Shown here piece after piece: positions 1 to 64,000 of a stretch of DNA of 64,000 nucleotides. The DNA is from Aurantiochytrium sp. KH105 (taxonomy: Eukaryota; Sar; Bigyra; Thraustochytrida; Thraustochytriidae): NCBI GenBank assembly GCA_003116975.1, contig BGKB01000138.1, positions 62,001-126,000 on the forward strand. Reading direction: 5' to 3'. Position 1 is the first letter of the stretch, and every line of letters starts with the position of its first letter. The notes beneath the pieces were generated by a model. That model saw only the letters and a list, made by a program, of their open reading frames with translations. It was not told where the DNA came from and did not search any database. Both the position numbers and the translations under genes were made by a program.

Positions 1-32
1 CGAACTCCATGATGCAAAACTACTAACAAAGC

Positions 33-1733
33 CTAAAGACCAAAACCTTCGCGGTGAAAATGCACAGAAACGCCTCGAGAGCGTGAGACCGCAGAGATGG
101 CCTGCATGAAAGCCCTGTCCATGGACACCGGACCGCAGCACAGCGCAGCGACGAGCGAACCGGGAGCCAGACTCGCCATGAGGTCCGCGGCACTTTCACT
201 AAAGTTTGGTCGACCTCTGGACACCTCAAGGTCTTGCGATTGGTCGACGAGAGATTGTGCGCCATCCTGAGCGACCTCTACGACCCGCTCCATTGTCACA
301 GGTTGCAATGGCTGCACAGCAGATGCATCCGTAAGGTGTACGCGCGTTTGGGCGTACTCACCAGCAGCCGAGATTTCGTTCAGGACTGGTTGAAACTCTT
401 CCGCGAGACTTGCGTCGCTTGTCGTAAAGACAAAGAGACCAGGCACGCTCGACAATGTACCGTCCTCGACCAATTCTTCAAAGACTGGAAGCAGGGGAGT
501 GATCCCGATACCTCCTGCGGCAAAAATATAGGCATCGTAGTCGCCAAGGGAGAGCGGAAGTTCGAGTGCGCCATAAGGGCCGTCTACAAAACAGTGCTGG
601 CTCACCAAGGCTTCGCCAAGAGACAGTGCCGCCCGCGTCCAGTTTCCCGCATTCGCGGGGGCGCGAGAGTATACTGTCAGTGCTGCAGGAGGATCTGCAT
701 CCGGATTCGTAGCATGTCTTCGTTGCAAAGCCTTGGATTTGCAGACGCTAAAAGGGTGCATCTGCCATCGCGAGAGCGCAGGCACGTTAATAGACACCCA
801 CGAGGTGGCAGGAAACTTGGAGAGGCCAAGCACCAAGATCCCGTCGCGCGGCACAGGTTCCATGTCGATGCAAAGAGTGTCGTTTCCGATCGCGCGGACG
901 CCTGCAATGCGCCATGGGAGGCGTCGCGCGTGTCTTGCGCGCCACAATTTATCGCCAAAAAGTAGAACAAAGGGTACGCACGCAAAAAGGAGAAACTGGT
1001 CCGCTTCGTGGTGAAAGCAAAGGCCCGCAACAAAGAGCGGGACGCAGAGGATATGCGCACGATAAAAGAGTCGAAAACACCCTCGGCGAACGGGCTCGAG
1101 ACTAAACGCCCAGAGCACAAGAAGCGGGATGAGGGCCAAAGTTCCGGCAAGATTCTTGGACTTGTAAAACTTTTCATTCCATACGTCCATCGAGATCCAC
1201 ACATTGTAATATCCAAGACCATGCAAGACGGACCCAATGACGACCAAATGACCCGACCATCTGTGCCACTTGGCAAGACGCTCGATTGAAAGACCAAAGA
1301 GTGCGTATAGCGGCTTGCGACAGACGAGCAAAAAGTTAATGGCCGTAAGCATGTGCAGGGCAGTGCCCAGGTGCCGCCCGGCCTTGGCGAGCCGGTACGA
1401 GAGCCTGTCGCAGAACGGCTTGCGCGAGTTCGCCTCGCAGTACGACTGCGAAAGCCAAGGCAGCGAATCCTTGGCGATGAGCGAAATCAAGGCGCCGATT
1501 GCGAGTGCGGCGACGAAGATCTGCCCAAATGTCAGCTCGCGCGCTTCCCACGGCAGCCACGAGACCCCCACGAGCGGCCGCACGCCCATGCGCACACGCC
1601 AAGGCGAGCCTCTGCGACGCCGAGCGGGGGTTTTCGGCACGGCAGACGCCGTCGGGGCGCCCAGCGTCCTCAGCTCCACGCCAGCCCCGCCGCCCCCTTC
1701 GGCGTGGTCGTCTTCATCGCTCGCGCGAAGCAT
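33..1733 (-). CDS. Ferric reductase / NADPH oxidase-like flavocytochrome
   Basis: 566 aa membrane oxidoreductase that should pass electrons from NADPH through FAD and two hemes across a membrane to ferric iron or oxygen. After a ~60-residue polar N-terminus come several hydrophobic segments (about 70-270). Two of these carry the heme-ligand pattern: WHRWSGHLVVIGSVLHG near 155-170 and a second His pair in YRAHILCVPLFVAGLCFHH near 224-243. The FAD-binding motif HPFSVCKS lies near 325-332. The NADPH-binding part has GPYGALE near 383 and GGIGITP near 405. The C-terminus FHREGFGL is the usual end of the family. There are no EF hands, so it is nearer ferric reductases or short NOX enzymes than calcium-regulated NOX5/DUOX. 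Substrate cannot be told from sequence. The start is the first in-frame ATG. It lies 285 bp downstream of the stop of the vWA gene on the same strand. Confidence 0.85.
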   Translation of the reverse strand: MLRASDEDDHAEGGGGAGVELRTLGAPTASAVPKTPARRRRGSPWRVRMGVRPLVGVSWLPWEARELTFGQIFVAALAIGALISLIAKDSLPWLSQSYCEANSRKPFCDRLSYRLAKAGRHLGTALHMLTAINFLLVCRKPLYALFGLSIERLAKWHRWSGHLVVIGSVLHGLGYYNVWISMDVWNEKFYKSKNLAGTLALIPLLVLWAFSLEPVRRGCFRLFYRAHILCVPLFVAGLCFHHEADQFLLFACVPFVLLFGDKLWRARHARRLPWRIAGVRAIGNDTLCIDMEPVPRDGILVLGLSKFPATSWVSINVPALSRWQMHPFSVCKSKALQRRHATNPDADPPAALTVYSRAPANAGNWTRAALSLGEALVSQHCFVDGPYGALELPLSLGDYDAYIFAAGGIGITPLLPVFEELVEDGTLSSVPGLFVFTTSDASLAEEFQPVLNEISAAGEYAQTRVHLTDASAVQPLQPVTMERVVEVAQDGAQSLVDQSQDLEVSRGRPNFSESAADLMASLAPGSLVAALCCGPVSMDRAFMQAISAVSRSRGVSVHFHREGFGL

Positions 1734-2018
1734 CTTCTCGCCCGCGCCGCCGCGAATTGGGTTTCCACTTTGCTTGCTCTCGCGCGAGGTAGCCGGTAAT
1801 CAACTCGCCGGTCGTCATTGCTCATCGTCATTTTCTTCTTCTTCGACCGCCCGCGGACGTAGGGCATGCCGAGCTTTGCAGAATTCCGGCCATCACGCCG
1901 ACCTGCGCCAAGGCAAGAAACGGAAAGGAAAGGAAAGGAAAGGACCTGAAAACAGCCACAAGAAGGCCGAGAAGGGCTGGAAGCGAAGATGATCATCATC
2001 AGAAAAATAGGTTTTAGC

Positions 2019-5000
2019 CTAGGCGACAGCGGCAAGGTCTCGGACTGCGGCGCGCACGTACGCGAGAACTTCGGTGTCAGAATTAACGAGTGGGAGACCG
2101 ATCGAGGTAAGATCTGCGGACATTCGCGCCGCAGTGACGTCGGGATCGCCGGCGAGAACGGCCATCAAATGCAGCTTCTTGTGCCAATGTGGAAGACGCT
2201 GATTGGTCGAGCTTGCGGAGGCGAGATCCGCAAGACGGCCCTCGCGGCCCGTCAGATACACGAGAACCAGTCTGCAGTCACTTGCCTGAGCAGGGTCGTC
2301 GCATATCTCCTTTGCGCGCAAGAGGAGTGGACTTGCGCAGCGATACAAGGTGCTGTCGGCGAGCTCGAGTGGCTTGCTTTCCAGCGTTTCGAGCAGGGTT
2401 TCTAGCGCTGTGGCGTTGCCCCCAACGAGCAGTTTTTGAACGCCGGCAAAGCAACTTGCCACGTACACAGATACGACGGCCTTGTCACCAAACTCTGAAA
2501 ACTTGGCTTGCGCGGAGCGAATCAATTGCAAATGTTCCTGACGGTCCTCCGCGCTCACTGTATCGTCCAGCATGAAAACAAGATGTGCTGGTCCTGTCTC
2601 CACAGTCGGTGGCGTCGTTGGCGCCAAGGTGGGCTTCGCTGTTCCTTGCGCGAGCAGAGGGGCAATTTGGTTTGTAAAACTGGAAGATCCCCAAGCATCG
2701 AGCATCGCCAGGTTCTCTGCCGCGGGACTCGAGACAATTCCGCCTTGGTAGATGAAGCATCGACCGTCCTGGCAAAATTCGTAGTCAGCTCGCAGCGTTC
2801 CAGCAAAGTACGCCTTATTGACCACATTTTCGTCAGTACGTGCGGGTCCAGCGGCCACTACAACACGGACCCCGTCACGATGTAATGCGCGAGCCTCGAA
2901 TGGGACGGAACGCGCAAGGTAGCGCGCATTGTTTCTGTCGCGGGAATAGCGCGCAAGCCAGTGCGTTGACATGGCCGGATTGGACGCAGTCAAAATCACG
3001 AGAACCTGTTCGTTCGAGTCCTTTTTCGGACTCTTCGCAAGGGCGAGTCGAGCACTTCGTAACGCTTCTCCGAGTGCGGAAACCTGCTCGGACGCGCAGC
3101 ATGTGTAATTGTCGAGAATGCTAGCGATCCCCATGAGTCTTTCCTGGGAGCCTCGTGATGCCAGAGAAAGAACGTTTTCTTCTCGCACAAGATCGTCAAA
3201 GAACACGAGACCGAACTGGCTCCCTTGTGCGGCGCTGATGCTGCGCGCCAATTGAAAGAGCATCCGTGCGACGTCCGTGCGAAACTCTTCTGCGTCCATG
3301 TTCCCTGAAGAATCCACGATGACCATGAGATCTCGTGGTCCACCCCCAAGGACTTTTGAGGGCGGCAAATCAAGCAAAAGTTCATTGACAAGGTCTTGCG
3401 CTGATTTCGTGCTCGTTGCGGGTGTCGTTTTCTTGCCATCCTCTTCTTCCTTGTCTTGATCGTCATCATCCTCACCACTGAACAGAACGTAGTCAGGATA
3501 ATGCAGTGACGGTGGTGTGCGTTTCGCTTCACAAAGCATGGAGCGCAATGCTCCACCTGCGAGAAGGTCTTCGAGCGCAAGGGCTCCGGGGCCATGACCA
3601 AGGAATTTGACAAAGGTCTCAGTAGGCTCAGAGGCAATCGGGACCTCTTGTTCATAGCACTTGTCTTTGAAGGCTGCGCAAACGGTCCTTGTTAGAGCTG
3701 TCTCGGTAAAGTAGTCTGCATCAGGATCAGCGCCGTCTCGACCAGGAACGCCGATAAAAGCGAGTGTTGCCTCTATGTCGCTCTTGAGAATCCACGCAGA
3801 CGCAGGGACCTGCTTTGTAACATATGCCGCATGGTCAAGCCTTCCTTCCTCAAGAAATGCATAGTCGCCCTCGAGACGAAGGTTTTGACGAGGTTTGCCA
3901 TCTCCAATGTAAAGAACAAAAGGACGATTGCCAGGGGTGGCGCGAACGTCGAGATCTTCTGCAATTCTTTCAAAGGCAAATGCGAGAGGCGAACAGCACG
4001 CAAAGGTGAGATCCTGCTGTTCCCGAAGACCCGCAATGGCCTGGCGAATTTCGTTCACGTCTCGAGTTTCCAAAGGTAGGATCTCAACCAATTCCTGTCC
4101 GAGAGCGACAAGTCGTGTTTGCGCCGTTGCTTCTGCTTCTTGCGCCATGACCAGAGCCTCCTCTGCAATGTCAAGCATGGTGCTGTAGAAAACACGAGGG
4201 TCAATGGAAGAGCTGGCGTCGAGCAAGACCACCAGATCGCGTGCCTCATCTCCACAAGTCTCCACGGACGATGCCGTCGACGATGCTGCTGAAGAAACTG
4301 CCGATGAGGGAGCCTCAACATCGCGCGTAATACGTCCCGCGGCTGATCTCACGACACTAGTCTCTTGGGTACGACGAAATCTGCGCTGCTTAGTATTTGT
4401 TTGGTCAAGATCTTCCGAAGTGGTCTCTTCGTCGCTGGAAGAATAGTCACCACTTTCTTCTGCCTCGTCGTCGGTATAAACTTCGCCACCTGAGTAGTCG
4501 CCATCTCCGTCTTCGTCGTCACCCTCTTCACGCTCTGCGTCTTGTATCTGGCAGAGGCGGTCAAGGATGACCTCTGCGAGACTTGTAGGCTGCTGCCAAT
4601 CAGGCAGATCGACGTTGGTAGAATGCGTCGTGACGGGAAGGCTGGGAATGATCGTAAAGAGCTCGTGCGGGGAAGAAACGATCGGAAAGGGCTCCTTTGC
4701 GGTCGTAAAGCACTCTTGCCCAACGCAGTAGGACTCGACGTTGCCGAGCACCCAGTCTTGGTCTGCTGGGAGGCCTTGCTTGGTCGATTGTCCCACGAAC
4801 ATCAAGTCGATACCAAACTGCTTGACCTCGTCTGCGATACGAGGGACAACAGACATGCGATAGGCGTCGACAGACTGATCCGGAGTGAGCCAATCTTTGC
4901 CTGCATACTCTTCAAAGGCTTCGTTCGGGTAGACGCGGCCGTCGCTAATGATAATAATGAGTTCTTCTGCATCTGGAGTCTCTGCGTCCTCATTATCCGT

Positions 5001-5537
5001 GGCGTCGTCATCCGTATGAGCATCAATGAGAATTGTTCTTGCAGCCTCGAGCGCTTCCGCAAGAGGGGAGCAGCAGCCTTGGCCGAGCGTTTCGTCTTCG
5101 AGCAAGCTTTGCTGCACTTCGTTAGCCCAATCTTGCATTGTGTATGAATTGAGCGGAACGCGCTCCGCAACATCCCTACCAAAGGTGACAAGGCTTAGTC
5201 TGCTCGCGGCATTTCTCAGCAATGCGCAGCCGAGCTTTTGCACAAAGCGAAGTCCGTCTGTATACATCCATTCTCGCGAAAGACTGTTGCTAATGTCCAT
5301 CAAGACGACTGTATTACGTATCGTACCGCCAGGCTGACAGCTTGGCATGATGACGTCGTTGCACATGGTCGCGAGTGCATGACTGGAAAGAGGTGCAGGA
5401 GCGGCAAAGTCCTGGGCGCTGGTATCATCGTCTACATCCCAGTTTTGCACGCCACTAGCGGCTTGAGCTGGTATGGCGCTCTGCATGAGTGCAAGCGCCG
5501 TGACGCCGAGCGTCACGAGCAACACATTTGCGCGCAT
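2019..5537 (-). CDS. Secreted protein with four von Willebrand A-like domains
   Basis: 1172 aa from the chosen ATG at 5537; an ATG at 5600 would add 21 polar residues in front of a clear signal peptide (MRANVLLVTLGVTALALMQS, then AQA-A), so the inner start fits better. Four vWA-type Rossmann domains follow. MIDAS-like DxSxS motifs are DISNS near residue 80 and DASSS near 439; the third (DSSGN near 740) and fourth (DDTVS near 990) are degraded. Domains 1 and 2 share a CCSPLA motif, and domains 3 and 4 keep variants (CCASE, CASPL), at the place where vWA domains usually have the Thr of the metal site. Long acidic linkers (about 345-400 and 700-715) separate domains. No membrane anchor is seen after the signal peptide. 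Role is probably extracellular adhesion or matrix; ligand unknown. Confidence 0.75.
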   Translation of the reverse strand: MRANVLLVTLGVTALALMQSAIPAQAASGVQNWDVDDDTSAQDFAAPAPLSSHALATMCNDVIMPSCQPGGTIRNTVVLMDISNSLSREWMYTDGLRFVQKLGCALLRNAASRLSLVTFGRDVAERVPLNSYTMQDWANEVQQSLLEDETLGQGCCSPLAEALEAARTILIDAHTDDDATDNEDAETPDAEELIIIISDGRVYPNEAFEEYAGKDWLTPDQSVDAYRMSVVPRIADEVKQFGIDLMFVGQSTKQGLPADQDWVLGNVESYCVGQECFTTAKEPFPIVSSPHELFTIIPSLPVTTHSTNVDLPDWQQPTSLAEVILDRLCQIQDAEREEGDDEDGDGDYSGGEVYTDDEAEESGDYSSSDEETTSEDLDQTNTKQRRFRRTQETSVVRSAAGRITRDVEAPSSAVSSAASSTASSVETCGDEARDLVVLLDASSSIDPRVFYSTMLDIAEEALVMAQEAEATAQTRLVALGQELVEILPLETRDVNEIRQAIAGLREQQDLTFACCSPLAFAFERIAEDLDVRATPGNRPFVLYIGDGKPRQNLRLEGDYAFLEEGRLDHAAYVTKQVPASAWILKSDIEATLAFIGVPGRDGADPDADYFTETALTRTVCAAFKDKCYEQEVPIASEPTETFVKFLGHGPGALALEDLLAGGALRSMLCEAKRTPPSLHYPDYVLFSGEDDDDQDKEEEDGKKTTPATSTKSAQDLVNELLLDLPPSKVLGGGPRDLMVIVDSSGNMDAEEFRTDVARMLFQLARSISAAQGSQFGLVFFDDLVREENVLSLASRGSQERLMGIASILDNYTCCASEQVSALGEALRSARLALAKSPKKDSNEQVLVILTASNPAMSTHWLARYSRDRNNARYLARSVPFEARALHRDGVRVVVAAGPARTDENVVNKAYFAGTLRADYEFCQDGRCFIYQGGIVSSPAAENLAMLDAWGSSSFTNQIAPLLAQGTAKPTLAPTTPPTVETGPAHLVFMLDDTVSAEDRQEHLQLIRSAQAKFSEFGDKAVVSVYVASCFAGVQKLLVGGNATALETLLETLESKPLELADSTLYRCASPLLLRAKEICDDPAQASDCRLVLVYLTGREGRLADLASASSTNQRLPHWHKKLHLMAVLAGDPDVTAARMSADLTSIGLPLVNSDTEVLAYVRAAVRDLAAVA

Positions 5538-6753
5538 TCGCTGCGGACTTTTCGTGCGATATGTCGCCGCGCTTGTCAGGTTCTGAGATTTCCAATGCAT
5601 GGTATAACCTGTCCAAGTAAGGTTAGGCGAAGTGGTTTCAAGTGAGGTTGGACGAAGCGGGTTAGCTCAGTTCGGACGATGCCATCCGCCCCTGCTTGCC
5701 CGCCTCGCCAAAGGGATTGCACTTCTTTTGCTGTTGCCTGGGCTCACAAAGACTGCTCAGCCCCGATGTTGCGTCTTTCCCTACGCTTTGATCGTCCTTT
5801 GTCTCTCCGATGTTTCTTCACCACGCTATGCTCTCCCCTCTTCTCCCTTTCCCCTTCCATCCCTCTCTCCCTCCATTCCCCGCGGAAACCCTTTCCCTTT
5901 CCTTCCTGGCCGACAACAACCAACACCTGAGAGCGCTGTTGTGCCCCCTCTCTCCCTCCCTCTCTCTCCCCACCTATGTTGCCGTTGCACGCCGCGGCGC
6001 GGCGCACCTAGGTTCCAATCCTCCCACGTGCTCCAGAAGAGGAAGCGAAGTGTCGAAGATGCAGGTGCGCACACGCGCTCGCGCGCGAGGCAAGTGCAGA
6101 ATGGCGGCGCGCAAGTGCAGAATGGCAGAGCGCAAGTGCAGATTGGCCGGAAAACGCAGTGCGAGCGCCCGCCCACCTGGCAGCCAGGTTGGTACGCGGC
6201 GCGGCAGTCCTCGAATCCAAGGTAGGTTAGCGCCGCGCGCGACGCGACGCGACGCAAGCGAGCGCGAGCTCGACCGGGTCCGCGCGCGCCGGCGGGGAGC
6301 GCTGCCGCCGCGCCCCGCCGCTTCACTGCGCCGCCCCGCGGTGCGCCTGGCGCTCCTCGCGCGGGACAGTTCGAACGATCGGGTGCGCGGGTTTTTCATT
6401 TACATGCATGGACAGCGGCACCGCTGTCGGCTCCGTGGGGGAGGAGAAGGGAAGGAGGAAACCGCGCTCGAGACTGGCGGCGAAGGCGGCTGCACGCACG
6501 CAGCGGTGCACCGTGGGGAGAGTGAGATGGCGCGTGTCGTAGGAGGCGAGGCATGGAGACCTGCGCGAAAAGTCTTGCGCGTTTTGGCGTAGGAATGGGC
6601 GAGGAGTGATGCTCGGATCTTGTGAACTGACAAGAGCTGATCTTGGTGTCGTTGTTTTCACGAATACGCAGTCTACCGTCAAAGGTGCCTCTGCTTTTCT
6701 AGAAACACGCAAAGACAAAAGACGCAGTAGTTGATCTTTGGAAAAAGGAAAAC
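5538..6753. other. Divergent intergenic region, 1.2 kb
   Basis: Sits between the divergently transcribed vWA gene and nucleotidyltransferase gene and should hold both promoters. It has long C/T-rich stretches (about 5760-5960), a GC-rich core (6050-6370) and the 21-bp tandem repeat listed separately. Open frames here are low-complexity and overlap on both strands; I see no convincing gene. Confidence 0.6.
6090..6152 (+). repeat. Three tandem 21-bp units containing GCAAGTGCAGA
   Basis: GCAAGTGCAGA begins at 6090, 6111 and 6132, an exact 21-bp period (two helical turns). Units 1 and 2 continue as ATGGC and unit 3 diverges after GCAAGTGCAGA. It lies about 600 bp upstream of the nucleotidyltransferase start. 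The same CAAGTGCAGAA word recurs upstream of GAPDH near 61465, so a transcription-factor binding array is plausible. Confidence 0.5.
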
Positions 6754-7374
6754 ATGGGCAGGGTCGTCGCTGTTTCCGGGTTCTTTGACCCGCTCCACCA
6801 TGGTCACATTGATTACCTGAAGAAGGCCAAGGCTCTCGCCAACGAGGGTGACGGCGAAGGCACCCTCTGGGTGATTGTCAACAGCGACTCGCAGGCTGCA
6901 GAGAAGAAGGGCAAGGCCTTTATGCCTGCTGCCGAGCGTGTCAAGATGGTCCGCGCACTCCGCTGCGTTGATGCCGCCATGGAGGCCCCGGATGCGGACT
7001 CCACCGTCGTCAAGGGCATTGAGGCCATCTCCCCCGATGTCTTTGCCATTGGCCTTGACGAAGGCCCCGACTACATGAAGGAAGAGCGCGAGGCATGCCG
7101 CCGTCGTAAGTTTGATTTTTCACCCTTTTCGAGAGATGTGGCAAAGGCTTCATTTTCTCCCACACGCGTCTCTCTCTCGTCACGAATTTGTCCGTCCACT
7201 AACGATGCCGAACCGAATCGAATCGAATCGAATGAAATGAAAAAATCCAATGCAGTCAACATTGAGGTCGTCATGCCCCTGGGCGCCCGCGTGCAGAGCT
7301 CCTCGTGGCTCATCGAGCGCGCAGCCTTGGCTGCTGCCAAGAAGAAGGAGGCTGAGGTGTCGAAGCAAGGATAA
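6754..7374 (+). CDS. HxGH cytidylyltransferase-like nucleotidyltransferase
   Basis: Two exons, 6754-7105 and 7256-7374, give 156 aa, the usual size of single-domain cytidylyltransferases. The nucleotide-binding motif is in GFFDPLHHGHIDYLKKA (residues 9-25). The C-terminal signature SSSWLIERA matches the ISSTxLI-type end of glycerol-3-phosphate cytidylyltransferase and heptose-phosphate adenylyltransferase relatives. It should join a nucleotide to a phosphorylated small alcohol or sugar; the true substrate cannot be read. The 150-nt segment 7106-7255 has a GTAAGT donor and TGCAG acceptor, contains a (GAATC)n run and encodes residues unlike the family, so I treat it as an intron although it has no stop. 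Splicing gives EACRRLNIEVVMPLG across the junction. Its 3' end is 59 bp from the convergent TRAPPC10-like gene. Confidence 0.75.
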   Translation: MGRVVAVSGFFDPLHHGHIDYLKKAKALANEGDGEGTLWVIVNSDSQAAEKKGKAFMPAAERVKMVRALRCVDAAMEAPDADSTVVKGIEAISPDVFAIGLDEGPDYMKEEREACRRRKFDFSPFSRDVAKASFSPTRVSLSSRICPSTNDAEPNRIESNEMKKSNAVNIEVVMPLGARVQSSSWLIERAALAAAKKKEAEVSKQG

Positions 7375-7433
7375 AAATTGAAATGTTACTGCCCTTTTTA
7401 GAGTTGTTCTTGCTCCCCATCTTGCGAAACCTA

Positions 7434-10400
7434 TTATGTGGCGTCGGAAACGCGGACAAAAGACCGCGGGCCGCCCTCTGCCGACTCGAAATTGAGAATT
7501 TCTAGCACAGGAAAGGCGAGCTCGCCCGCTTGCAACGGAATGAATTCGCACATGACCGTGTCCCCAGACTCAAGGTCAATGTGCCCTCGCTCTGTACCCA
7601 CTAACATCCACTTGGTCGGATCAAATGCGAGCAAGAACTCAACAACCAGTGAATCTGATGATGCTGCATCATCTCCGGCAGCAGGGTCTGAAGGCGATGC
7701 AGAACCCGGTCTCCGCAGGCGGCGCGAGGCATGCCGATTGCGCAGGGGGCTCGTCGAAACGTTGATGAGGTCAGTAGACTCTGCAAAAATGCTCTCGACA
7801 CGGACAGTCTTGTCAGCCTGCGGCCGGCCCAGCTTGTACACAAAGGTGGCCGTCGAACCGAGGTGCACAGTGTCGGTGTTGGTGCATGTAGACTTGACGG
7901 AGAGGCAGCGGCGATCCAACTCTTGACGAAGCGCCACAGTCCGCGTGAAGATGCCTCCACTGTCCGTCGTTGCGCCCTCGGCTGGACTGTAGTGCGTCGA
8001 GAAGCAGAGTCTGTGGATTGCCGACGGCTCCATTTGAGGAAGCGGCTTAGAACTAAAGGTAAGATGGGCCTCATGTCCTGCTGCAATCACATCCGGCGCA
8101 TCACGCGCGCTTACGCGCTCGAGAGAGGGCTGGTCAGCTTCTTCCGCAAGCGTGAGCTTTGCGTTGTCCAACTTTGCAGCGTAGGGTAGATTGTTGCGCA
8201 GGGTAAGCTGGAACCAAATTTGGCCCGCACGAAAGCGAACGCATTGTGAAATCTCGAACGGTGCACCATAGCGTAGCGAGACCGTCTCTATCTGATCCAG
8301 GGCAACCTCGTGGTGCTCGCCCCGCGCGTCGACTTGATCAAGCCGCGCCTGAAGGTCGACCTTGAGATCCCACGAGGCAATGAGCGATGAATCGTTTTGC
8401 CTAAGTCCTTTACGGCGGAGGATTTGCACGTCGGCACGATTTGGTTGCAGCAAGCAATCGACTTCTTTCGAGTGTTTCGACGCAACGCAAACGGAGAACT
8501 TGATAGTTCTCGTCACGTAACCCCCCGCGCCAGCTTCACCCGAAGACGTAAGCTCATCGGCACCAAAGTCGACAACCTCGCTTTCTGCAGAAGTGCCTTT
8601 TTTTTCTTTCGCTCGCGAAGTGAGTCGCAATGGCAAGCTCGCGGCGTTGTTGCTCCCAAAGTCAAGTTTGGCTCGCACGCCGGCGAGACGAGGGTATCGC
8701 ACAAAGTCAGATTTGCGTAACCGCAATTCGACCTCGACAGGTTTGTCAGGCACGCCGTCAAGTGAGACAAAGCCGCCAATGGGTTGCACAACCTCGACCA
8801 AAAATAGCGACGGCATTCTCTGGAGCTCGATGCGTGTCGTTTCCTGAAAAGATGCACTCGGCAAGCCTGAGAGGTTGAAAGAACCCGGGTCAAGGGGAAA
8901 CACCATTCGCAGTTTGTCCCGCTGGAAGACGACGCGGTCCACCTCGTACGTTCCCGGTGTCAGAAGTCGTCCTTCGGCATCAACAGCTGGCGCCACTAGC
9001 GCCACGTCTTGCTGCCCCGGCTTGATCTCGACGTCAGTGGCGTCAAAATAGTGTACGCGACGTTGATTTTTCTTCCAGCCCCCGGACGGGGTCGAGTCAA
9101 AGTTACTCATGCGACTGCTGATACTCACGCGACGGAGAGCCGCTGCGTCAACGCGTATCGGCTTGAAGGACTCGAACTTGAGAGCCTCGTCCATGGTGGC
9201 AGAATTTTCACCCTCGAATGCCACAGATGGGCGAATGAGACTCTCATCTTCGTGCGAGAGCCAGAGACCAGCTTCGCTTTCGTCCTCGTCCTCAGATCCG
9301 CCATCTTCCTCCTCTGTATTGAATTCGGTATCGGGCGACGCTGTGGCGTCCGAGTCGGAGACTGATTCGACACCATCCTGCATGGGTGATGCCGCGTTTC
9401 TTCTGCTCGGAAGATTGTTGTCTTGTGGGCTCGGCAGACCGGCAGCTTCAGATGAACGATAGCGGACCATAGTATGCACATCGATGGGGTTTCCTCGTGC
9501 AATCTGAACACGCAGCGAAGATCGTGGCGGCAAGCGCTTGATACGAAGATAGATGCGTGAAAAGTGCATGATGCTGGGAAAGACACTGTCGACGCGCAGC
9601 TCGAGATTGAGAACTTCTCCGCATCGCTGCGAAAGAAGAGTGTTCTGTCGCGAGCCGCGCGGGGTGAGCGGCCTTTTAGACGAGGGGGATAAGAGTGGGC
9701 CTTCGTCCATTTCAGGCCGCCGCACGTGCCACGCAAGCAGGTTGTAGCGAAGACCTGGGACGCGCAGCTCTCGCTCGAGGCGGCCTGCTCCCGTGAGAGC
9801 AAGCTCAAGCGCAGCCTTGCGCTGGGCCTGACGAGCATCAAACATGGAAAGAACCCGCAGGGCATGCTTGACAGTGGCTTCGGCGTCGCGGCGCGCATTT
9901 TGTACGTGCGCAGAGAGAATACCATGCTCGGCACGCAGCACTGGCCATGGGCGAATCATCCCGACCTGCTCTTCGTTGTCCTCGATCTCGTAAACGACCT
10001 GCTGCGCGTCGTGAAGCCGACCTAGCGAGATCCACAGGGCGGCGGAACGTAAATGAATTCGAAAGGCAGAACGATGGCGCCGCGCAAGCCTCTGGTACGC
10101 CGCACGACACGACATGAGGTGAGCGTAGAACTCCACTCCAATAGGTTGCTTTGTAAGCGCGTAGAGAAGTCCCGCAGGAAGCCAAGCGGCGAGACTTGTG
10201 TCAGGAAGCGTGGTTGCAGCAGAGGACGCCGTCACCGTGGACAAGAAGCCAGGTAAACGCTGAATCCATTTGAGAGACGACCATACGCGTTGTGGGAGGG
10301 CACTGTCTTTAAGGTTCGCAGTCGAGGAATCCTTTGACGCGCCGCGCACTTCGGCAACGAGGTGCTCGAAGCTGGATTGCGCAAATGCAACGAGCTCGCT

Positions 10401-12515
10401 CTGATACAAAAAGACTTCGGGTCCCGTGTCAGGTTCTCCTGCGACGCCGGCGCGCGCCGCATGGCCGGCAGACACGAGTTCAAGGCATGCAGTAATTGTC
10501 CAGCAAAAGGCGATGATGCGCCCCGCGCTTCGATCCGGCTGCGCGCCCTCGGGCGAGGAGTCCGAGTCGCGATCCCATTTGTCGCAGGCATGCAAGAGGT
10601 CGCGCCCAAAGGTCGATACAAAGTGAAGGCCGCGTCGCAGTGCCTCGTCGGGACGGTTCACAGCAAAGAGCAAGAGCGTTGATCGCATGAAAAGGTAGAG
10701 TCGGATTTCCAAAATTGACACTGCGCTCTTGTAAATATGCTCGCGGTACGGCTTGCGATGTGCGTCAAGTAGAATGCACGGAACAGGTGGCAAGTGTGCG
10801 CGTCTGCTGCGCGTATCGCGAGGGGCAGACTGACCCGAGACGGAGGGGTCCGAGACAAAGTCATCATCGTCCTGATCGAAATCATCTGAAAACATCGTCT
10901 TTGCACTAGCAGGCGCGGAGCTCAACTTTGGCGGCGCGCTTTCGGGTGTGGACGGTGTGGTACGCTCGGTGCTGGCGCCGCCCTTTCGTTCGAGATGCTT
11001 TCTGTCGACCGCCGAGACGGGCGTTCCTTTGTAGACGGATCGTTCCGCGAGTGAATCGGCGCGGCGCTTGCGGCTTTCGATCCGGGCCGCGCCGTTCGAT
11101 CCAAAACAAAGCGAGACGACAAGGCGGCGCGCCAGGCGCGCAGCTACAACCTTGCTCTGTCCCATGAGCTGTGTTGCGCCGTCTGGCCCTAACGGCTGAT
11201 CTGTTTCCTGAGGCGTGATCGCACTTGCCTCCGTGCTCGACGCTGAAGCGCCCGAAGGTCGTGCCGTTTGCGCAGGATGAGGGTTTTCCTGAAGTGGTGC
11301 AGGTGCCCCGACATGTCGACCAAAGAGCAAAAGGCGAAGCATCTGGGTGCGATAGAGGTCAATGTGAAGGTTATTGGTCGCTCTCTTGGGCTCCAGATCA
11401 CCTTCAATAATGTTGTCGAATTGCATGGACATACTATCGAGCACGCGCAGGGCATCATAGTTTTGTCCAATTTGAAGCCATGTAAAGGCAAGATTTCCTT
11501 TGACAACGAGGTAGGTGCAGTAGTTCCACCCAGGAGCATCGACTTGACCTTCTAATTTGAGGACCTGATCCTCGAATTTGCGGCAGCGCAGCTCAAATGC
11601 GGTTGAAAGATAACGAAAGATGAGGCCCATTAGTTCCGTCCACTCGCCGTCTCCGGTGGCAGCCACGGCGGTCGCGCCCTGGCCCTCGCTGCCTTGCTCA
11701 GGTCCGGTGCCACCGCCCTTGCTGCTCGCTTGTCCGCCGTTGGATGCTTTTCCACCGGCGTGTGCGGCTGTGGCACCACTGACGAATTCGTTTTGGAACA
11801 CGGAGATGCGCGCACAGCGTTCCTCCTTGCCTCCTTCGTTGACGTCAAGACGAACGCGCTCAAAAACACGTTTGGCAGCGACAGTGGCCTTGTCAACATC
11901 TGCGACGCGGTGGAGTTGAGGCACAAAAATGACGAGAAACTCGGTCTTTGAGATGCCATTGGAGACGTGTCGTAGTTCGTCTTTCCAGGCGAGCAGGCGC
12001 TGACGGATTGCCGCCTTGTACTCGTCAAGATTATTGCACGTAAGCACGTAGAGATGCAGATATGGGATCTTGTACGCGTCGAGAGGGGACGAGGCATGGT
12101 ATGTAAGATACCGGTGCTGCGGATCTATGATTTCCACTTGAATGTTGCGCAGGGTTCTCCCTCCCCACGGGTACTCTACGGCTTTAAAGCGGCGCATGAA
12201 CTCGGTTTCAATCGTTTTCCAAAGATTGTCTGGGTCGTGAACACAAATGGATGCGCGGGCGACCCCGGAGAGCGCGTTGGGGATGACATAGACGTTTCTA
12301 CTTTTCATGGCCTGCGCCCATCTGCGCACGCCGCATTTTTCGGGCTCCTCGTCGTCCTCGGACGACGCGACGGCGTCGGCGTCGGCGGGTTTGGCGGAGT
12401 CGCTCCGCGAGGGTGGCCATGCTTCGCACGTCTCTGTGCCAAGGGCTCCGTGCAAGGCAAAGAGAGCGGCAGCACCGCTCTGCGCCTCTGCACGCGCCTC
12501 GCGAGCATCCACCAT
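7434..12515 (-). CDS. TRAPPC10: TRAPPC10/Trs130-like TRAPP-II subunit
   Basis: 1693 aa, one exon. The N-terminal third matches TRAPPC10: PFLHIYW-type IPYLHLYVLTCNNLDEYKAA, a YKA...RLLAWK helix, then PGWNYCTYLVVKGNLAFTWL followed by a Gln/Asn-Tyr-Asp-Ala-Leu helix, which aligns with the human EPGWSFCEYFMVQEELAFVF segment. The middle is helical solenoid; the C-terminal half is beta-rich, as expected for the TRAPPC10 C-terminal domain. TRAPP-II is a GEF complex for Rab11/Ypt31 at late Golgi. Acidic insertions (for example around 9250-9330) are lineage-specific. I chose the ATG at 12515; an upstream in-frame ATG at 12644 adds 43 residues, largely from a poly-T tract, which look like 5'UTR or intron. 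Larger than human TRAPPC10 (about 1260 aa). Confidence 0.75.
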   Translation of the reverse strand: MVDAREARAEAQSGAAALFALHGALGTETCEAWPPSRSDSAKPADADAVASSEDDEEPEKCGVRRWAQAMKSRNVYVIPNALSGVARASICVHDPDNLWKTIETEFMRRFKAVEYPWGGRTLRNIQVEIIDPQHRYLTYHASSPLDAYKIPYLHLYVLTCNNLDEYKAAIRQRLLAWKDELRHVSNGISKTEFLVIFVPQLHRVADVDKATVAAKRVFERVRLDVNEGGKEERCARISVFQNEFVSGATAAHAGGKASNGGQASSKGGGTGPEQGSEGQGATAVAATGDGEWTELMGLIFRYLSTAFELRCRKFEDQVLKLEGQVDAPGWNYCTYLVVKGNLAFTWLQIGQNYDALRVLDSMSMQFDNIIEGDLEPKRATNNLHIDLYRTQMLRLLLFGRHVGAPAPLQENPHPAQTARPSGASASSTEASAITPQETDQPLGPDGATQLMGQSKVVAARLARRLVVSLCFGSNGAARIESRKRRADSLAERSVYKGTPVSAVDRKHLERKGGASTERTTPSTPESAPPKLSSAPASAKTMFSDDFDQDDDDFVSDPSVSGQSAPRDTRSRRAHLPPVPCILLDAHRKPYREHIYKSAVSILEIRLYLFMRSTLLLFAVNRPDEALRRGLHFVSTFGRDLLHACDKWDRDSDSSPEGAQPDRSAGRIIAFCWTITACLELVSAGHAARAGVAGEPDTGPEVFLYQSELVAFAQSSFEHLVAEVRGASKDSSTANLKDSALPQRVWSSLKWIQRLPGFLSTVTASSAATTLPDTSLAAWLPAGLLYALTKQPIGVEFYAHLMSCRAAYQRLARRHRSAFRIHLRSAALWISLGRLHDAQQVVYEIEDNEEQVGMIRPWPVLRAEHGILSAHVQNARRDAEATVKHALRVLSMFDARQAQRKAALELALTGAGRLERELRVPGLRYNLLAWHVRRPEMDEGPLLSPSSKRPLTPRGSRQNTLLSQRCGEVLNLELRVDSVFPSIMHFSRIYLRIKRLPPRSSLRVQIARGNPIDVHTMVRYRSSEAAGLPSPQDNNLPSRRNAASPMQDGVESVSDSDATASPDTEFNTEEEDGGSEDEDESEAGLWLSHEDESLIRPSVAFEGENSATMDEALKFESFKPIRVDAAALRRVSISSRMSNFDSTPSGGWKKNQRRVHYFDATDVEIKPGQQDVALVAPAVDAEGRLLTPGTYEVDRVVFQRDKLRMVFPLDPGSFNLSGLPSASFQETTRIELQRMPSLFLVEVVQPIGGFVSLDGVPDKPVEVELRLRKSDFVRYPRLAGVRAKLDFGSNNAASLPLRLTSRAKEKKGTSAESEVVDFGADELTSSGEAGAGGYVTRTIKFSVCVASKHSKEVDCLLQPNRADVQILRRKGLRQNDSSLIASWDLKVDLQARLDQVDARGEHHEVALDQIETVSLRYGAPFEISQCVRFRAGQIWFQLTLRNNLPYAAKLDNAKLTLAEEADQPSLERVSARDAPDVIAAGHEAHLTFSSKPLPQMEPSAIHRLCFSTHYSPAEGATTDSGGIFTRTVALRQELDRRCLSVKSTCTNTDTVHLGSTATFVYKLGRPQADKTVRVESIFAESTDLINVSTSPLRNRHASRRLRRPGSASPSDPAAGDDAASSDSLVVEFLLAFDPTKWMLVGTERGHIDLESGDTVMCEFIPLQAGELAFPVLEILNFESAEGGPRSFVRVSDAT

Positions 12516-14059
12516 TGCGTCTGCGCGGTAATCGACTGCGTTTTGCGAGTTTGCTTGATGTGAAAGCAAGCTTGATACCACAAAGAAAGATAGATCAGGC
12601 GAGATCAGGCGAATCAGGAGAAAAAAAAAAAGAAGATCCGTCATGACTCATGATTTACGATTATTCGCAAGGTCGGTTGGGTCGAGAGAAGCCCATCACG
12701 AGAGAAAAGTAAGGGGAATCGAGTCACAGCGAGCATGAAGATGACCCATGAACAGGTTTTAGCACGCGCGAGACGTGGAGATAGGTTCACGTTTTCACCA
12801 TGATGGTGGCCAGACCTGGGAATCTAATCTCACATCCATGCCATTCAAAGTCGAACGTATGTTGAGCATTTTCACACTCGAAATTGTCCTACGCTCGGAA
12901 GCATCGTAGCGCGAACGAGTGTGCGTTACATTAGCAAAAGCGCAGTCCGACATTCGCCGCCAAAATTTCAAGTCTCTTACAGCTCGTGCGTGATAGGAAA
13001 TCAGATGAGTACACTCTTACCATTTTGTCAACAACTACGCCCAAGCCTACGTTTGCGATGATGATCCAGGGACTGACTGTGATGTGATCTGAGCCCACAT
13101 GCGAGCGAACTTCATTCTAGTCACAGGAGTCCTCGTTTTTCTTTAACCCCCCAAAAGAACTCACTTGACCCGCAGAATCCTTCTCTCTTTCATTCAAGCG
13201 ACGTCTTTGTGATGGTGGTATGTAACGCCATTGTCATTTCCCACTCGCATGATGACCACGGAATAACCACCACTCCCAAAGCGAAGAGGCGGCCCTTCGT
13301 CCCAGTGCTCTGATATTCTCAAAAACCAAGGTTCGCTCGCCCGCGGCTGGACGCACAGCGCTCGCTCGCCTGCAGAAGCGACTCCCAGTGGGTGTCCCCT
13401 GAAACGTAACCGTCATCTGGAGCGCGTGCGCCGCTCTTGAAATGAAGTGGCGGCCTCTTTTTGCTTGCTCACTAGCTTACGTGCTGCACCTGCTGGCGTT
13501 CTTTCTGCCTGCCGCCGCGGTCGCGTCACCGACCGGCAGCCCCGGGCTTCTTTCTCCCCCGGCCGCCTTCTCCCCCGCCGCAACCGCACACAGCCATCCG
13601 GCGAGCCCGCCAGCCAGCCCAGCAAGAACGCAAGAACGCAAGAAAGCAAGAAAGCAGGAAAGCAGGAAAGCAAGAAAGAAAGCAAGAAAGAAAGAAAGAG
13701 TCCCCGCGCCGCTCGCTCTCTCTCGCGCCTCCTCAGCCTCGCGCCCCGTCCCTCTCCCGCTCCCTCTCCCTCTCCGCCCGGCCGCCCGCGCCGCGCCGCG
13801 CCCGCCCAGCGCCGCGCCGCCGAGCCCGCGGCCGCGCCCGCGCAGGCGGGGGAGGCGAGCGAGGGCCGGGTGCTCGGTCCCGCGGCGAACGAAACGTGCG
13901 CGCGAGGGGCGATCGATTCGAGCCCCCCTTCTGGTTACTTACTGGTCCCTCCTCCTCCTCCTCCCAGCCCGGCCCGGGCCTTCTTTGCCTGCGCCAGAAC
14001 TGCAACGCGGCCGCGGCGTGCCGGTGCCGGAGCGGGAGCGGGAGCGAGCGGGAGGCGCG
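12516..14059. other. Divergent intergenic region, 1.5 kb
   Basis: Lies between the TRAPPC10-like and kinesin starts. The left part (12.65-13.4 kb) is moderate-GC unique sequence. 13619-13700 is an A/G-rich AAGCAAGAAAGCAGG-type degenerate tandem tract, and 13700-14050 is very GC-rich. It should hold the two promoters. Open frames of up to ~240 codons here are low-complexity products of the skewed sequence and I do not accept them. Confidence 0.6.
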
Positions 14060-17000
14060 ATGGAGAGACCGCCGCTGACGCCGCTCGCGCAGCGGGCTGG
14101 GAGGTAAGTGGAGCGAGCGGGAGGAGCGCCCGGCCTCGCGCCGAGGGAGACGCGGAGACTGACTGACGATGCCGTCTTTCGCGAGACAGCGCCCGGAGCA
14201 GCGCCGCGTCCGGCAGCTACGAGTGCAAGACGATGCCGCGACCCTCGTCGCGAGGGTCGATGAGCTCGACGACCTCGGCGTCCAAGCCGCCCCCGCGGTC
14301 GGCGACCAAGTACAGAACGCCTCAAAAGTACAAGACCTGGAACCCGAGGTCCGCCGGGAAAGGGTCGACGCCGTCCGGCCTCAGCAGTGCTTGGAAACTC
14401 GACCGCACAGCAGCGCTGCGCAGAAGCAGCAGCGTCAGCTCCGTAGGCAGCGCACGCAGAATGCCCCCCGGCGAGGGACCGAGCGTGCGCGTCATGGTGC
14501 GCGTGCGCCCCTCCGACGAGGGCGACAATTGCGTCGAGGTCCTCGAGAGGCCAGACGACGACGAAACAGAGTCCAAAAGCGACATGGACAGCGTCGACGG
14601 CAATGTCGGCAAGCTGAAACGCGCCAGCATTCGCGTGGGCGGCGCCGGAGGGCAAATGTTCACCTTTGACCGCGTCTTTCACGGCGAGGAAGACCAAGAG
14701 GCCGTTTTCCGTGACGCCGGCCGACCGATCGCCGACAGTGCGCTCAAGGGCTACAACGCGTCCATCTTTGCGTACGGGCAAACAGGAAGTGGCAAGACCT
14801 TTACGATGCAAGGCATGAAGAACAGCCGCGGTCTCATTCCGCGCATGCTCGAATACTGCTTTGTCAACCTTGAGCGGCTCAAGGCCGAAGGAACAGCCGT
14901 CGTGGTGCACTGCTCGTACCTTGAGATTTACAACGAAAACGTCTATGATCTCCTCGACTTTGACTCCCACGCCAAGAGCAATCAGCCCGGGTTCGTCTTG
15001 CCGTCCAAGTCCGTGCGCGAGGACACGCGCAAGGGTGTCTTTGTGGAAAACGCCGTCGAACAAAGCCTCGGGTCCGTTCAGGATGCCTTTGACCTCATTG
15101 CGCGCGGCACCGAGCTCCGCCACGTTGGCGCCACCAAAATGAATCGCGAGTCGAGCCGCTCGCACTCGATTTTCACGCTGTCGATCGAGATCAAGTCCCT
15201 TGCCGATGAGGCCACGGGAACGATGGAGATCACGCGTAATTCCCGCATCAACTTGGTCGATCTTGCGGGCTCCGAGCGCCAACGCATGACCAAGAGCTCG
15301 GGTAGCCGGCTGAATGAGGCGAAACACATTAACAAGTCACTTTCCGCGCTCGGCAACGTCATTTCTGCTCTCGTGGAGCAGGGCAAGGGTCGCGTCTTTC
15401 ACATTCCGCATCGCGACAGTGTGCTCACCTACCTGTTACGCGACTCGCTTGGAGGCAACACGCGGACCTCCATCATTGCGACGATCAGCCCGGACGCAAG
15501 CAATTTTCAGGACACACTCTCGACGCTGCAATTCGGACAACGCGCCAAACGCATTCGCAATGTTGTCAAGGCAAACACGACCATGAGCTCGGACGTGTCC
15601 GTGCTGCAGCGAGAGGTGCGCCGACTTCGAGACGAGCTCGATCGTGCAAAGCGTCTTGCCGCCGAGTCCGTGCCAGACATGATTACCAGCGGCACCGACG
15701 CGCCGGCCGCGGGCGGCGCGGATGACGCTGGTAATGTGTCCCCCACCCTGACCACGGCTGAGACGATTGAAAAGCAACAGCAGCTGCTGCAAGAGGCTCG
15801 CGAGGCGCTGACCGAGAATGCAGACTTCCAGCGCGTCGAGGCGAACGTGCTCAAGCGCGAGGGTTTCGACGCCGCCGAGGCGACCGGGCAGCAGATCCTG
15901 CGACAGCGCATCGCACACCTTGAAGAGGTCCTCTTGCAGATCCTCAAGGAGCTCGCCGGCGGGCGCGACAAAGCCAAGCTCCTCGGCAGCGAGATTCGCG
16001 AGCGCATTGAGACGGAGCAGGTCCTGCGAGACGACATTGAGGCCAAGAAGCTACTCTTGCAGCTTCTCGAGCAAAAGCTCAAGGCCGCAGAAGCAGCTGA
16101 CCCGGAGTGGTTCCAAAACGAGGAAAGCGTCTTGCGAGAGGTAAAGGACACCTCGAGCGAGCTCGCTCTTCAAGCTCAGGTCGCGCAAGTCAAAGCGGAG
16201 AATGCATCGCTTGCGACCATGCTCAAGACGAGAACGTCGAGCGCAGAGGCACACAACATTGAGCGCCGTCTTTGCAGCATGCAAATGCAGCTCGAAGCTG
16301 TTCTCGATGATAAAAAGGGCCTCGAGAGCATTGTAAAGCGTCTGGGCGACGAGAACAAGTCGCTTCGTGAGGAACTCAAACGCGAGACGGAGCGCGCGGA
16401 CGCGAATGAGACTAGCTCGAGCTCGCGCAATGTTTCTTTTGCGACGAATGGCTTGCGCAGCCCGAGTGTGCGTGGCGCGACCACGGAGGACGACCAGAGC
16501 TTTGACAGCGCGAGCCAGGACCTTATTGTCGCTCTGGAAGCCGAGCTTAAGCAAGCAATTGAACGCGCCGACAAGCTTGAGCAGGAAGTATTTTTGGAAA
16601 TGGAGCGCAAGGCCGAAGGCGATGCCGAGCGTGAGCGCATCCAGCGCGTGCTGGACTCGATGCGAGTCAAAAGGTCGGGAAGCCGCCGAGCGTCCACTGG
16701 CAATTTCACTGGCGCGGGCGAGTCTTCGAGAACGTACAGTACCACGGAAACCGGCAGCAGTGGGGACGACACCACCTCGTCTTCGCCTTCGGCTGTGTCA
16801 CGTGCCATTGTCAAGGTGGCCGCGGAGGCGCATCGTTCGGCACGCGAACTGACCAATGCTGCTGCCCGGGACGATGGCAAACTTGTCGAGGAGAATGCGC
16901 AATCGACAGCGGAAACCTTGGTACGTCAGCGCCTGCTGACACAGCTAAGCGATGCACGAAAGCAACTCAAGGAGTCAGAAAAGGCGAACCGGCGTCTTCA

Positions 17001-17886
17001 GGTTCAGCTCGAGCGCGAAATTATTGCCGCGCGGAAGCAAAAGCAAAAGCTCCGCAAGTCGATCTCCGAAAAGGACACCTCTCTCGGAACGGAGCAGCAG
17101 CGCGTTGTGGATCGCGAGGCAAAGTATCAGATGCTCAAGGAAAAGCACGAGCGGACCCTTTGCACGAATAAAGAGCTGCAAGAGGCCGTTGAAATGGCCA
17201 ACTCGTTTGCAGACTACAAGACGAAGCAGCTCGAGAGTGCCCTCAAGGAGCTTGAGCTTTTCAAGCAAAAGCAAGCCATGGTGACACGCACGCCAAACCG
17301 TCTGACGGACGATTTCGGTGCACACCACAAGCGTGGGTCAACGAGTAGCTCAATGACGAAGCAGTCGCGTGATTCCTCGCAGACCGTGCGTCTGTCTACC
17401 TTTGAGGATGACGCCACAACACAGCGAACGACCCGCAAGAGCAGCATCAGCGTGCTTGGTATTACACCGCGGAGCAGCTCCGCTTCCGACTCAGATTCGC
17501 ACATTCCTGCGCCAGGGATTCGGCGCTCGTCCTCGTTTAATCCCGATCGCGAAAGCATTGCGCTCACGCCAAAGCGATCTGTGGCAGAGTTTTTCCCGAT
17601 GTCTACGGAAGCGACGCCAGTGCCTCCAACTCCACCTGCAAGCACGGACGCTGCAGGTTCGGCCACCCCACAGATTGCCGCCTCGGCTACGCCGCGACAG
17701 CCGCCCAAGCCTGCGGTGCCAACGTCTGCATCATCTTCTGTGGCAAAGCTTGGCCGTTCGGGTCGACGGAGATCCTCCGGCATTCTCACGCCCAAATCCC
17801 TTCGGGAGAGAGCGAGGGGCGTCAATGCTGAGAACGATCGTCAGTCGAGCAATCTTGGAAGCGGCGCCAAGGCAACGCCAACTCCT

Positions 17887-17918
<32 letters not shown>

Positions 17919-18030
17919 TTCTTCTTCAGCGACCTCTTCTGGATCAAAAAAGACGCCGAACGCCAATCAAACGCCTCCCACATCCGCATTCCGATTCGCG
18001 AATCTCTTGCGCTTTTCTTCGTCACGGTAG
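14060..18030 (+). CDS. Kinesin-12 (KIF15)-like N-terminal motor
   Basis: Model: exon 1 14060-14103, intron 14104-14189 (86 nt, GTAAGT donor, CTGAC branch-like site, GACAG acceptor), exon 2 14190-18030; 1294 aa. The intron joins MERPPLTPLAQRAG in frame to the body; without it the next ATG is 14233, costing 29 residues. Motor domain about 115-500: P-loop GQTGSGKT 211-218, switch I NRESSRSH 333-340, switch II DLAGSE 372-377. The run after switch II (RLNEAKHINKSLSALGNVI, then HIPHRDSVLTYLLRDSLGG) is of the kinesin-12/KIF15 type. A long coiled coil follows (to about 1080), then a Ser/Thr/Pro-rich tail with a Ser homopolymer encoded by (TCT)n at 17884-17928. Predicted plus-end motor acting on spindle or cortical microtubules; subfamily call moderate. 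Confidence 0.85.
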
Positions 18031-18380
18031 GTGACGGGGACTCAATTTTTTGCTGTAGAGCTACAGCCTAATTCCTACAATCCACGTACCATCCCTTTCC
18101 ATTCACAGAAAATACAAGTAGGTTCTCCGGGAGGGAGGGAGAGAGAGAGAGAGAGAGAAAACACTTTAGTCGCTGGTGGGTATACATTGTGAAAGTTTGA
18201 TTCTAGGTGAAAAGTCACGTGTTCTTGGTTTTCGAAAATCACATGCAAGAAACGAATGGCGGAAGGTCTTGAAGAATGTCTCTCTGTTCAGGACACATGA
18301 ACAAGAGATAGCTTCGGATTGCAAAAGGCGTCCTGGTGAGAATAACATTCGGAAATTGGTCTCATATAAAAGCCGTGTTC
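18031..18380. other. Convergent 3' intergenic region
   Basis: Between the 3' ends of the kinesin and SET genes. Holds a (GA)n run at 18131-18159. Nothing else recognised. Confidence 0.6.
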
Positions 18381-19850
18381 TCAATGTTGAGATGATAACT
18401 CCGCCAAACGTCTCTCAAGAGCGATTTTGTGTGTCGAAACAATGCGTTGACGTGTATCGGCGAAAATTCTGGCCATATGCAGACGCGTGCTCTTGGCTGG
18501 CACTGCTTGGTCTGCGTGCGTTTCTGATGGGACGGGCGGAGGAGGAATGGGAGGCTGGCGCGGCACAAAGCCGCCGGACTCTGATATCGAGAATGGTCCT
18601 TGCTGCAAGCCACCAAGTCGCCCAAGAAAATTTTCGAGAGCACGACGTTCCAAGTCGAGTGAGATGGGCTCGAGCGCAGCTGCGCGCAGAGCCTGCAGTT
18701 CCCTCATGTCCTTGGTGCACCATACGCGGAAAAACGCCAATAAACGCTCGTCTACGCCTGCGCGCAAATATAAGTGAGCAAACTCACTGTCTGGGTACTG
18801 CGAGATGACCGAGACCTTGGCGCGCAAAAAATCATCTTTGATCCTTTGAGGAGAGAGCGCCGCCCAGGGTAGAGGAATGCTAGTGTGTTCCCACGGATTG
18901 TCTGAAAGGACAAAGCCGTACGTGAGCAAGAGCTCGCGATTGGTGCGGCGTCCGTACGAATTGTAGAGCATGTCGCCAGGGCCAAGGTCGCGATCCGCAA
19001 CCATGAGAAAAGAGTCAGGTTCGAACTCGGCAGCATCCGCGCGAGTCGGGTGATGGTTTAGCATGTCTGCAAAAGGAATCAGAACCGGCAGAGCGCTATC
19101 GACGGACCGACGGTCCAGAAATGTGCGCGATTCGACATTCCAAAAGGCCCAGCGATAGAGAGCGGGCGTCAGCCTTTTTGCAAAATCTGCAAGCTGTGCA
19201 TGTTCATCCTTTTCTTGTGCAAGAAAAGCACAAAGTAGGTCTTGAAGCTGAGAAAGTTGCCAACGTACGTCGGCGCGCGCTCCGGCAGCGAGCCGAGCCG
19301 TGGCCGGGTCGTTGAGAGCTGCAAGCTCTGTATCTGTCCATGCGTCAATGAAGTCAGCAAAGTCGGATTCTTTGGGAAGACTGTCAAGATATGGTTTCCA
19401 AGTTGACCTGGCTTCTTGCATGCGCTCATATGCGAGCCAGACGGTAAGCACTCGCGCCGGCTCTGAGAGGGGTGCTTTGTTTTGATATTGCGTCAAGAAT
19501 CTGCCAAGAATCGCATGTTCTCGAGCCACATTGACGGACACAATCAGACTTCCCGGGATCTTGAAGATGGTGTCATAGGCATCAATCTTGCCACTTGTGG
19601 CCACGCCACGCATCCCCGTCGCCTTGTCACGCACAGGCCACTGCACCTTGCTCAGCTCGCAACCGCGCTGCTCGAGCCATGCCAAGAAGCTTTTCGTCTC
19701 GTCAGTGGCTTGCAACGCTTGCCGAGTTTTCGTGGCTTCCGAAGCCTGGGAACCCGACGCTCTTTCTGGGACGTCTGAAGCGGGCAACGCTTGGGCACTC
19801 CCCGCGCTCGACAGTGCGTGCTTGCCTAGCGCGGCGCCATCGCTCTTCAT
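18381..19850 (-). CDS. SET-domain methyltransferase, Rubisco-LSMT/SETD3 type
   Basis: 489 aa from ATG 19850 (an ATG at 19895 would add 15 residues). An N-terminal Ala/Ser-rich stretch is followed by a split SET domain: the GMRGVATSGKIDAYDTIFKIP start, an inserted helical i-SET region, then PFADMLNHHPTRAD with the cofactor-binding NH pair and YNSYGRRTNRELLLTYGFV with the catalytic Tyr. The helical C-terminal substrate-binding domain of the Rubisco-LSMT family follows (from about ...QYPDSEFAHLYLRAGVDERLLAFFRVW). It should methylate lysine or histidine on a non-histone protein; the substrate (for example actin, eEF1A or a ribosomal protein) is not decidable here. A Pro-rich segment (PPIPPPPVP) lies near the C-terminus. 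The stop of the next gene upstream on the same strand is only 145 bp away at most from the alternative start. Confidence 0.8.
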   Translation of the reverse strand: MKSDGAALGKHALSSAGSAQALPASDVPERASGSQASEATKTRQALQATDETKSFLAWLEQRGCELSKVQWPVRDKATGMRGVATSGKIDAYDTIFKIPGSLIVSVNVAREHAILGRFLTQYQNKAPLSEPARVLTVWLAYERMQEARSTWKPYLDSLPKESDFADFIDAWTDTELAALNDPATARLAAGARADVRWQLSQLQDLLCAFLAQEKDEHAQLADFAKRLTPALYRWAFWNVESRTFLDRRSVDSALPVLIPFADMLNHHPTRADAAEFEPDSFLMVADRDLGPGDMLYNSYGRRTNRELLLTYGFVLSDNPWEHTSIPLPWAALSPQRIKDDFLRAKVSVISQYPDSEFAHLYLRAGVDERLLAFFRVWCTKDMRELQALRAAALEPISLDLERRALENFLGRLGGLQQGPFSISESGGFVPRQPPIPPPPVPSETHADQAVPAKSTRLHMARIFADTRQRIVSTHKIALERRLAELSSQH

Positions 19851-20040
19851 GATGATGGTTCGCACCCATTGGAGTCTTGCTTGGAAGACACACACATACT
19901 CTCATTGTTATGATGGATGCGAACGCCCAGCTCACCAAAGAACCAAGCACCAAGAGCTACATTTCCAAGGCGAATGTCACAGCAACAGCATGGTGGCCTA
20001 CATGATCGAAAGAATAGCCATAGATTTTAATCAATCAACA

Positions 20041-23000
20041 TCATTTTACGTTGGGTGTGGCGAGTGCGACCTGGCGGACGAACTCCCAGGCGGCAGCAGC
20101 ACCAGCAATATGAGGAAGCATGGAGGGGCCCCGGCCATGAGATGGAATGGCGACATTATCGTCGAGCAGTTCGGCCACGGCCGCATCCATTCCAGAGGGC
20201 TCGTCAGCGATGACAAGAACGGAGCGCGGAGAAAAGCTATAATCGCCCAAGCACGTCAAATCGTTATTGCCTTGGTGCAGACCGACGAGACGAGCACCTT
20301 GTGCGCGCTCTTGCGCGAGGAAACCGGGCAACTGGAGACGAGAGACGGCTTCGATGGGCATCCAGAGGCCCGCAGACAGCGTGACGGCCTTGAAGGTGTC
20401 GAGACGCAAAATGTCCAAACTGTGGACGACAATCTTGGACACTGCAAAAACCTCGCAGGTGCGGACGAGCGCAGCAATGCTAGGCAAGTTGTTCTCGAGC
20501 AGTGTACACACCACCACGAGCCCACTCGCGCCGGTGCGAGGCTTGTTGGACTGCACAGACTTGCGCAAGAGCTGGCGAGGAAAGACTGCATTTGCGCCCG
20601 CCGCGCAAACATTGGAGAGTCCGAGCATCTCGTTCCATGCGTTTGGATTGATTTTCGCCTGGATGTTGAGAGCTGCAGCGTCGTCTTCATTTGCTTGCGC
20701 AGCATCGTCCTCAAAGTGACGCTTGGTCTCATCTTCGGTAACTTCACGATATCCAATGGGTCGGGAGGTTGGTTTGGTGGCAGTATTGTCGAAAAAGTTT
20801 TCTTCAAAATCAACCGTGATACGCATCGAAGTCGCCACGAGGATCTGGTCGCCCGTGGCGGTGAATTCGAGCATGTCGCGTTGATAATGAAAGGAGGCAG
20901 CCTCTGATGGATTGAGGGGCAAGAGGGTTTTGTCGAGAAGCTCTTGCGCCAGCGTGTCGAGCTCGCGTGCGCTAGCGGCGAGCGTCTTTGCAGTAGCATC
21001 CCATGTTTCAAGACTGGGCGCGCAGCGACGTAGAACCCAGTGGGCCAGAGACCGCGTGACGACCCGAGGTCGGGTCGCCCAGGGCAAAATAAGAACGGCA
21101 AGCCGGCGATGGGCATCGGTGATGCCGTCCCATGCAGAGTCCAGCTCCTTGACGACGAGAGCAGTGATTACCATTTTGGACGTAACGCTTGTATTGCGCG
21201 AACAGGCCACATCGCCCAGCGAAGCGTAAAGCTCGGGCAGGCAGGTCTCGGGTGCATTTTTAACGAGTGCGGTGACCGCGAGCTCAAAATAGCAGCGGTG
21301 GAAATAGGCGAGACGTTCGTCATTGCTCATGATGTGCATCAGTGTTGCACAAAAGTGGGCGGCTTTTACAGGGTCGGCAACGCGGCAGGATGCCGCAGCA
21401 ACGGCCTGCACGATTCTGAATTTTTGCAGAAACTGAGGAGAAAAGGCATGATTGTACTGTCCACCGTTGAGTGGACTCGTTTGCAGCTGCTCGAGCGCGA
21501 GCTCAACAAAGGCCGCGCACCATGCAGGCGAGGCACGATCTTCGATAAAGGCCAAGACGTGGTGGCGCGAGACGGCAAGCGGATGGGTGAGATAACCATG
21601 CACATGGAGAAGCGTCTGATCTCCTCGGGTCCATGACTCGGGCGAAACGAATTCCATCAGGGCTGAAGAGGTCGAGACTGTCTTGTCAATAGCCGAAAGA
21701 TGCTCGATGGCCTGGGCGCAAAAAGGAAGAGCGAGGTCAGGATCTTCCCAAAAGGCATTGCCAAAGACTTGCGCTGCGAGAGGATGCGCATTGGCACGAA
21801 GCATGGCGTTCCATAATCTTGGAATGACGGTTGTGCTCATGGCCTGCGCACGAAAACACGCCGGTTGGAAAACAGCTTGGCAAAAGGTGAGAATGAGCGC
21901 CGGACTTCGCACAGCAGAGACTTCAAGGGCCGCTTCAAGTGCCTGCACGAGGACATCCGGATCAGACATGCCAGTCGGAAGTTGTCCCTCGAGGCGGTGC
22001 AGACTGGAACCAAGCACACGGTAGCATGCTGGCAGACACGAGTGGTGCGACTTGACCGTGCCGTCCAGAGCAGCAATGGCCAGTCGACTTGCGAGTGATG
22101 TGTTCATTTCGTTTGCGTCTTGAATCAGTGCGTCAAGGCATTCCCAAAAGGCAGCTTGCGCTCGGCGTTTGAGAAGGGCGGCCAAATCACCCCCTTTGCG
22201 ATCGACCTGCAGACTGGCCTCCTGATCGAGAAGAACAGAAATGAAGCGCTCTGCTTCGGCGCCAAGCGGTCGCCACGGGCCAATGAGAGCGTAGATGATG
22301 AGAACTGCTTTGCTTACTTGCATGGCGTTTTCCTCGTCTGCGTTGGCAACCTGCGTAGAAAGCCAATTCATGGCAAGATCTTGCAGGGGGAGCGTCGTGG
22401 CGTTCGGGATCATGTTTTGACTGACGAGTCCTTTGATTGCGTCGAGAGCAGCGAGCAAGGTACGAGCACCCTCGGCATCAGTCACCTTGGCAAGCTGGGC
22501 GCACCACATGATGAGATCGCTTGCGATGGCAGTGCCATCGACGACGAGATCTGGGCGCACGGCAGTCAAGGCGCAAGCGTTGGCCTTGCCCTCGACAGAT
22601 GCATAGGGATTGGCGTAGACGCTGCAAAGAGTTTCGTGCAAGGCTTTTTGAATTGTATCAAGAGAGCTGGGCGACTGGCTCAAGAGGGTGCAAACGAGAC
22701 CTGCTCGTTCCCCATTGAGTAAAAGCTTGGCCGAGCTGCTGTTTGATGTGTTTTCACCATGTAAGAAAGCTGTAACTTGGCGGGCAGCGGCGCTGCAGAA
22801 TTCCTGTGTGTTTTGGTGTTTCAGTTGTCCCCCAAAGAAAATATTTTGAAAAAAGTCACGTTAGTTCCCAGGTGTGCGTCATTGTGTACAGTATTTGGTT
22901 TTTGGTTTTTCTTCCCGGGTTTGCAAGCACGCGCGTGCGGTCAGCTTATATTTTGCATCACTAGACCTGCAACCAAAGTCAAGAAAGATCCGTCGGTGAC

Positions 23001-24763
23001 AGGAATTGTCAAAAGTATCTGTTGCGCGCACAGACGATCTCGCGGCTGCGAAAGCGCTCTGCGCACAGCCCTCATTCCGCACGATTTTGCTATTTGTGTG
23101 CGTGTGTGTTGTTTGCCACCACTATTTGTGTCGCCGACTTTGGTGACGATGAAATAATGAAAACAAAAAAGAAGGAAGGAAGGAAGAAAGAAGAACGTAC
23201 CAGGGAGGAGGCGGCCCAATGGGCTAGACGAAGCATGGATGCTTCGGATGCTTGCCAAATTTCAAGCATTTGGAGAAGGGTAGCACAGGCGAGCTGATGG
23301 GGCAAGGCATGTTTGGCGAGCGCATCGATAAGATGGTCGTGCGCCAGGCGGAGACGACCGAGCATGCCAAGACCACCAAGTCCGCCAAAGCTGGCTGTAA
23401 TGAATTCGCGCAATGCGTGAACTTGTGCATCTGCGAGCCACCCCGGTGGCCCCTCGAGCGATGCGATGGCCTTTGCAAGCACTACAATAAAGGACGGATT
23501 GAGCGGCCCTTCCATGTCAGGAAGTTTGGAGAGCAAAGCCTTTTTGCGGGCCTCATTCGTTCCGGCCCACGAGCGAAGTAGACAAATAGTAGGTGTTTCC
23601 ACGTCGCGAAGGGGACCCGTCTTTCCAGAACTATCATCAAGTACAACGGACTTGTAAAGCTCTTTGAGACGTAGCGCTGGGATGATGACATTAAGCACGA
23701 ATGAGTCTGAAAAAGTAGCGGCCGTCTCGTTGTTGACGTCTTCTGTCAGGAAGGTGGTGAGCACATACTTTGCGATGGCGCTATTTTCGTGCGTCGTGGC
23801 AAGATGGAAGAGGAGCTCAATCCAGGGCCAGCGGCGCTCGTTGGCGTCTTGCAAGAGACGACGCGCGATGCGCCACACGGCCTGCACATGATGAACGTCG
23901 CGCTCTCTAACGCCAGCGTAGACGCGTAAAAAGTTGGCCCACCATGTCTTGTCTGCGTCTTCCGCATCCATGGCGGCAATGAGCCGCTCCAAGATAAATC
24001 TGCAGCGGCGCTGATGCTCGGCTGAGGACGTTGGGCCGAGTCCGGAGTGAACTTGGTCCCAAATCGTCTTGTCGCCGAGGAGTGGCGCTGCGCTGCAGAC
24101 ACCAAGGACGCCAACGAGCGTGGCAAGATTGTGGCGCGCCGCGTGAAGCAGTCGTGACTGGTGCTCGGTGTCGGCAAAATGCACGACGCGAGGAAGCAGT
24201 GCATCCAAGACGGCTTGTTGGACCGCTGGATGGGCTTCGAGGGTCGGTGCATCGAGGAGGCCAACACAAAGGTCCACCATTTGGGCGAGGAGATCTGGCG
24301 AGGAGGCGAGATCCCCAGGGCGCGCATCCAGGAGCATGGCAAGTGCCACGAAGTTGGCAGGGTCAGTGTTACGCGAGGGCATGCGTAGCGGCGAGGGCTC
24401 GGTTCGAGTCATGACAGGGCGTAGACTTGACATGGCAAAACTCCAGTCGTCGGCGCTAAGTGGGCTCTCGGGCACCATGAAGCAGCGCATTATGATGGTC
24501 AAGGCATCTTGAAAATACTTGACATCTGAGACACTGTCTTCCAAGGCGACCAATGTCAACGCCGCGACCTCTGCTGGATAGTCATTTTCGAGCGCTGCGT
24601 CGTGCTCGTCGTCGTTGTCAAGATGTAGGAGCGCCACGATCTCCTCGAGACTCGAGATGCTCCGTTCTGGGCTCAGGTCTGCGAGAAGACGCGCCCCACT
24701 GACGGCGGTGGCAAGGTCTGTGGCGACCTTTGCCGCACGAAGCGCCTCGCAGGCCGTCTGCAT
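20041..24763 (-). CDS. TARBP1/Trm3-like SPOUT 2'-O-ribose methyltransferase
   Basis: Proposed two exons: 24763-23201 and 22803-20041, 1441 aa; the 397-nt intron (22804-23200) has a GTACGT donor after ...HWAASSL and an ACACAG acceptor before EFCSAAARQ, both phase 0. The first ~1270 residues are helical HEAT-like solenoid as in TARBP1 and yeast Trm3. The last ~160 are a SpoU/TrmH domain: motif 1 LENNLPSIAALVRTCEVF keeps Asn and the catalytic Arg, motif 2 VLVIADEPSGMD keeps Glu, but motif 3 reads SMLPHIAGA where relatives have SLNVHVSGA. The family makes Gm18 in tRNA. The missing motif 3 Asn casts doubt on full activity. The start ATG at 24763 is the first in frame. Exon joining is inferred from frame and splice signals only. 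Confidence 0.75.
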
Positions 24764-25100
24764 CGCGCAAGCAACGTGGCAATTTTGGCCTAGCCTAGTA
24801 GTTGTGGCGCTCCAGGTGCCGAGCGGCTGGTCCTCGGTTTCCTTGAGGAACAAGGATTTGCTATTATGCGGAGCGCTAAATCCTGGACCTTGAAGTTTTT
24901 TCTCGAGTTTTCCTTTGGGGCGGCTGCTGCGGACTCGGAGCTCGCTGCCGCCGGCAATCAATCCATCAATCAATCCATCAATCAATCAGCTGTCCAACGA
25001 AGGTGAAGGGAAGGCGTGGTGGTGGTGGCAGTGGTGATCGTCGTCGTCCAGTTCGTCGTCAGCGTCGTCGTCGTCGTCGAACTGTAGCGTCGGCAAGAGG
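24764..25100. promoter_or_regulatory. Bidirectional promoter with AATCAATCCATC repeats
   Basis: 337 bp between the divergent starts of the TARBP1-like and BUD31-like genes. Contains a 12-bp unit AATCAATCCATC repeated from 24956 (2.7 copies, to about 24989), which is rich in ATTGG/CCAAT-like words, followed by a GGTGGTGG/GTCGTC-rich stretch. No TATA box seen. Confidence 0.4.
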
Positions 25101-25991
25101 ATGAGCAAGTGGGGGCGACGCAAGGCGAGGCCTCCTCCGGGGTTTGAGGACGTGGAGCCTACGCTTACGGCGCTCGAGGATGAGCAACGGCAACGCATGG
25201 AGGAGGAGGTGGCGGGCATGAGCAAGGCAGAGATTTTGTGGCCTGTGCACCAGATCAATTGGCAAAAGTCAAGGTACATTTACAAGCTGTTTTACAAGTA
25301 CGAGCGCATCTCCAAGGCAGTGTATGACTATTGTCTGGACCAAAAGCTCGTCGACAAGGCCCTCATCGCCAAATGGAAAAAGCCCGGCTACGAAAGACTG
25401 TGCTCCACGTATGTAATCAATCCGCGAAACTACCCGTACGGCACCACGGCAGCCTGTCGAGTTCCCTTGAGCCAGCGCAAACAGGGAAGCTCGATGCGGG
25501 ACGCTACGACGGGTTGCCGTGGATGCGCTTCGGGCGCTGAAGGGTATTCGAACATTTTCGGCAACAAATATGGTCAGGATCTGGCCAAATTACAGATTTT
25601 GCGCGAGCGCTTCGAAGCGAAACAGGACGCTATCGAAGCAGACGCCAAAAGGTCGGCTCAAGACGAAGCGCTTGATGCCGTTAGCAAAAGCCGTCCCACG
25701 TGGGCTTCAGAAACACAGTCCAAGGTTCTCGAGCTGGAAAATGACAAGGATGTAGATGATGATGGGACGCCAGATGACGCGGATGACACTGGACGATTGG
25801 ATAATGAGAACGAGGTGGCGACGTCCGTAGAAAAAGAGGGTGTTTCAAGCGTAGTAGAACAAGAAGAGCCATCCGCAAACGTTGCGAAACAAGATGCAAA
25901 AGATCAGGAGCATAGCAAAGCCGAGAAAGAAGAAGAAGAAGAAGAAGAAGAAGAAAACGCAAGTGCTTTGAAACGTCGCAAGGTTGAATGA
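25101..25991 (+). CDS. BUD31: Divergent BUD31/G10 splicing factor
   Basis: 296 aa. Residues 1-147 align end to end with BUD31: RPPPGFEDVEPTLTALEDE, then LWPVHQINWQKSRYIYKLFYKYERISKAVYDYC, LIAKWKKPGYERLC, CRVPLSQ and GCRGCASG. BUD31 is a component of activated spliceosomes. Two oddities: only 4 of the roughly 9 cysteines of the zinc-cluster half are kept (Cys in ERLC, AACRVP and GCRGC), with no gap in the alignment that splicing could explain; and a ~150-residue acidic tail not found in yeast or human is added, ending in a Glu run encoded by (GAA)n at 25928-25956 and the basic end LKRRKVE, a possible NLS. It may be a second, relaxed paralogue. Its 3' end is 142 bp from the convergent NUP85 stop. 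Confidence 0.85.
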   Translation: MSKWGRRKARPPPGFEDVEPTLTALEDEQRQRMEEEVAGMSKAEILWPVHQINWQKSRYIYKLFYKYERISKAVYDYCLDQKLVDKALIAKWKKPGYERLCSTYVINPRNYPYGTTAACRVPLSQRKQGSSMRDATTGCRGCASGAEGYSNIFGNKYGQDLAKLQILRERFEAKQDAIEADAKRSAQDEALDAVSKSRPTWASETQSKVLELENDKDVDDDGTPDDADDTGRLDNENEVATSVEKEGVSSVVEQEEPSANVAKQDAKDQEHSKAEKEEEEEEEEENASALKRRKVE

Positions 25992-26133
25992 AGCAAAATG
26001 TTCGAGAGAGGAGGACAAAGTAGTGCGCATTTGGCAAGCCTTCTTTTCATCGTGATATATCTTGCATCGAGCCACAGGGGGACGTGCAAGACGTAAAAAA
26101 GAATGTAATTTCCGTTTGATAAATCTATTCTTG

Positions 26134-28347
26134 TCATTTAACGCGAGATACGATGGGGGCCAAGGCCATGCACTGCACGAGCATGGTCCGAAGGCCTGCA
26201 AGATCCTCTGCCTCGACGCCCTTGAGCAAATCGTTGCGATCGTGAGCAATCTCCACCTCTTCAAGCGCAGCAATGAGAGTGGCTGCGTTAGCAGCAGAAA
26301 GTTGGGGACGCCGCTGTGACTCAAAAAAGACCTTTTTCAATAACGGAACGCAAAAGGACCGAGGTACAAGATTTGCAGCAAAGGCATCAGCAAGCTGTGC
26401 CGTTGCTTGCGAGTACGCACTTGCCAAAATTTCGTCATTTTGATCCGCCTCATCGATGTGTGCATTGACGTTGGCTCGAGCAGCGCGAATGGTCTCATGA
26501 ACGGCACGGTAGCGCGCAAGAAAGGCGAGAGCATCGGCCTTGAGCGTCTGCGTGAGCTGAGCGCTCGCCGCCAAATGGTCCACCAGAGCATCGAGAACGT
26601 CGAGACGCGAAACGGCAAAAAGTCGCGCAAGCATGCGCTCAGCAAGCTCCTGCTCGCCATAGGTCGATGCCCACACGAGCGCATTTGACATGCCCTGCAA
26701 CCCATTGTCGAGACCACCGCGGAAACGCCACCAATGCATGATACGCTGACGAGCAAGCGAAGAGGCACTGAGGCCCATCATTTGGCAGCCCTTGGCAAGA
26801 CGATGGCAAAATCGATCGGACACGGGACGTTGCAAGTCCACAACGGCTTGCATGTGCAACAGACCGAGCGGCAGCTCCACGCCAGGTGGAACTTGCACCT
26901 TGCGCGTGAGCGCGCTAAGATACGAGGCGGTCAGACGCCAGGCGCCAGGGGCCAGGGCCGCGCGGTCGCTTTGCTGGCCGCCAAGACCTAGACTTGCAGC
27001 ATATTCGAGCACAAAGAACTCGCGAAGATCAACCTCGAGATCGCCAAGCAAAAAGTCGTCCGTCTGCAAAAATCCCGAAGCCTCAATCGATGCTGGGTCC
27101 ATGACGGTCTCGAGCGCACCACAACGCGCGAGTAGTTCCGCGAGATGCGCAGTGACCCATCGATCATCCACAGTGCTATGGAGCTGCTGGAGAATCCCTG
27201 GTGCATCGAGATTGACGACGGTGAGTAAAAGATGAACACGAGCATCGATCTCGAGGTCGAGGGCGTCGATACTTTGCTTGACCAAGGCGCCGAGCTCTTG
27301 TTTGCGCGCTGCCGTCACATGATACTGGAGAAAGCAAGCCACGAGATGGAACCAGGAATCCTTTTCGGCATCAATCCTGCGAAGCGTAACTTCGACGTTG
27401 CCGAGAATGAGTTGAAGAAAATCTTGTAATTCGGATCCCACCTGAGCTACCGCAGCGGCATAGTCCCTTGCAAAGACCTGCATGGCTTCCCGCCAGCGCA
27501 TCCACCGCGCCTTGAAGTCAATCATACTGTCAGGATCGGCTCCCATTTCCGCGCTCCTCCAAAGCTCATAATCGGCATCGCGCACAACGTCACCTTCCTC
27601 ATCATTGAGTCCTCTTCCCGAGACGGCTCGCCGAGGCATGGCCAAGAGTAAAGCGCGGAGCTCATCGAGCATGGCGAGAAGCGCATCATCGGCAGCGCTG
27701 TGCACACTATCCGGCTCAAGGAGACGCAAACACCGCCACGCCGCGAGAAGATCGCCGCGGATGGCACAAGAAAAGACTTCTTGCCAGTAGTATCCAGATT
27801 CGATCCCACGATTCTTGACGTCAAGCTCGCCAGTGGGATCTCTCCACGGACCATGCTGTGCAACCCACGATACGAAATCACTCGCTACAAGGGGCTCTGG
27901 GTCGAGGATGAGAAGCTCTGTGAGGTGCCATGCGGCAGCGGCGTCCTTCATGCGCTCGAGATAGCCCGCCCGAGGGTCATCCTGGCGCTTGTCTACTGCT
28001 GCCTCGAGCGTCTGCACCGCACGATCCAGCTCGCTGCGCAGGTTTCGACTGCACGCAAGCACGTCGGCCCCGGCGTCTTGAAGCGCGACAAATTCGCGTT
28101 GACCCGCGGCCACAAGTCGCCGCATCTGCGCGGGTGTCTGGTCCCATGAAATAACGTGCACAGTGTCGGGTTTCTCGACGCGATGCTCATTCTCTACGCG
28201 TTCCTCCGCGAGGCCCGCTTTCGCGCGGGCCTCCCCCTCCTCGCGCTGCGCCGGCGTCAGCCGCCCTCGGATTTGCGTCTTGAAGACCACGAGCTCGTCG
28301 CCACGGCCCCATCGGAAGCCCACCAGTCCGCGCGGCCGCCGCTCCAT
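26134..28347 (-). CDS. NUP85: Nucleoporin NUP85-like, Y-complex subunit
   Basis: 737 aa helical protein from ATG 28347. The C-terminal half follows the NUP85 pattern: SWFHLVACFLQYHVTA, CQMMGLSASSLARQRIMHWW, then GMSNALVWASTYGEQELAERM and, near the end, FLARYRAVHETIR and NLVPRSFCVPLLKKVFF, which corresponds to human FLGKYREFHRMYG and RIAPRSFWMTLLTDALP. NUP85 is a core scaffold of the Nup107-160 (Y) complex of the nuclear pore. The N-terminus has FRWGRGDELVVFK, a likely beta-blade insertion strand that completes the Seh1 propeller in this family. It is somewhat longer than the human protein (656 aa). Upstream in-frame sequence is open but has no ATG. Confidence 0.8.
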   Translation of the reverse strand: MERRPRGLVGFRWGRGDELVVFKTQIRGRLTPAQREEGEARAKAGLAEERVENEHRVEKPDTVHVISWDQTPAQMRRLVAAGQREFVALQDAGADVLACSRNLRSELDRAVQTLEAAVDKRQDDPRAGYLERMKDAAAAWHLTELLILDPEPLVASDFVSWVAQHGPWRDPTGELDVKNRGIESGYYWQEVFSCAIRGDLLAAWRCLRLLEPDSVHSAADDALLAMLDELRALLLAMPRRAVSGRGLNDEEGDVVRDADYELWRSAEMGADPDSMIDFKARWMRWREAMQVFARDYAAAVAQVGSELQDFLQLILGNVEVTLRRIDAEKDSWFHLVACFLQYHVTAARKQELGALVKQSIDALDLEIDARVHLLLTVVNLDAPGILQQLHSTVDDRWVTAHLAELLARCGALETVMDPASIEASGFLQTDDFLLGDLEVDLREFFVLEYAASLGLGGQQSDRAALAPGAWRLTASYLSALTRKVQVPPGVELPLGLLHMQAVVDLQRPVSDRFCHRLAKGCQMMGLSASSLARQRIMHWWRFRGGLDNGLQGMSNALVWASTYGEQELAERMLARLFAVSRLDVLDALVDHLAASAQLTQTLKADALAFLARYRAVHETIRAARANVNAHIDEADQNDEILASAYSQATAQLADAFAANLVPRSFCVPLLKKVFFESQRRPQLSAANAATLIAALEEVEIAHDRNDLLKGVEAEDLAGLRTMLVQCMALAPIVSRVK

Positions 28348-29058
28348 TGCTTGCACCGCACCTCCGTGGCGCGGCCTCGTCTCGCGAGCCCTGGCGCGCG
28401 CGCTTTCTCCTCCCGGACGAAGGCGCTCTCGCGCTGCGCCGCGTGAGCGATCAGCTTGAAAGATTGATTGCAAGCGCGATGATTGCAGGCAGGCAGGCAG
28501 CTAGGCAAGGCCAAAATCAAAGGCGCGCCGTTAGGGCGCAAGGTGGCATTATGATCGACTGTGAGTCCATGGCGCGCGGATCGATGGAGGACAATGAAGC
28601 AGTGTCAACGAGACCAGACGAGGCGAAGCGAGGCGAGGCGAGGCGCGGGACCCTTCTCGTTTGCTGCGGAGACGGGGTCGAGGCGCCAGAAATGTCAACC
28701 ACATTGACATTATCGAAATTTTCAGAGAGAATCGCAAATAAAAGCACATGCGCGCGTCTTCACCGATCAGCTACAAATCGAATTTATGATCCAGCGCGAC
28801 AACAGAAGAGCGATCTTCGTAGTGGTGTGATGGCAACACCTCCGAACTCGTGCTCATTCCCAACCGGCAACCGACTAAACAATAACGTAGAAACCAAAAC
28901 CCTGATGGCGGTTTGCCATGATGCGATCAAGTCGAGCGAGCACGATGCGACGCAAAAAGGGACCTATTCTGCGCATGGACACTGTTGATGCACCTGGAAA
29001 AGATTATTACAAGCGAATTTGCGGGACAGGTATGCTTGATATTTAAAGTCGTCGCCGA
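28348..29058. other. Intergenic region, 0.7 kb
   Basis: Upstream of NUP85 and downstream of the kinase-RING pseudogene. Contains short runs (GGCA at about 28486-28500; degenerate GAGGC at about 28618-28646). No gene seen. Confidence 0.6.
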
Positions 29059-30808
29059 TTATATCTGGGGTAAGGTCTGGGCGCAGCATCTCCTGAATCT
29101 TGGCACTTCATTTCGGGTCGTGAACGCATGAAAGCCATGAAAGCGCTGCCTCCGGAGTTGAGCCCATGCTTCCCGCACGATAGCAATGTCGCCAAAAAGG
29201 GGGTTTGTCTCCCCGTCAGGTTTCTTTGCGCAATGTGCAACAGCGCGATGACAGGCATCTGACAAATCGTCCGTGTCCTGGAGACACCACGCGCAGAAAT
29301 AGCACGGGCAGGCGCTGCATCCAAGAGCACAACAGCCGTCAAAGTCAGCAAAGACAGTTGAACAGCGCGGACATGACAAATTCAGGACCTCATTTCGAAT
29401 CGCTCGAAGGTGTTCCTGCGTTGTTCGGTCTAGTCCATGCTCGCGAAGTTCCGCGTCAACACGATGCTGGATCCGGGGCTCCTGCTTCGCTGCAACGTCG
29501 CGCTCGATGTGCTCGCGTACGATCGAGAGCAGTGCAGCAAAGTCCTCGTCGGGAACCATGGCCGCAATATTGCGTCCAAAACCGAGACGCTCGTTACCTG
29601 GCATGACGCAACACATGCTACCATCCCGCGACACTTTGATGTGCGCCCCAGGTTGCGTAGCGGCGCGAACCGATCCGCCCAAGCACTCCTTACACGTGGA
29701 ATGGCTATTTGGACAAGAGACACCCTACTCGACCGGAAAGATGTCGAGACAGGTGGCACACGAGTTCACCGGTACAGGCTCAACCTGAAAGGCCTCATGA
29801 CGTAAAGCCAACAGCGCGGAGAGACGCTGTCTTGGTTCCGAAGACTGTAAAGAGGATAGGAGAGACTTCATTGCCTCAGAAGTTTGCAGATCCTTGAATA
29901 CTTCTGCGAGTACCACCACACCCGTCGAGTATAAATCCACTTCAGATCCGACCTTGGAGGTCGTCTCACTGCGGATTTCTGGTGCCATGTACTTGATGGT
30001 GGCATGCATAGGTTGCGACATGATCACGTCCTGCACTTGTGCACCATTAACATCTCCCAGCACTGGCGAGAGGCCTGGCGCAAGGAAGATATTCCGGTTG
30101 AATGTCGCAGTGAACGAAACCTTTCGAGTGCAAATCATGCAAAGCAGACAAGAGGCCGATGGCAATGCGCCTTCGCGTTGCCATGTCTGCGTGACGACTT
30201 TTGCGAAGCCAATCGGCAAGGTCGGCACCTGAATAATGGGGTATGAGAATGCAACCCTGACGCGCATCTTGCATAAATGCGCCCTGTATGCGAACGATGC
30301 AGGCCGACTGAATTTGGGTGAGCGCTGTGACTTGGCGGCAGAAGCGACTGCTCCACACCTTGTTGGCAAGATGAAATGACTTGGGCACAAACTCCCGGCC
30401 CTCTAGGTCGCGCACGCGAAGCACTGATTTGCTAGGCTTGGACGCCAGCTCTGCGAGGGTCTCAAAGTCTTCGCATTTTGCGTTTGTAAGCCACAGGCCC
30501 AGCCATGACAAATCCTGCAGTGCACTATCGGTCAGGCCAATTGCCGCGAGCCACTTTTGATCGTGGAGAAAGTCGGGAAAAGATTCCTCTGCATGGCGCA
30601 AAGCGCGCGCACGCTCCCTCCACAATTTACTGTCAAGTCTGAAGACGATGCCAAAGTGGGCAAGCGCTCGCTTGAGATCTGGAATTTTGGCATGAGCATC
30701 AGCGTCCCCGTCACTTACATCCTCGCGAGTGTATTAGAGGTCCCGTTCGAGGTCTGCTCGCTGCCGATTCTTGCTGCGAATCTCCCTCATGATGGCTTTT
30801 ACACGCAT
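29059..30808 (-). pseudogene. Decayed kinase-RING-Cys-rich protein gene
   Basis: Reads as one continuous ancestral coding region with three breaks: an in-frame TAA at 30734-30736, a frameshift near 30095 and an in-frame TAG in the RING-like part at about 29725. In order: a helical N-terminus; an atypical protein kinase domain (Lys in REFVPKSF, catalytic loop HCDIQP followed after the shift by NIFLA, LGDVNG in place of DFG, MAPEI for APE, then EVDLYSTGVVVLAEV); a CxxC-type RING start (CATCLDIFPVE, then after the TAG GVSCPNSHSTCKECL); and a C-terminal Cys-rich cluster (CPRCSTVF...CCALGCSACPCYFCAWC) resembling an IBR/RING relative. The frameshift falls inside the catalytic loop, so splicing cannot explain it. 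Probably a dead member of a kinase-E3 fusion family; sequencing error is the alternative for any single break. Confidence 0.65.
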
Positions 30809-31657
30809 AGTATTCGGCTCGCTGTGGCCGGGAGTATGATGTGAGAGCAGTGTGTGTCTGCTAGCGTGTTGGCGCCCGCATCTCCGAGTATGTTGAATCG
30901 AATTCTGCGCTTGTTCAGTGATATACGATAAGAAGATAATCGGTTGCAGTGCGACGCGTTTGGGCGATCCAATAAGTGACGGAACATGTTATCTATTCAC
31001 CTTCACGAATGCTATTTCTTTCTCTCCGCTATTCATCGCATCGATTGCCTTGACGACTGCATCAGAATCACTGTGATGCGCAACCGTCATTTTGCCGGTG
31101 TTATACGTGCAAGGAGGTTTTCACGCTTGTATTGTTAGTGAAGTACAAGTTCTGCACGTGCACGATCACACGGCAGAGCCAGGGCAGCAGCTTGCGCTGA
31201 ACGATCAACAACGCCTCAAGCGTGGACAGCGGCACAGGTCAGGCTGCGCTCCAAGGCCCGCAACCTAGCGAAGCAGGGATGCCCAGGCGCTCGTACACGG
31301 CGCTTGCGCTCGGCTACGACCTCGGCCCACCTTCTCCGTCATGTGCAAGTATCACGTTTCCTGAGATCGTGACATGATCGTGTGTATGAGCCTCAGAGGT
31401 CAGTGACTTTTAGATTTTGTCTCACTTTCATGGTGGTAAAGACCATTTGTAAATATGTCCTTTGCACTTGCAACCCCCCGCAAGAACTCACATTGTCGTC
31501 CGATCGTTGTCGTCAATCACCGCTGACCAAAGTCCAATCACCGCTGACCAAGTTGTCCAGGGTTCTTGAGCTGCCCTGAGATGGACAACGCATGACAATC
31601 CAGAACTGCAACTTGCGCACGGAGGTGGAGTCTTGGTTGCAAGAATACGCGAACGCC
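30809..31657. other. Intergenic region upstream of GREB1-like A
   Basis: Unique sequence. A 17-bp word CAATCACCGCTGACCAA occurs twice at 31514 and 31535 (21-bp spacing), about 120 bp upstream of the start of gene A. An in-frame ATG at 31592 extends gene A by 22 residues but is not conserved in paralogue B. No TATA box or other gene seen. Confidence 0.5.
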
Positions 31658-34600
31658 ATGGCGAGCGGGGGCGCGAAGGCGCAGGAGGGCGCGAAGGCGC
31701 AGGAGGGCGCGAAGGCGCAGGAGGGCGCGAAGGCGCAGGAGGACGGCTCCGACCGACCTCTTGTGCTCGTGCTCAACGCGAGCCCGGCGACAAGCTTCGA
31801 AGAAGAGGTTGGGAATAGTCCGGAGGCTTTGATTGCGCTTCGAAACGACGTCGACGTCGAGGCGCTCTCGCAACTTTTACGGGTCTGGTGGGTTCCGAGC
31901 GCGGAGGAAGACGATTTGACGGAGATCGGATTGGACGATGTTGCTGGTCTCAAGAGAAAGTACTCGAATGTAGAAGGCCTAGAGCTCTTTGCTCTTTGCC
32001 TCAGCGCATTGCTGGACGATCATGATTCTAAGTTGCTTGAATATAAACCTGATCATCAAAGAGCTCGGATCAGTGCATCTCCTGACAACGAATATGTCGC
32101 GACAGCTCTCAGAGATCTTGCAGCAAAGTCGCTCTCAGCTCCAAGCCGGCACTATTTACTCCCGCTCCGACAGTTCGCAAAAAAGAATCCTCATTTCATC
32201 AAATTCAAAAAAGACTCTGATGATCTGCAAAGTCAGCTGCAGAAAGAACTTTCGCGAAAAGATGCGCCTGGAACTCGCATCGTTCTTTTACGCGATGCGA
32301 GCGACGCTTCGACGCAGAGTGTTCTGCTCGTGTTCACATCCGAAACAGCTCAGAATGTTCGCAGGCTTCTCGAATCGAGTCAAAAAAGGCAGGATGAGGA
32401 GGACATTGCTGAAGAAGCTGACGACGAGACGATAGGTGACGAGGACGAGGCAGCTGATCGGCCTGTACAAATCATCTTTGTCGTGGACAGCGCAAATGAA
32501 GAGGTGAATGGCCAAGAAGGAACCATCGAGCTCATTAGACCACGCTTCGAGATCGATGTGGAACGGCGTCAGATACTCGCAGAGAACCTGCTCACCCCCG
32601 AAGACGCACACGCAGCGAGAGCGTGGGAACAAGTGATTCGCGAGATTGCAAGCTTTGGCTTACCTCTTGCACGGGACTTTCGCGAGCATATCTCAATGAA
32701 GCTTGACAAAGAACATGACAACGAGCTCGACGACGATGATGAAAAACCGGCGCTGATGCGTGTCAAGCTACACGTTAAGAGTGATGCATTCCAGGAGCAG
32801 AGCGCGCTTCGTCAGCAGATCGGCACGCCACAGCCTGATGTTGCGCATCCTGAGCAACGCGAGGTCGCCGAAAAGGTCTTCCGCAAAGCCGAGCAGGTCC
32901 TCTTTGGTCCTTCAGACGCAGACTGGACGTCCAAGTTCAACAGCGTCTCCTTCGTCGTGCTAACACCAAACTTTAACTCCCTGCAGTCCCAGACTGCAGA
33001 CAGAGTCACACGCGCAAAGCTCGAGGGCGGGCGCGTGCTCAAGCACACCAAGGTGCCGCATGCGGCTATGGACGCGCATCAAAAGTGGATGGAAGAGGAG
33101 GTCAAGAACCCAAAGACTCTCTTTGTCATCATCGCTGACGAGTGTCACTTTGCGCCGACGAAAGATGGCGCGCACGACTGGCTTCTCAATAACCCAGCGC
33201 TAATTGGTGAGAATGTACTGCGTCTTCTCGTCTCTGCAACGCCGCAGAACGTACTTTCTAAGACTTCACGGGTTGCCGACGACAACATCGTTCGCTGGTT
33301 CAAGCCCGCCTCGATGTACCGCAGCATGGACTACTACGTCGAGACGGCGACGTGGGCGGTTCCAGGTTACGTACGGCCGCTGAGACTCGCTGCCAATGGA
33401 AAGATTTATGATGTAGACCCGCGTGTGACCACGCATGAAGGTTGCGCATACCGATATCCAATGCACGACTACAAAGCGTTCTGCAGTGTCTTCAATCGCA
33501 GGGTGCGTGAGGTGCTAGGACTGAGTACATTTTTCTCTGTTGTAAACAACGGCATGGAAAAGCTTCCGCTAGCTGTTCCTCGTGATGTTGATCTCGACTT
33601 TGACGAGAATTTCGACATAAAGACGGGCCTGCTATACTGGCTTGGTTTCGAGGACGATCGCGAACGCATTCAATCAGCGCGTCAGAACGCAATGGGAGAT
33701 GGACGCAAACAGTACTACCGAGTTGCTGCATCGGGTATCCCACTTTTCTGCGATACAGCCGGTAATGACAATGTCGTGGACTGCCTTCCACGTCGGCGTC
33801 AGCGTGTACTGAAGGACGACGCCTTTGATGTCGTACGTGGACTCGCAAACAGGTCGTTCGGCAAGCGAGGCGCAGCCAAGCGTAAGCAAAAGGGAATCAG
33901 GGTGGCCGAATCAACTCCTCTCTATGATGGTCACATCATCATGGCAGACTACCTTCTCTCGCTCACATATCTTGCGGTGTATCGGATCGACCATGACAAT
34001 CTCTGGAACAGAGACTTGAGCCGCAAAGATATTTTTGCACCCTTAGAGGAAAATGATGTCAGGCAACTTGCTCTTGACGATGAGAAGCTCAAGGCTTTTG
34101 CTCTTCACCTTGGCTTTACAGATCGGGTATGGCCAGGTGTTGCCCATGAAACAGAGAAAGAAGTGGGGTGCTTCAAGATCGCTGATGGCGTTGAGGAAGC
34201 TTCCGTTCAACACCTTCTCAAGATTCTCCTCGAAGCGACCGTAAGATCAGCATGGTCTGAATTGAGCAACCTGGACGTGGCCGGATGGAAGACCCTCACG
34301 AGACGGCTCAACAGCGAATGGGTCGAAGAAGCAAAGAGTCTTGCAGAAGCAGAAAATCATGATACGCCTGCGCATTGGCGATTCGCTTGGCAGTATGTCA
34401 TCTCTGAGAAGCTGGAACGCAACCGCGAAGATCGCACGGAATCGCAAGGCAACACATCTCAGGCGTGGTACAACGAGACCGATCGTCTCTTGCACGACCT
34501 GCTAGACGTCCATCCCAGGTACAGAACAGGACGCATGGCTGTCATTCGCGTCTACGAGACGGACGAGAATCTCTCGATACAGGACTGTCTCCGCAGCGCA

Positions 34601-37600
34601 TTGAAGAAGCTAGGGCTCACCAGTCACGGACACGGCGGCCTTCTTAGCGTTGTTGCAGACGTTGGTGGCAGCGATGGAAAGAAGAAGCGAACGTCTGAGG
34701 GCAAGGTGGTGCAGAAGGTTGCTCGACGAGCGACAAGTCTTTTCACCCAGCTCGAGCCATGGACGCTGACACGTGACCTGCGGCATCCTTTCAAGCAGGA
34801 CGTGGCGGAAACTGAGCGCGAGACCATTGTTGACCGCGTGAACAAGTCTTTTGCCGAAGCTCAGGCTCAAGATGCTGAGGCACGGAAACATCTCGGAGAA
34901 GCACCTCGTTCTTCACCTTCTAAAGCTGCCCAGAAAACAGCCAAGTACGAGGACCTGGAGAACCTGCCTACGATCGTGATTCTGTGCGAGAAGGGGCGTA
35001 TGGGTGACACTTTTCCGCATTCGTTTCGCTTCCTTGACATCCGCCTGCGCTCATCAAAGACGTACTCGACGTTTGTGCAAGAATTCGGGCGCGTCTGCCG
35101 CTATCCAGGCCTGGACTCCAGCACTGCAGACACCTTTGAGGTCTCTGAGGAAGGAGGCTGGGCGGCGCTTGAGCAACAGCTCGATGACTTTTTCAAGGAT
35201 CCTGAAGTGAGAAGGTATTTTGCCAAAGGCGGGAGCTATGCCGTTATGGACCCGGGCCAGGAGGTGCGTTTTCACGCCGACTCGGAGATGCAGCTCGAGT
35301 CCGGGTTCCGTACGGCCTTGGGGAATATCGATGATGGACGGGCGCGATTTGGCACGTGGACAGCAAAGCGCTATGTGCATGTGCTCCCGACGGTGCTGAT
35401 GAACGCAGAGAGATACAACGCGCAGCTGCAAAAGGCAATTGAGCACAAGTATCGTGATGCCGAAGGACGCCAGCGCATTGATCAGTGCATTCCTGGTCCA
35501 CTTGATCTGTACTTGTCTTCTGGGCGGAGAGGCGCTGCTGCAGAATCGTGCCCTCGATTCGATAAAGGAGAACAAGTCATCGTCAATCCGATGCATGACA
35601 TTGTTGCTTACCGATCAAGAAGTACACAAACGAGTCGGCAAGCTACTCACTACGACAGCGGGCACAGTGATGGTGACGATCCGCGTCGTCTCTTGCTCAT
35701 GGCGCAGTGCCAGCAGGGCAAGACCGGGACATATCTACATTTCCTGCGTTTGCTCAAGGAGCGCGTGGAGATTGCGATTCCAACGCCTCCTGATGCGCTT
35801 CCGTTGGTTGCGCGGGCAGAGTGGACTCTGCCGCACTGGAGGAACCTCATTGTCAACGCTCAATCGCCCGGCTTTCCAGCACTTAGGAGCTCTTACGCGA
35901 TGCCTAAAAAGGGCCAATACCACGCAAGTGTTTTGCAACAACGCACGCTTGCGCTCATGATTGCCAGTGAGAATGGATCTGGCTGGTACAAGGCATATCG
36001 CGACTACTTGCTTGACGAAGATGGCGAGGCAATTGTTTCGAGGGCGGGTCTTGACAAGATTGAAGTGCTTGGTAAGACAGTCGAAGAGCTCGGTGCTCCT
36101 TTTGATGGTTCTCGGTGTACGAATTCTCAACTCGCATTTGACTGTGTCAACTTTGACGGTCGGTTTTCTTCTGCCGAAGGAGATACTCCCGCAAAATCGT
36201 TTCTCCAAAACGACACGGCTCAGCTTCGTGATATTTTGGACAAGCATGCACCAAAAAAAGAAAGCACATCGTTAGGACGTCGGGTACGTATTGCACGTGA
36301 GCACGTTCAACGTCAGCTCTGGGATGCCGGGTCTCGACGCGGACGCATGGATCACCCTAAAGACGGCAGGGCGGACAGCTTTACGCAGTCAGTGACAGCA
36401 GCGAATGCGTATGAGAGCGTCGCTGCTCGATCTACATCTTCAGGCTTCACCAATAAGTACCACCGCAAGCAGTACATAGTCAAGGATGTCAAGCTCGTAG
36501 GCGAGGGTGTCTGCTTGTCGGCACCCTATGCTGGTTTCCATGGTCTGCACCTCAAAGAGGATGGTCGCAGCATGCAGATCAATATCGGGCAGCGCACGCT
36601 CCTCAACGTGAGTCTCTCCCCGGAGACGCGAACCATGAGCACGTTGAATGATGCCACGAACGTTCGTTGGGTGTTCGTGCCCTCGTACAACCGTGCTGGC
36701 GTTGCGCTCGTGGACTACGAAAAGGCGATACCCAGAGACGATAGCGGCAAGCCAACGGTCGTGTGCCTCGTGGTCCGGAGTGGCAAGCAATTCGATAACT
36801 ACGTAGCGGCGTATGGATCCGCTCATCTTATTCTCGGCCTTCCGGAATCGATGGCGTCCAAGACTTCGGAAGGATCTCGCGTCTTCGCAGAACGAGGTGG
36901 CATCGGATATGCTCGGCTGTTCATCCAGCTTGCGGCGCATCAGCTCGGCCTTCCCTGGGTCTGGATCCTCGACGACAACGTCGATGTGTGCTATGAGCGA
37001 AAGCTTGAGGACAAAGTCCCGGCAAATGCACTGAGCGCTCATCCAGATGCATGCTCTTTCTCAACGGTTATGGCAGGCGTCGAGAGTATTGTGCACAACG
37101 AGGATGAAGAACTCGCCCAAGCGCACCAGCAGAAACGCATGAACAAGTGGAAGCCCAATGGCCCCGTGCTTCGGAAAAGGCCAGCTCCTGAAGCGAGCAA
37201 TCGAAATGTACGTTCCAAAGGGGAGCTAACAGGAGGTGCGAATCAGTACGGACTGATTGGGATCCGTCGTGACCCCCGGGCCCGCCAAACAGAGTCCGAG
37301 CATCCGTTCATGGTCACGTATTCGGTGTACTCGTTCATCTACTTGAATGTCACGAGCACAGTGAACGCCGGGGTGTTTTTCCCGATCAAGACGTTTTGGG
37401 AAGACGTGGAGTTCAATCACCTGGTTGATGAGGCTGGCTTGGTTTGCCTCAAGGTGAACCGCTTCTTTCATCACAAGAAGAACCTCAAGCTGAGTGCGAG
37501 AAAGATCAGGGAGCGGGCTGCTGAGATGTCGCCATGCTTCACGGAACTTACGGAGGCGCTGGATCACTTTCGCAAATTGAATGGGGGGTTGAGGCCGGCG

Positions 37601-39940
37601 CCACTCTGGTCGAAAATGATGCCAACGTTTTTCGAGCAAAATAAACTATGGGCGGCGGAGTTCTGGGATCGAATCTCTGGCGAGGCTGATGTGAGGCCCC
37701 CACATGCTTTGCTAACGTGCTTTTTAGAGGTCTCCCGGGATGATGCATATAATCGAATCGTGGTGCGAACGTCTGGAGAACTGTCGAATCTGCTGCTCAT
37801 AGTCCGCGATGACGACATCGATGCGTTTCCTGAGATTGCTGATGCAGACGATGGTATCAATCTCTTGGGCGGAAATAGACAGCTTAAGATTTATCGCAAG
37901 GCACAAGTTCAGAATCCATTCCCGACGCAACTTTTCGTTGTTGGGGCCAACGCTGATCTGCCTTCCTCGTCATCCCAAGGGTCACCGGAGGGCAAATCTC
38001 ACACGGAGACACCTGTGTCCCCTGCCCTCAATATCAAGCACTCGGAAGGTCGGAGACCGCACGCCCCGAACGGGCCACCTCCGGGCCGCATTGGTAAAGA
38101 TTCTCCGGTAAAGAAGCGACGAGGAAGTGCAGCGAGTAGCGCCTCGTCTCCTGATAAACGGTTGAAGAATGACCAGCGTCCCATCAACAGCTTCTTCGGA
38201 AAACGAGACCCTCCTGACAACAAGAAGCGAGATAACAATACGAGCAGCTCGTCCACTGACGGGAATGCGAAACGAAAGCCTGACCCGAGTTCCGATAGCA
38301 TATCCTCCAAGAAGCCACGGAGGACTGGTCCTGGTAATCGTCCTCAAGTAACGCAAGGAGCGCTAGAGTCAGGCTCCGAAAACTCGCAAGCCGCTCGTGA
38401 TCAGGCTGCACATGAGTCCCAACATGGAGAAATGCCCTCCACGCCGCCATCGTCCTCCCAGAGAGAGGAAAAGCAATTTACTCAATCTCCCACACATCCT
38501 TCACCGAGCCCAAACCCTGCCAGTATACCGATGGAAGACGCGCGAGAATTTCTTCGCGCTCAGCTGGAAATGGCACAAGCCAACGATACGCGTCTTCCCG
38601 GGAAGTTTTACAGCCATGCGGCTGCCTTGTTGGAAAGCTGCAAAACCTGGGAGGAGTTCGTGGCAAGCATCAGCTTCAGAGCGTTGCAGCAAAATAAGGT
38701 TTTGCCAGATGGTGAACAAGAAGAGATGAAGAAAGGAATCAATGCAATCAAGGCGAGGCTTATACGAGCGAAACGAGATTACGTGGAGCAGTCCGCGCAA
38801 CCAGGAGGAGTGCGCGCAGCTTCATCACCAGTGACTCCGCCTCGGCCCCGTCCAAAACCTCGCGATCCGTCCCTTGAAGTCGCGCGGGAGTCTATCGAGT
38901 CGTTCAAAGCCAAGGACGTGCGTCTTCCAGGAAAGTTCTACAGCCATGTGAGCGATTTGCTGGGAAGCTGCAGTAACATTTCAGACTTGATGGGAAGGTT
39001 GAAATACCGACAGTTGCAGCGAGACGAGATATTGCCAGGTGGGGATCAGGATGCCATGAAAAAGGCCATTGAGGCTCTGAAAGCGAGACTCAGCCGGGCG
39101 ATGCAAGGTTCGTCTGGTCAGGTCGACGAAGCACAGAGTCGTGTTCCCGCCACATCGATCTCGTCCCAGCAAGCCAACGTTCCGTCTCCGGTTCCTGCAC
39201 CTGCGACTCCAACAACACCACCGCACAACTCACGCTCGCCGCGCCAACAGTCGAATGGCATTCCAATCGAGGCCGTGCGCGCTGCTGTCCTTGCACAGCT
39301 CGCGGAATTCAAAGGCAAAAACACACATCTGCCAGAGAGATTCTATACTTACGCAAAGGAGAAACTGGAAACATCTACCACATTGGCAGAGTTCGTAAGT
39401 GCCACGAGTTTTCGAACTCTGCAGAACGCTGGCATCTTACCGAACGGTGAACAGGAGGATATGAGAAAAGCCATCAATGCGCTCAAGCAGAGGTTTAACC
39501 GAGCTGTGAAAGACGATTCTCCTCTCAAGCATGCGCAAAGTGCAACACCACATAGTCGTTCTACCTCAGCAACCTCGTCTCATCAAGCCAACGTCTCGTC
39601 TCCGGTTCCTGCACCTGCGACTCCAACAACACCACCGCACAGCTCACGCTCGCCGCGCCAACAGCCGAATGGCATTCCAATCGAGGCCGTGCGCGCTGCT
39701 GTCCTTGCACAGCTCGCGGAATTCAAAGGCAAAAACACACATCTGCCAGAGAGATTCTATACTTACGCAAAGGAGACACTCCAAACATCTACCACATTGG
39801 CAGAGTTCGTGAGTGCCACGAGTTTTCGAACTCTGCAGAACGCTGGCATCTTACCGAACGGTGAACAGGAGAATATGAAGAAAGCCATCAATGCACTCAA
39901 GGGGAGATTTAACAAGGTGAAACGTGAATACCTACCATGA
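31658..39940 (+). CDS. Giant GREB1-like permuted helicase-glycosyltransferase A
   Basis: 2760 aa, one exon. The start is chosen because GCCATGGCGAGCG is shared with paralogue B. Order: four 18-bp GAKAQE repeats; a novel domain (RPLVLVLNAS, later LELFALCL), nt 31757-32410; an SF2 helicase with motif II DECH at 33137, SAT near 33232 and motif VI QEFGRVCR at 35078, but motif I QCQQGKT only at 35705-35725, so the core is circularly permuted; a GT-A glycosyltransferase domain at about 36.6-37.5 kb with WILDDN (DDN at 36971, DxD-like) and FWEDVEFN (37394), of the TAGT family to which animal GREB1 C-termini belong; a basic Ser/Pro tail (SPVKKRRGS, KKPRRTG, likely NLS); four ~80-residue C-terminal repeats (38531, 38871, 39259, 39674). 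TAGT enzymes are thought to glycosylate modified DNA bases, and GREB1 has been linked to protein O-GlcNAcylation; the substrate here is unknown. All key motifs look intact. Confidence 0.8.
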   Translation: MASGGAKAQEGAKAQEGAKAQEGAKAQEDGSDRPLVLVLNASPATSFEEEVGNSPEALIALRNDVDVEALSQLLRVWWVPSAEEDDLTEIGLDDVAGLKRKYSNVEGLELFALCLSALLDDHDSKLLEYKPDHQRARISASPDNEYVATALRDLAAKSLSAPSRHYLLPLRQFAKKNPHFIKFKKDSDDLQSQLQKELSRKDAPGTRIVLLRDASDASTQSVLLVFTSETAQNVRRLLESSQKRQDEEDIAEEADDETIGDEDEAADRPVQIIFVVDSANEEVNGQEGTIELIRPRFEIDVERRQILAENLLTPEDAHAARAWEQVIREIASFGLPLARDFREHISMKLDKEHDNELDDDDEKPALMRVKLHVKSDAFQEQSALRQQIGTPQPDVAHPEQREVAEKVFRKAEQVLFGPSDADWTSKFNSVSFVVLTPNFNSLQSQTADRVTRAKLEGGRVLKHTKVPHAAMDAHQKWMEEEVKNPKTLFVIIADECHFAPTKDGAHDWLLNNPALIGENVLRLLVSATPQNVLSKTSRVADDNIVRWFKPASMYRSMDYYVETATWAVPGYVRPLRLAANGKIYDVDPRVTTHEGCAYRYPMHDYKAFCSVFNRRVREVLGLSTFFSVVNNGMEKLPLAVPRDVDLDFDENFDIKTGLLYWLGFEDDRERIQSARQNAMGDGRKQYYRVAASGIPLFCDTAGNDNVVDCLPRRRQRVLKDDAFDVVRGLANRSFGKRGAAKRKQKGIRVAESTPLYDGHIIMADYLLSLTYLAVYRIDHDNLWNRDLSRKDIFAPLEENDVRQLALDDEKLKAFALHLGFTDRVWPGVAHETEKEVGCFKIADGVEEASVQHLLKILLEATVRSAWSELSNLDVAGWKTLTRRLNSEWVEEAKSLAEAENHDTPAHWRFAWQYVISEKLERNREDRTESQGNTSQAWYNETDRLLHDLLDVHPRYRTGRMAVIRVYETDENLSIQDCLRSALKKLGLTSHGHGGLLSVVADVGGSDGKKKRTSEGKVVQKVARRATSLFTQLEPWTLTRDLRHPFKQDVAETERETIVDRVNKSFAEAQAQDAEARKHLGEAPRSSPSKAAQKTAKYEDLENLPTIVILCEKGRMGDTFPHSFRFLDIRLRSSKTYSTFVQEFGRVCRYPGLDSSTADTFEVSEEGGWAALEQQLDDFFKDPEVRRYFAKGGSYAVMDPGQEVRFHADSEMQLESGFRTALGNIDDGRARFGTWTAKRYVHVLPTVLMNAERYNAQLQKAIEHKYRDAEGRQRIDQCIPGPLDLYLSSGRRGAAAESCPRFDKGEQVIVNPMHDIVAYRSRSTQTSRQATHYDSGHSDGDDPRRLLLMAQCQQGKTGTYLHFLRLLKERVEIAIPTPPDALPLVARAEWTLPHWRNLIVNAQSPGFPALRSSYAMPKKGQYHASVLQQRTLALMIASENGSGWYKAYRDYLLDEDGEAIVSRAGLDKIEVLGKTVEELGAPFDGSRCTNSQLAFDCVNFDGRFSSAEGDTPAKSFLQNDTAQLRDILDKHAPKKESTSLGRRVRIAREHVQRQLWDAGSRRGRMDHPKDGRADSFTQSVTAANAYESVAARSTSSGFTNKYHRKQYIVKDVKLVGEGVCLSAPYAGFHGLHLKEDGRSMQINIGQRTLLNVSLSPETRTMSTLNDATNVRWVFVPSYNRAGVALVDYEKAIPRDDSGKPTVVCLVVRSGKQFDNYVAAYGSAHLILGLPESMASKTSEGSRVFAERGGIGYARLFIQLAAHQLGLPWVWILDDNVDVCYERKLEDKVPANALSAHPDACSFSTVMAGVESIVHNEDEELAQAHQQKRMNKWKPNGPVLRKRPAPEASNRNVRSKGELTGGANQYGLIGIRRDPRARQTESEHPFMVTYSVYSFIYLNVTSTVNAGVFFPIKTFWEDVEFNHLVDEAGLVCLKVNRFFHHKKNLKLSARKIRERAAEMSPCFTELTEALDHFRKLNGGLRPAPLWSKMMPTFFEQNKLWAAEFWDRISGEADVRPPHALLTCFLEVSRDDAYNRIVVRTSGELSNLLLIVRDDDIDAFPEIADADDGINLLGGNRQLKIYRKAQVQNPFPTQLFVVGANADLPSSSSQGSPEGKSHTETPVSPALNIKHSEGRRPHAPNGPPPGRIGKDSPVKKRRGSAASSASSPDKRLKNDQRPINSFFGKRDPPDNKKRDNNTSSSSTDGNAKRKPDPSSDSISSKKPRRTGPGNRPQVTQGALESGSENSQAARDQAAHESQHGEMPSTPPSSSQREEKQFTQSPTHPSPSPNPASIPMEDAREFLRAQLEMAQANDTRLPGKFYSHAAALLESCKTWEEFVASISFRALQQNKVLPDGEQEEMKKGINAIKARLIRAKRDYVEQSAQPGGVRAASSPVTPPRPRPKPRDPSLEVARESIESFKAKDVRLPGKFYSHVSDLLGSCSNISDLMGRLKYRQLQRDEILPGGDQDAMKKAIEALKARLSRAMQGSSGQVDEAQSRVPATSISSQQANVPSPVPAPATPTTPPHNSRSPRQQSNGIPIEAVRAAVLAQLAEFKGKNTHLPERFYTYAKEKLETSTTLAEFVSATSFRTLQNAGILPNGEQEDMRKAINALKQRFNRAVKDDSPLKHAQSATPHSRSTSATSSHQANVSSPVPAPATPTTPPHSSRSPRQQPNGIPIEAVRAAVLAQLAEFKGKNTHLPERFYTYAKETLQTSTTLAEFVSATSFRTLQNAGILPNGEQENMKKAINALKGRFNKVKREYLP
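31670..31741 (+). repeat. Four perfect 18-bp tandem units (GAKAQE)
   Basis: GGCGCGAAGGCGCAGGAG repeated four times without change at the N-terminus of gene A, giving (GAKAQE)4. Paralogue B has no such repeat (MASEDAVAQRE), so it arose in A after duplication and is likely length-variable. Confidence 0.85.
39160..39895 (+). repeat. Recent tandem duplication of C-terminal repeats 3 and 4 in A
   Basis: The linker plus repeat at about 39165-39480 recurs at about 39580-39895 (offset 415 bp) with only scattered differences, including an identical SPVPAPATPTTPPH linker and IPIEAVRAAV start. Paralogue B has one such unit here, followed by an unrelated-looking fourth repeat. Confidence 0.75.
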
Positions 39941-39974
39941 AAGGTGTGCGCAAAGTGGAATCGCATGAGAATAA

Positions 39975-40424
39975 GCCTCAGTAAACTCGTCCCAGCAAGG
40001 CAACGTCCCGACCCTAGCTTCTGTAGACCGAGGGGCAAGAACATCGATAGCGGGCGAGCCGATATCTGAGCGCATATCAAGACCGCAGTCTGCACCTTCT
40101 TCCCGAGCAGATCAGCTGCATGTGGATCAACCCCTTTCGCCGAGCCATAAACCTGGAGAGCTTCCAATGCGTCAAGTTCAAGGCATCATTCGTCCACTGC
40201 TCGACGACCAAGACTCGCGGCTGCCACCAAGGTTCCATGATCATGCAAGAAGTCAATTGCAGACGCGTACGACTTACGGGGAGTTCAAAAGGTCTCTTAG
40301 TCATTCTTCTTTGCAACGAGCGGGGATCCTGCAACCCTCAGACGGCGACGAAGCGGAGTTGAAAAGGGCCATCAGCACTTCAAAGCAGAAGCTTGATCGA
40401 GCGGTCACCGGAAGGAAGAATTGA
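39975..40424 (+). pseudogene. Relic fifth C-terminal repeat of gene A
   Basis: Open in a different frame from gene A, after its TGA at 39938. It begins with an SSQQGNVP linker like the inter-repeat linkers and ends with a full repeat (LPMRQVQGIIRPLLDDQDS to KQKLDRAVTGRKN) nearly identical to the last repeat downstream of B. Homology between A and B continues ~120 bp past this stop into 3' flank, so this repeat was the original end of the gene. Stops and a frame change separate it from A; no splice pair that restores phase was found. Confidence 0.65.
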
Positions 40425-41269
40425 CTGACTTTGAGCTGAGAGTGAACTTACAAAATATGAAAAGAAACCATGAAAGAATTTAAAAATGATTGACTGTGAG
40501 AGCACATTTGCAGTGTTGCAAACGGACTGCAAAGCAGAAAGCAGAGGCGATACCCTGCGGGCTGATATTGCATCGCGATCAGAATCGCGTGAATTTGGCG
40601 AGCTCTTTGCTGTGAATTCTGATTTGCAAAAGCTGATCTGTCGATTCCTTTAGTGCGATAAGTACCCAAACGCAAGTCCTAGCGACAATAATAATCATTA
40701 CCTTACCTAATGCTCAATGAGCAAGGACTTGTAGGTCAAGTTTATTTCCACAACTCTCGTAGATGCTACTGGTGAAAGAATCTATAGAACGAAGGTGATT
40801 CCATGTCTGCGGTAACTTCTTATAGGCGGCGTTGCGTACTAGCATGCAACTCTTACATTTCAATCCTTGCGCATCTCTCGCGTCGACTATTCTTACTTCC
40901 GCAATTAATCCTTAGCTGCGGAGACGTTCCATTTTGGGAATAGCGAAGTCGCATGCTTGACATCGTCGCGAGTGGTGAGAAGCAGAAGAATACAAAGGCT
41001 GCGAGCTGTTCAAATGTGCCAGGAATTTTTTCACGCACTCGCACCGGCAATTATGAAGCTAAATTCAAGATGACATCGATTGATACAAACAAACATGGCC
41101 AATGCACATAAATGATATAATATATGCTTTTACTGTTTTCCGCCAACTCGCAAATGTCTACATCTCTTGATTTCGCTTCCGCTTTCACTTCAGCTTTTGC
41201 TTCGCTCTTCTCTGCTTCTCTTCGCTGTCACTGTCACTGCTACACAGATTGACAACGTCTTGATCATCT
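40425..41269. other. Convergent 3' intergenic region
   Basis: The first ~120 bp (to about 40540) match the 3' flank of B at 55363-55475 (TTTGAGCTGAG, ATGATTGACTGTGAGAGC), marking the right edge of the duplication. The rest to the stop of the ROCO gene is AT-richer unique sequence with no gene seen. Confidence 0.6.
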
Positions 41270-44200
41270 TCAATCAATCCTTCTCCGCTTCCCACGTCTT
41301 CCAGTACGCTTCTCGTCCTCGTCGTTGTCAATCTCCTTCTCTGCTGACTTGACGTTACTCTCGTTCTTGTCACCTGATCTGCTCGATGCGTCTGAGCTCG
41401 TGCCCGACATCTCTACTGCTGCCGACCTCTTCTCGGCCTTCTTAGCATCCCCCTCCTTTGTTTCAGCTGCTTCAGAAGGCTTTGTGGCATCCTCTTGCAA
41501 GCCAGTGACCTTGCTGATCGACCATACAAGAGATTTTACCTCGTCTGGCTCGCCCCCATTCAGCATTTCAACATACAATGCATCACCACTCCACGATATC
41601 CCGAAACGCCCCTTCCACGTGGTCATGTCCTTCATCTCTTTTTCCAATACACAGGGAATCATGTTCGAAGGCTTTACTTGCTGAACAGCATAACAGAACT
41701 CGCTTCGACAGTTGTCAAGCTTCGTCCTCGGCTCATTGACCTTCCTCATGTACTCTCGGGTCACGAAGACCACAAAAGCTTTGGAACGGTCAATTCCATC
41801 CGCCATCGAATCGAGAATCTCTGTGCCAATATCGTTCTCATCGAGCCAACAGCGGATTCCGCGCTTTTCGAGTGCGGTCGCCACAGCTTTCACTTTGTTG
41901 TGCACCACCTTGTTATCACCCCAGTCGTGAGATAAGAAGACATCGAAAGGCTTGGCATCGCTTGTGACAGACGAATGCAAGCCCCGCGCGGCCTCGCCAT
42001 TCTCCACAAACGGCGAAAACCGTTCCAAAGGAAGTCGCTTTCCCCTTTGCAACGATGAAACTTCTCTCGTTGAAGCATCCATGAAAGCATCGATAGAAGC
42101 ACACGATTCTTTGCTATCGGAGCCATCAGAGCTGAGAAAGAGTTTCGGTCCAAGATTCTTTCTCATGAATGACGAATCGATGCTCTTAAGACATTTCTGG
42201 AGAATCTCAACGTGACTCTTCAGACTCTTGTTCGCGGGTGTCTCAAAGTGAAGCATGATCCGCCTGCCACTCGTTTCCAGAATCATGTTCACACTGTCAA
42301 AGGCAATACTCGCAAAGTTCGAGAATACGACATCTTTTCGCACGCCCACGAGGCCCGGCAACCTCTGTATGAGACTGGCAACGAAGCGTTGAAACACACC
42401 TTTGGGAAGAACCTTGAACTCGATATAAGCCAAAGCGTGTTGCTCGCCCAGGTCGCAAAGTGCCTCTGTCCTGACGTCGTCCTTCACTGGTTGCAAAAGG
42501 CTCGGTATCAAAAGTGCGCCCTCCTTGTCGACGATATCACCTTTCTCGTCGATATCGTCGATCCATGGACTCGGGCATGCCAACAGCATTGCGTGCATAA
42601 GCTCAACAAGGTAATCGACACGTTGTCCTCGCCATAGCCACTCCAGTAGTTGTCGACTGGCAACTCCACGCTCTGACCAGGCATCGAGCGCAACTCTTAG
42701 GTCCCTCGGCAGTTCTTCTTGATACAAAAGCTTCTTTTTGTGCCTTTTCATGTGATTCATGCTCGGGTCGCAAATGACACGCGTTAGGTTTTTCAATAGC
42801 CACTGCGGCCGAATCACAACAGTCTGTCGCAGCACGTCATGCTGGCCTGTCGTCAGGTGCACAAGCACGCCGAGTTCGTGCATGTACTTGAGCATCTCCG
42901 GGACATCCACTTCCGGAACGCGGCACTCTTTGGTTGCCAGTTCCTTTACCACCCGCAGCGACAAGTAATCCTCGTCTTGCGCGAGCAGCTTTTCCAAGCA
43001 GTAGGACCACCGTAATGGTACCTTCTTCTTGACAAAATCTTTGTCGGCAACAGCCTTTGAAAGCGATTCGCGAAGCGACATAATTTGATTGCGCTTGTCA
43101 TCCCGATCGGTGTTGTCGATCGGGAAAAACCAGAGCCGTGCTTCGGCATTCAGCAGCACAACGGGCTTTGCGCCGCAAGGTCTCAGCACTTCCGTCTCTA
43201 AGGAGTCTTCGATCTCCTCGTGATCCTCGGAATCCGGTACCTGGTCCAAATATGTCCCCACGATGGCGATGTTGGCATCCGGTGCGTGCAGACGGATGGA
43301 GTCGATCCAGAAGCGAAGCGTCTCCAAGGAATCCTCTTGCGAGGCAAGCTTGGCGTACTCTTTCTCGTCGAGCTTTTCTTTGAAGCGCTCCTTGCCAAGC
43401 ACCTCGCGCATGTCGAAAACCAGCATGTAGACGCCATATTGCGTCAAGAACAGATGGTGCAGGGCGTAGAAGACTTCCTGCCCACCGTAATCCCAAATCA
43501 TGAAGCTGATCTCGTCATCTAGATTGCTGGCTTTCTCCTTTGCATAATGATGAGTTGAAGTGACGGCTTTGGCAATATCCTTTTGGTCAAATGATTGGTT
43601 CGATGCACTACTCGAGGTAGACACATTGCCAGGAGGTCGAGGGGTCTGCACTACATCATCCGACAAATGTAGGTGGGAATACTCGGCAACGTCCTGCAGA
43701 CGGTACTTGCATTTTGCAAATTGCTCGCCAAGATCAGCGTTGCTGACATGATTGCGTTCTTCCCAGTCACGCGTGCGCATCAACTTGAGGTCAACTCCGA
43801 TTGTTGAGTCATGATCGGGATTGTAAGGTTGACCTAAAAGCGAGCGAATCGTCGAAGTCTTGCCTGCGGCGCCCTTGCCCACGATCATGAGTTTGACGCG
43901 ACCCCAACGCACCTTTGCGTCAGCTAGAAGTGCCTTATATGCGAATTTGCTGGAATCTCTCAACTCTTCCTGCACGAGCTTAACTTGGGTCGCAATACGA
44001 GCGAGTATGCCTGGTGAGATACGACTTGAATGCACACTCTTCAGGCTGTTTTATATGCACATGGTGAGCGTTCAGTTGTCACGTTTTCCTTCGACTATCA
44101 CTTTTTCTGAACGCACCCTAATTTTTGAAGGCTGCTATTGCTTTCCAGCGCAGTCGCTAGAGCTTCCGCTCCGGCGTCGCCAATCCTGTTTCCGCTCAAG

Positions 44201-45879
44201 CTTTGAGATGACATATAGCGAATGTCAGTGGGGTACTGGCCTGCCCGTGCCGAGTCTTTCTGCAACGTACTCAAGATAATTCAGCAGCGACTTATTATCT
44301 TCAAGAGCATCTGCAAGCGCCTTTGCGCCATCATCGCCGATGTTGTTTTTCCAAAGCCTGCGCTCATACAATTTGGACAGTATCGTGAACGAGAACGTGC
44401 ATGACGTAGTTTTACAATGATGGACGGCAGCGTCGTGCATCCATTCAGTGCGATACGTTTTTGGCAACATGCTTGCTGGTCAGTCATTTTTCATCCTTGC
44501 GGACAGTCTCTCTTTGCTCGCTGCCACTTACTCCAGCTTCTGTAGCGTTTTGTTTTTCGTGAGTGCATCCGCGAGCGCCTTTGCGCCATCATCGTCAATG
44601 TTGTTATGCCGAAGCCTGCGCTCATACAATATGACCAATGGCGTGAAAAAATCAAACATGCAGAGTATAGCGTACAAACAATTGCAGACAGTGTTATACA
44701 TACGTTTCGTGCGATAAGAGTATTGTCACGTACTTGCTGGTCAGTCGTTCCTGCTTCTTGCGCGCAACCCTTCTTTCCTCATGATCACTTACTCTAGCGT
44801 CTGCAGCGACGAGTTCTTTGCAAGCGCCTTTGCCAGCGCTTTGGCGCCTTCGGCGCCGACATTGTTATAAGTAAGCCTACAACCATGCGATGTAGACAAT
44901 GTGATAAATAAATGTGCAAAGCGCAGTGTCAGAATAATTCACAACAGCGTTGTGCATGGGTTTTGTAAAAAAGATTTATCGCGACGTGTGCTTGCTGTTC
45001 AGTCGATCTTGCTCCTTACACATAGTATCTCTTTCCTCATTGTCACTTACCACAGCATTAGCAGCGACTTGTTCTCTTCGAGCGCATCCGCTAGCGCCTT
45101 TGCGCCATCTGGACCGATTTTATTAGAACCAAGCCTGCGCTTGTGCGTCAATGACAATGTTGCAAACCGAACCGTGCACGGCGAAGTGTAAAAACCATTT
45201 GACGACAGTGTTTGACGCGAAAAGATTATTGCAATATGCTCGCTGATCAGTCATTCTTATTCTTTGCGCACGATTTTTCTACCCTCACTGTTACCTACCA
45301 GAGCGTCTGCAGCGACGAGTTTGTTGCGAGCGCCTTGGCCAGATGCTTCACGCCATTATCGCCAAGATTCATATCCCCGAGACTGAGCTTGTGCATGATG
45401 GACAGTATTATAAAACAAAGGTGTATAGCGCAGTGCAGGAACCATTGACGGCAGCGTTGTGCGTCCATTTGTAGTGATAAGTTCATCCCAACGGTCTGCT
45501 GGTCAGTCGTTCTTGATCCTTGCGCGTAGTTCATCTTTAATCGCTGTCACTTACTCTAGCTCTCGCAGCGATTCATTCTTTGCAAGCATATCTGCTAGCT
45601 TTTTTGCGCCATCCAAGCTGATTTCAGTTCCTCCGAAACTACGCTCGAACATCATGAATAATGTGGTGCAAAAATGCAAAGTCGTGGAAAGTCACCAAAG
45701 AAGATGACATAGGTATCACGGCCATACAATTTTTGAAACGTTGCGTTGTAACGCGCATGACGGTCAGCGAATCTCACATGCTATGTCTTTGTGCCGTTGT
45801 TGACGTACCATAGCTGCTTGGCGTCTTGAGGCATTAATTTGATCGCGTCCTCAACTCCTTTCGCGTCCATTATATCCAT
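41270..45879 (-). CDS. LRR-ROCO-TIR receptor-like GTPase, eight exons
   Basis: Exons (minus strand order): 45879-45809, 45638-45555, 45382-45299, 45134-45051, 44876-44793, 44615-44532, 44357-44271, 44045-41270; 3354 nt, 1117 aa. All introns are phase 2 with GT-AG ends. Exon 1 gives MDIMDAKGVEDAIKL...; exons 2-7 each encode one 28-29-residue RNI-type LRR (for example LRHNNIDDDGAKALADAL). Exon 8 encodes a Roc GTPase (P-loop GKGAAGKT 249-256, WDYGGQE as G3, VGTYLD as G4), a COR domain (about 530-750), and a C-terminal TIR domain from about 888 (FDVFLSHDWGD, RCWLDENDIG, CRSEFCYA with the Glu at the usual NADase position), ending in basic RRGKRRRID. Predicted cytosolic sensor: LRRs bind a ligand, Roc-COR switches, TIR signals or cleaves NAD. 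It lies antisense between GREB1-like A and B. Confidence 0.85.
44271..45638 (-). repeat. Tandem exon-intron array, six LRR units of ~257 bp
   Basis: LRR exon starts lie at 45638, 45382, 45134, 44876, 44615 and 44357: spacings 256, 248, 258, 261, 258 bp. Five exons are 84 nt and the last is 87 nt. The introns (164-177 nt) are also related to each other, sharing words such as GGTCAGTC followed by TTCTTG/ATCCTTGCG on the plus strand. So the repeating unit is exon plus intron, made by tandem duplication. Confidence 0.85.
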
Positions 45880-46647
45880 CGCTTGCCTCTACGTATCAGT
45901 AGAACGAGGTGACGTCAGAAAGCAGTAACGTGTTTTGTCTGACGTGTTATTGTGCCCTTCGGATGACTACAAGGGTTGCAAAGCACGCGGGGGAAACAAG
46001 TGAAAAGCTGCAAAGAGGTGGAGTCGTTGTCGACCACGACGCCTAGAAGTCTTCGAATCAGCTTGCGACCGGGTGTGCTACGTGTTCGTAGAGCGCGAGC
46101 AAAAACGCCGCCTCACAGCCGTCTGGCGCGGCGAGCATACAGCGAGATGGGCAAGCAGGTCCCAGGAGCACGTGCAGCACGCCGACGACTCGCGATTGGC
46201 GATTTTTGCTGTTGATTGATTGCCCGTTTGTTTGCAACGAACTTTAAATTGCGTTTTGCAGACCGCGGCAAAGATCCAAAAATAGCCCCATCAGGAAATT
46301 TTTCACTGGCAGCCTTTCCCTTCATCGCTTGCTCGCAATCACCATCCACAATGAAATTTTTTACAAACTTCGTCAGCGTCTTGCCGAGATTTCATCGCGT
46401 CAACCCGACGCCACCATGACTCGATCACGACTGGCCGACTTTGTGTTTCCCACGGCTACTGCACCTGCAACCGACTTCGACCAGCCATGGCAGCTGTTAC
46501 TCCACTGCTCCTGTGTCCATTCTTTTATACCCACATTTCACCTACTCATAGTCGTAGAGAGGGTGATTTTATACCCACCCAGTAGTATAAAAGATGGTGT
46601 CACGTCGACTTCGCCGCGGCTTTGCTTGCGAGCAAACGCGAACCGCC
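45880..46647. other. Divergent promoter region of ROCO gene and GREB1-like B
   Basis: 0.77 kb between the ROCO start (minus) and B start (plus). Apart from the TATA-like box listed next nothing is recognised; short open frames here are not convincing. Confidence 0.5.
46586..46593 (+). promoter_or_regulatory. TATA-like box of GREB1-like B
   Basis: TATAAAAG ends at the A of the in-frame ATG at 46594. Transcription starting ~30 bp downstream would exclude that ATG and favours the ATG at 46648 as the start of B, in agreement with the start context shared with A. Confidence 0.45.
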
Positions 46648-49600
46648 ATGGCGAGCGAGGACGCGGTAGCCCAGAGGGAGAGCTTCGACCGGCCACTTGT
46701 GCTCGTGCTCAACGCAGACTCGGCGACGAGTTTCGAAGAAGAGGTCGAGAACAGTCCAGAGGCTCTAAGAGTGCTGCAAAACGACGTACGAGTTGAGGCG
46801 CTCCCGCAACTTTTACGAGTATGGTGGATTCCTGACGCGGAAGACGGCGATCTGCCGAATTTTGGGTTGGACAATGTTGCTGGTCTCAGACACATATACC
46901 CGCAAGGACAAGGACTTGATCTCTTTGCTCTTTGCCTTTGGATTATCATTCGAGACACACCCGGTAATCTACTTCGCGTACGTCAAGATGGGCAGAGTGC
47001 AGAGATTGTCGCATCTGAGCGTACCAAGGACATCGTGGAGACTCTTAGGGACCTTGTGTCGAGAACAGCTTCTCAATCCGTAGAATCATTGAGAGTCTCG
47101 CACGAAAATGAGGCAGAGTGTGAAACGTCTTTGATTGAGTTTGACGAGTCCGAGGATCTGCCAGCTCAGCTTCGAGCAGAACTGAAAAGGACTAGTGCTC
47201 CGCATATTCGTGTCATACTCCTTCGCGATTTAGTCGGCGATACCTCGCAATGTCTTCTTCTCGTGTTCACATTACCTGAAACAGCTCAAATCATTCGTGG
47301 TCTTCTCGATTCGAGTCAAAAAATCTCAGACTTGGTGGACATTGCTGAAGAAGCTGGTAACGAGACAGAATTCGGGGGCAACATATCCGATGGCAACATA
47401 ACTTCATATTGGCTTGTAGAAATCGTCTTCATCGTATACAGCTCAAATGAAGAAGTGAATGGCCAAGAAGGAACCATCGAGCTCATCAGACCTTGCTTCG
47501 AGATCGAGCTGGAATGGCGTCAGAGGTTCGCGAAGTCGCTGCTCACCTCCGCAGGCGCACACGCAGAGAGAGCTTGGGAACAAGTGACTCGCGAGATTGC
47601 AAGCTTTGGCTTGTCTCTTGCACAAGACTTTCGCGATCATATCTCAATGAAGCTTGACGAAGAACGTGACAACGAGCTTGACGTCAAAGAAAAACCGGCG
47701 CTGATGCGTGCCAAGCTGCACGTCGAGAGCGATGCCTTTCAGGAGCAGAGCGTGCTTCGCAAGTGGGTCGGCACGCCACAGCCTGATGTTGCGCATCCTG
47801 AGCAACGCGAGATCGCCGAAGAGGTCTTCCGCAGGGCTGAGCTGGCCCTCTTTGGTCATTCAGACGCAAATTGGACGTCCAAGTTCGACAACGTTTCTTT
47901 CGTCGTGCTAACACCAAACTTCAACTCCTTGCAGTCCCAGACTGCAGACAGAGTTACACGCGCAAAGCTCGAGGGCGGACGTGTGCTCAAGCACACCAAG
48001 GTGCCGCATGCGGCCATGTACGCGTACCGAACACGGATGGAAGAGGAGGCCGAGAACCCGAAGACTCTCTTTGTCATCATCGCCGACGATTGTCACTTCG
48101 CGCCGACGAAAGATGGCGCACACGACTGGCTTCTTAACAACCCAGCGCTGAGTGGTGAGAATGTGCTTCGCTTGCTTGTCTCTGCAACGCCGCAGAACGT
48201 GCTTTCTCAAACTTCACGAATTGCCGACAAGAACATCGTTCAATGGTTCAAGCCCGTCTCGATGTACCGCAGCATGGACTACTACGTCGAGACGGCGACG
48301 TGGGCGGTACCAAGTTACGTACGGCCGCTGAGACTCGCTGTCAATGGGAAGATTTATGATATAGACCCGCGTGTGACCACGTATGAAGGTTGCGCATACC
48401 GGTATCCGATGCACGACTACAGAGCGTTCTGCAGTGTCTTCAATCGCAAGGTGCACAAGGAGCTGGGCCCGAGCTTGGCAAGTGAGCTGGTTTCGGTTCA
48501 AGGTGGTAAGGAGAGCTTGTTGCTGGTCGTTCCTCATGATGTTGACCTCAACTTTGACCAGAACTTCGACGATAGGGGTCTTCTATGCTGGCTCGGTTTC
48601 TGGCTCGATCGTGCACGCATCAACTCGGCACGACAACGTGCAATGGGAGGACAACGACAGCAAAAATACAGAGTTGATGCATCGAGTATCCCACTCTTTT
48701 GCGACACAGTCGGCAACAATCATATTGTGGACTGTCTTCCACGCCGGAGGCAGCGTGTACTTAAGGACGAGGCCTTTGATGCCGTACGCGAACTCGCAAA
48801 TTTGGCTTTCGGTAAGCGAGGACATCAAAAGCGTAAGCAAAAGGGGATCAAGGTGGCCAAGTCAATGCCTCTCTACGATGGTCATATAATCATGGCAGAC
48901 TACCTTCTCTCGCTCACATATCTTGCGGTGTATCGGATTGACTCTGTCAATCTCTGGAACAGAGACTTGAGCCGCGAAGATATTTTTGCACCCCTAGAGG
49001 AAAATGATGTGAGGCAACTTGCCCTTGACGATGAGAAGCTCAAGGCCTTTGCTCTTCACCTTGGCTTTGCAGATAGAGTATGGTCAGGTATTGTCCACGA
49101 AACAGACAAAGAAGTGGGGCGTTTCGAGATCGCTTATGGCGTTGAAGCAGCCTCCGTTCAACACCTTCTCAAGGTTCTTCTCGAGGCGACCGTGAGGTCA
49201 GCATGGTCTGAATTGAGCAACCAGGACGTGGCCGGATGGAAGGCCCTCACGAGACGGCTCAACAGCGGATGGGTCGATGATGCAAAGAGTCTTGCAATAG
49301 CAGAAAATTATGATACGCCTGCGCATTGGCGATTCGCTTGGCAGTATATCATCTCTGAGAAACTGGAACGCAACCGCGAAGATCGCACGGAATCGCAAAG
49401 CAACACATCCCAGTCGTGGTACAACGAGACCGATCGTCTCTTGCACGACCTGCTCGACGTCCATCCCAAGTACAGAACAGGACGCATGGCTGTCGTTCGC
49501 GTCTACGAGACGGACGAGAACCTTTCGATAGAAGACTGTCTCCGCAGTGCACTGAAAAAGCTAGGGCTCACCAGTGACGACCATGGCGGCCTTCTCAGCG

Positions 49601-52600
49601 TTGTTGCAGATGTTGGTGGCAGCGATGGGAAGAAGCGAATGTTTGGAGGCCAGGAGGTGCAAAAGGTTGCTCAACGCGCGACAAATCTTTTCACCCAGAT
49701 CGAGCCATGGACACTGACACGCGACCTGCGGCATCCTTCCAAGCAGGACGTGGCGAGAACTGAGCGCGAGACCATTGTTGACCGCGTGAATAAGTCTTTT
49801 GCTGAGGCAAAAGCACAGGAGGCTGAGGCACGAGCACAGGAGGCTGAGGCACGGAAACATCTCAGAGAAGGATCTCGTCCTTTACTTTCTAAAGCTGTCC
49901 AGAAAACAGCCAAGTACGAGGACCTGGAGAACTTGCCCACCATCGTGATCATGTGCGAGAAGGGGCGCTTGGGTGACACCTTTCCGCACTCATTTCGCTT
50001 TCTAGATATCCGTCTGCGCTCATCAAAGGTGCACTCGACGTTTGTGCAAGAGTTCGGTCGCGTCTGCCGCTATCCAGACCTTGACTCCAGCAGTGCAGTT
50101 ACCTTTGAGGTCTCTGAGGAAAATGGATGGGCGGCGCTTGAGGAAGAGCTCGAGCAATTCTTCAAGGATCCTGAAGTGAGAAGGTATTTTGCCAAAGGCG
50201 GGAGCTATGCCGTCTTGGATCCGGGCGGCGAGGTACGTTTCCACGCCGATTCAGAGCTGCAGCTCAAGTCCGGTTTCCAAAAGGCCTGGGACAAACGCGA
50301 TGATGGACGGGCGCGATTCGGCACGTGGACAGTGAAGCGCTATGTGCATGTGCTCCCGACGGTGCTGATGAACGCAGAGAGATACAACGCGCAGCTGCAA
50401 AAGGCAATTGAGCACAAGTATCGTGATGCGGAAGGACTTCAGCGCATTGATCAGTGCATTCCTGGTCCACTTGATCTGTACTTGTCTTCTGGGCCGAGAC
50501 GTGCTGCCGCAGCATCTCGTCCTCGAGTTGAAACCATTGATGAAGAGAAAGTCGTCATCAATCCGATGCATGACATTGATGCTTACCGATCAAGAAGTGC
50601 ACAAACGAGTTGGCAAGCTACTCACTACGACAACGGGCACAGTGGTGGCTGTGATCCACGTCGTCTCTTGCTCATGGCGCAGTGCCAGCAGGGCAAGACC
50701 GGGACATACCTACATTTCTTGCGTTTGCTCAAGGAGCGCGTGGAGCTTGCGATTCCAAGCCCTCCTGATGCGCTTCCGCTGGTTCCGCGGGCAGAGTGGA
50801 CTCTGCCGCACTGGGAAAATCTCATTGTTAGCGCTCAACCACCTGGCTTCCCAGCACTTGGCAGCTTCTACGCGATGCCTCAAAAGGGCCAATACCACGC
50901 AAGTGTTTTGCAACAACGCACTCTTGCGCTCATGATTGCGAGTGAGAATAGATCTGGCTGGTATGAAGCATACCTGAACTACTTGCTTGACGAAGATGGC
51001 GAGGCTATTGATTCGAGGGCCGGTCTTGACAAGATTGAAGTGCATGGTAAGACAGTCGAAGAGCTCGGGGCTCCTTTTGATGCTTCTCAGTGTACGAATT
51101 CTCAACTCGCATTTGACTGTGTCAACTTTGACGGTCGGTTCTCTTCCAAAGAAGGAGATGCTCTCGCAAAGTCGATTCTGCAAAGCAAACACAACACGGC
51201 TCAGCTTCGCGACATTTTGGACAAGCATGCAAAAAAAACAGGCACATCGTTGGGACATCGAGTACGCATTGCATGTGAGCACGTTCAACGTCAGCTCTGG
51301 GATGCCGGGTCTCGACGCGGAAGCATGGATCAGCTTGAACTCGGCGGGGCGGACAGCTTTACGCAGTCGACGACAGCAGCGAATGCCTATGAGAACGTCG
51401 CTGCTCGGTCCACATCTTCAGGCTTCACCGGAAAGTACCATGGCAAGCAGTATGTGGTCACAGACGTCAAGCTTGTGGACGAGGGTGTCTGCTTGTCTGC
51501 ACCCTATGCTGGTTTCCATGGCCTGAATCTCAAAGCAGATGGTCGCAACATGCAGATCAAGGTCGGACAGCGCAAGCTCCTCAACGTGAGTCTGTCCCTG
51601 AAGACGCGAACCATGAGCACGTTGGATGATGCCACATCCGTTCGTTGGGTGTTCGTGCCCTCGTACAACCATGCTGGCGTTGCGCTCGTGGACTACGAAA
51701 AGGCGATCCCCAGAGACGATAGCGGCAAGCCAACGGTCGTGTGCCTCGTGGTCCGGAGTGGCAAGCAATTCGATAACTACGTAGCGGCGTATGGTTCCGC
51801 TCATCTTATCCTCGGTCTTCCGGAATCGATGGCGTCCAAGACTTCGGAAGGATCTCGCGTCTTCGCAGAACGAGGTGGCATCGGATATGCTCGGCTGTTC
51901 ATCCAGCTTGCGGCGCATCAGCTCGGCTTTCCCTGGGTCTGGATCCTCGACGACAATGTCGATGTCTGCTATGAGCGAAAGCTTGAGGACAAAGTCCCGG
52001 CAAATGCACTGAGCGCTCATCCAGATGCATGCTCTTTCTCAACGGTTATGACAGGCGTAGAGAGTATTGTGCACAACGAGGATGAAGAACTCACCCAAGC
52101 GCACCAGCAGAAACGTCTGGAGAAGTGGAAGCCCAATGGGCCCGTGCTTCGGAAAAGGCCAGCTCCTGAAGCGAGCCATCAAAACGCACGTACCAAAGAG
52201 GAGCTGACAGGAGGTGCAGATCAGTACGGACTGATTGGGATCCGTCGTGACCCCCGGGCCCGCCAAACAGAGTCCGAGCATCCGTTCATGGTCACGTATT
52301 CGGTGTACTCGTTCATCTACTTGAATGTCACGAGCACAGTGAACGCCGGGGTGTTTTTCCCGATCAAGACGTTTTGGGAAGACGTGGAGTTCAATCACCT
52401 GGTTGATGAGGCTGGCTTGGTTTGCCTCAAGGTGAATCGCTTCTTTCATCACAAGAAAAACCTCAAGCTGAGTGCGAGAAAGATCAGGGAGCGGGCTGCT
52501 GAGTTGTCGCCATGCTTCACGGAACTTACGGAGGCGCTGGATCATTTTCGCAAATTGAATGGGGGGTTGAGGCCGGCGCCACTTTGGTCGAAAATGATGC

Positions 52601-54861
52601 CAACGTTTTTCGAGCAAGACAAGTTATGGGCTGCGGGGTTTGGGGATCGAATCTCTGGCGAGGCTGATGTGAGGCCCCCACATGCTTTGCTAACGTGCTT
52701 TTTAGAGGTCTCCCGGGACGATGCGTATAATCGAATCGTGGTGCGAACGGCTGGAGAATTGTCAAATCTGCTGCTCGTAGTCCGCGATGAAGACATCGAT
52801 GTCTTTTCTGAGATTGCCGATGCAGACGATGGTATCAATCTCTTGGGCGGAAATAGACAGCTTAAGATTTATCGCAAGGCGCGAGTTGAGAATCCATTCC
52901 CGATGCAACTTTTTGTTGTCGAGGCCAAAGCTGATCTGCCTTCCTCTTCACCTTTAGAGGCACCTGGGGGCAGATCTCAAACGGTTAAACCTGTGTCCAC
53001 TGCCCTCAATACCGAAGACGCTAAAGGTGGGAGACCGCACGCTCCGGACACGGCACCACCGGGTCGCATTGGTAAAGATTCTCCGGTAAAGACGCGACGA
53101 GGAAGTGCAGCGAGTAGCGCCTCGTCTCCTGATAAACGGTTGAAGATTGACCAGCCTCGGACCAACAGTTTCATTGGAAAACGAGACTTTTCCGAAAACA
53201 AGAAGCGAGATAACAACACGAGCAGCTCGTCCACTGACGGGAATGCGAAGAGAAAGCCTGACTCGAGTCCCGATAACATATCCTCCAAGAAGCCACGGAG
53301 GACTGGTCCTGGCAATCGTCCTCAAGCAATGCAAGGGGCGCAAGAGTCAGGCTCCGAAAACTCGCAAGCCTCTCATGATCAGGCTGCACATGAGTCCCAA
53401 CATGGAGAAAAGCCATTCACCCCGTCATTGTCCAATCAGGGAGAACATCATCGATCGGCATCATTTCCAACACATCCTTCACCGAGCCCAAACCCTGCCA
53501 GTATACCAATGGAAGACTCGCGAGAGTTTCTTCGCGCTCAGCTGGAAAAGGCGCAAGCCAAAGATACGCGTCTTCCCGGGAGGTTTTACAGCCATGCGGC
53601 TGCCTTGTTGGAAAGCTGCAAAACCTGGGAGGAGTTCGTGGCAAGCATCAGCTTCAGAGCGTTGCAACGAAACGAGGTTTTGCCAGACGGTGAACAAGAA
53701 GAGATGAAGAAAGGAATCAATGCAATCAAGGCGAGGCTTATACGAGCGAAACGAGATCACGTGGAGCAGTCCGCGCAACCAGGAGGAGTGCGCGCAGCTT
53801 CATCACCAGTGACTCCGCCTCGGCCCCGTCCAAAACCTCGCGATCCGTCCCTTGAAGTCGCGCGGGAGTCTATCGAGTCGTTCAAAGCCAAGGACGTGCG
53901 TCTTCCAGGAAAGTTCTACAGCCATGTGAGCGATTTGCTGGGAAGCTGCAGTAACATTTCAGACTTGATGGGAAGGTTGAAATACCGACAGTTGCAGCGA
54001 GACGAGATATTGCCAGGTGGGGATCAGGATGCCATGAAAAAGGCCATTGAGGCTCTGAAAGCGAGACTCAGCCGGGCGATGCAAGGTTCGTCTGGTCAGG
54101 TCGACGAAGAACAGAGTGGTGTTCCCGCCACATCGATCTCGTCCCAGCAAGCCAACGTTCCGTCTCCGGTTCCTGCACCTGCGACTCCAACAACACCACC
54201 GCACAACTCACGCTCGCCGAGCCAACAGTCGAATGACATTCCAATCGAGGCCGTGCGGGCTACTGTCCTTGCACAGCTCGCGGAATTCAAAGGCAAAAAC
54301 ACACATCTCCCAGAGAGGTTCTATTCATTTGCAAAGGAGAAGCTCAAAACATCTACCACATTGGCAGACTTTATGAGTGTCACAAGTTTTCGAACCTTGC
54401 AGAAAGCTGGCATCTTGCCGAGGGGGGAACAGAACGATATGAAGAAAGCCACCAATGCACTCAAGCAGAGATTTTTCCGGTTGAAAGTCGCAACGGGAAC
54501 ACCGTCTCAGCAAGCAACAAATACAACTCAAGAGGGTGCGTCTGAAGCGCTTTCTTCGCAAAGCAAAAAGCATGACAGAATTCCGATGAATCACGTGCGA
54601 GAAATCGTTCACGAACAGTTGGAAGCATCTAGAAACAAGGACTCGCCTCTTCCAAAGGACTTTTACGCGTACGTGAGCGAACATCTGAATACCTCAAAAT
54701 GCGACGATCTGGAAGCCTTCAAAAAAGACATCACGCTTGGTGCTTTACGCAAAGCAAAAGTACTGCCAGAATCAACTCGTTCCGACAACGAATTAACTCT
54801 TTCCGACATCGAATTAACTTTTTCCGACAACGAATCAACTCGTAACGACGAAAATTTTTAG
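46648..54861 (+). CDS. Giant GREB1-like permuted helicase-glycosyltransferase B
   Basis: 2737 aa, paralogue of A with the same order: novel RPLVLVLNAD domain; helicase motif II here DDCH (48085-48096) rather than DECH; SAT near 48180; motif VI QEFGRVCR near 50050; motif I QCQQGKT at 50680-50700, downstream of the others; GT-A domain with WILDDN (DDN 51949-51957) and FWEDVEFN (near 52372); basic tail; C-terminal repeats at about 53510, 53840, 54238 and 54583. The fourth repeat is broken by an insertion of 21-bp tandem units and a TAG at 54859. The frame stays open after it to 55362 and encodes the end of repeat 4 and a whole repeat 5. The segment 54760-54861 (102 nt, phase 0, GT...TTTTTAG) could be an intron; then the protein would end at 55360. 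N-terminal ~400 residues differ most from A; the GT domain and repeat 2 are nearly identical. Confidence 0.78.
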   Translation: MASEDAVAQRESFDRPLVLVLNADSATSFEEEVENSPEALRVLQNDVRVEALPQLLRVWWIPDAEDGDLPNFGLDNVAGLRHIYPQGQGLDLFALCLWIIIRDTPGNLLRVRQDGQSAEIVASERTKDIVETLRDLVSRTASQSVESLRVSHENEAECETSLIEFDESEDLPAQLRAELKRTSAPHIRVILLRDLVGDTSQCLLLVFTLPETAQIIRGLLDSSQKISDLVDIAEEAGNETEFGGNISDGNITSYWLVEIVFIVYSSNEEVNGQEGTIELIRPCFEIELEWRQRFAKSLLTSAGAHAERAWEQVTREIASFGLSLAQDFRDHISMKLDEERDNELDVKEKPALMRAKLHVESDAFQEQSVLRKWVGTPQPDVAHPEQREIAEEVFRRAELALFGHSDANWTSKFDNVSFVVLTPNFNSLQSQTADRVTRAKLEGGRVLKHTKVPHAAMYAYRTRMEEEAENPKTLFVIIADDCHFAPTKDGAHDWLLNNPALSGENVLRLLVSATPQNVLSQTSRIADKNIVQWFKPVSMYRSMDYYVETATWAVPSYVRPLRLAVNGKIYDIDPRVTTYEGCAYRYPMHDYRAFCSVFNRKVHKELGPSLASELVSVQGGKESLLLVVPHDVDLNFDQNFDDRGLLCWLGFWLDRARINSARQRAMGGQRQQKYRVDASSIPLFCDTVGNNHIVDCLPRRRQRVLKDEAFDAVRELANLAFGKRGHQKRKQKGIKVAKSMPLYDGHIIMADYLLSLTYLAVYRIDSVNLWNRDLSREDIFAPLEENDVRQLALDDEKLKAFALHLGFADRVWSGIVHETDKEVGRFEIAYGVEAASVQHLLKVLLEATVRSAWSELSNQDVAGWKALTRRLNSGWVDDAKSLAIAENYDTPAHWRFAWQYIISEKLERNREDRTESQSNTSQSWYNETDRLLHDLLDVHPKYRTGRMAVVRVYETDENLSIEDCLRSALKKLGLTSDDHGGLLSVVADVGGSDGKKRMFGGQEVQKVAQRATNLFTQIEPWTLTRDLRHPSKQDVARTERETIVDRVNKSFAEAKAQEAEARAQEAEARKHLREGSRPLLSKAVQKTAKYEDLENLPTIVIMCEKGRLGDTFPHSFRFLDIRLRSSKVHSTFVQEFGRVCRYPDLDSSSAVTFEVSEENGWAALEEELEQFFKDPEVRRYFAKGGSYAVLDPGGEVRFHADSELQLKSGFQKAWDKRDDGRARFGTWTVKRYVHVLPTVLMNAERYNAQLQKAIEHKYRDAEGLQRIDQCIPGPLDLYLSSGPRRAAAASRPRVETIDEEKVVINPMHDIDAYRSRSAQTSWQATHYDNGHSGGCDPRRLLLMAQCQQGKTGTYLHFLRLLKERVELAIPSPPDALPLVPRAEWTLPHWENLIVSAQPPGFPALGSFYAMPQKGQYHASVLQQRTLALMIASENRSGWYEAYLNYLLDEDGEAIDSRAGLDKIEVHGKTVEELGAPFDASQCTNSQLAFDCVNFDGRFSSKEGDALAKSILQSKHNTAQLRDILDKHAKKTGTSLGHRVRIACEHVQRQLWDAGSRRGSMDQLELGGADSFTQSTTAANAYENVAARSTSSGFTGKYHGKQYVVTDVKLVDEGVCLSAPYAGFHGLNLKADGRNMQIKVGQRKLLNVSLSLKTRTMSTLDDATSVRWVFVPSYNHAGVALVDYEKAIPRDDSGKPTVVCLVVRSGKQFDNYVAAYGSAHLILGLPESMASKTSEGSRVFAERGGIGYARLFIQLAAHQLGFPWVWILDDNVDVCYERKLEDKVPANALSAHPDACSFSTVMTGVESIVHNEDEELTQAHQQKRLEKWKPNGPVLRKRPAPEASHQNARTKEELTGGADQYGLIGIRRDPRARQTESEHPFMVTYSVYSFIYLNVTSTVNAGVFFPIKTFWEDVEFNHLVDEAGLVCLKVNRFFHHKKNLKLSARKIRERAAELSPCFTELTEALDHFRKLNGGLRPAPLWSKMMPTFFEQDKLWAAGFGDRISGEADVRPPHALLTCFLEVSRDDAYNRIVVRTAGELSNLLLVVRDEDIDVFSEIADADDGINLLGGNRQLKIYRKARVENPFPMQLFVVEAKADLPSSSPLEAPGGRSQTVKPVSTALNTEDAKGGRPHAPDTAPPGRIGKDSPVKTRRGSAASSASSPDKRLKIDQPRTNSFIGKRDFSENKKRDNNTSSSSTDGNAKRKPDSSPDNISSKKPRRTGPGNRPQAMQGAQESGSENSQASHDQAAHESQHGEKPFTPSLSNQGEHHRSASFPTHPSPSPNPASIPMEDSREFLRAQLEKAQAKDTRLPGRFYSHAAALLESCKTWEEFVASISFRALQRNEVLPDGEQEEMKKGINAIKARLIRAKRDHVEQSAQPGGVRAASSPVTPPRPRPKPRDPSLEVARESIESFKAKDVRLPGKFYSHVSDLLGSCSNISDLMGRLKYRQLQRDEILPGGDQDAMKKAIEALKARLSRAMQGSSGQVDEEQSGVPATSISSQQANVPSPVPAPATPTTPPHNSRSPSQQSNDIPIEAVRATVLAQLAEFKGKNTHLPERFYSFAKEKLKTSTTLADFMSVTSFRTLQKAGILPRGEQNDMKKATNALKQRFFRLKVATGTPSQQATNTTQEGASEALSSQSKKHDRIPMNHVREIVHEQLEASRNKDSPLPKDFYAYVSEHLNTSKCDDLEAFKKDITLGALRKAKVLPESTRSDNELTLSDIELTFSDNESTRNDENF
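54777..54839 (+). repeat. Three 21-bp tandem units in repeat 4 of B
   Basis: Units start at 54777, 54798 and 54819 with core TTCCGAC(A)ACGAATTAAC and encode SDNELTL-like heptads; a decayed fourth copy leads to the TAG at 54859. They interrupt the place where other repeats have LPxGEQxxMKKAI. Absent from A. Confidence 0.75.
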
Positions 54862-55362
54862 AACGCCCTCGATTCGTTCAAGAGAAGGCTGAATGAAGCA
54901 GGCCGGGAGTTTAGTCGCACGGCAGTATCTTCGACCTCAAGTAGCTTCTCTGCCTCACGCACACCGCCCTCACCTGGAGGAGGATCGCGAAGCTCGATGA
55001 CGCCAAGAGATGCAGCTGCCAAACAGCACGCAGCTTCTTCCCGGGCAGATCATCAGCATGCAATCGTACCCCCTTCGCCGAGCCAGAAGCCTGGAGAGCT
55101 TCCAATGGATCAAGTTCACGAAATCATTCGTCCACTGCTCGATGAGCAAGACTCGCGGCTGCCACCTAGGTTCTATGATCATGCAAGAACTCTATTGCAG
55201 ATGTCTCCGATACATGGGAACTTTAAAAGATCGCTTGGTCTTTCTTCTTTGCAGCGAGCGGGAATTCTGCAGCCATCGGACGGCGACGAAGCGGAGTTGA
55301 AGCGGGCCATCAACTCTTTGAAGCAGAAGCTTGATCGAGCGGTCACCGGAAGGAAGAACTGA
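54862..55362 (+). other. In-frame continuation of B: end of repeat 4 and repeat 5
   Basis: 166 codons open in the frame of B directly after its TAG, starting NALDSFKRRLNEAGREF, with a Ser/Pro linker and the full repeat LPMDQVHEIIRPLLDEQDS to KQKLDRAVTGRKN, then TGA. It is the ancestral gene end (its counterpart in A is at 39975-40424). It is translated only if 54760-54861 is spliced out or the TAG is read through; otherwise a relic. Confidence 0.6.
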
Positions 55363-56050
55363 TTGACTTTGAGCTGAGTGTGGATTTACAAAATATCAAA
55401 AGAATCAATGAAAGAATATACAAATGATTGACTGTGAGAGCGCATTCGCAGTGTTGCAGACTGTCTACGAAGCAGATATTGCCAGAACGAAGATTGATCG
55501 TTGTGTTCTCTTGCCTATTTGAGCCTATGTAAAAAGTCGGGTCATCGGCGTCTCCTTTCGGATGTGACTTGATCCTGTTACCTTGAAAACAGAAATGACT
55601 GCTCGATGCGCGTGCCTTGCGATACCATGTTTGTAAGGATAAGTGTTTAGGAAAAAGTATTTTGTCTTTGTCAGGATCGCAGCTTTTGTGTGAAGGTCTT
55701 TTACTCGAGTAAGCATTTCCGATGTCTAGCCAGAATCCAAGATCGAGATCAATTCCTCACAATTGCTCTTGCGGCGCTCCGCTCTCGCAGCGCTCCCAAA
55801 GCGCTCTCACTTCACGTTGCTGATGCGTCAATTTGCTTTTCCCCAATTTTTCCCCCTTTGCCGGGCGATACACCAGAGTGCCAGCCAACACCGCCGTAGC
55901 GGACGGCAGGCCGCGGCGAAGCGGGGGGCGGGCGGCGGGCGACGGCAAGTCGCTCAGAGGTGTGGTCCGCGCCGGGTCGCAGCAGCAGACGGCATCGCGC
56001 GAAGCCAAGTTTGCAGAAGAGACAAGCCTTTACACGAAGAACTGGCGAGA
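55363..56050. other. Intergenic region upstream of gene C
   Basis: First ~110 bp match the 3' flank of A. The frame of gene C is open upstream to about 55763 without a convincing ATG in good context (one at 55823); this part is pyrimidine-rich (TTTTCCCCAATTTTTCCCCC near 55840) and looks like promoter or leader. Confidence 0.5.
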
Positions 56051-59000
56051 ATGGACGAACACGAGAGCTACGCTCGCGGCAGCGGCGGCCGCGGCGACGG
56101 CGGCGACGACGACGACGAGTCGGTTTCAAGCGTAAGAACGTACGATGGCCAAAAGGTTCCGGAAGCCGATGACGACTCGAATGAGCAGCATTCGACAAGA
56201 GATGGAGAAGACAGCGGTTTTCGTGCTTCGGCCGAGGAAGAGTACTCGAAGCACGGCCGGCGGGAGTTTCCCTCGAGCAAAACAATATCAAACCGGCGGC
56301 AAGCCACGCACATTGTCAAATTTGTTCAAGAGGCCTTCAAAGGTGCCTCACGACCTGGCGAACGCAAGGCTGCCGTCATCTTCGAGTTTCAGCCCAAAGG
56401 CCGAGGGAGCAATTCCGTTTGCCCCGAACACGCGCCTGACAAGCCCATAAAAAAGAAGACCAAGACAAATTACTTTCTCGTTTCTCTCGAAGCGACGATG
56501 GAGCGCTTGTCGACTCCTGATTTTGCAGAAACAATCAATCGAGTGCTTCGAAATCGCGAGAGTCCCTTTTGTGTGACGGATTGTACACTGAGAAAGGACG
56601 CCGAGAAAAACTGCTATCGCGGTCGACTGGAGATAACTGCACGCCATGACTCGTTTGACGCCCTATCAAAAATATGGGATGACAAAGCAGTATCGATTTC
56701 GCCAAAAGGCCCTTCGGCGTCTGAGCAAAAGGTCGAGTCAGTCCCATCACCTGCTCTGCGTTCTGTCAGCAGGTCAGAGTCTCCTCTTCCATCGCACGTC
56801 GTGGGTGGCAATGAAACGGGGCGCTTTGTAGATGATCAATCAAGCTGCGCAAATTCTCCTCGCCTTGCGCTTCGCTTTGCGTGCTCTACTGCAAAAGACG
56901 ATGCAACAGCCCTCGCGTTGTCCATGATGCTCTGCAAAGCAAACGGCATCATCTCGCCTGCTGACCTGGGCGTGATTGAGACGCTTCGCGTCGTTCGTGA
57001 AAGGGGTTTTCCAAAGACTGCAACGTTTCTCGACTTTTTAATCCATTCGACCATTGCCAATGTGTGGCTCAACGAGCTCAGACTTCCGTGCAAAGCACTT
57101 GTCGACCTTTACACCTTGCAGGTGCGAACAGAAGGCGAAGCACAAAGTCTTCTTCGTCGTCTCAAGGTCGATACGCGTCGACCCTGGGACGTTGCTAGAG
57201 CCATCGCTGATGAAGTGGATAAAAGTTCTGCCCTTTTACGTGTCGAGCAACTCGCTGTTACGGTGGGGCGTGCTCGTACAGCAGTGCACGGCCAAAGAGA
57301 GCAGGGCCTACCGCTTGATTTGATTGAATTCATCTGCTTACAAAATCGATGCCGAGATCCTCTTTCCAAGTATATGTATACGAGGCAGCGTCTCGACGAT
57401 TTCAAGACTTCCACGAGAAACGAGGATATTCGCAGCGATGACCGCTCTACGCTCGATCAGCTAGAGGTCATTGCTATCGAGGCGCAAAAAAAGTCTCAGT
57501 GCACTGGTGCCGAGTGCATGGCGTTTTGGAAGCAGTACTTTTTGAGTCGTCACGGAATAGAGCAGCGCTCTTATATAGCGGCCGATGCTGATTTTGCGCA
57601 AGTTCAAGATGCTCGTCAGGTAGCCTTTGCTGCAGCCACTTCGCTGCAGGAGAACACTTCTCTGGAAATTTCGCGCCAGAAAACGAAATCAGCAATGGAT
57701 GACTTTGACCAGGTTGCAAAACGGCTGGGAATATCACAGACCAGCTTTATGGCGGTCCGTGCTTCAATGCGCAACGAGGACTTACGATCCTGCGTTCAAG
57801 CTGTCGAGGAGGCTTTCAATGCAGAGTTGGCGACTTGGTCTGCGCTGAGTCTCCTCTTGCAGAATTTTTATGACAAGGCCCATCACTTTCTAGCTTGTGC
57901 GATTTCCTACTACGCTCGCGCAGCAACGCGCTGGGCAGACGTGGCGCAAGCAGTCTCTGCATGCAAGAACCGTCTTGAGCAGTACGCGCTGGAAAAGGGA
58001 GCAACTGCAGCGAGCACGTTGACTCCGCATCAGGTTGTGCGAAAGCCTCTGGTTTTGGTGCTGAATGCGACGCGGTCGGCGAAGACCGCTCTTGAAGAGC
58101 AAAGATGGACCGCAGCGCTCCAGGGACTTCAAGACAAAGTGCGAATTGAGGCGCTGGAGCAGCTTCTTTGTGTGTGGTGGACGCAAGGCACGACAGGGGC
58201 CGGCCTGCATGAACTCGACGGACTCCGGAAAAGGTACGATTCCGTAGATGGTCTGGAGCTCTTTGCGCTCTGCCTCGCCATTCTTGCACATGATCCGCAA
58301 AGTGCACTGCTGCACGAGCTTGCAGACTCCCGCGGCGCGGTCTTGCGCCCATCGGCGGAGAATCAATATATTGCAAAAGTACTTGAGGACCTCGCTGCGA
58401 AACGGATTTCCCCTGAAAATCGCACCATGCATTATCCATTGCGAGGAATGGTAAAGTCAATGCCTGAATTCGTGGAGCTCGAGGAATCGTCCAATGATTT
58501 CTCACGCATGCTGGAAGCTAGCATCTTTGAAGACTTTGATTCTCGCGTCATTCTCGTTCGAAATGGCCAGGATGGAGGTGCCAGGGGCGTCGTGCTTGTA
58601 CTCCGGGGAGAGGATGCGAAATGCGCTCGCAAGCTTTTGCAAACTCAAAGTAAACCGGAGACTGTCTCGGGTTCAATAACAGGCGGCAAGGGCGGCTCAG
58701 AGGCAAAGTGTGAGAAAAGCCTTGCACAAAACGACATTGACGAGCCGATTCGCAACGAGAAGCGACCACGCGACGAAAGCCGAAACTCTATTTTGGCTCA
58801 CTCGAATGCGAGCGCGAGCAGTAAAGAGACGACAGCATTCCGAAATGAGCAAAAGCGTCCACGCGTGGAGAGTCATGCTAAAAGTGTGACAAGGACACGA
58901 CCGGACATGGTGTCATCGACATCATCATCGTCGTTGTCGGCATCACTGTCGGCGATGGCAGCAAAGTCAAGAGATGCAAGACATGTGAAAGAGGCTATAG

Positions 59001-59458
59001 TAGAGGCTGTGGCGGAGGGAGAGAGTGGGTCATCGCATGACACCGAGGTGGTGTTCATGAGTGAAGAGCCTGCGATTCAGATCCTCGATCTGCAAAATGA
59101 TGCAGATTCGAGTTCATTGAAAGGTGTGAAATCTGGTGAATTGGAAAAGGAAGGAGTAACCTTGAACGTGCCCTCCAAGCCTGGTGATGCGTTATTGCAG
59201 GACTTGAGAGGGATCATTTTGCATGAATTGTTCGCCTATCAGCGAAAGGACGCTCGTCTGCCACCCGCCGTATTCGCTCACGCCAGGGAGATGATTGAAA
59301 CTTTGCGAACATATGGAGAATTCAAAAAGGCAATCAAGTATCGAGCCCTCAAACGCGCTAATTTGCTAAAGGACGCAAAGACGGGGGAGGACGGGGTGAA
59401 GACATCAATTAATACGCTCAAGCATCGTCTGGATCAAAAAGTCACGAAACGAAAGTGA
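56051..59458 (+). CDS. Gene C: shares both end modules of GREB1-like A/B, no helicase or GT
   Basis: 1135 aa from ATG 56051 (MDEHESYARGSGGRG). The acidic N-terminus is followed by about 600 residues of mostly helical sequence that I do not recognise. At nt 58043-58640 is the A/B N-terminal domain: KPLVLVLNAT, then VRIEALEQLLCVWW, DGLELFALCLAIL and LRGEDAKCARKLL, colinear with A and B. After a charged Ser-rich linker with KRP-type basic clusters, the last ~90 residues (nt 59190-59458) are one C-terminal repeat (DARLPPAVFAHAREMIETL to INTLKHRLDQKV). The helicase and glycosyltransferase are absent with no relic visible. Lies 0.7 kb downstream of B on the same strand, so it is probably a domain-shuffled relative and perhaps an interaction partner or regulator. 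Function unknown. Confidence 0.75.
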   Translation: MDEHESYARGSGGRGDGGDDDDESVSSVRTYDGQKVPEADDDSNEQHSTRDGEDSGFRASAEEEYSKHGRREFPSSKTISNRRQATHIVKFVQEAFKGASRPGERKAAVIFEFQPKGRGSNSVCPEHAPDKPIKKKTKTNYFLVSLEATMERLSTPDFAETINRVLRNRESPFCVTDCTLRKDAEKNCYRGRLEITARHDSFDALSKIWDDKAVSISPKGPSASEQKVESVPSPALRSVSRSESPLPSHVVGGNETGRFVDDQSSCANSPRLALRFACSTAKDDATALALSMMLCKANGIISPADLGVIETLRVVRERGFPKTATFLDFLIHSTIANVWLNELRLPCKALVDLYTLQVRTEGEAQSLLRRLKVDTRRPWDVARAIADEVDKSSALLRVEQLAVTVGRARTAVHGQREQGLPLDLIEFICLQNRCRDPLSKYMYTRQRLDDFKTSTRNEDIRSDDRSTLDQLEVIAIEAQKKSQCTGAECMAFWKQYFLSRHGIEQRSYIAADADFAQVQDARQVAFAAATSLQENTSLEISRQKTKSAMDDFDQVAKRLGISQTSFMAVRASMRNEDLRSCVQAVEEAFNAELATWSALSLLLQNFYDKAHHFLACAISYYARAATRWADVAQAVSACKNRLEQYALEKGATAASTLTPHQVVRKPLVLVLNATRSAKTALEEQRWTAALQGLQDKVRIEALEQLLCVWWTQGTTGAGLHELDGLRKRYDSVDGLELFALCLAILAHDPQSALLHELADSRGAVLRPSAENQYIAKVLEDLAAKRISPENRTMHYPLRGMVKSMPEFVELEESSNDFSRMLEASIFEDFDSRVILVRNGQDGGARGVVLVLRGEDAKCARKLLQTQSKPETVSGSITGGKGGSEAKCEKSLAQNDIDEPIRNEKRPRDESRNSILAHSNASASSKETTAFRNEQKRPRVESHAKSVTRTRPDMVSSTSSSSLSASLSAMAAKSRDARHVKEAIVEAVAEGESGSSHDTEVVFMSEEPAIQILDLQNDADSSSLKGVKSGELEKEGVTLNVPSKPGDALLQDLRGIILHELFAYQRKDARLPPAVFAHAREMIETLRTYGEFKKAIKYRALKRANLLKDAKTGEDGVKTSINTLKHRLDQKVTKRK

Positions 59459-59938
59459 TGTGAGCCGGATCATTTCATCCTGTGCATTGAAAGTGAAGTC
59501 GCGTTGTGTCTTCATCGTTTCAGGGAGGAGAGGAGATTGACTGTTGGATCGAGGACGGCAGAAGGTATTTCTACTGCCGAAAATGACGTTAGCGCTCAGC
59601 TTTACTATCTCTCTCTCTCTGTGTGTGTGTGTGTGTGTGTGTGCATGCGCGTCTGATGTTGTCGTGAATTGCAACATGTGGAGGAACCAATCAATACTAC
59701 ACCGTGCAACGTGTCAAGTCTAATGAAAAGTAGAATCATCTTCTTTGCGTGCTCATCTCACTCTGTGCGCGTGTGTCTGCTGTCGTCAAGAGAAAGGGAA
59801 AGATAAAGGAAATAAGAAAAGAATCTTTGAAAAGGGGTAGGGTGGTGTATACGTAGTCGTAGTAGTGGAAGTAAAAGGAAACAAATGGCGCACGGCAAGG
59901 TACCGTGAAAGAAGAGCAAGAGGTGGTGTTCACACTTT
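59459..59938. other. Convergent 3' intergenic region with (CT)n(GT)n
   Basis: Between the 3' ends of gene C and GAPDH. Holds a (CT)n run at about 59607-59620 passing directly into (GT)n at 59621-59643. No gene seen. Confidence 0.6.

Positions 59939-64000
<4,062 letters not shown>

What the first reader, a model, noticed from the sequence alone, without database searches (positions are those of the whole stretch)
41270..45879. LRR-ROCO-TIR gene with one LRR per symmetrical phase-2 exon
Six LRRs sit on six exons of 84 or 87 nt, all bounded by phase-2 introns, and the introns are homologous to each other. Any unit can be skipped, duplicated or exchanged without a frame change. Brown-alga LRR-ROCO genes are known for one-LRR-per-exon arrays and proposed exon shuffling in immune receptors; here the same layout is fused to a C-terminal TIR domain. 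It may be a variable receptor.
Basis: partly seen in the sequence, partly recalled or inferred. Interest (0 to 1): 0.85.

Follow-up and report, generated by a model that had tools for sequence, protein, structure and literature searches.

The report
Variable LRR-Roco-TIR receptor gene family
The gene belongs to a large family of probable recognition receptors in an unnamed eukaryote, built from interchangeable one-repeat exons; the copy in the window looks stable, but sister genes differ in repeat number between what appear to be the two parental chromosomes and change fastest where a ligand would be expected to bind.

Summary
The exon layout is real. The genome holds at least 21 near-full-length paralogues or alleles with 242 mapped LRR exons. 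The assembly appears to carry two haplotypes. At the window locus both have seven LRR exons and no amino-acid change at predicted ligand-facing positions: this copy is static. Elsewhere arrays vary: a well-supported allele pair has 11 versus 15 LRR exons, a probable pair 6 versus 10. In that active subfamily the five predicted concave positions change 2.2-3.8 times faster than silent sites, depending on pairing. The intron splits the central concave residue, so each junction builds a hybrid binding strand. This is the exon module of animal NOD/NLRC genes on a Roco-TIR protein, in a genome where no light-harvesting protein was found. Brown-algal LRR-ROCO genes are alike but use 72-nt exons without TIR. 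Heritable diversification is supported; splicing variation, somatic change and immune function are untested.

The parts
45809..45879 (-). exon 1 (71 nt), start codon at 45879, N-cap of the LRR domain
   Evidence: ends in phase 2 at GT
45555..45638 (-). LRR exon 1, 84 nt, phase 2-2
45299..45382 (-). LRR exon 2, 84 nt, phase 2-2
45051..45134 (-). LRR exon 3, 84 nt, phase 2-2
44793..44876 (-). LRR exon 4, 84 nt, phase 2-2
44532..44615 (-). LRR exon 5, 84 nt, phase 2-2
44271..44357 (-). LRR exon 6, 87 nt, penultimate LRR exon; an 87-nt exon sits at this position in 17 of the 21 genes mapped (not in L013-L016)
44117..44200 (-). LRR exon 7, 84 nt, last LRR exon
41270..44045 (-). last exon: Roc GTPase, COR-A, TIR domain and charged C-terminal tail, stop included
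   Evidence: Pfam; gene model
44358..45554 (-). span holding the five introns of 164-177 nt between LRR exons 1-6 (LRR exons 2-5 lie in it too), repeated together with the exons
   Evidence: (families D1-D3)

Best explanation
It is one member of an expanded family of probably cytosolic LRR-Roc-COR-TIR receptors whose binding surface is assembled from one-LRR exons. Shown by sequence: the LRR exons are frame-neutral 84/87-nt cassettes; the phase-2 intron falls in the central residue of the predicted concave beta-strand, so the strand is made half by one exon and half by the next; arrays differ in number and order between paralogues and between presumed alleles, which implies heritable gain, loss and rearrangement of cassettes; in the active subfamily the five concave positions are diversified while scaffold, Roc-COR and TIR stay under purifying selection. 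Inferred: the LRR arc binds a ligand, binding releases the Roc-COR GTPase switch, and the TIR domains assemble and signal, perhaps by cleaving NAD+, in defence against microbes or in self/non-self recognition. The window gene is a member whose specificity is fixed at present.
For: Pfam Roc, COR-A, TIR_2. 21 places matching at least 830 of 926 residues in one piece; P-loop GK(G/S/A/V)AAGKTS and the TIR Glu in a C(R/C)xEF context in 21 of 21. 242 LRR exons in these 21 genes, 225 of 84 nt and 17 of 87 (the scan only admits phase-2 exons of 81-90 nt). Array sizes from 4 to at least 30, leaving out L015 at a contig end. Alleles 11 vs 15: L003/L008 align over the gene, upstream and about 4.9 kb downstream, and a piece about 37 kb away on C41 has only two places in the genome, C41 and C16. 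Probable alleles 6 vs 10: L013/L014. Concave diversification in L003/L004/L005/L008, pairs matched on both flanking introns, 11 within-gene pairs: 5' concave pN 0.411, 3' concave pN 0.434, scaffold pN 0.066, scaffold silent 0.191, introns 0.120; concave dN over scaffold dS 2.79 (bootstrap 1.70-4.56); the other five pairings of that call give 2.16-3.77. The five most changed of 28 positions are exactly the five expected, in all three pairings. Roc-COR-TIR dN/dS 0.21-0.52 in the 53 pairs with dS below 1.2.
Against: The window gene and its presumed allele are invariant in array and at concave sites; L004/L005 (8/8) and L006/L007 (12/12) are also static between alleles, with 2 of 85 and 3 of 131 concave changes. 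In the L017-L021 group pooled within-gene pairs give concave dN/dS of 0.72 and 1.22, or 1.73-2.16 with one of three intervals reaching 0.97. Within-gene values of other genes (L001, L006, L007, L009, L010, L012) lie between 0.92 and 1.99, mostly with intervals that include 1 or on 2 pairs only. Introns change less than silent sites in most pairs, so ratios to introns are inflated. Four of the 21 matches (L006, L007, L012, L019) contain one stop codon. No expression, ligand or phenotype data.
Confidence: 0.7

Rival explanations
1. The window gene has a conserved, non-immune signalling or scaffolding role; the cassette layout is an inherited relic and diversification is confined to a few sister genes.
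For: Zero concave changes and equal arrays between L001 and L002; its LRR units show long branches among themselves and pair one-to-one with L002 in the unit tree.
Against: Roc-COR-TIR dN/dS between the two alleles is 0.52, the highest of the 53 pairs listed, not the mark of a strongly constrained gene. Its LRR units differ more at concave than at scaffold sites (pN 0.570 against 0.226, 2 pairs only).
Confidence: 0.22
2. The repertoire is expanded further by alternative splicing: skipping any LRR exon keeps frame and creates a new hybrid concave strand and a new split codon.
For: All LRR exons of the window gene are symmetrical phase 2. Non-adjacent joins that would create a stop at the split codon are 9 of 1,503, against a mean of 27.4 in 2,000 shuffles across genes, P 0.0025. 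Brown-algal ROCO genes and human NLR genes splice their LRR exons alternatively (PMC11378527, sections 11 and 15 read; PMC6642158, abstract passages and section 6 read).
Against: No transcript data. The shuffle mixes genes with different acceptor bases, and adjacent joins are constrained anyway (0 stops), so the deficit is weak evidence.
Confidence: 0.2
3. Concave codons are changed by a targeted process (gene conversion from other units or a local mutator) rather than by ordinary mutation and selection.
For: In 13 within-gene pairs codons 2, 3, 5, 26 and the last two exon bases differ at 0.44-0.67 per nucleotide while introns differ at about 0.1. Nearest exon and nearest downstream intron can point to different partner units, for example L003 unit 3: exon L008 unit 7, intron unit 12.
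Against: Intron bases next to the exon ends are not or only mildly raised (0.00-0.21 per nucleotide), which argues against a simple local mutator; selection alone can give such ratios.
Confidence: 0.1
4. The allelic differences in exon number are assembly artefacts of a tandem repeat.
For: Tandem arrays are prone to collapse; the assembly method is unknown.
Against: Most units differ by several percent, so collapse is less likely, though L008 units 8 and 12 and L014 units 7 and 8 are close; several allele pairs assemble to equal arrays on separate contigs.
Confidence: 0.06

Closest known systems
Brown-algal LRR-ROCO genes (Zambounis 2012, not held, recalled and via citation; Teng 2024, PMC11378527: abstract, passages, sections 10, 11, 15 read)
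   Same: Tandem phase-2 exons with one LRR each before Roc-COR; shuffling; positive selection at concave sites; large family
   Different: There 72-nt exons with a 23-aa LRR and LRR-ROC-COR only; the 17-residue LRR core appears to lie inside one exon (my inference from their site numbers). Here 84 nt, 28-aa RI-type LRR, the strand split by the intron, TIR at the C-terminus, no light-harvesting match. The paper reports no more than four ROCOs per species in the other SAR species it searched.
Animal NOD/NLRC LRR exons (Hoss 2019, PMC6642158: passages and section 6 read)
   Same: One 28-aa RI-type LRR per frame-preserving exon; exon border at a fixed position within the beta-sheet
   Different: Those sit behind a NACHT domain (recalled); here Roc-COR and TIR, and no NACHT match in the last exon
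TPR-ROCO-TIR of the red alga Chondrus (PMC11378527, section 10) and TIR-ROCO proteins of Aplysia (PMC9334734, passages read)
   Same: Roc-COR combined with TIR
   Different: One-LRR exon arrays are not mentioned in the text I read
Lamprey variable lymphocyte receptors (recalled)
   Same: LRR cassettes between fixed end modules; variable concave face
   Different: VLRs are assembled somatically; nothing here shows somatic change

Membership tests
Roco proteins | Roc GTPase directly followed by COR | tested here: met
   Pfam Roc 1.7e-18 and COR-A 3e-10, in order; P-loop in 21 of 21
LRR-Roco | N-terminal LRR domain | tested here: met
   Seven LRRs in the predicted spliced frame; PDB matches to RI/NOD2-type LRRs; splicing itself not observed
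Brown-algal LRR-ROCO | 72-nt LRR exons | tested here: not met
   Window gene: six of 84 nt, one of 87. Family: 225 of 84 and 17 of 87 among 242, but that scan admits only 81-90 nt; a 75-nt exon was seen in L010/L012 by a wider scan
Brown-algal LRR-ROCO | phase-2 symmetrical exons | tested here: met
   eight of eight introns in the window gene
Brown-algal LRR-ROCO | diversified concave positions | tested here: met
   Met in the L003/L004/L005/L008 subfamily; not between alleles of the window gene
Brown-algal LRR-ROCO | LRR-ROC-COR as the only domains | tested here: not met
   C-terminal TIR_2, 1.5e-15
Animal NLR (NOD/NLRC) | one 28-aa RI-type LRR per exon, border in the beta-strand | tested here: met
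   strand position mapped from the LRR consensus (recalled numbering), not from a structure of this protein
Animal NLR (NOD/NLRC) | NACHT domain | tested here: not met
   no NACHT among families at E up to 0.1 in the 926-aa last-exon frame; the remainder is LRR
TIR NADases | TIR fold with catalytic glutamate | tested here: inconclusive
   Pfam TIR_2 1.5e-15; a Glu conserved in 21 of 21, its catalytic role recalled and not aligned to a solved structure; weak PDB matches, 3h16 TIR protein E 3e-4 and AbTIR E 0.035
Somatically assembled receptors (VLR-like) | different arrays in different cells | not testable with these tools
   one assembly only

The most novel reading that the evidence does not exclude
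A combinatorial receptor repertoire in which each splice junction writes a new concave binding strand: the phase-2 intron cuts the central contact residue, so unit gain, loss, exchange or exon skipping produces hybrid strands and new contact residues (17 amino acids seen at the split codon over the 21 genes), possibly also differing between cells.
Probability: 0.15. Interest if true: 0.9.

Novelty: new variant of a known kind. Interest (0 to 1): 0.64.

Why it matters
It brings together the NLR-type LRR exon cassette and brown-alga-style ROCO diversification, with a TIR domain, in a genome that is neither animal-like in this architecture nor, by the light-harvesting test, photosynthetic. One apparently diploid genome already gives static and changing alleles, so the question whether non-animal eukaryotes use exon cassettes for variable recognition becomes directly testable by long reads and cDNA.

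Tried and rejected
No light-harvesting family hit (PF00504), so a brown alga is unlikely. Close relatives by protein in prokaryotic genomes: 17 stretches matched a pattern, none confirmed; none in viral contigs; no collection of eukaryote genomes is on hand.

A first reading that exons change while introns stay identical (L014 units 6 and 7) was rejected as a unit-boundary effect: when pairs are matched on both flanking introns, units 7 and 8 are the recent duplicates and have identical exon proteins. Ratios to introns used a permissive aligner and are not relied on; and one search used a stricter one with coverage of at least 0.88.

Literature searches: within the held open-access library only. 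No listed paper describes LRR exon arrays in Roco-TIR genes, but I judged most from titles and abstract starts, and two lists were cut (10 of 53, 8 of 44). Zambounis 2012 is not held.

Full report
What is there. On the minus strand between 45879 and 41270 lies a nine-exon gene: a 71-nt first exon, seven LRR exons (six of 84 nt, one of 87) and a 2.8-kb exon with Roc, COR-A and TIR. All eight introns are phase 2 with GT...AG ends, and none is open if retained. The predicted protein has 1,145 residues. The scan that finds the exons gives one unrelated hit elsewhere in the window and 1 in 20 scans of shuffled windows.

A family, not a single gene. The window's own genome (76 Mb, 367 contigs) gave 59 matches to the Roc-COR-TIR part, a lower bound since 49 of 244 candidates were scored. 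21 of them cover at least 830 of 926 residues in one piece; four of these (L006, L007, L012, L019) hold one stop codon; further places are broken, partial or more distant (about 32-37% identity for most of the last group). I mapped LRR exons in those 21: 242 in all, 225 of 84 nt and 17 of 87. The scan admits only phase-2 exons of 81-90 nt, so the phase is tested independently only in the window gene; a 75-nt exon was seen in L010/L012, and gaps of 309-625 nt in some arrays may hide others. L015 lies near a contig end and the L017, L018 and L021 arrays are incomplete. Array sizes run from 4 in L016 to at least 30 in L021. The window exon-intron unit finds 98 places by DNA, including a stray unit on C17 that is 98% identical to part of L006 over 340 bp. 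Similar 84-nt arrays also lie just before open frames with ankyrin and weak SAM matches on C128 and C340, so the cassette seems to be used with a second architecture.

Two haplotypes. Many LRR_6 hits fall in contig pairs. The window's Nup85 gene has exactly two places, C138 and C69, 98% identical, and C69 repeats the block GREB1-like, Roco, GREB1-like in inverted order. L002 on C69 is therefore most simply the allele of the window gene (Roc-COR-TIR dN 0.032, dS 0.060). L003 on C16 and L008 on C41 share flanks on both sides, about 4.9 kb downstream included, and a piece about 37 kb away on C41 has only two places, C41 and C16, at a matching distance and orientation. They have 11 and 15 LRR exons; their Roc-COR-TIR dS, 0.204, is high for alleles of this genome. 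L013/L014 (6 and 10) share both flanks at about 95%, but L015 also shares the 3' flank at 85-87%, and the far synteny test led to another contig, C92, with partial matches on C56 and C27, so their allelism is probable only. Equal arrays: L001/L002 7/7, L004/L005 8/8, L006/L007 12/12, L010/L012 7/7, L019/L020 19/19. For L004/L005 both contigs also carry a second Roco fragment 132-135 kb away; the pairs L006/L007, L010/L012, L017/L021 and L019/L020 rest on flank similarity alone.

Where change falls. The LRRs are of the ribonuclease-inhibitor type; among the best solved relatives are ribonuclease inhibitors and a NOD2 structure (5irm, whose name as NOD2 is recalled). By the LRR consensus (recalled numbering) the concave strand residues are 26, 28, 2, 3 and 5 of the unit. 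Residue 28 is the codon split by the intron, so each strand is encoded by the end of one exon and the start of the next. In the subfamily L003/L004/L005/L008 the five most changed of 28 positions are exactly these five. With pairs matched on both flanking introns (11 within-gene pairs) concave pN is 0.41-0.43, scaffold pN 0.066, scaffold silent 0.191, introns 0.120, and concave dN/scaffold dS 2.79 (1.70-4.56); with 12 pairs drawn also across genes, 2.16 (1.45-3.09); pairing on one intron gives 2.53-3.77. L013/L014: 6.9 on only 3 pairs. Against this, three allele pairs with collinear arrays show no excess: L001/L002 0 of 73, L004/L005 2 of 85, L006/L007 3 of 131 concave nonsynonymous sites changed, and the L017-L021 group gives 0.72 and 1.22 with one aligner and pairing and 1.73-2.16 with another. 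Most other genes taken singly are near 1-2. Diversification therefore goes with unit turnover and is not seen at the window locus.

How it most likely works. The LRR arc binds; the Roc-COR part (P-loop in 21 of 21; dN/dS of the whole Roc-COR-TIR exon 0.21-0.52) acts as the switch; the TIR, with a conserved Glu in 21 of 21, signals, perhaps by NAD+ cleavage. The binding and signalling steps are inferred from family knowledge. Heritable unit turnover is supported by comparison of alleles and paralogues; splicing and somatic variation are not tested.

Comparison. The layout matches two known kinds at once: brown-algal LRR-ROCO arrays (72-nt exons, no TIR; PMC11378527) and human NOD/NLRC genes (one 28-aa LRR per exon, border fixed within the beta-sheet; PMC6642158). 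It belongs to the Roco family. It fails the brown-algal definition on exon length and on TIR, and the NLR definition on NACHT. I file it as a new variant of a known kind.

Noticed in passing
window 31580-39940 and 46591-54861 (+): Two single-frame giant ORFs (2,786 and 2,756 aa between stops) with cpSF2-GREB1 helicase and TET-associated glycosyltransferase matches flank the gene; 14 matches, about 12 loci by my count, these two included, clustered on C96, C182, C69 and C138. Possible DNA-modification genes.
   Followed up: partly
L072:578-917 (C17): A single stray LRR exon with its introns, 98% identical to part of L006 over 340 bp, in a 1.5-kb stretch with no other LRR exon found.
   Followed up: partly
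L068, L071 (C128, C340): 84-nt phase-2 LRR exon arrays in front of open frames with ankyrin and weak SAM matches, apparently a second gene type using the same cassette.
   Followed up: partly
L010, L012: An LRR exon of 75 nt, and upstream flanks that align to each other in many registers, so probably tandemly repeated.
   Followed up: no
whole genome G000: Many genes occur in pairs on two contigs, so the assembly appears to hold both haplotypes.
   Followed up: partly
window 33-28500: Other ORFs match ferric reductase, VWA, TRAPPC10, kinesin, SpoU methylase and Nup85; two of the eight scanned had no match.
   Followed up: no
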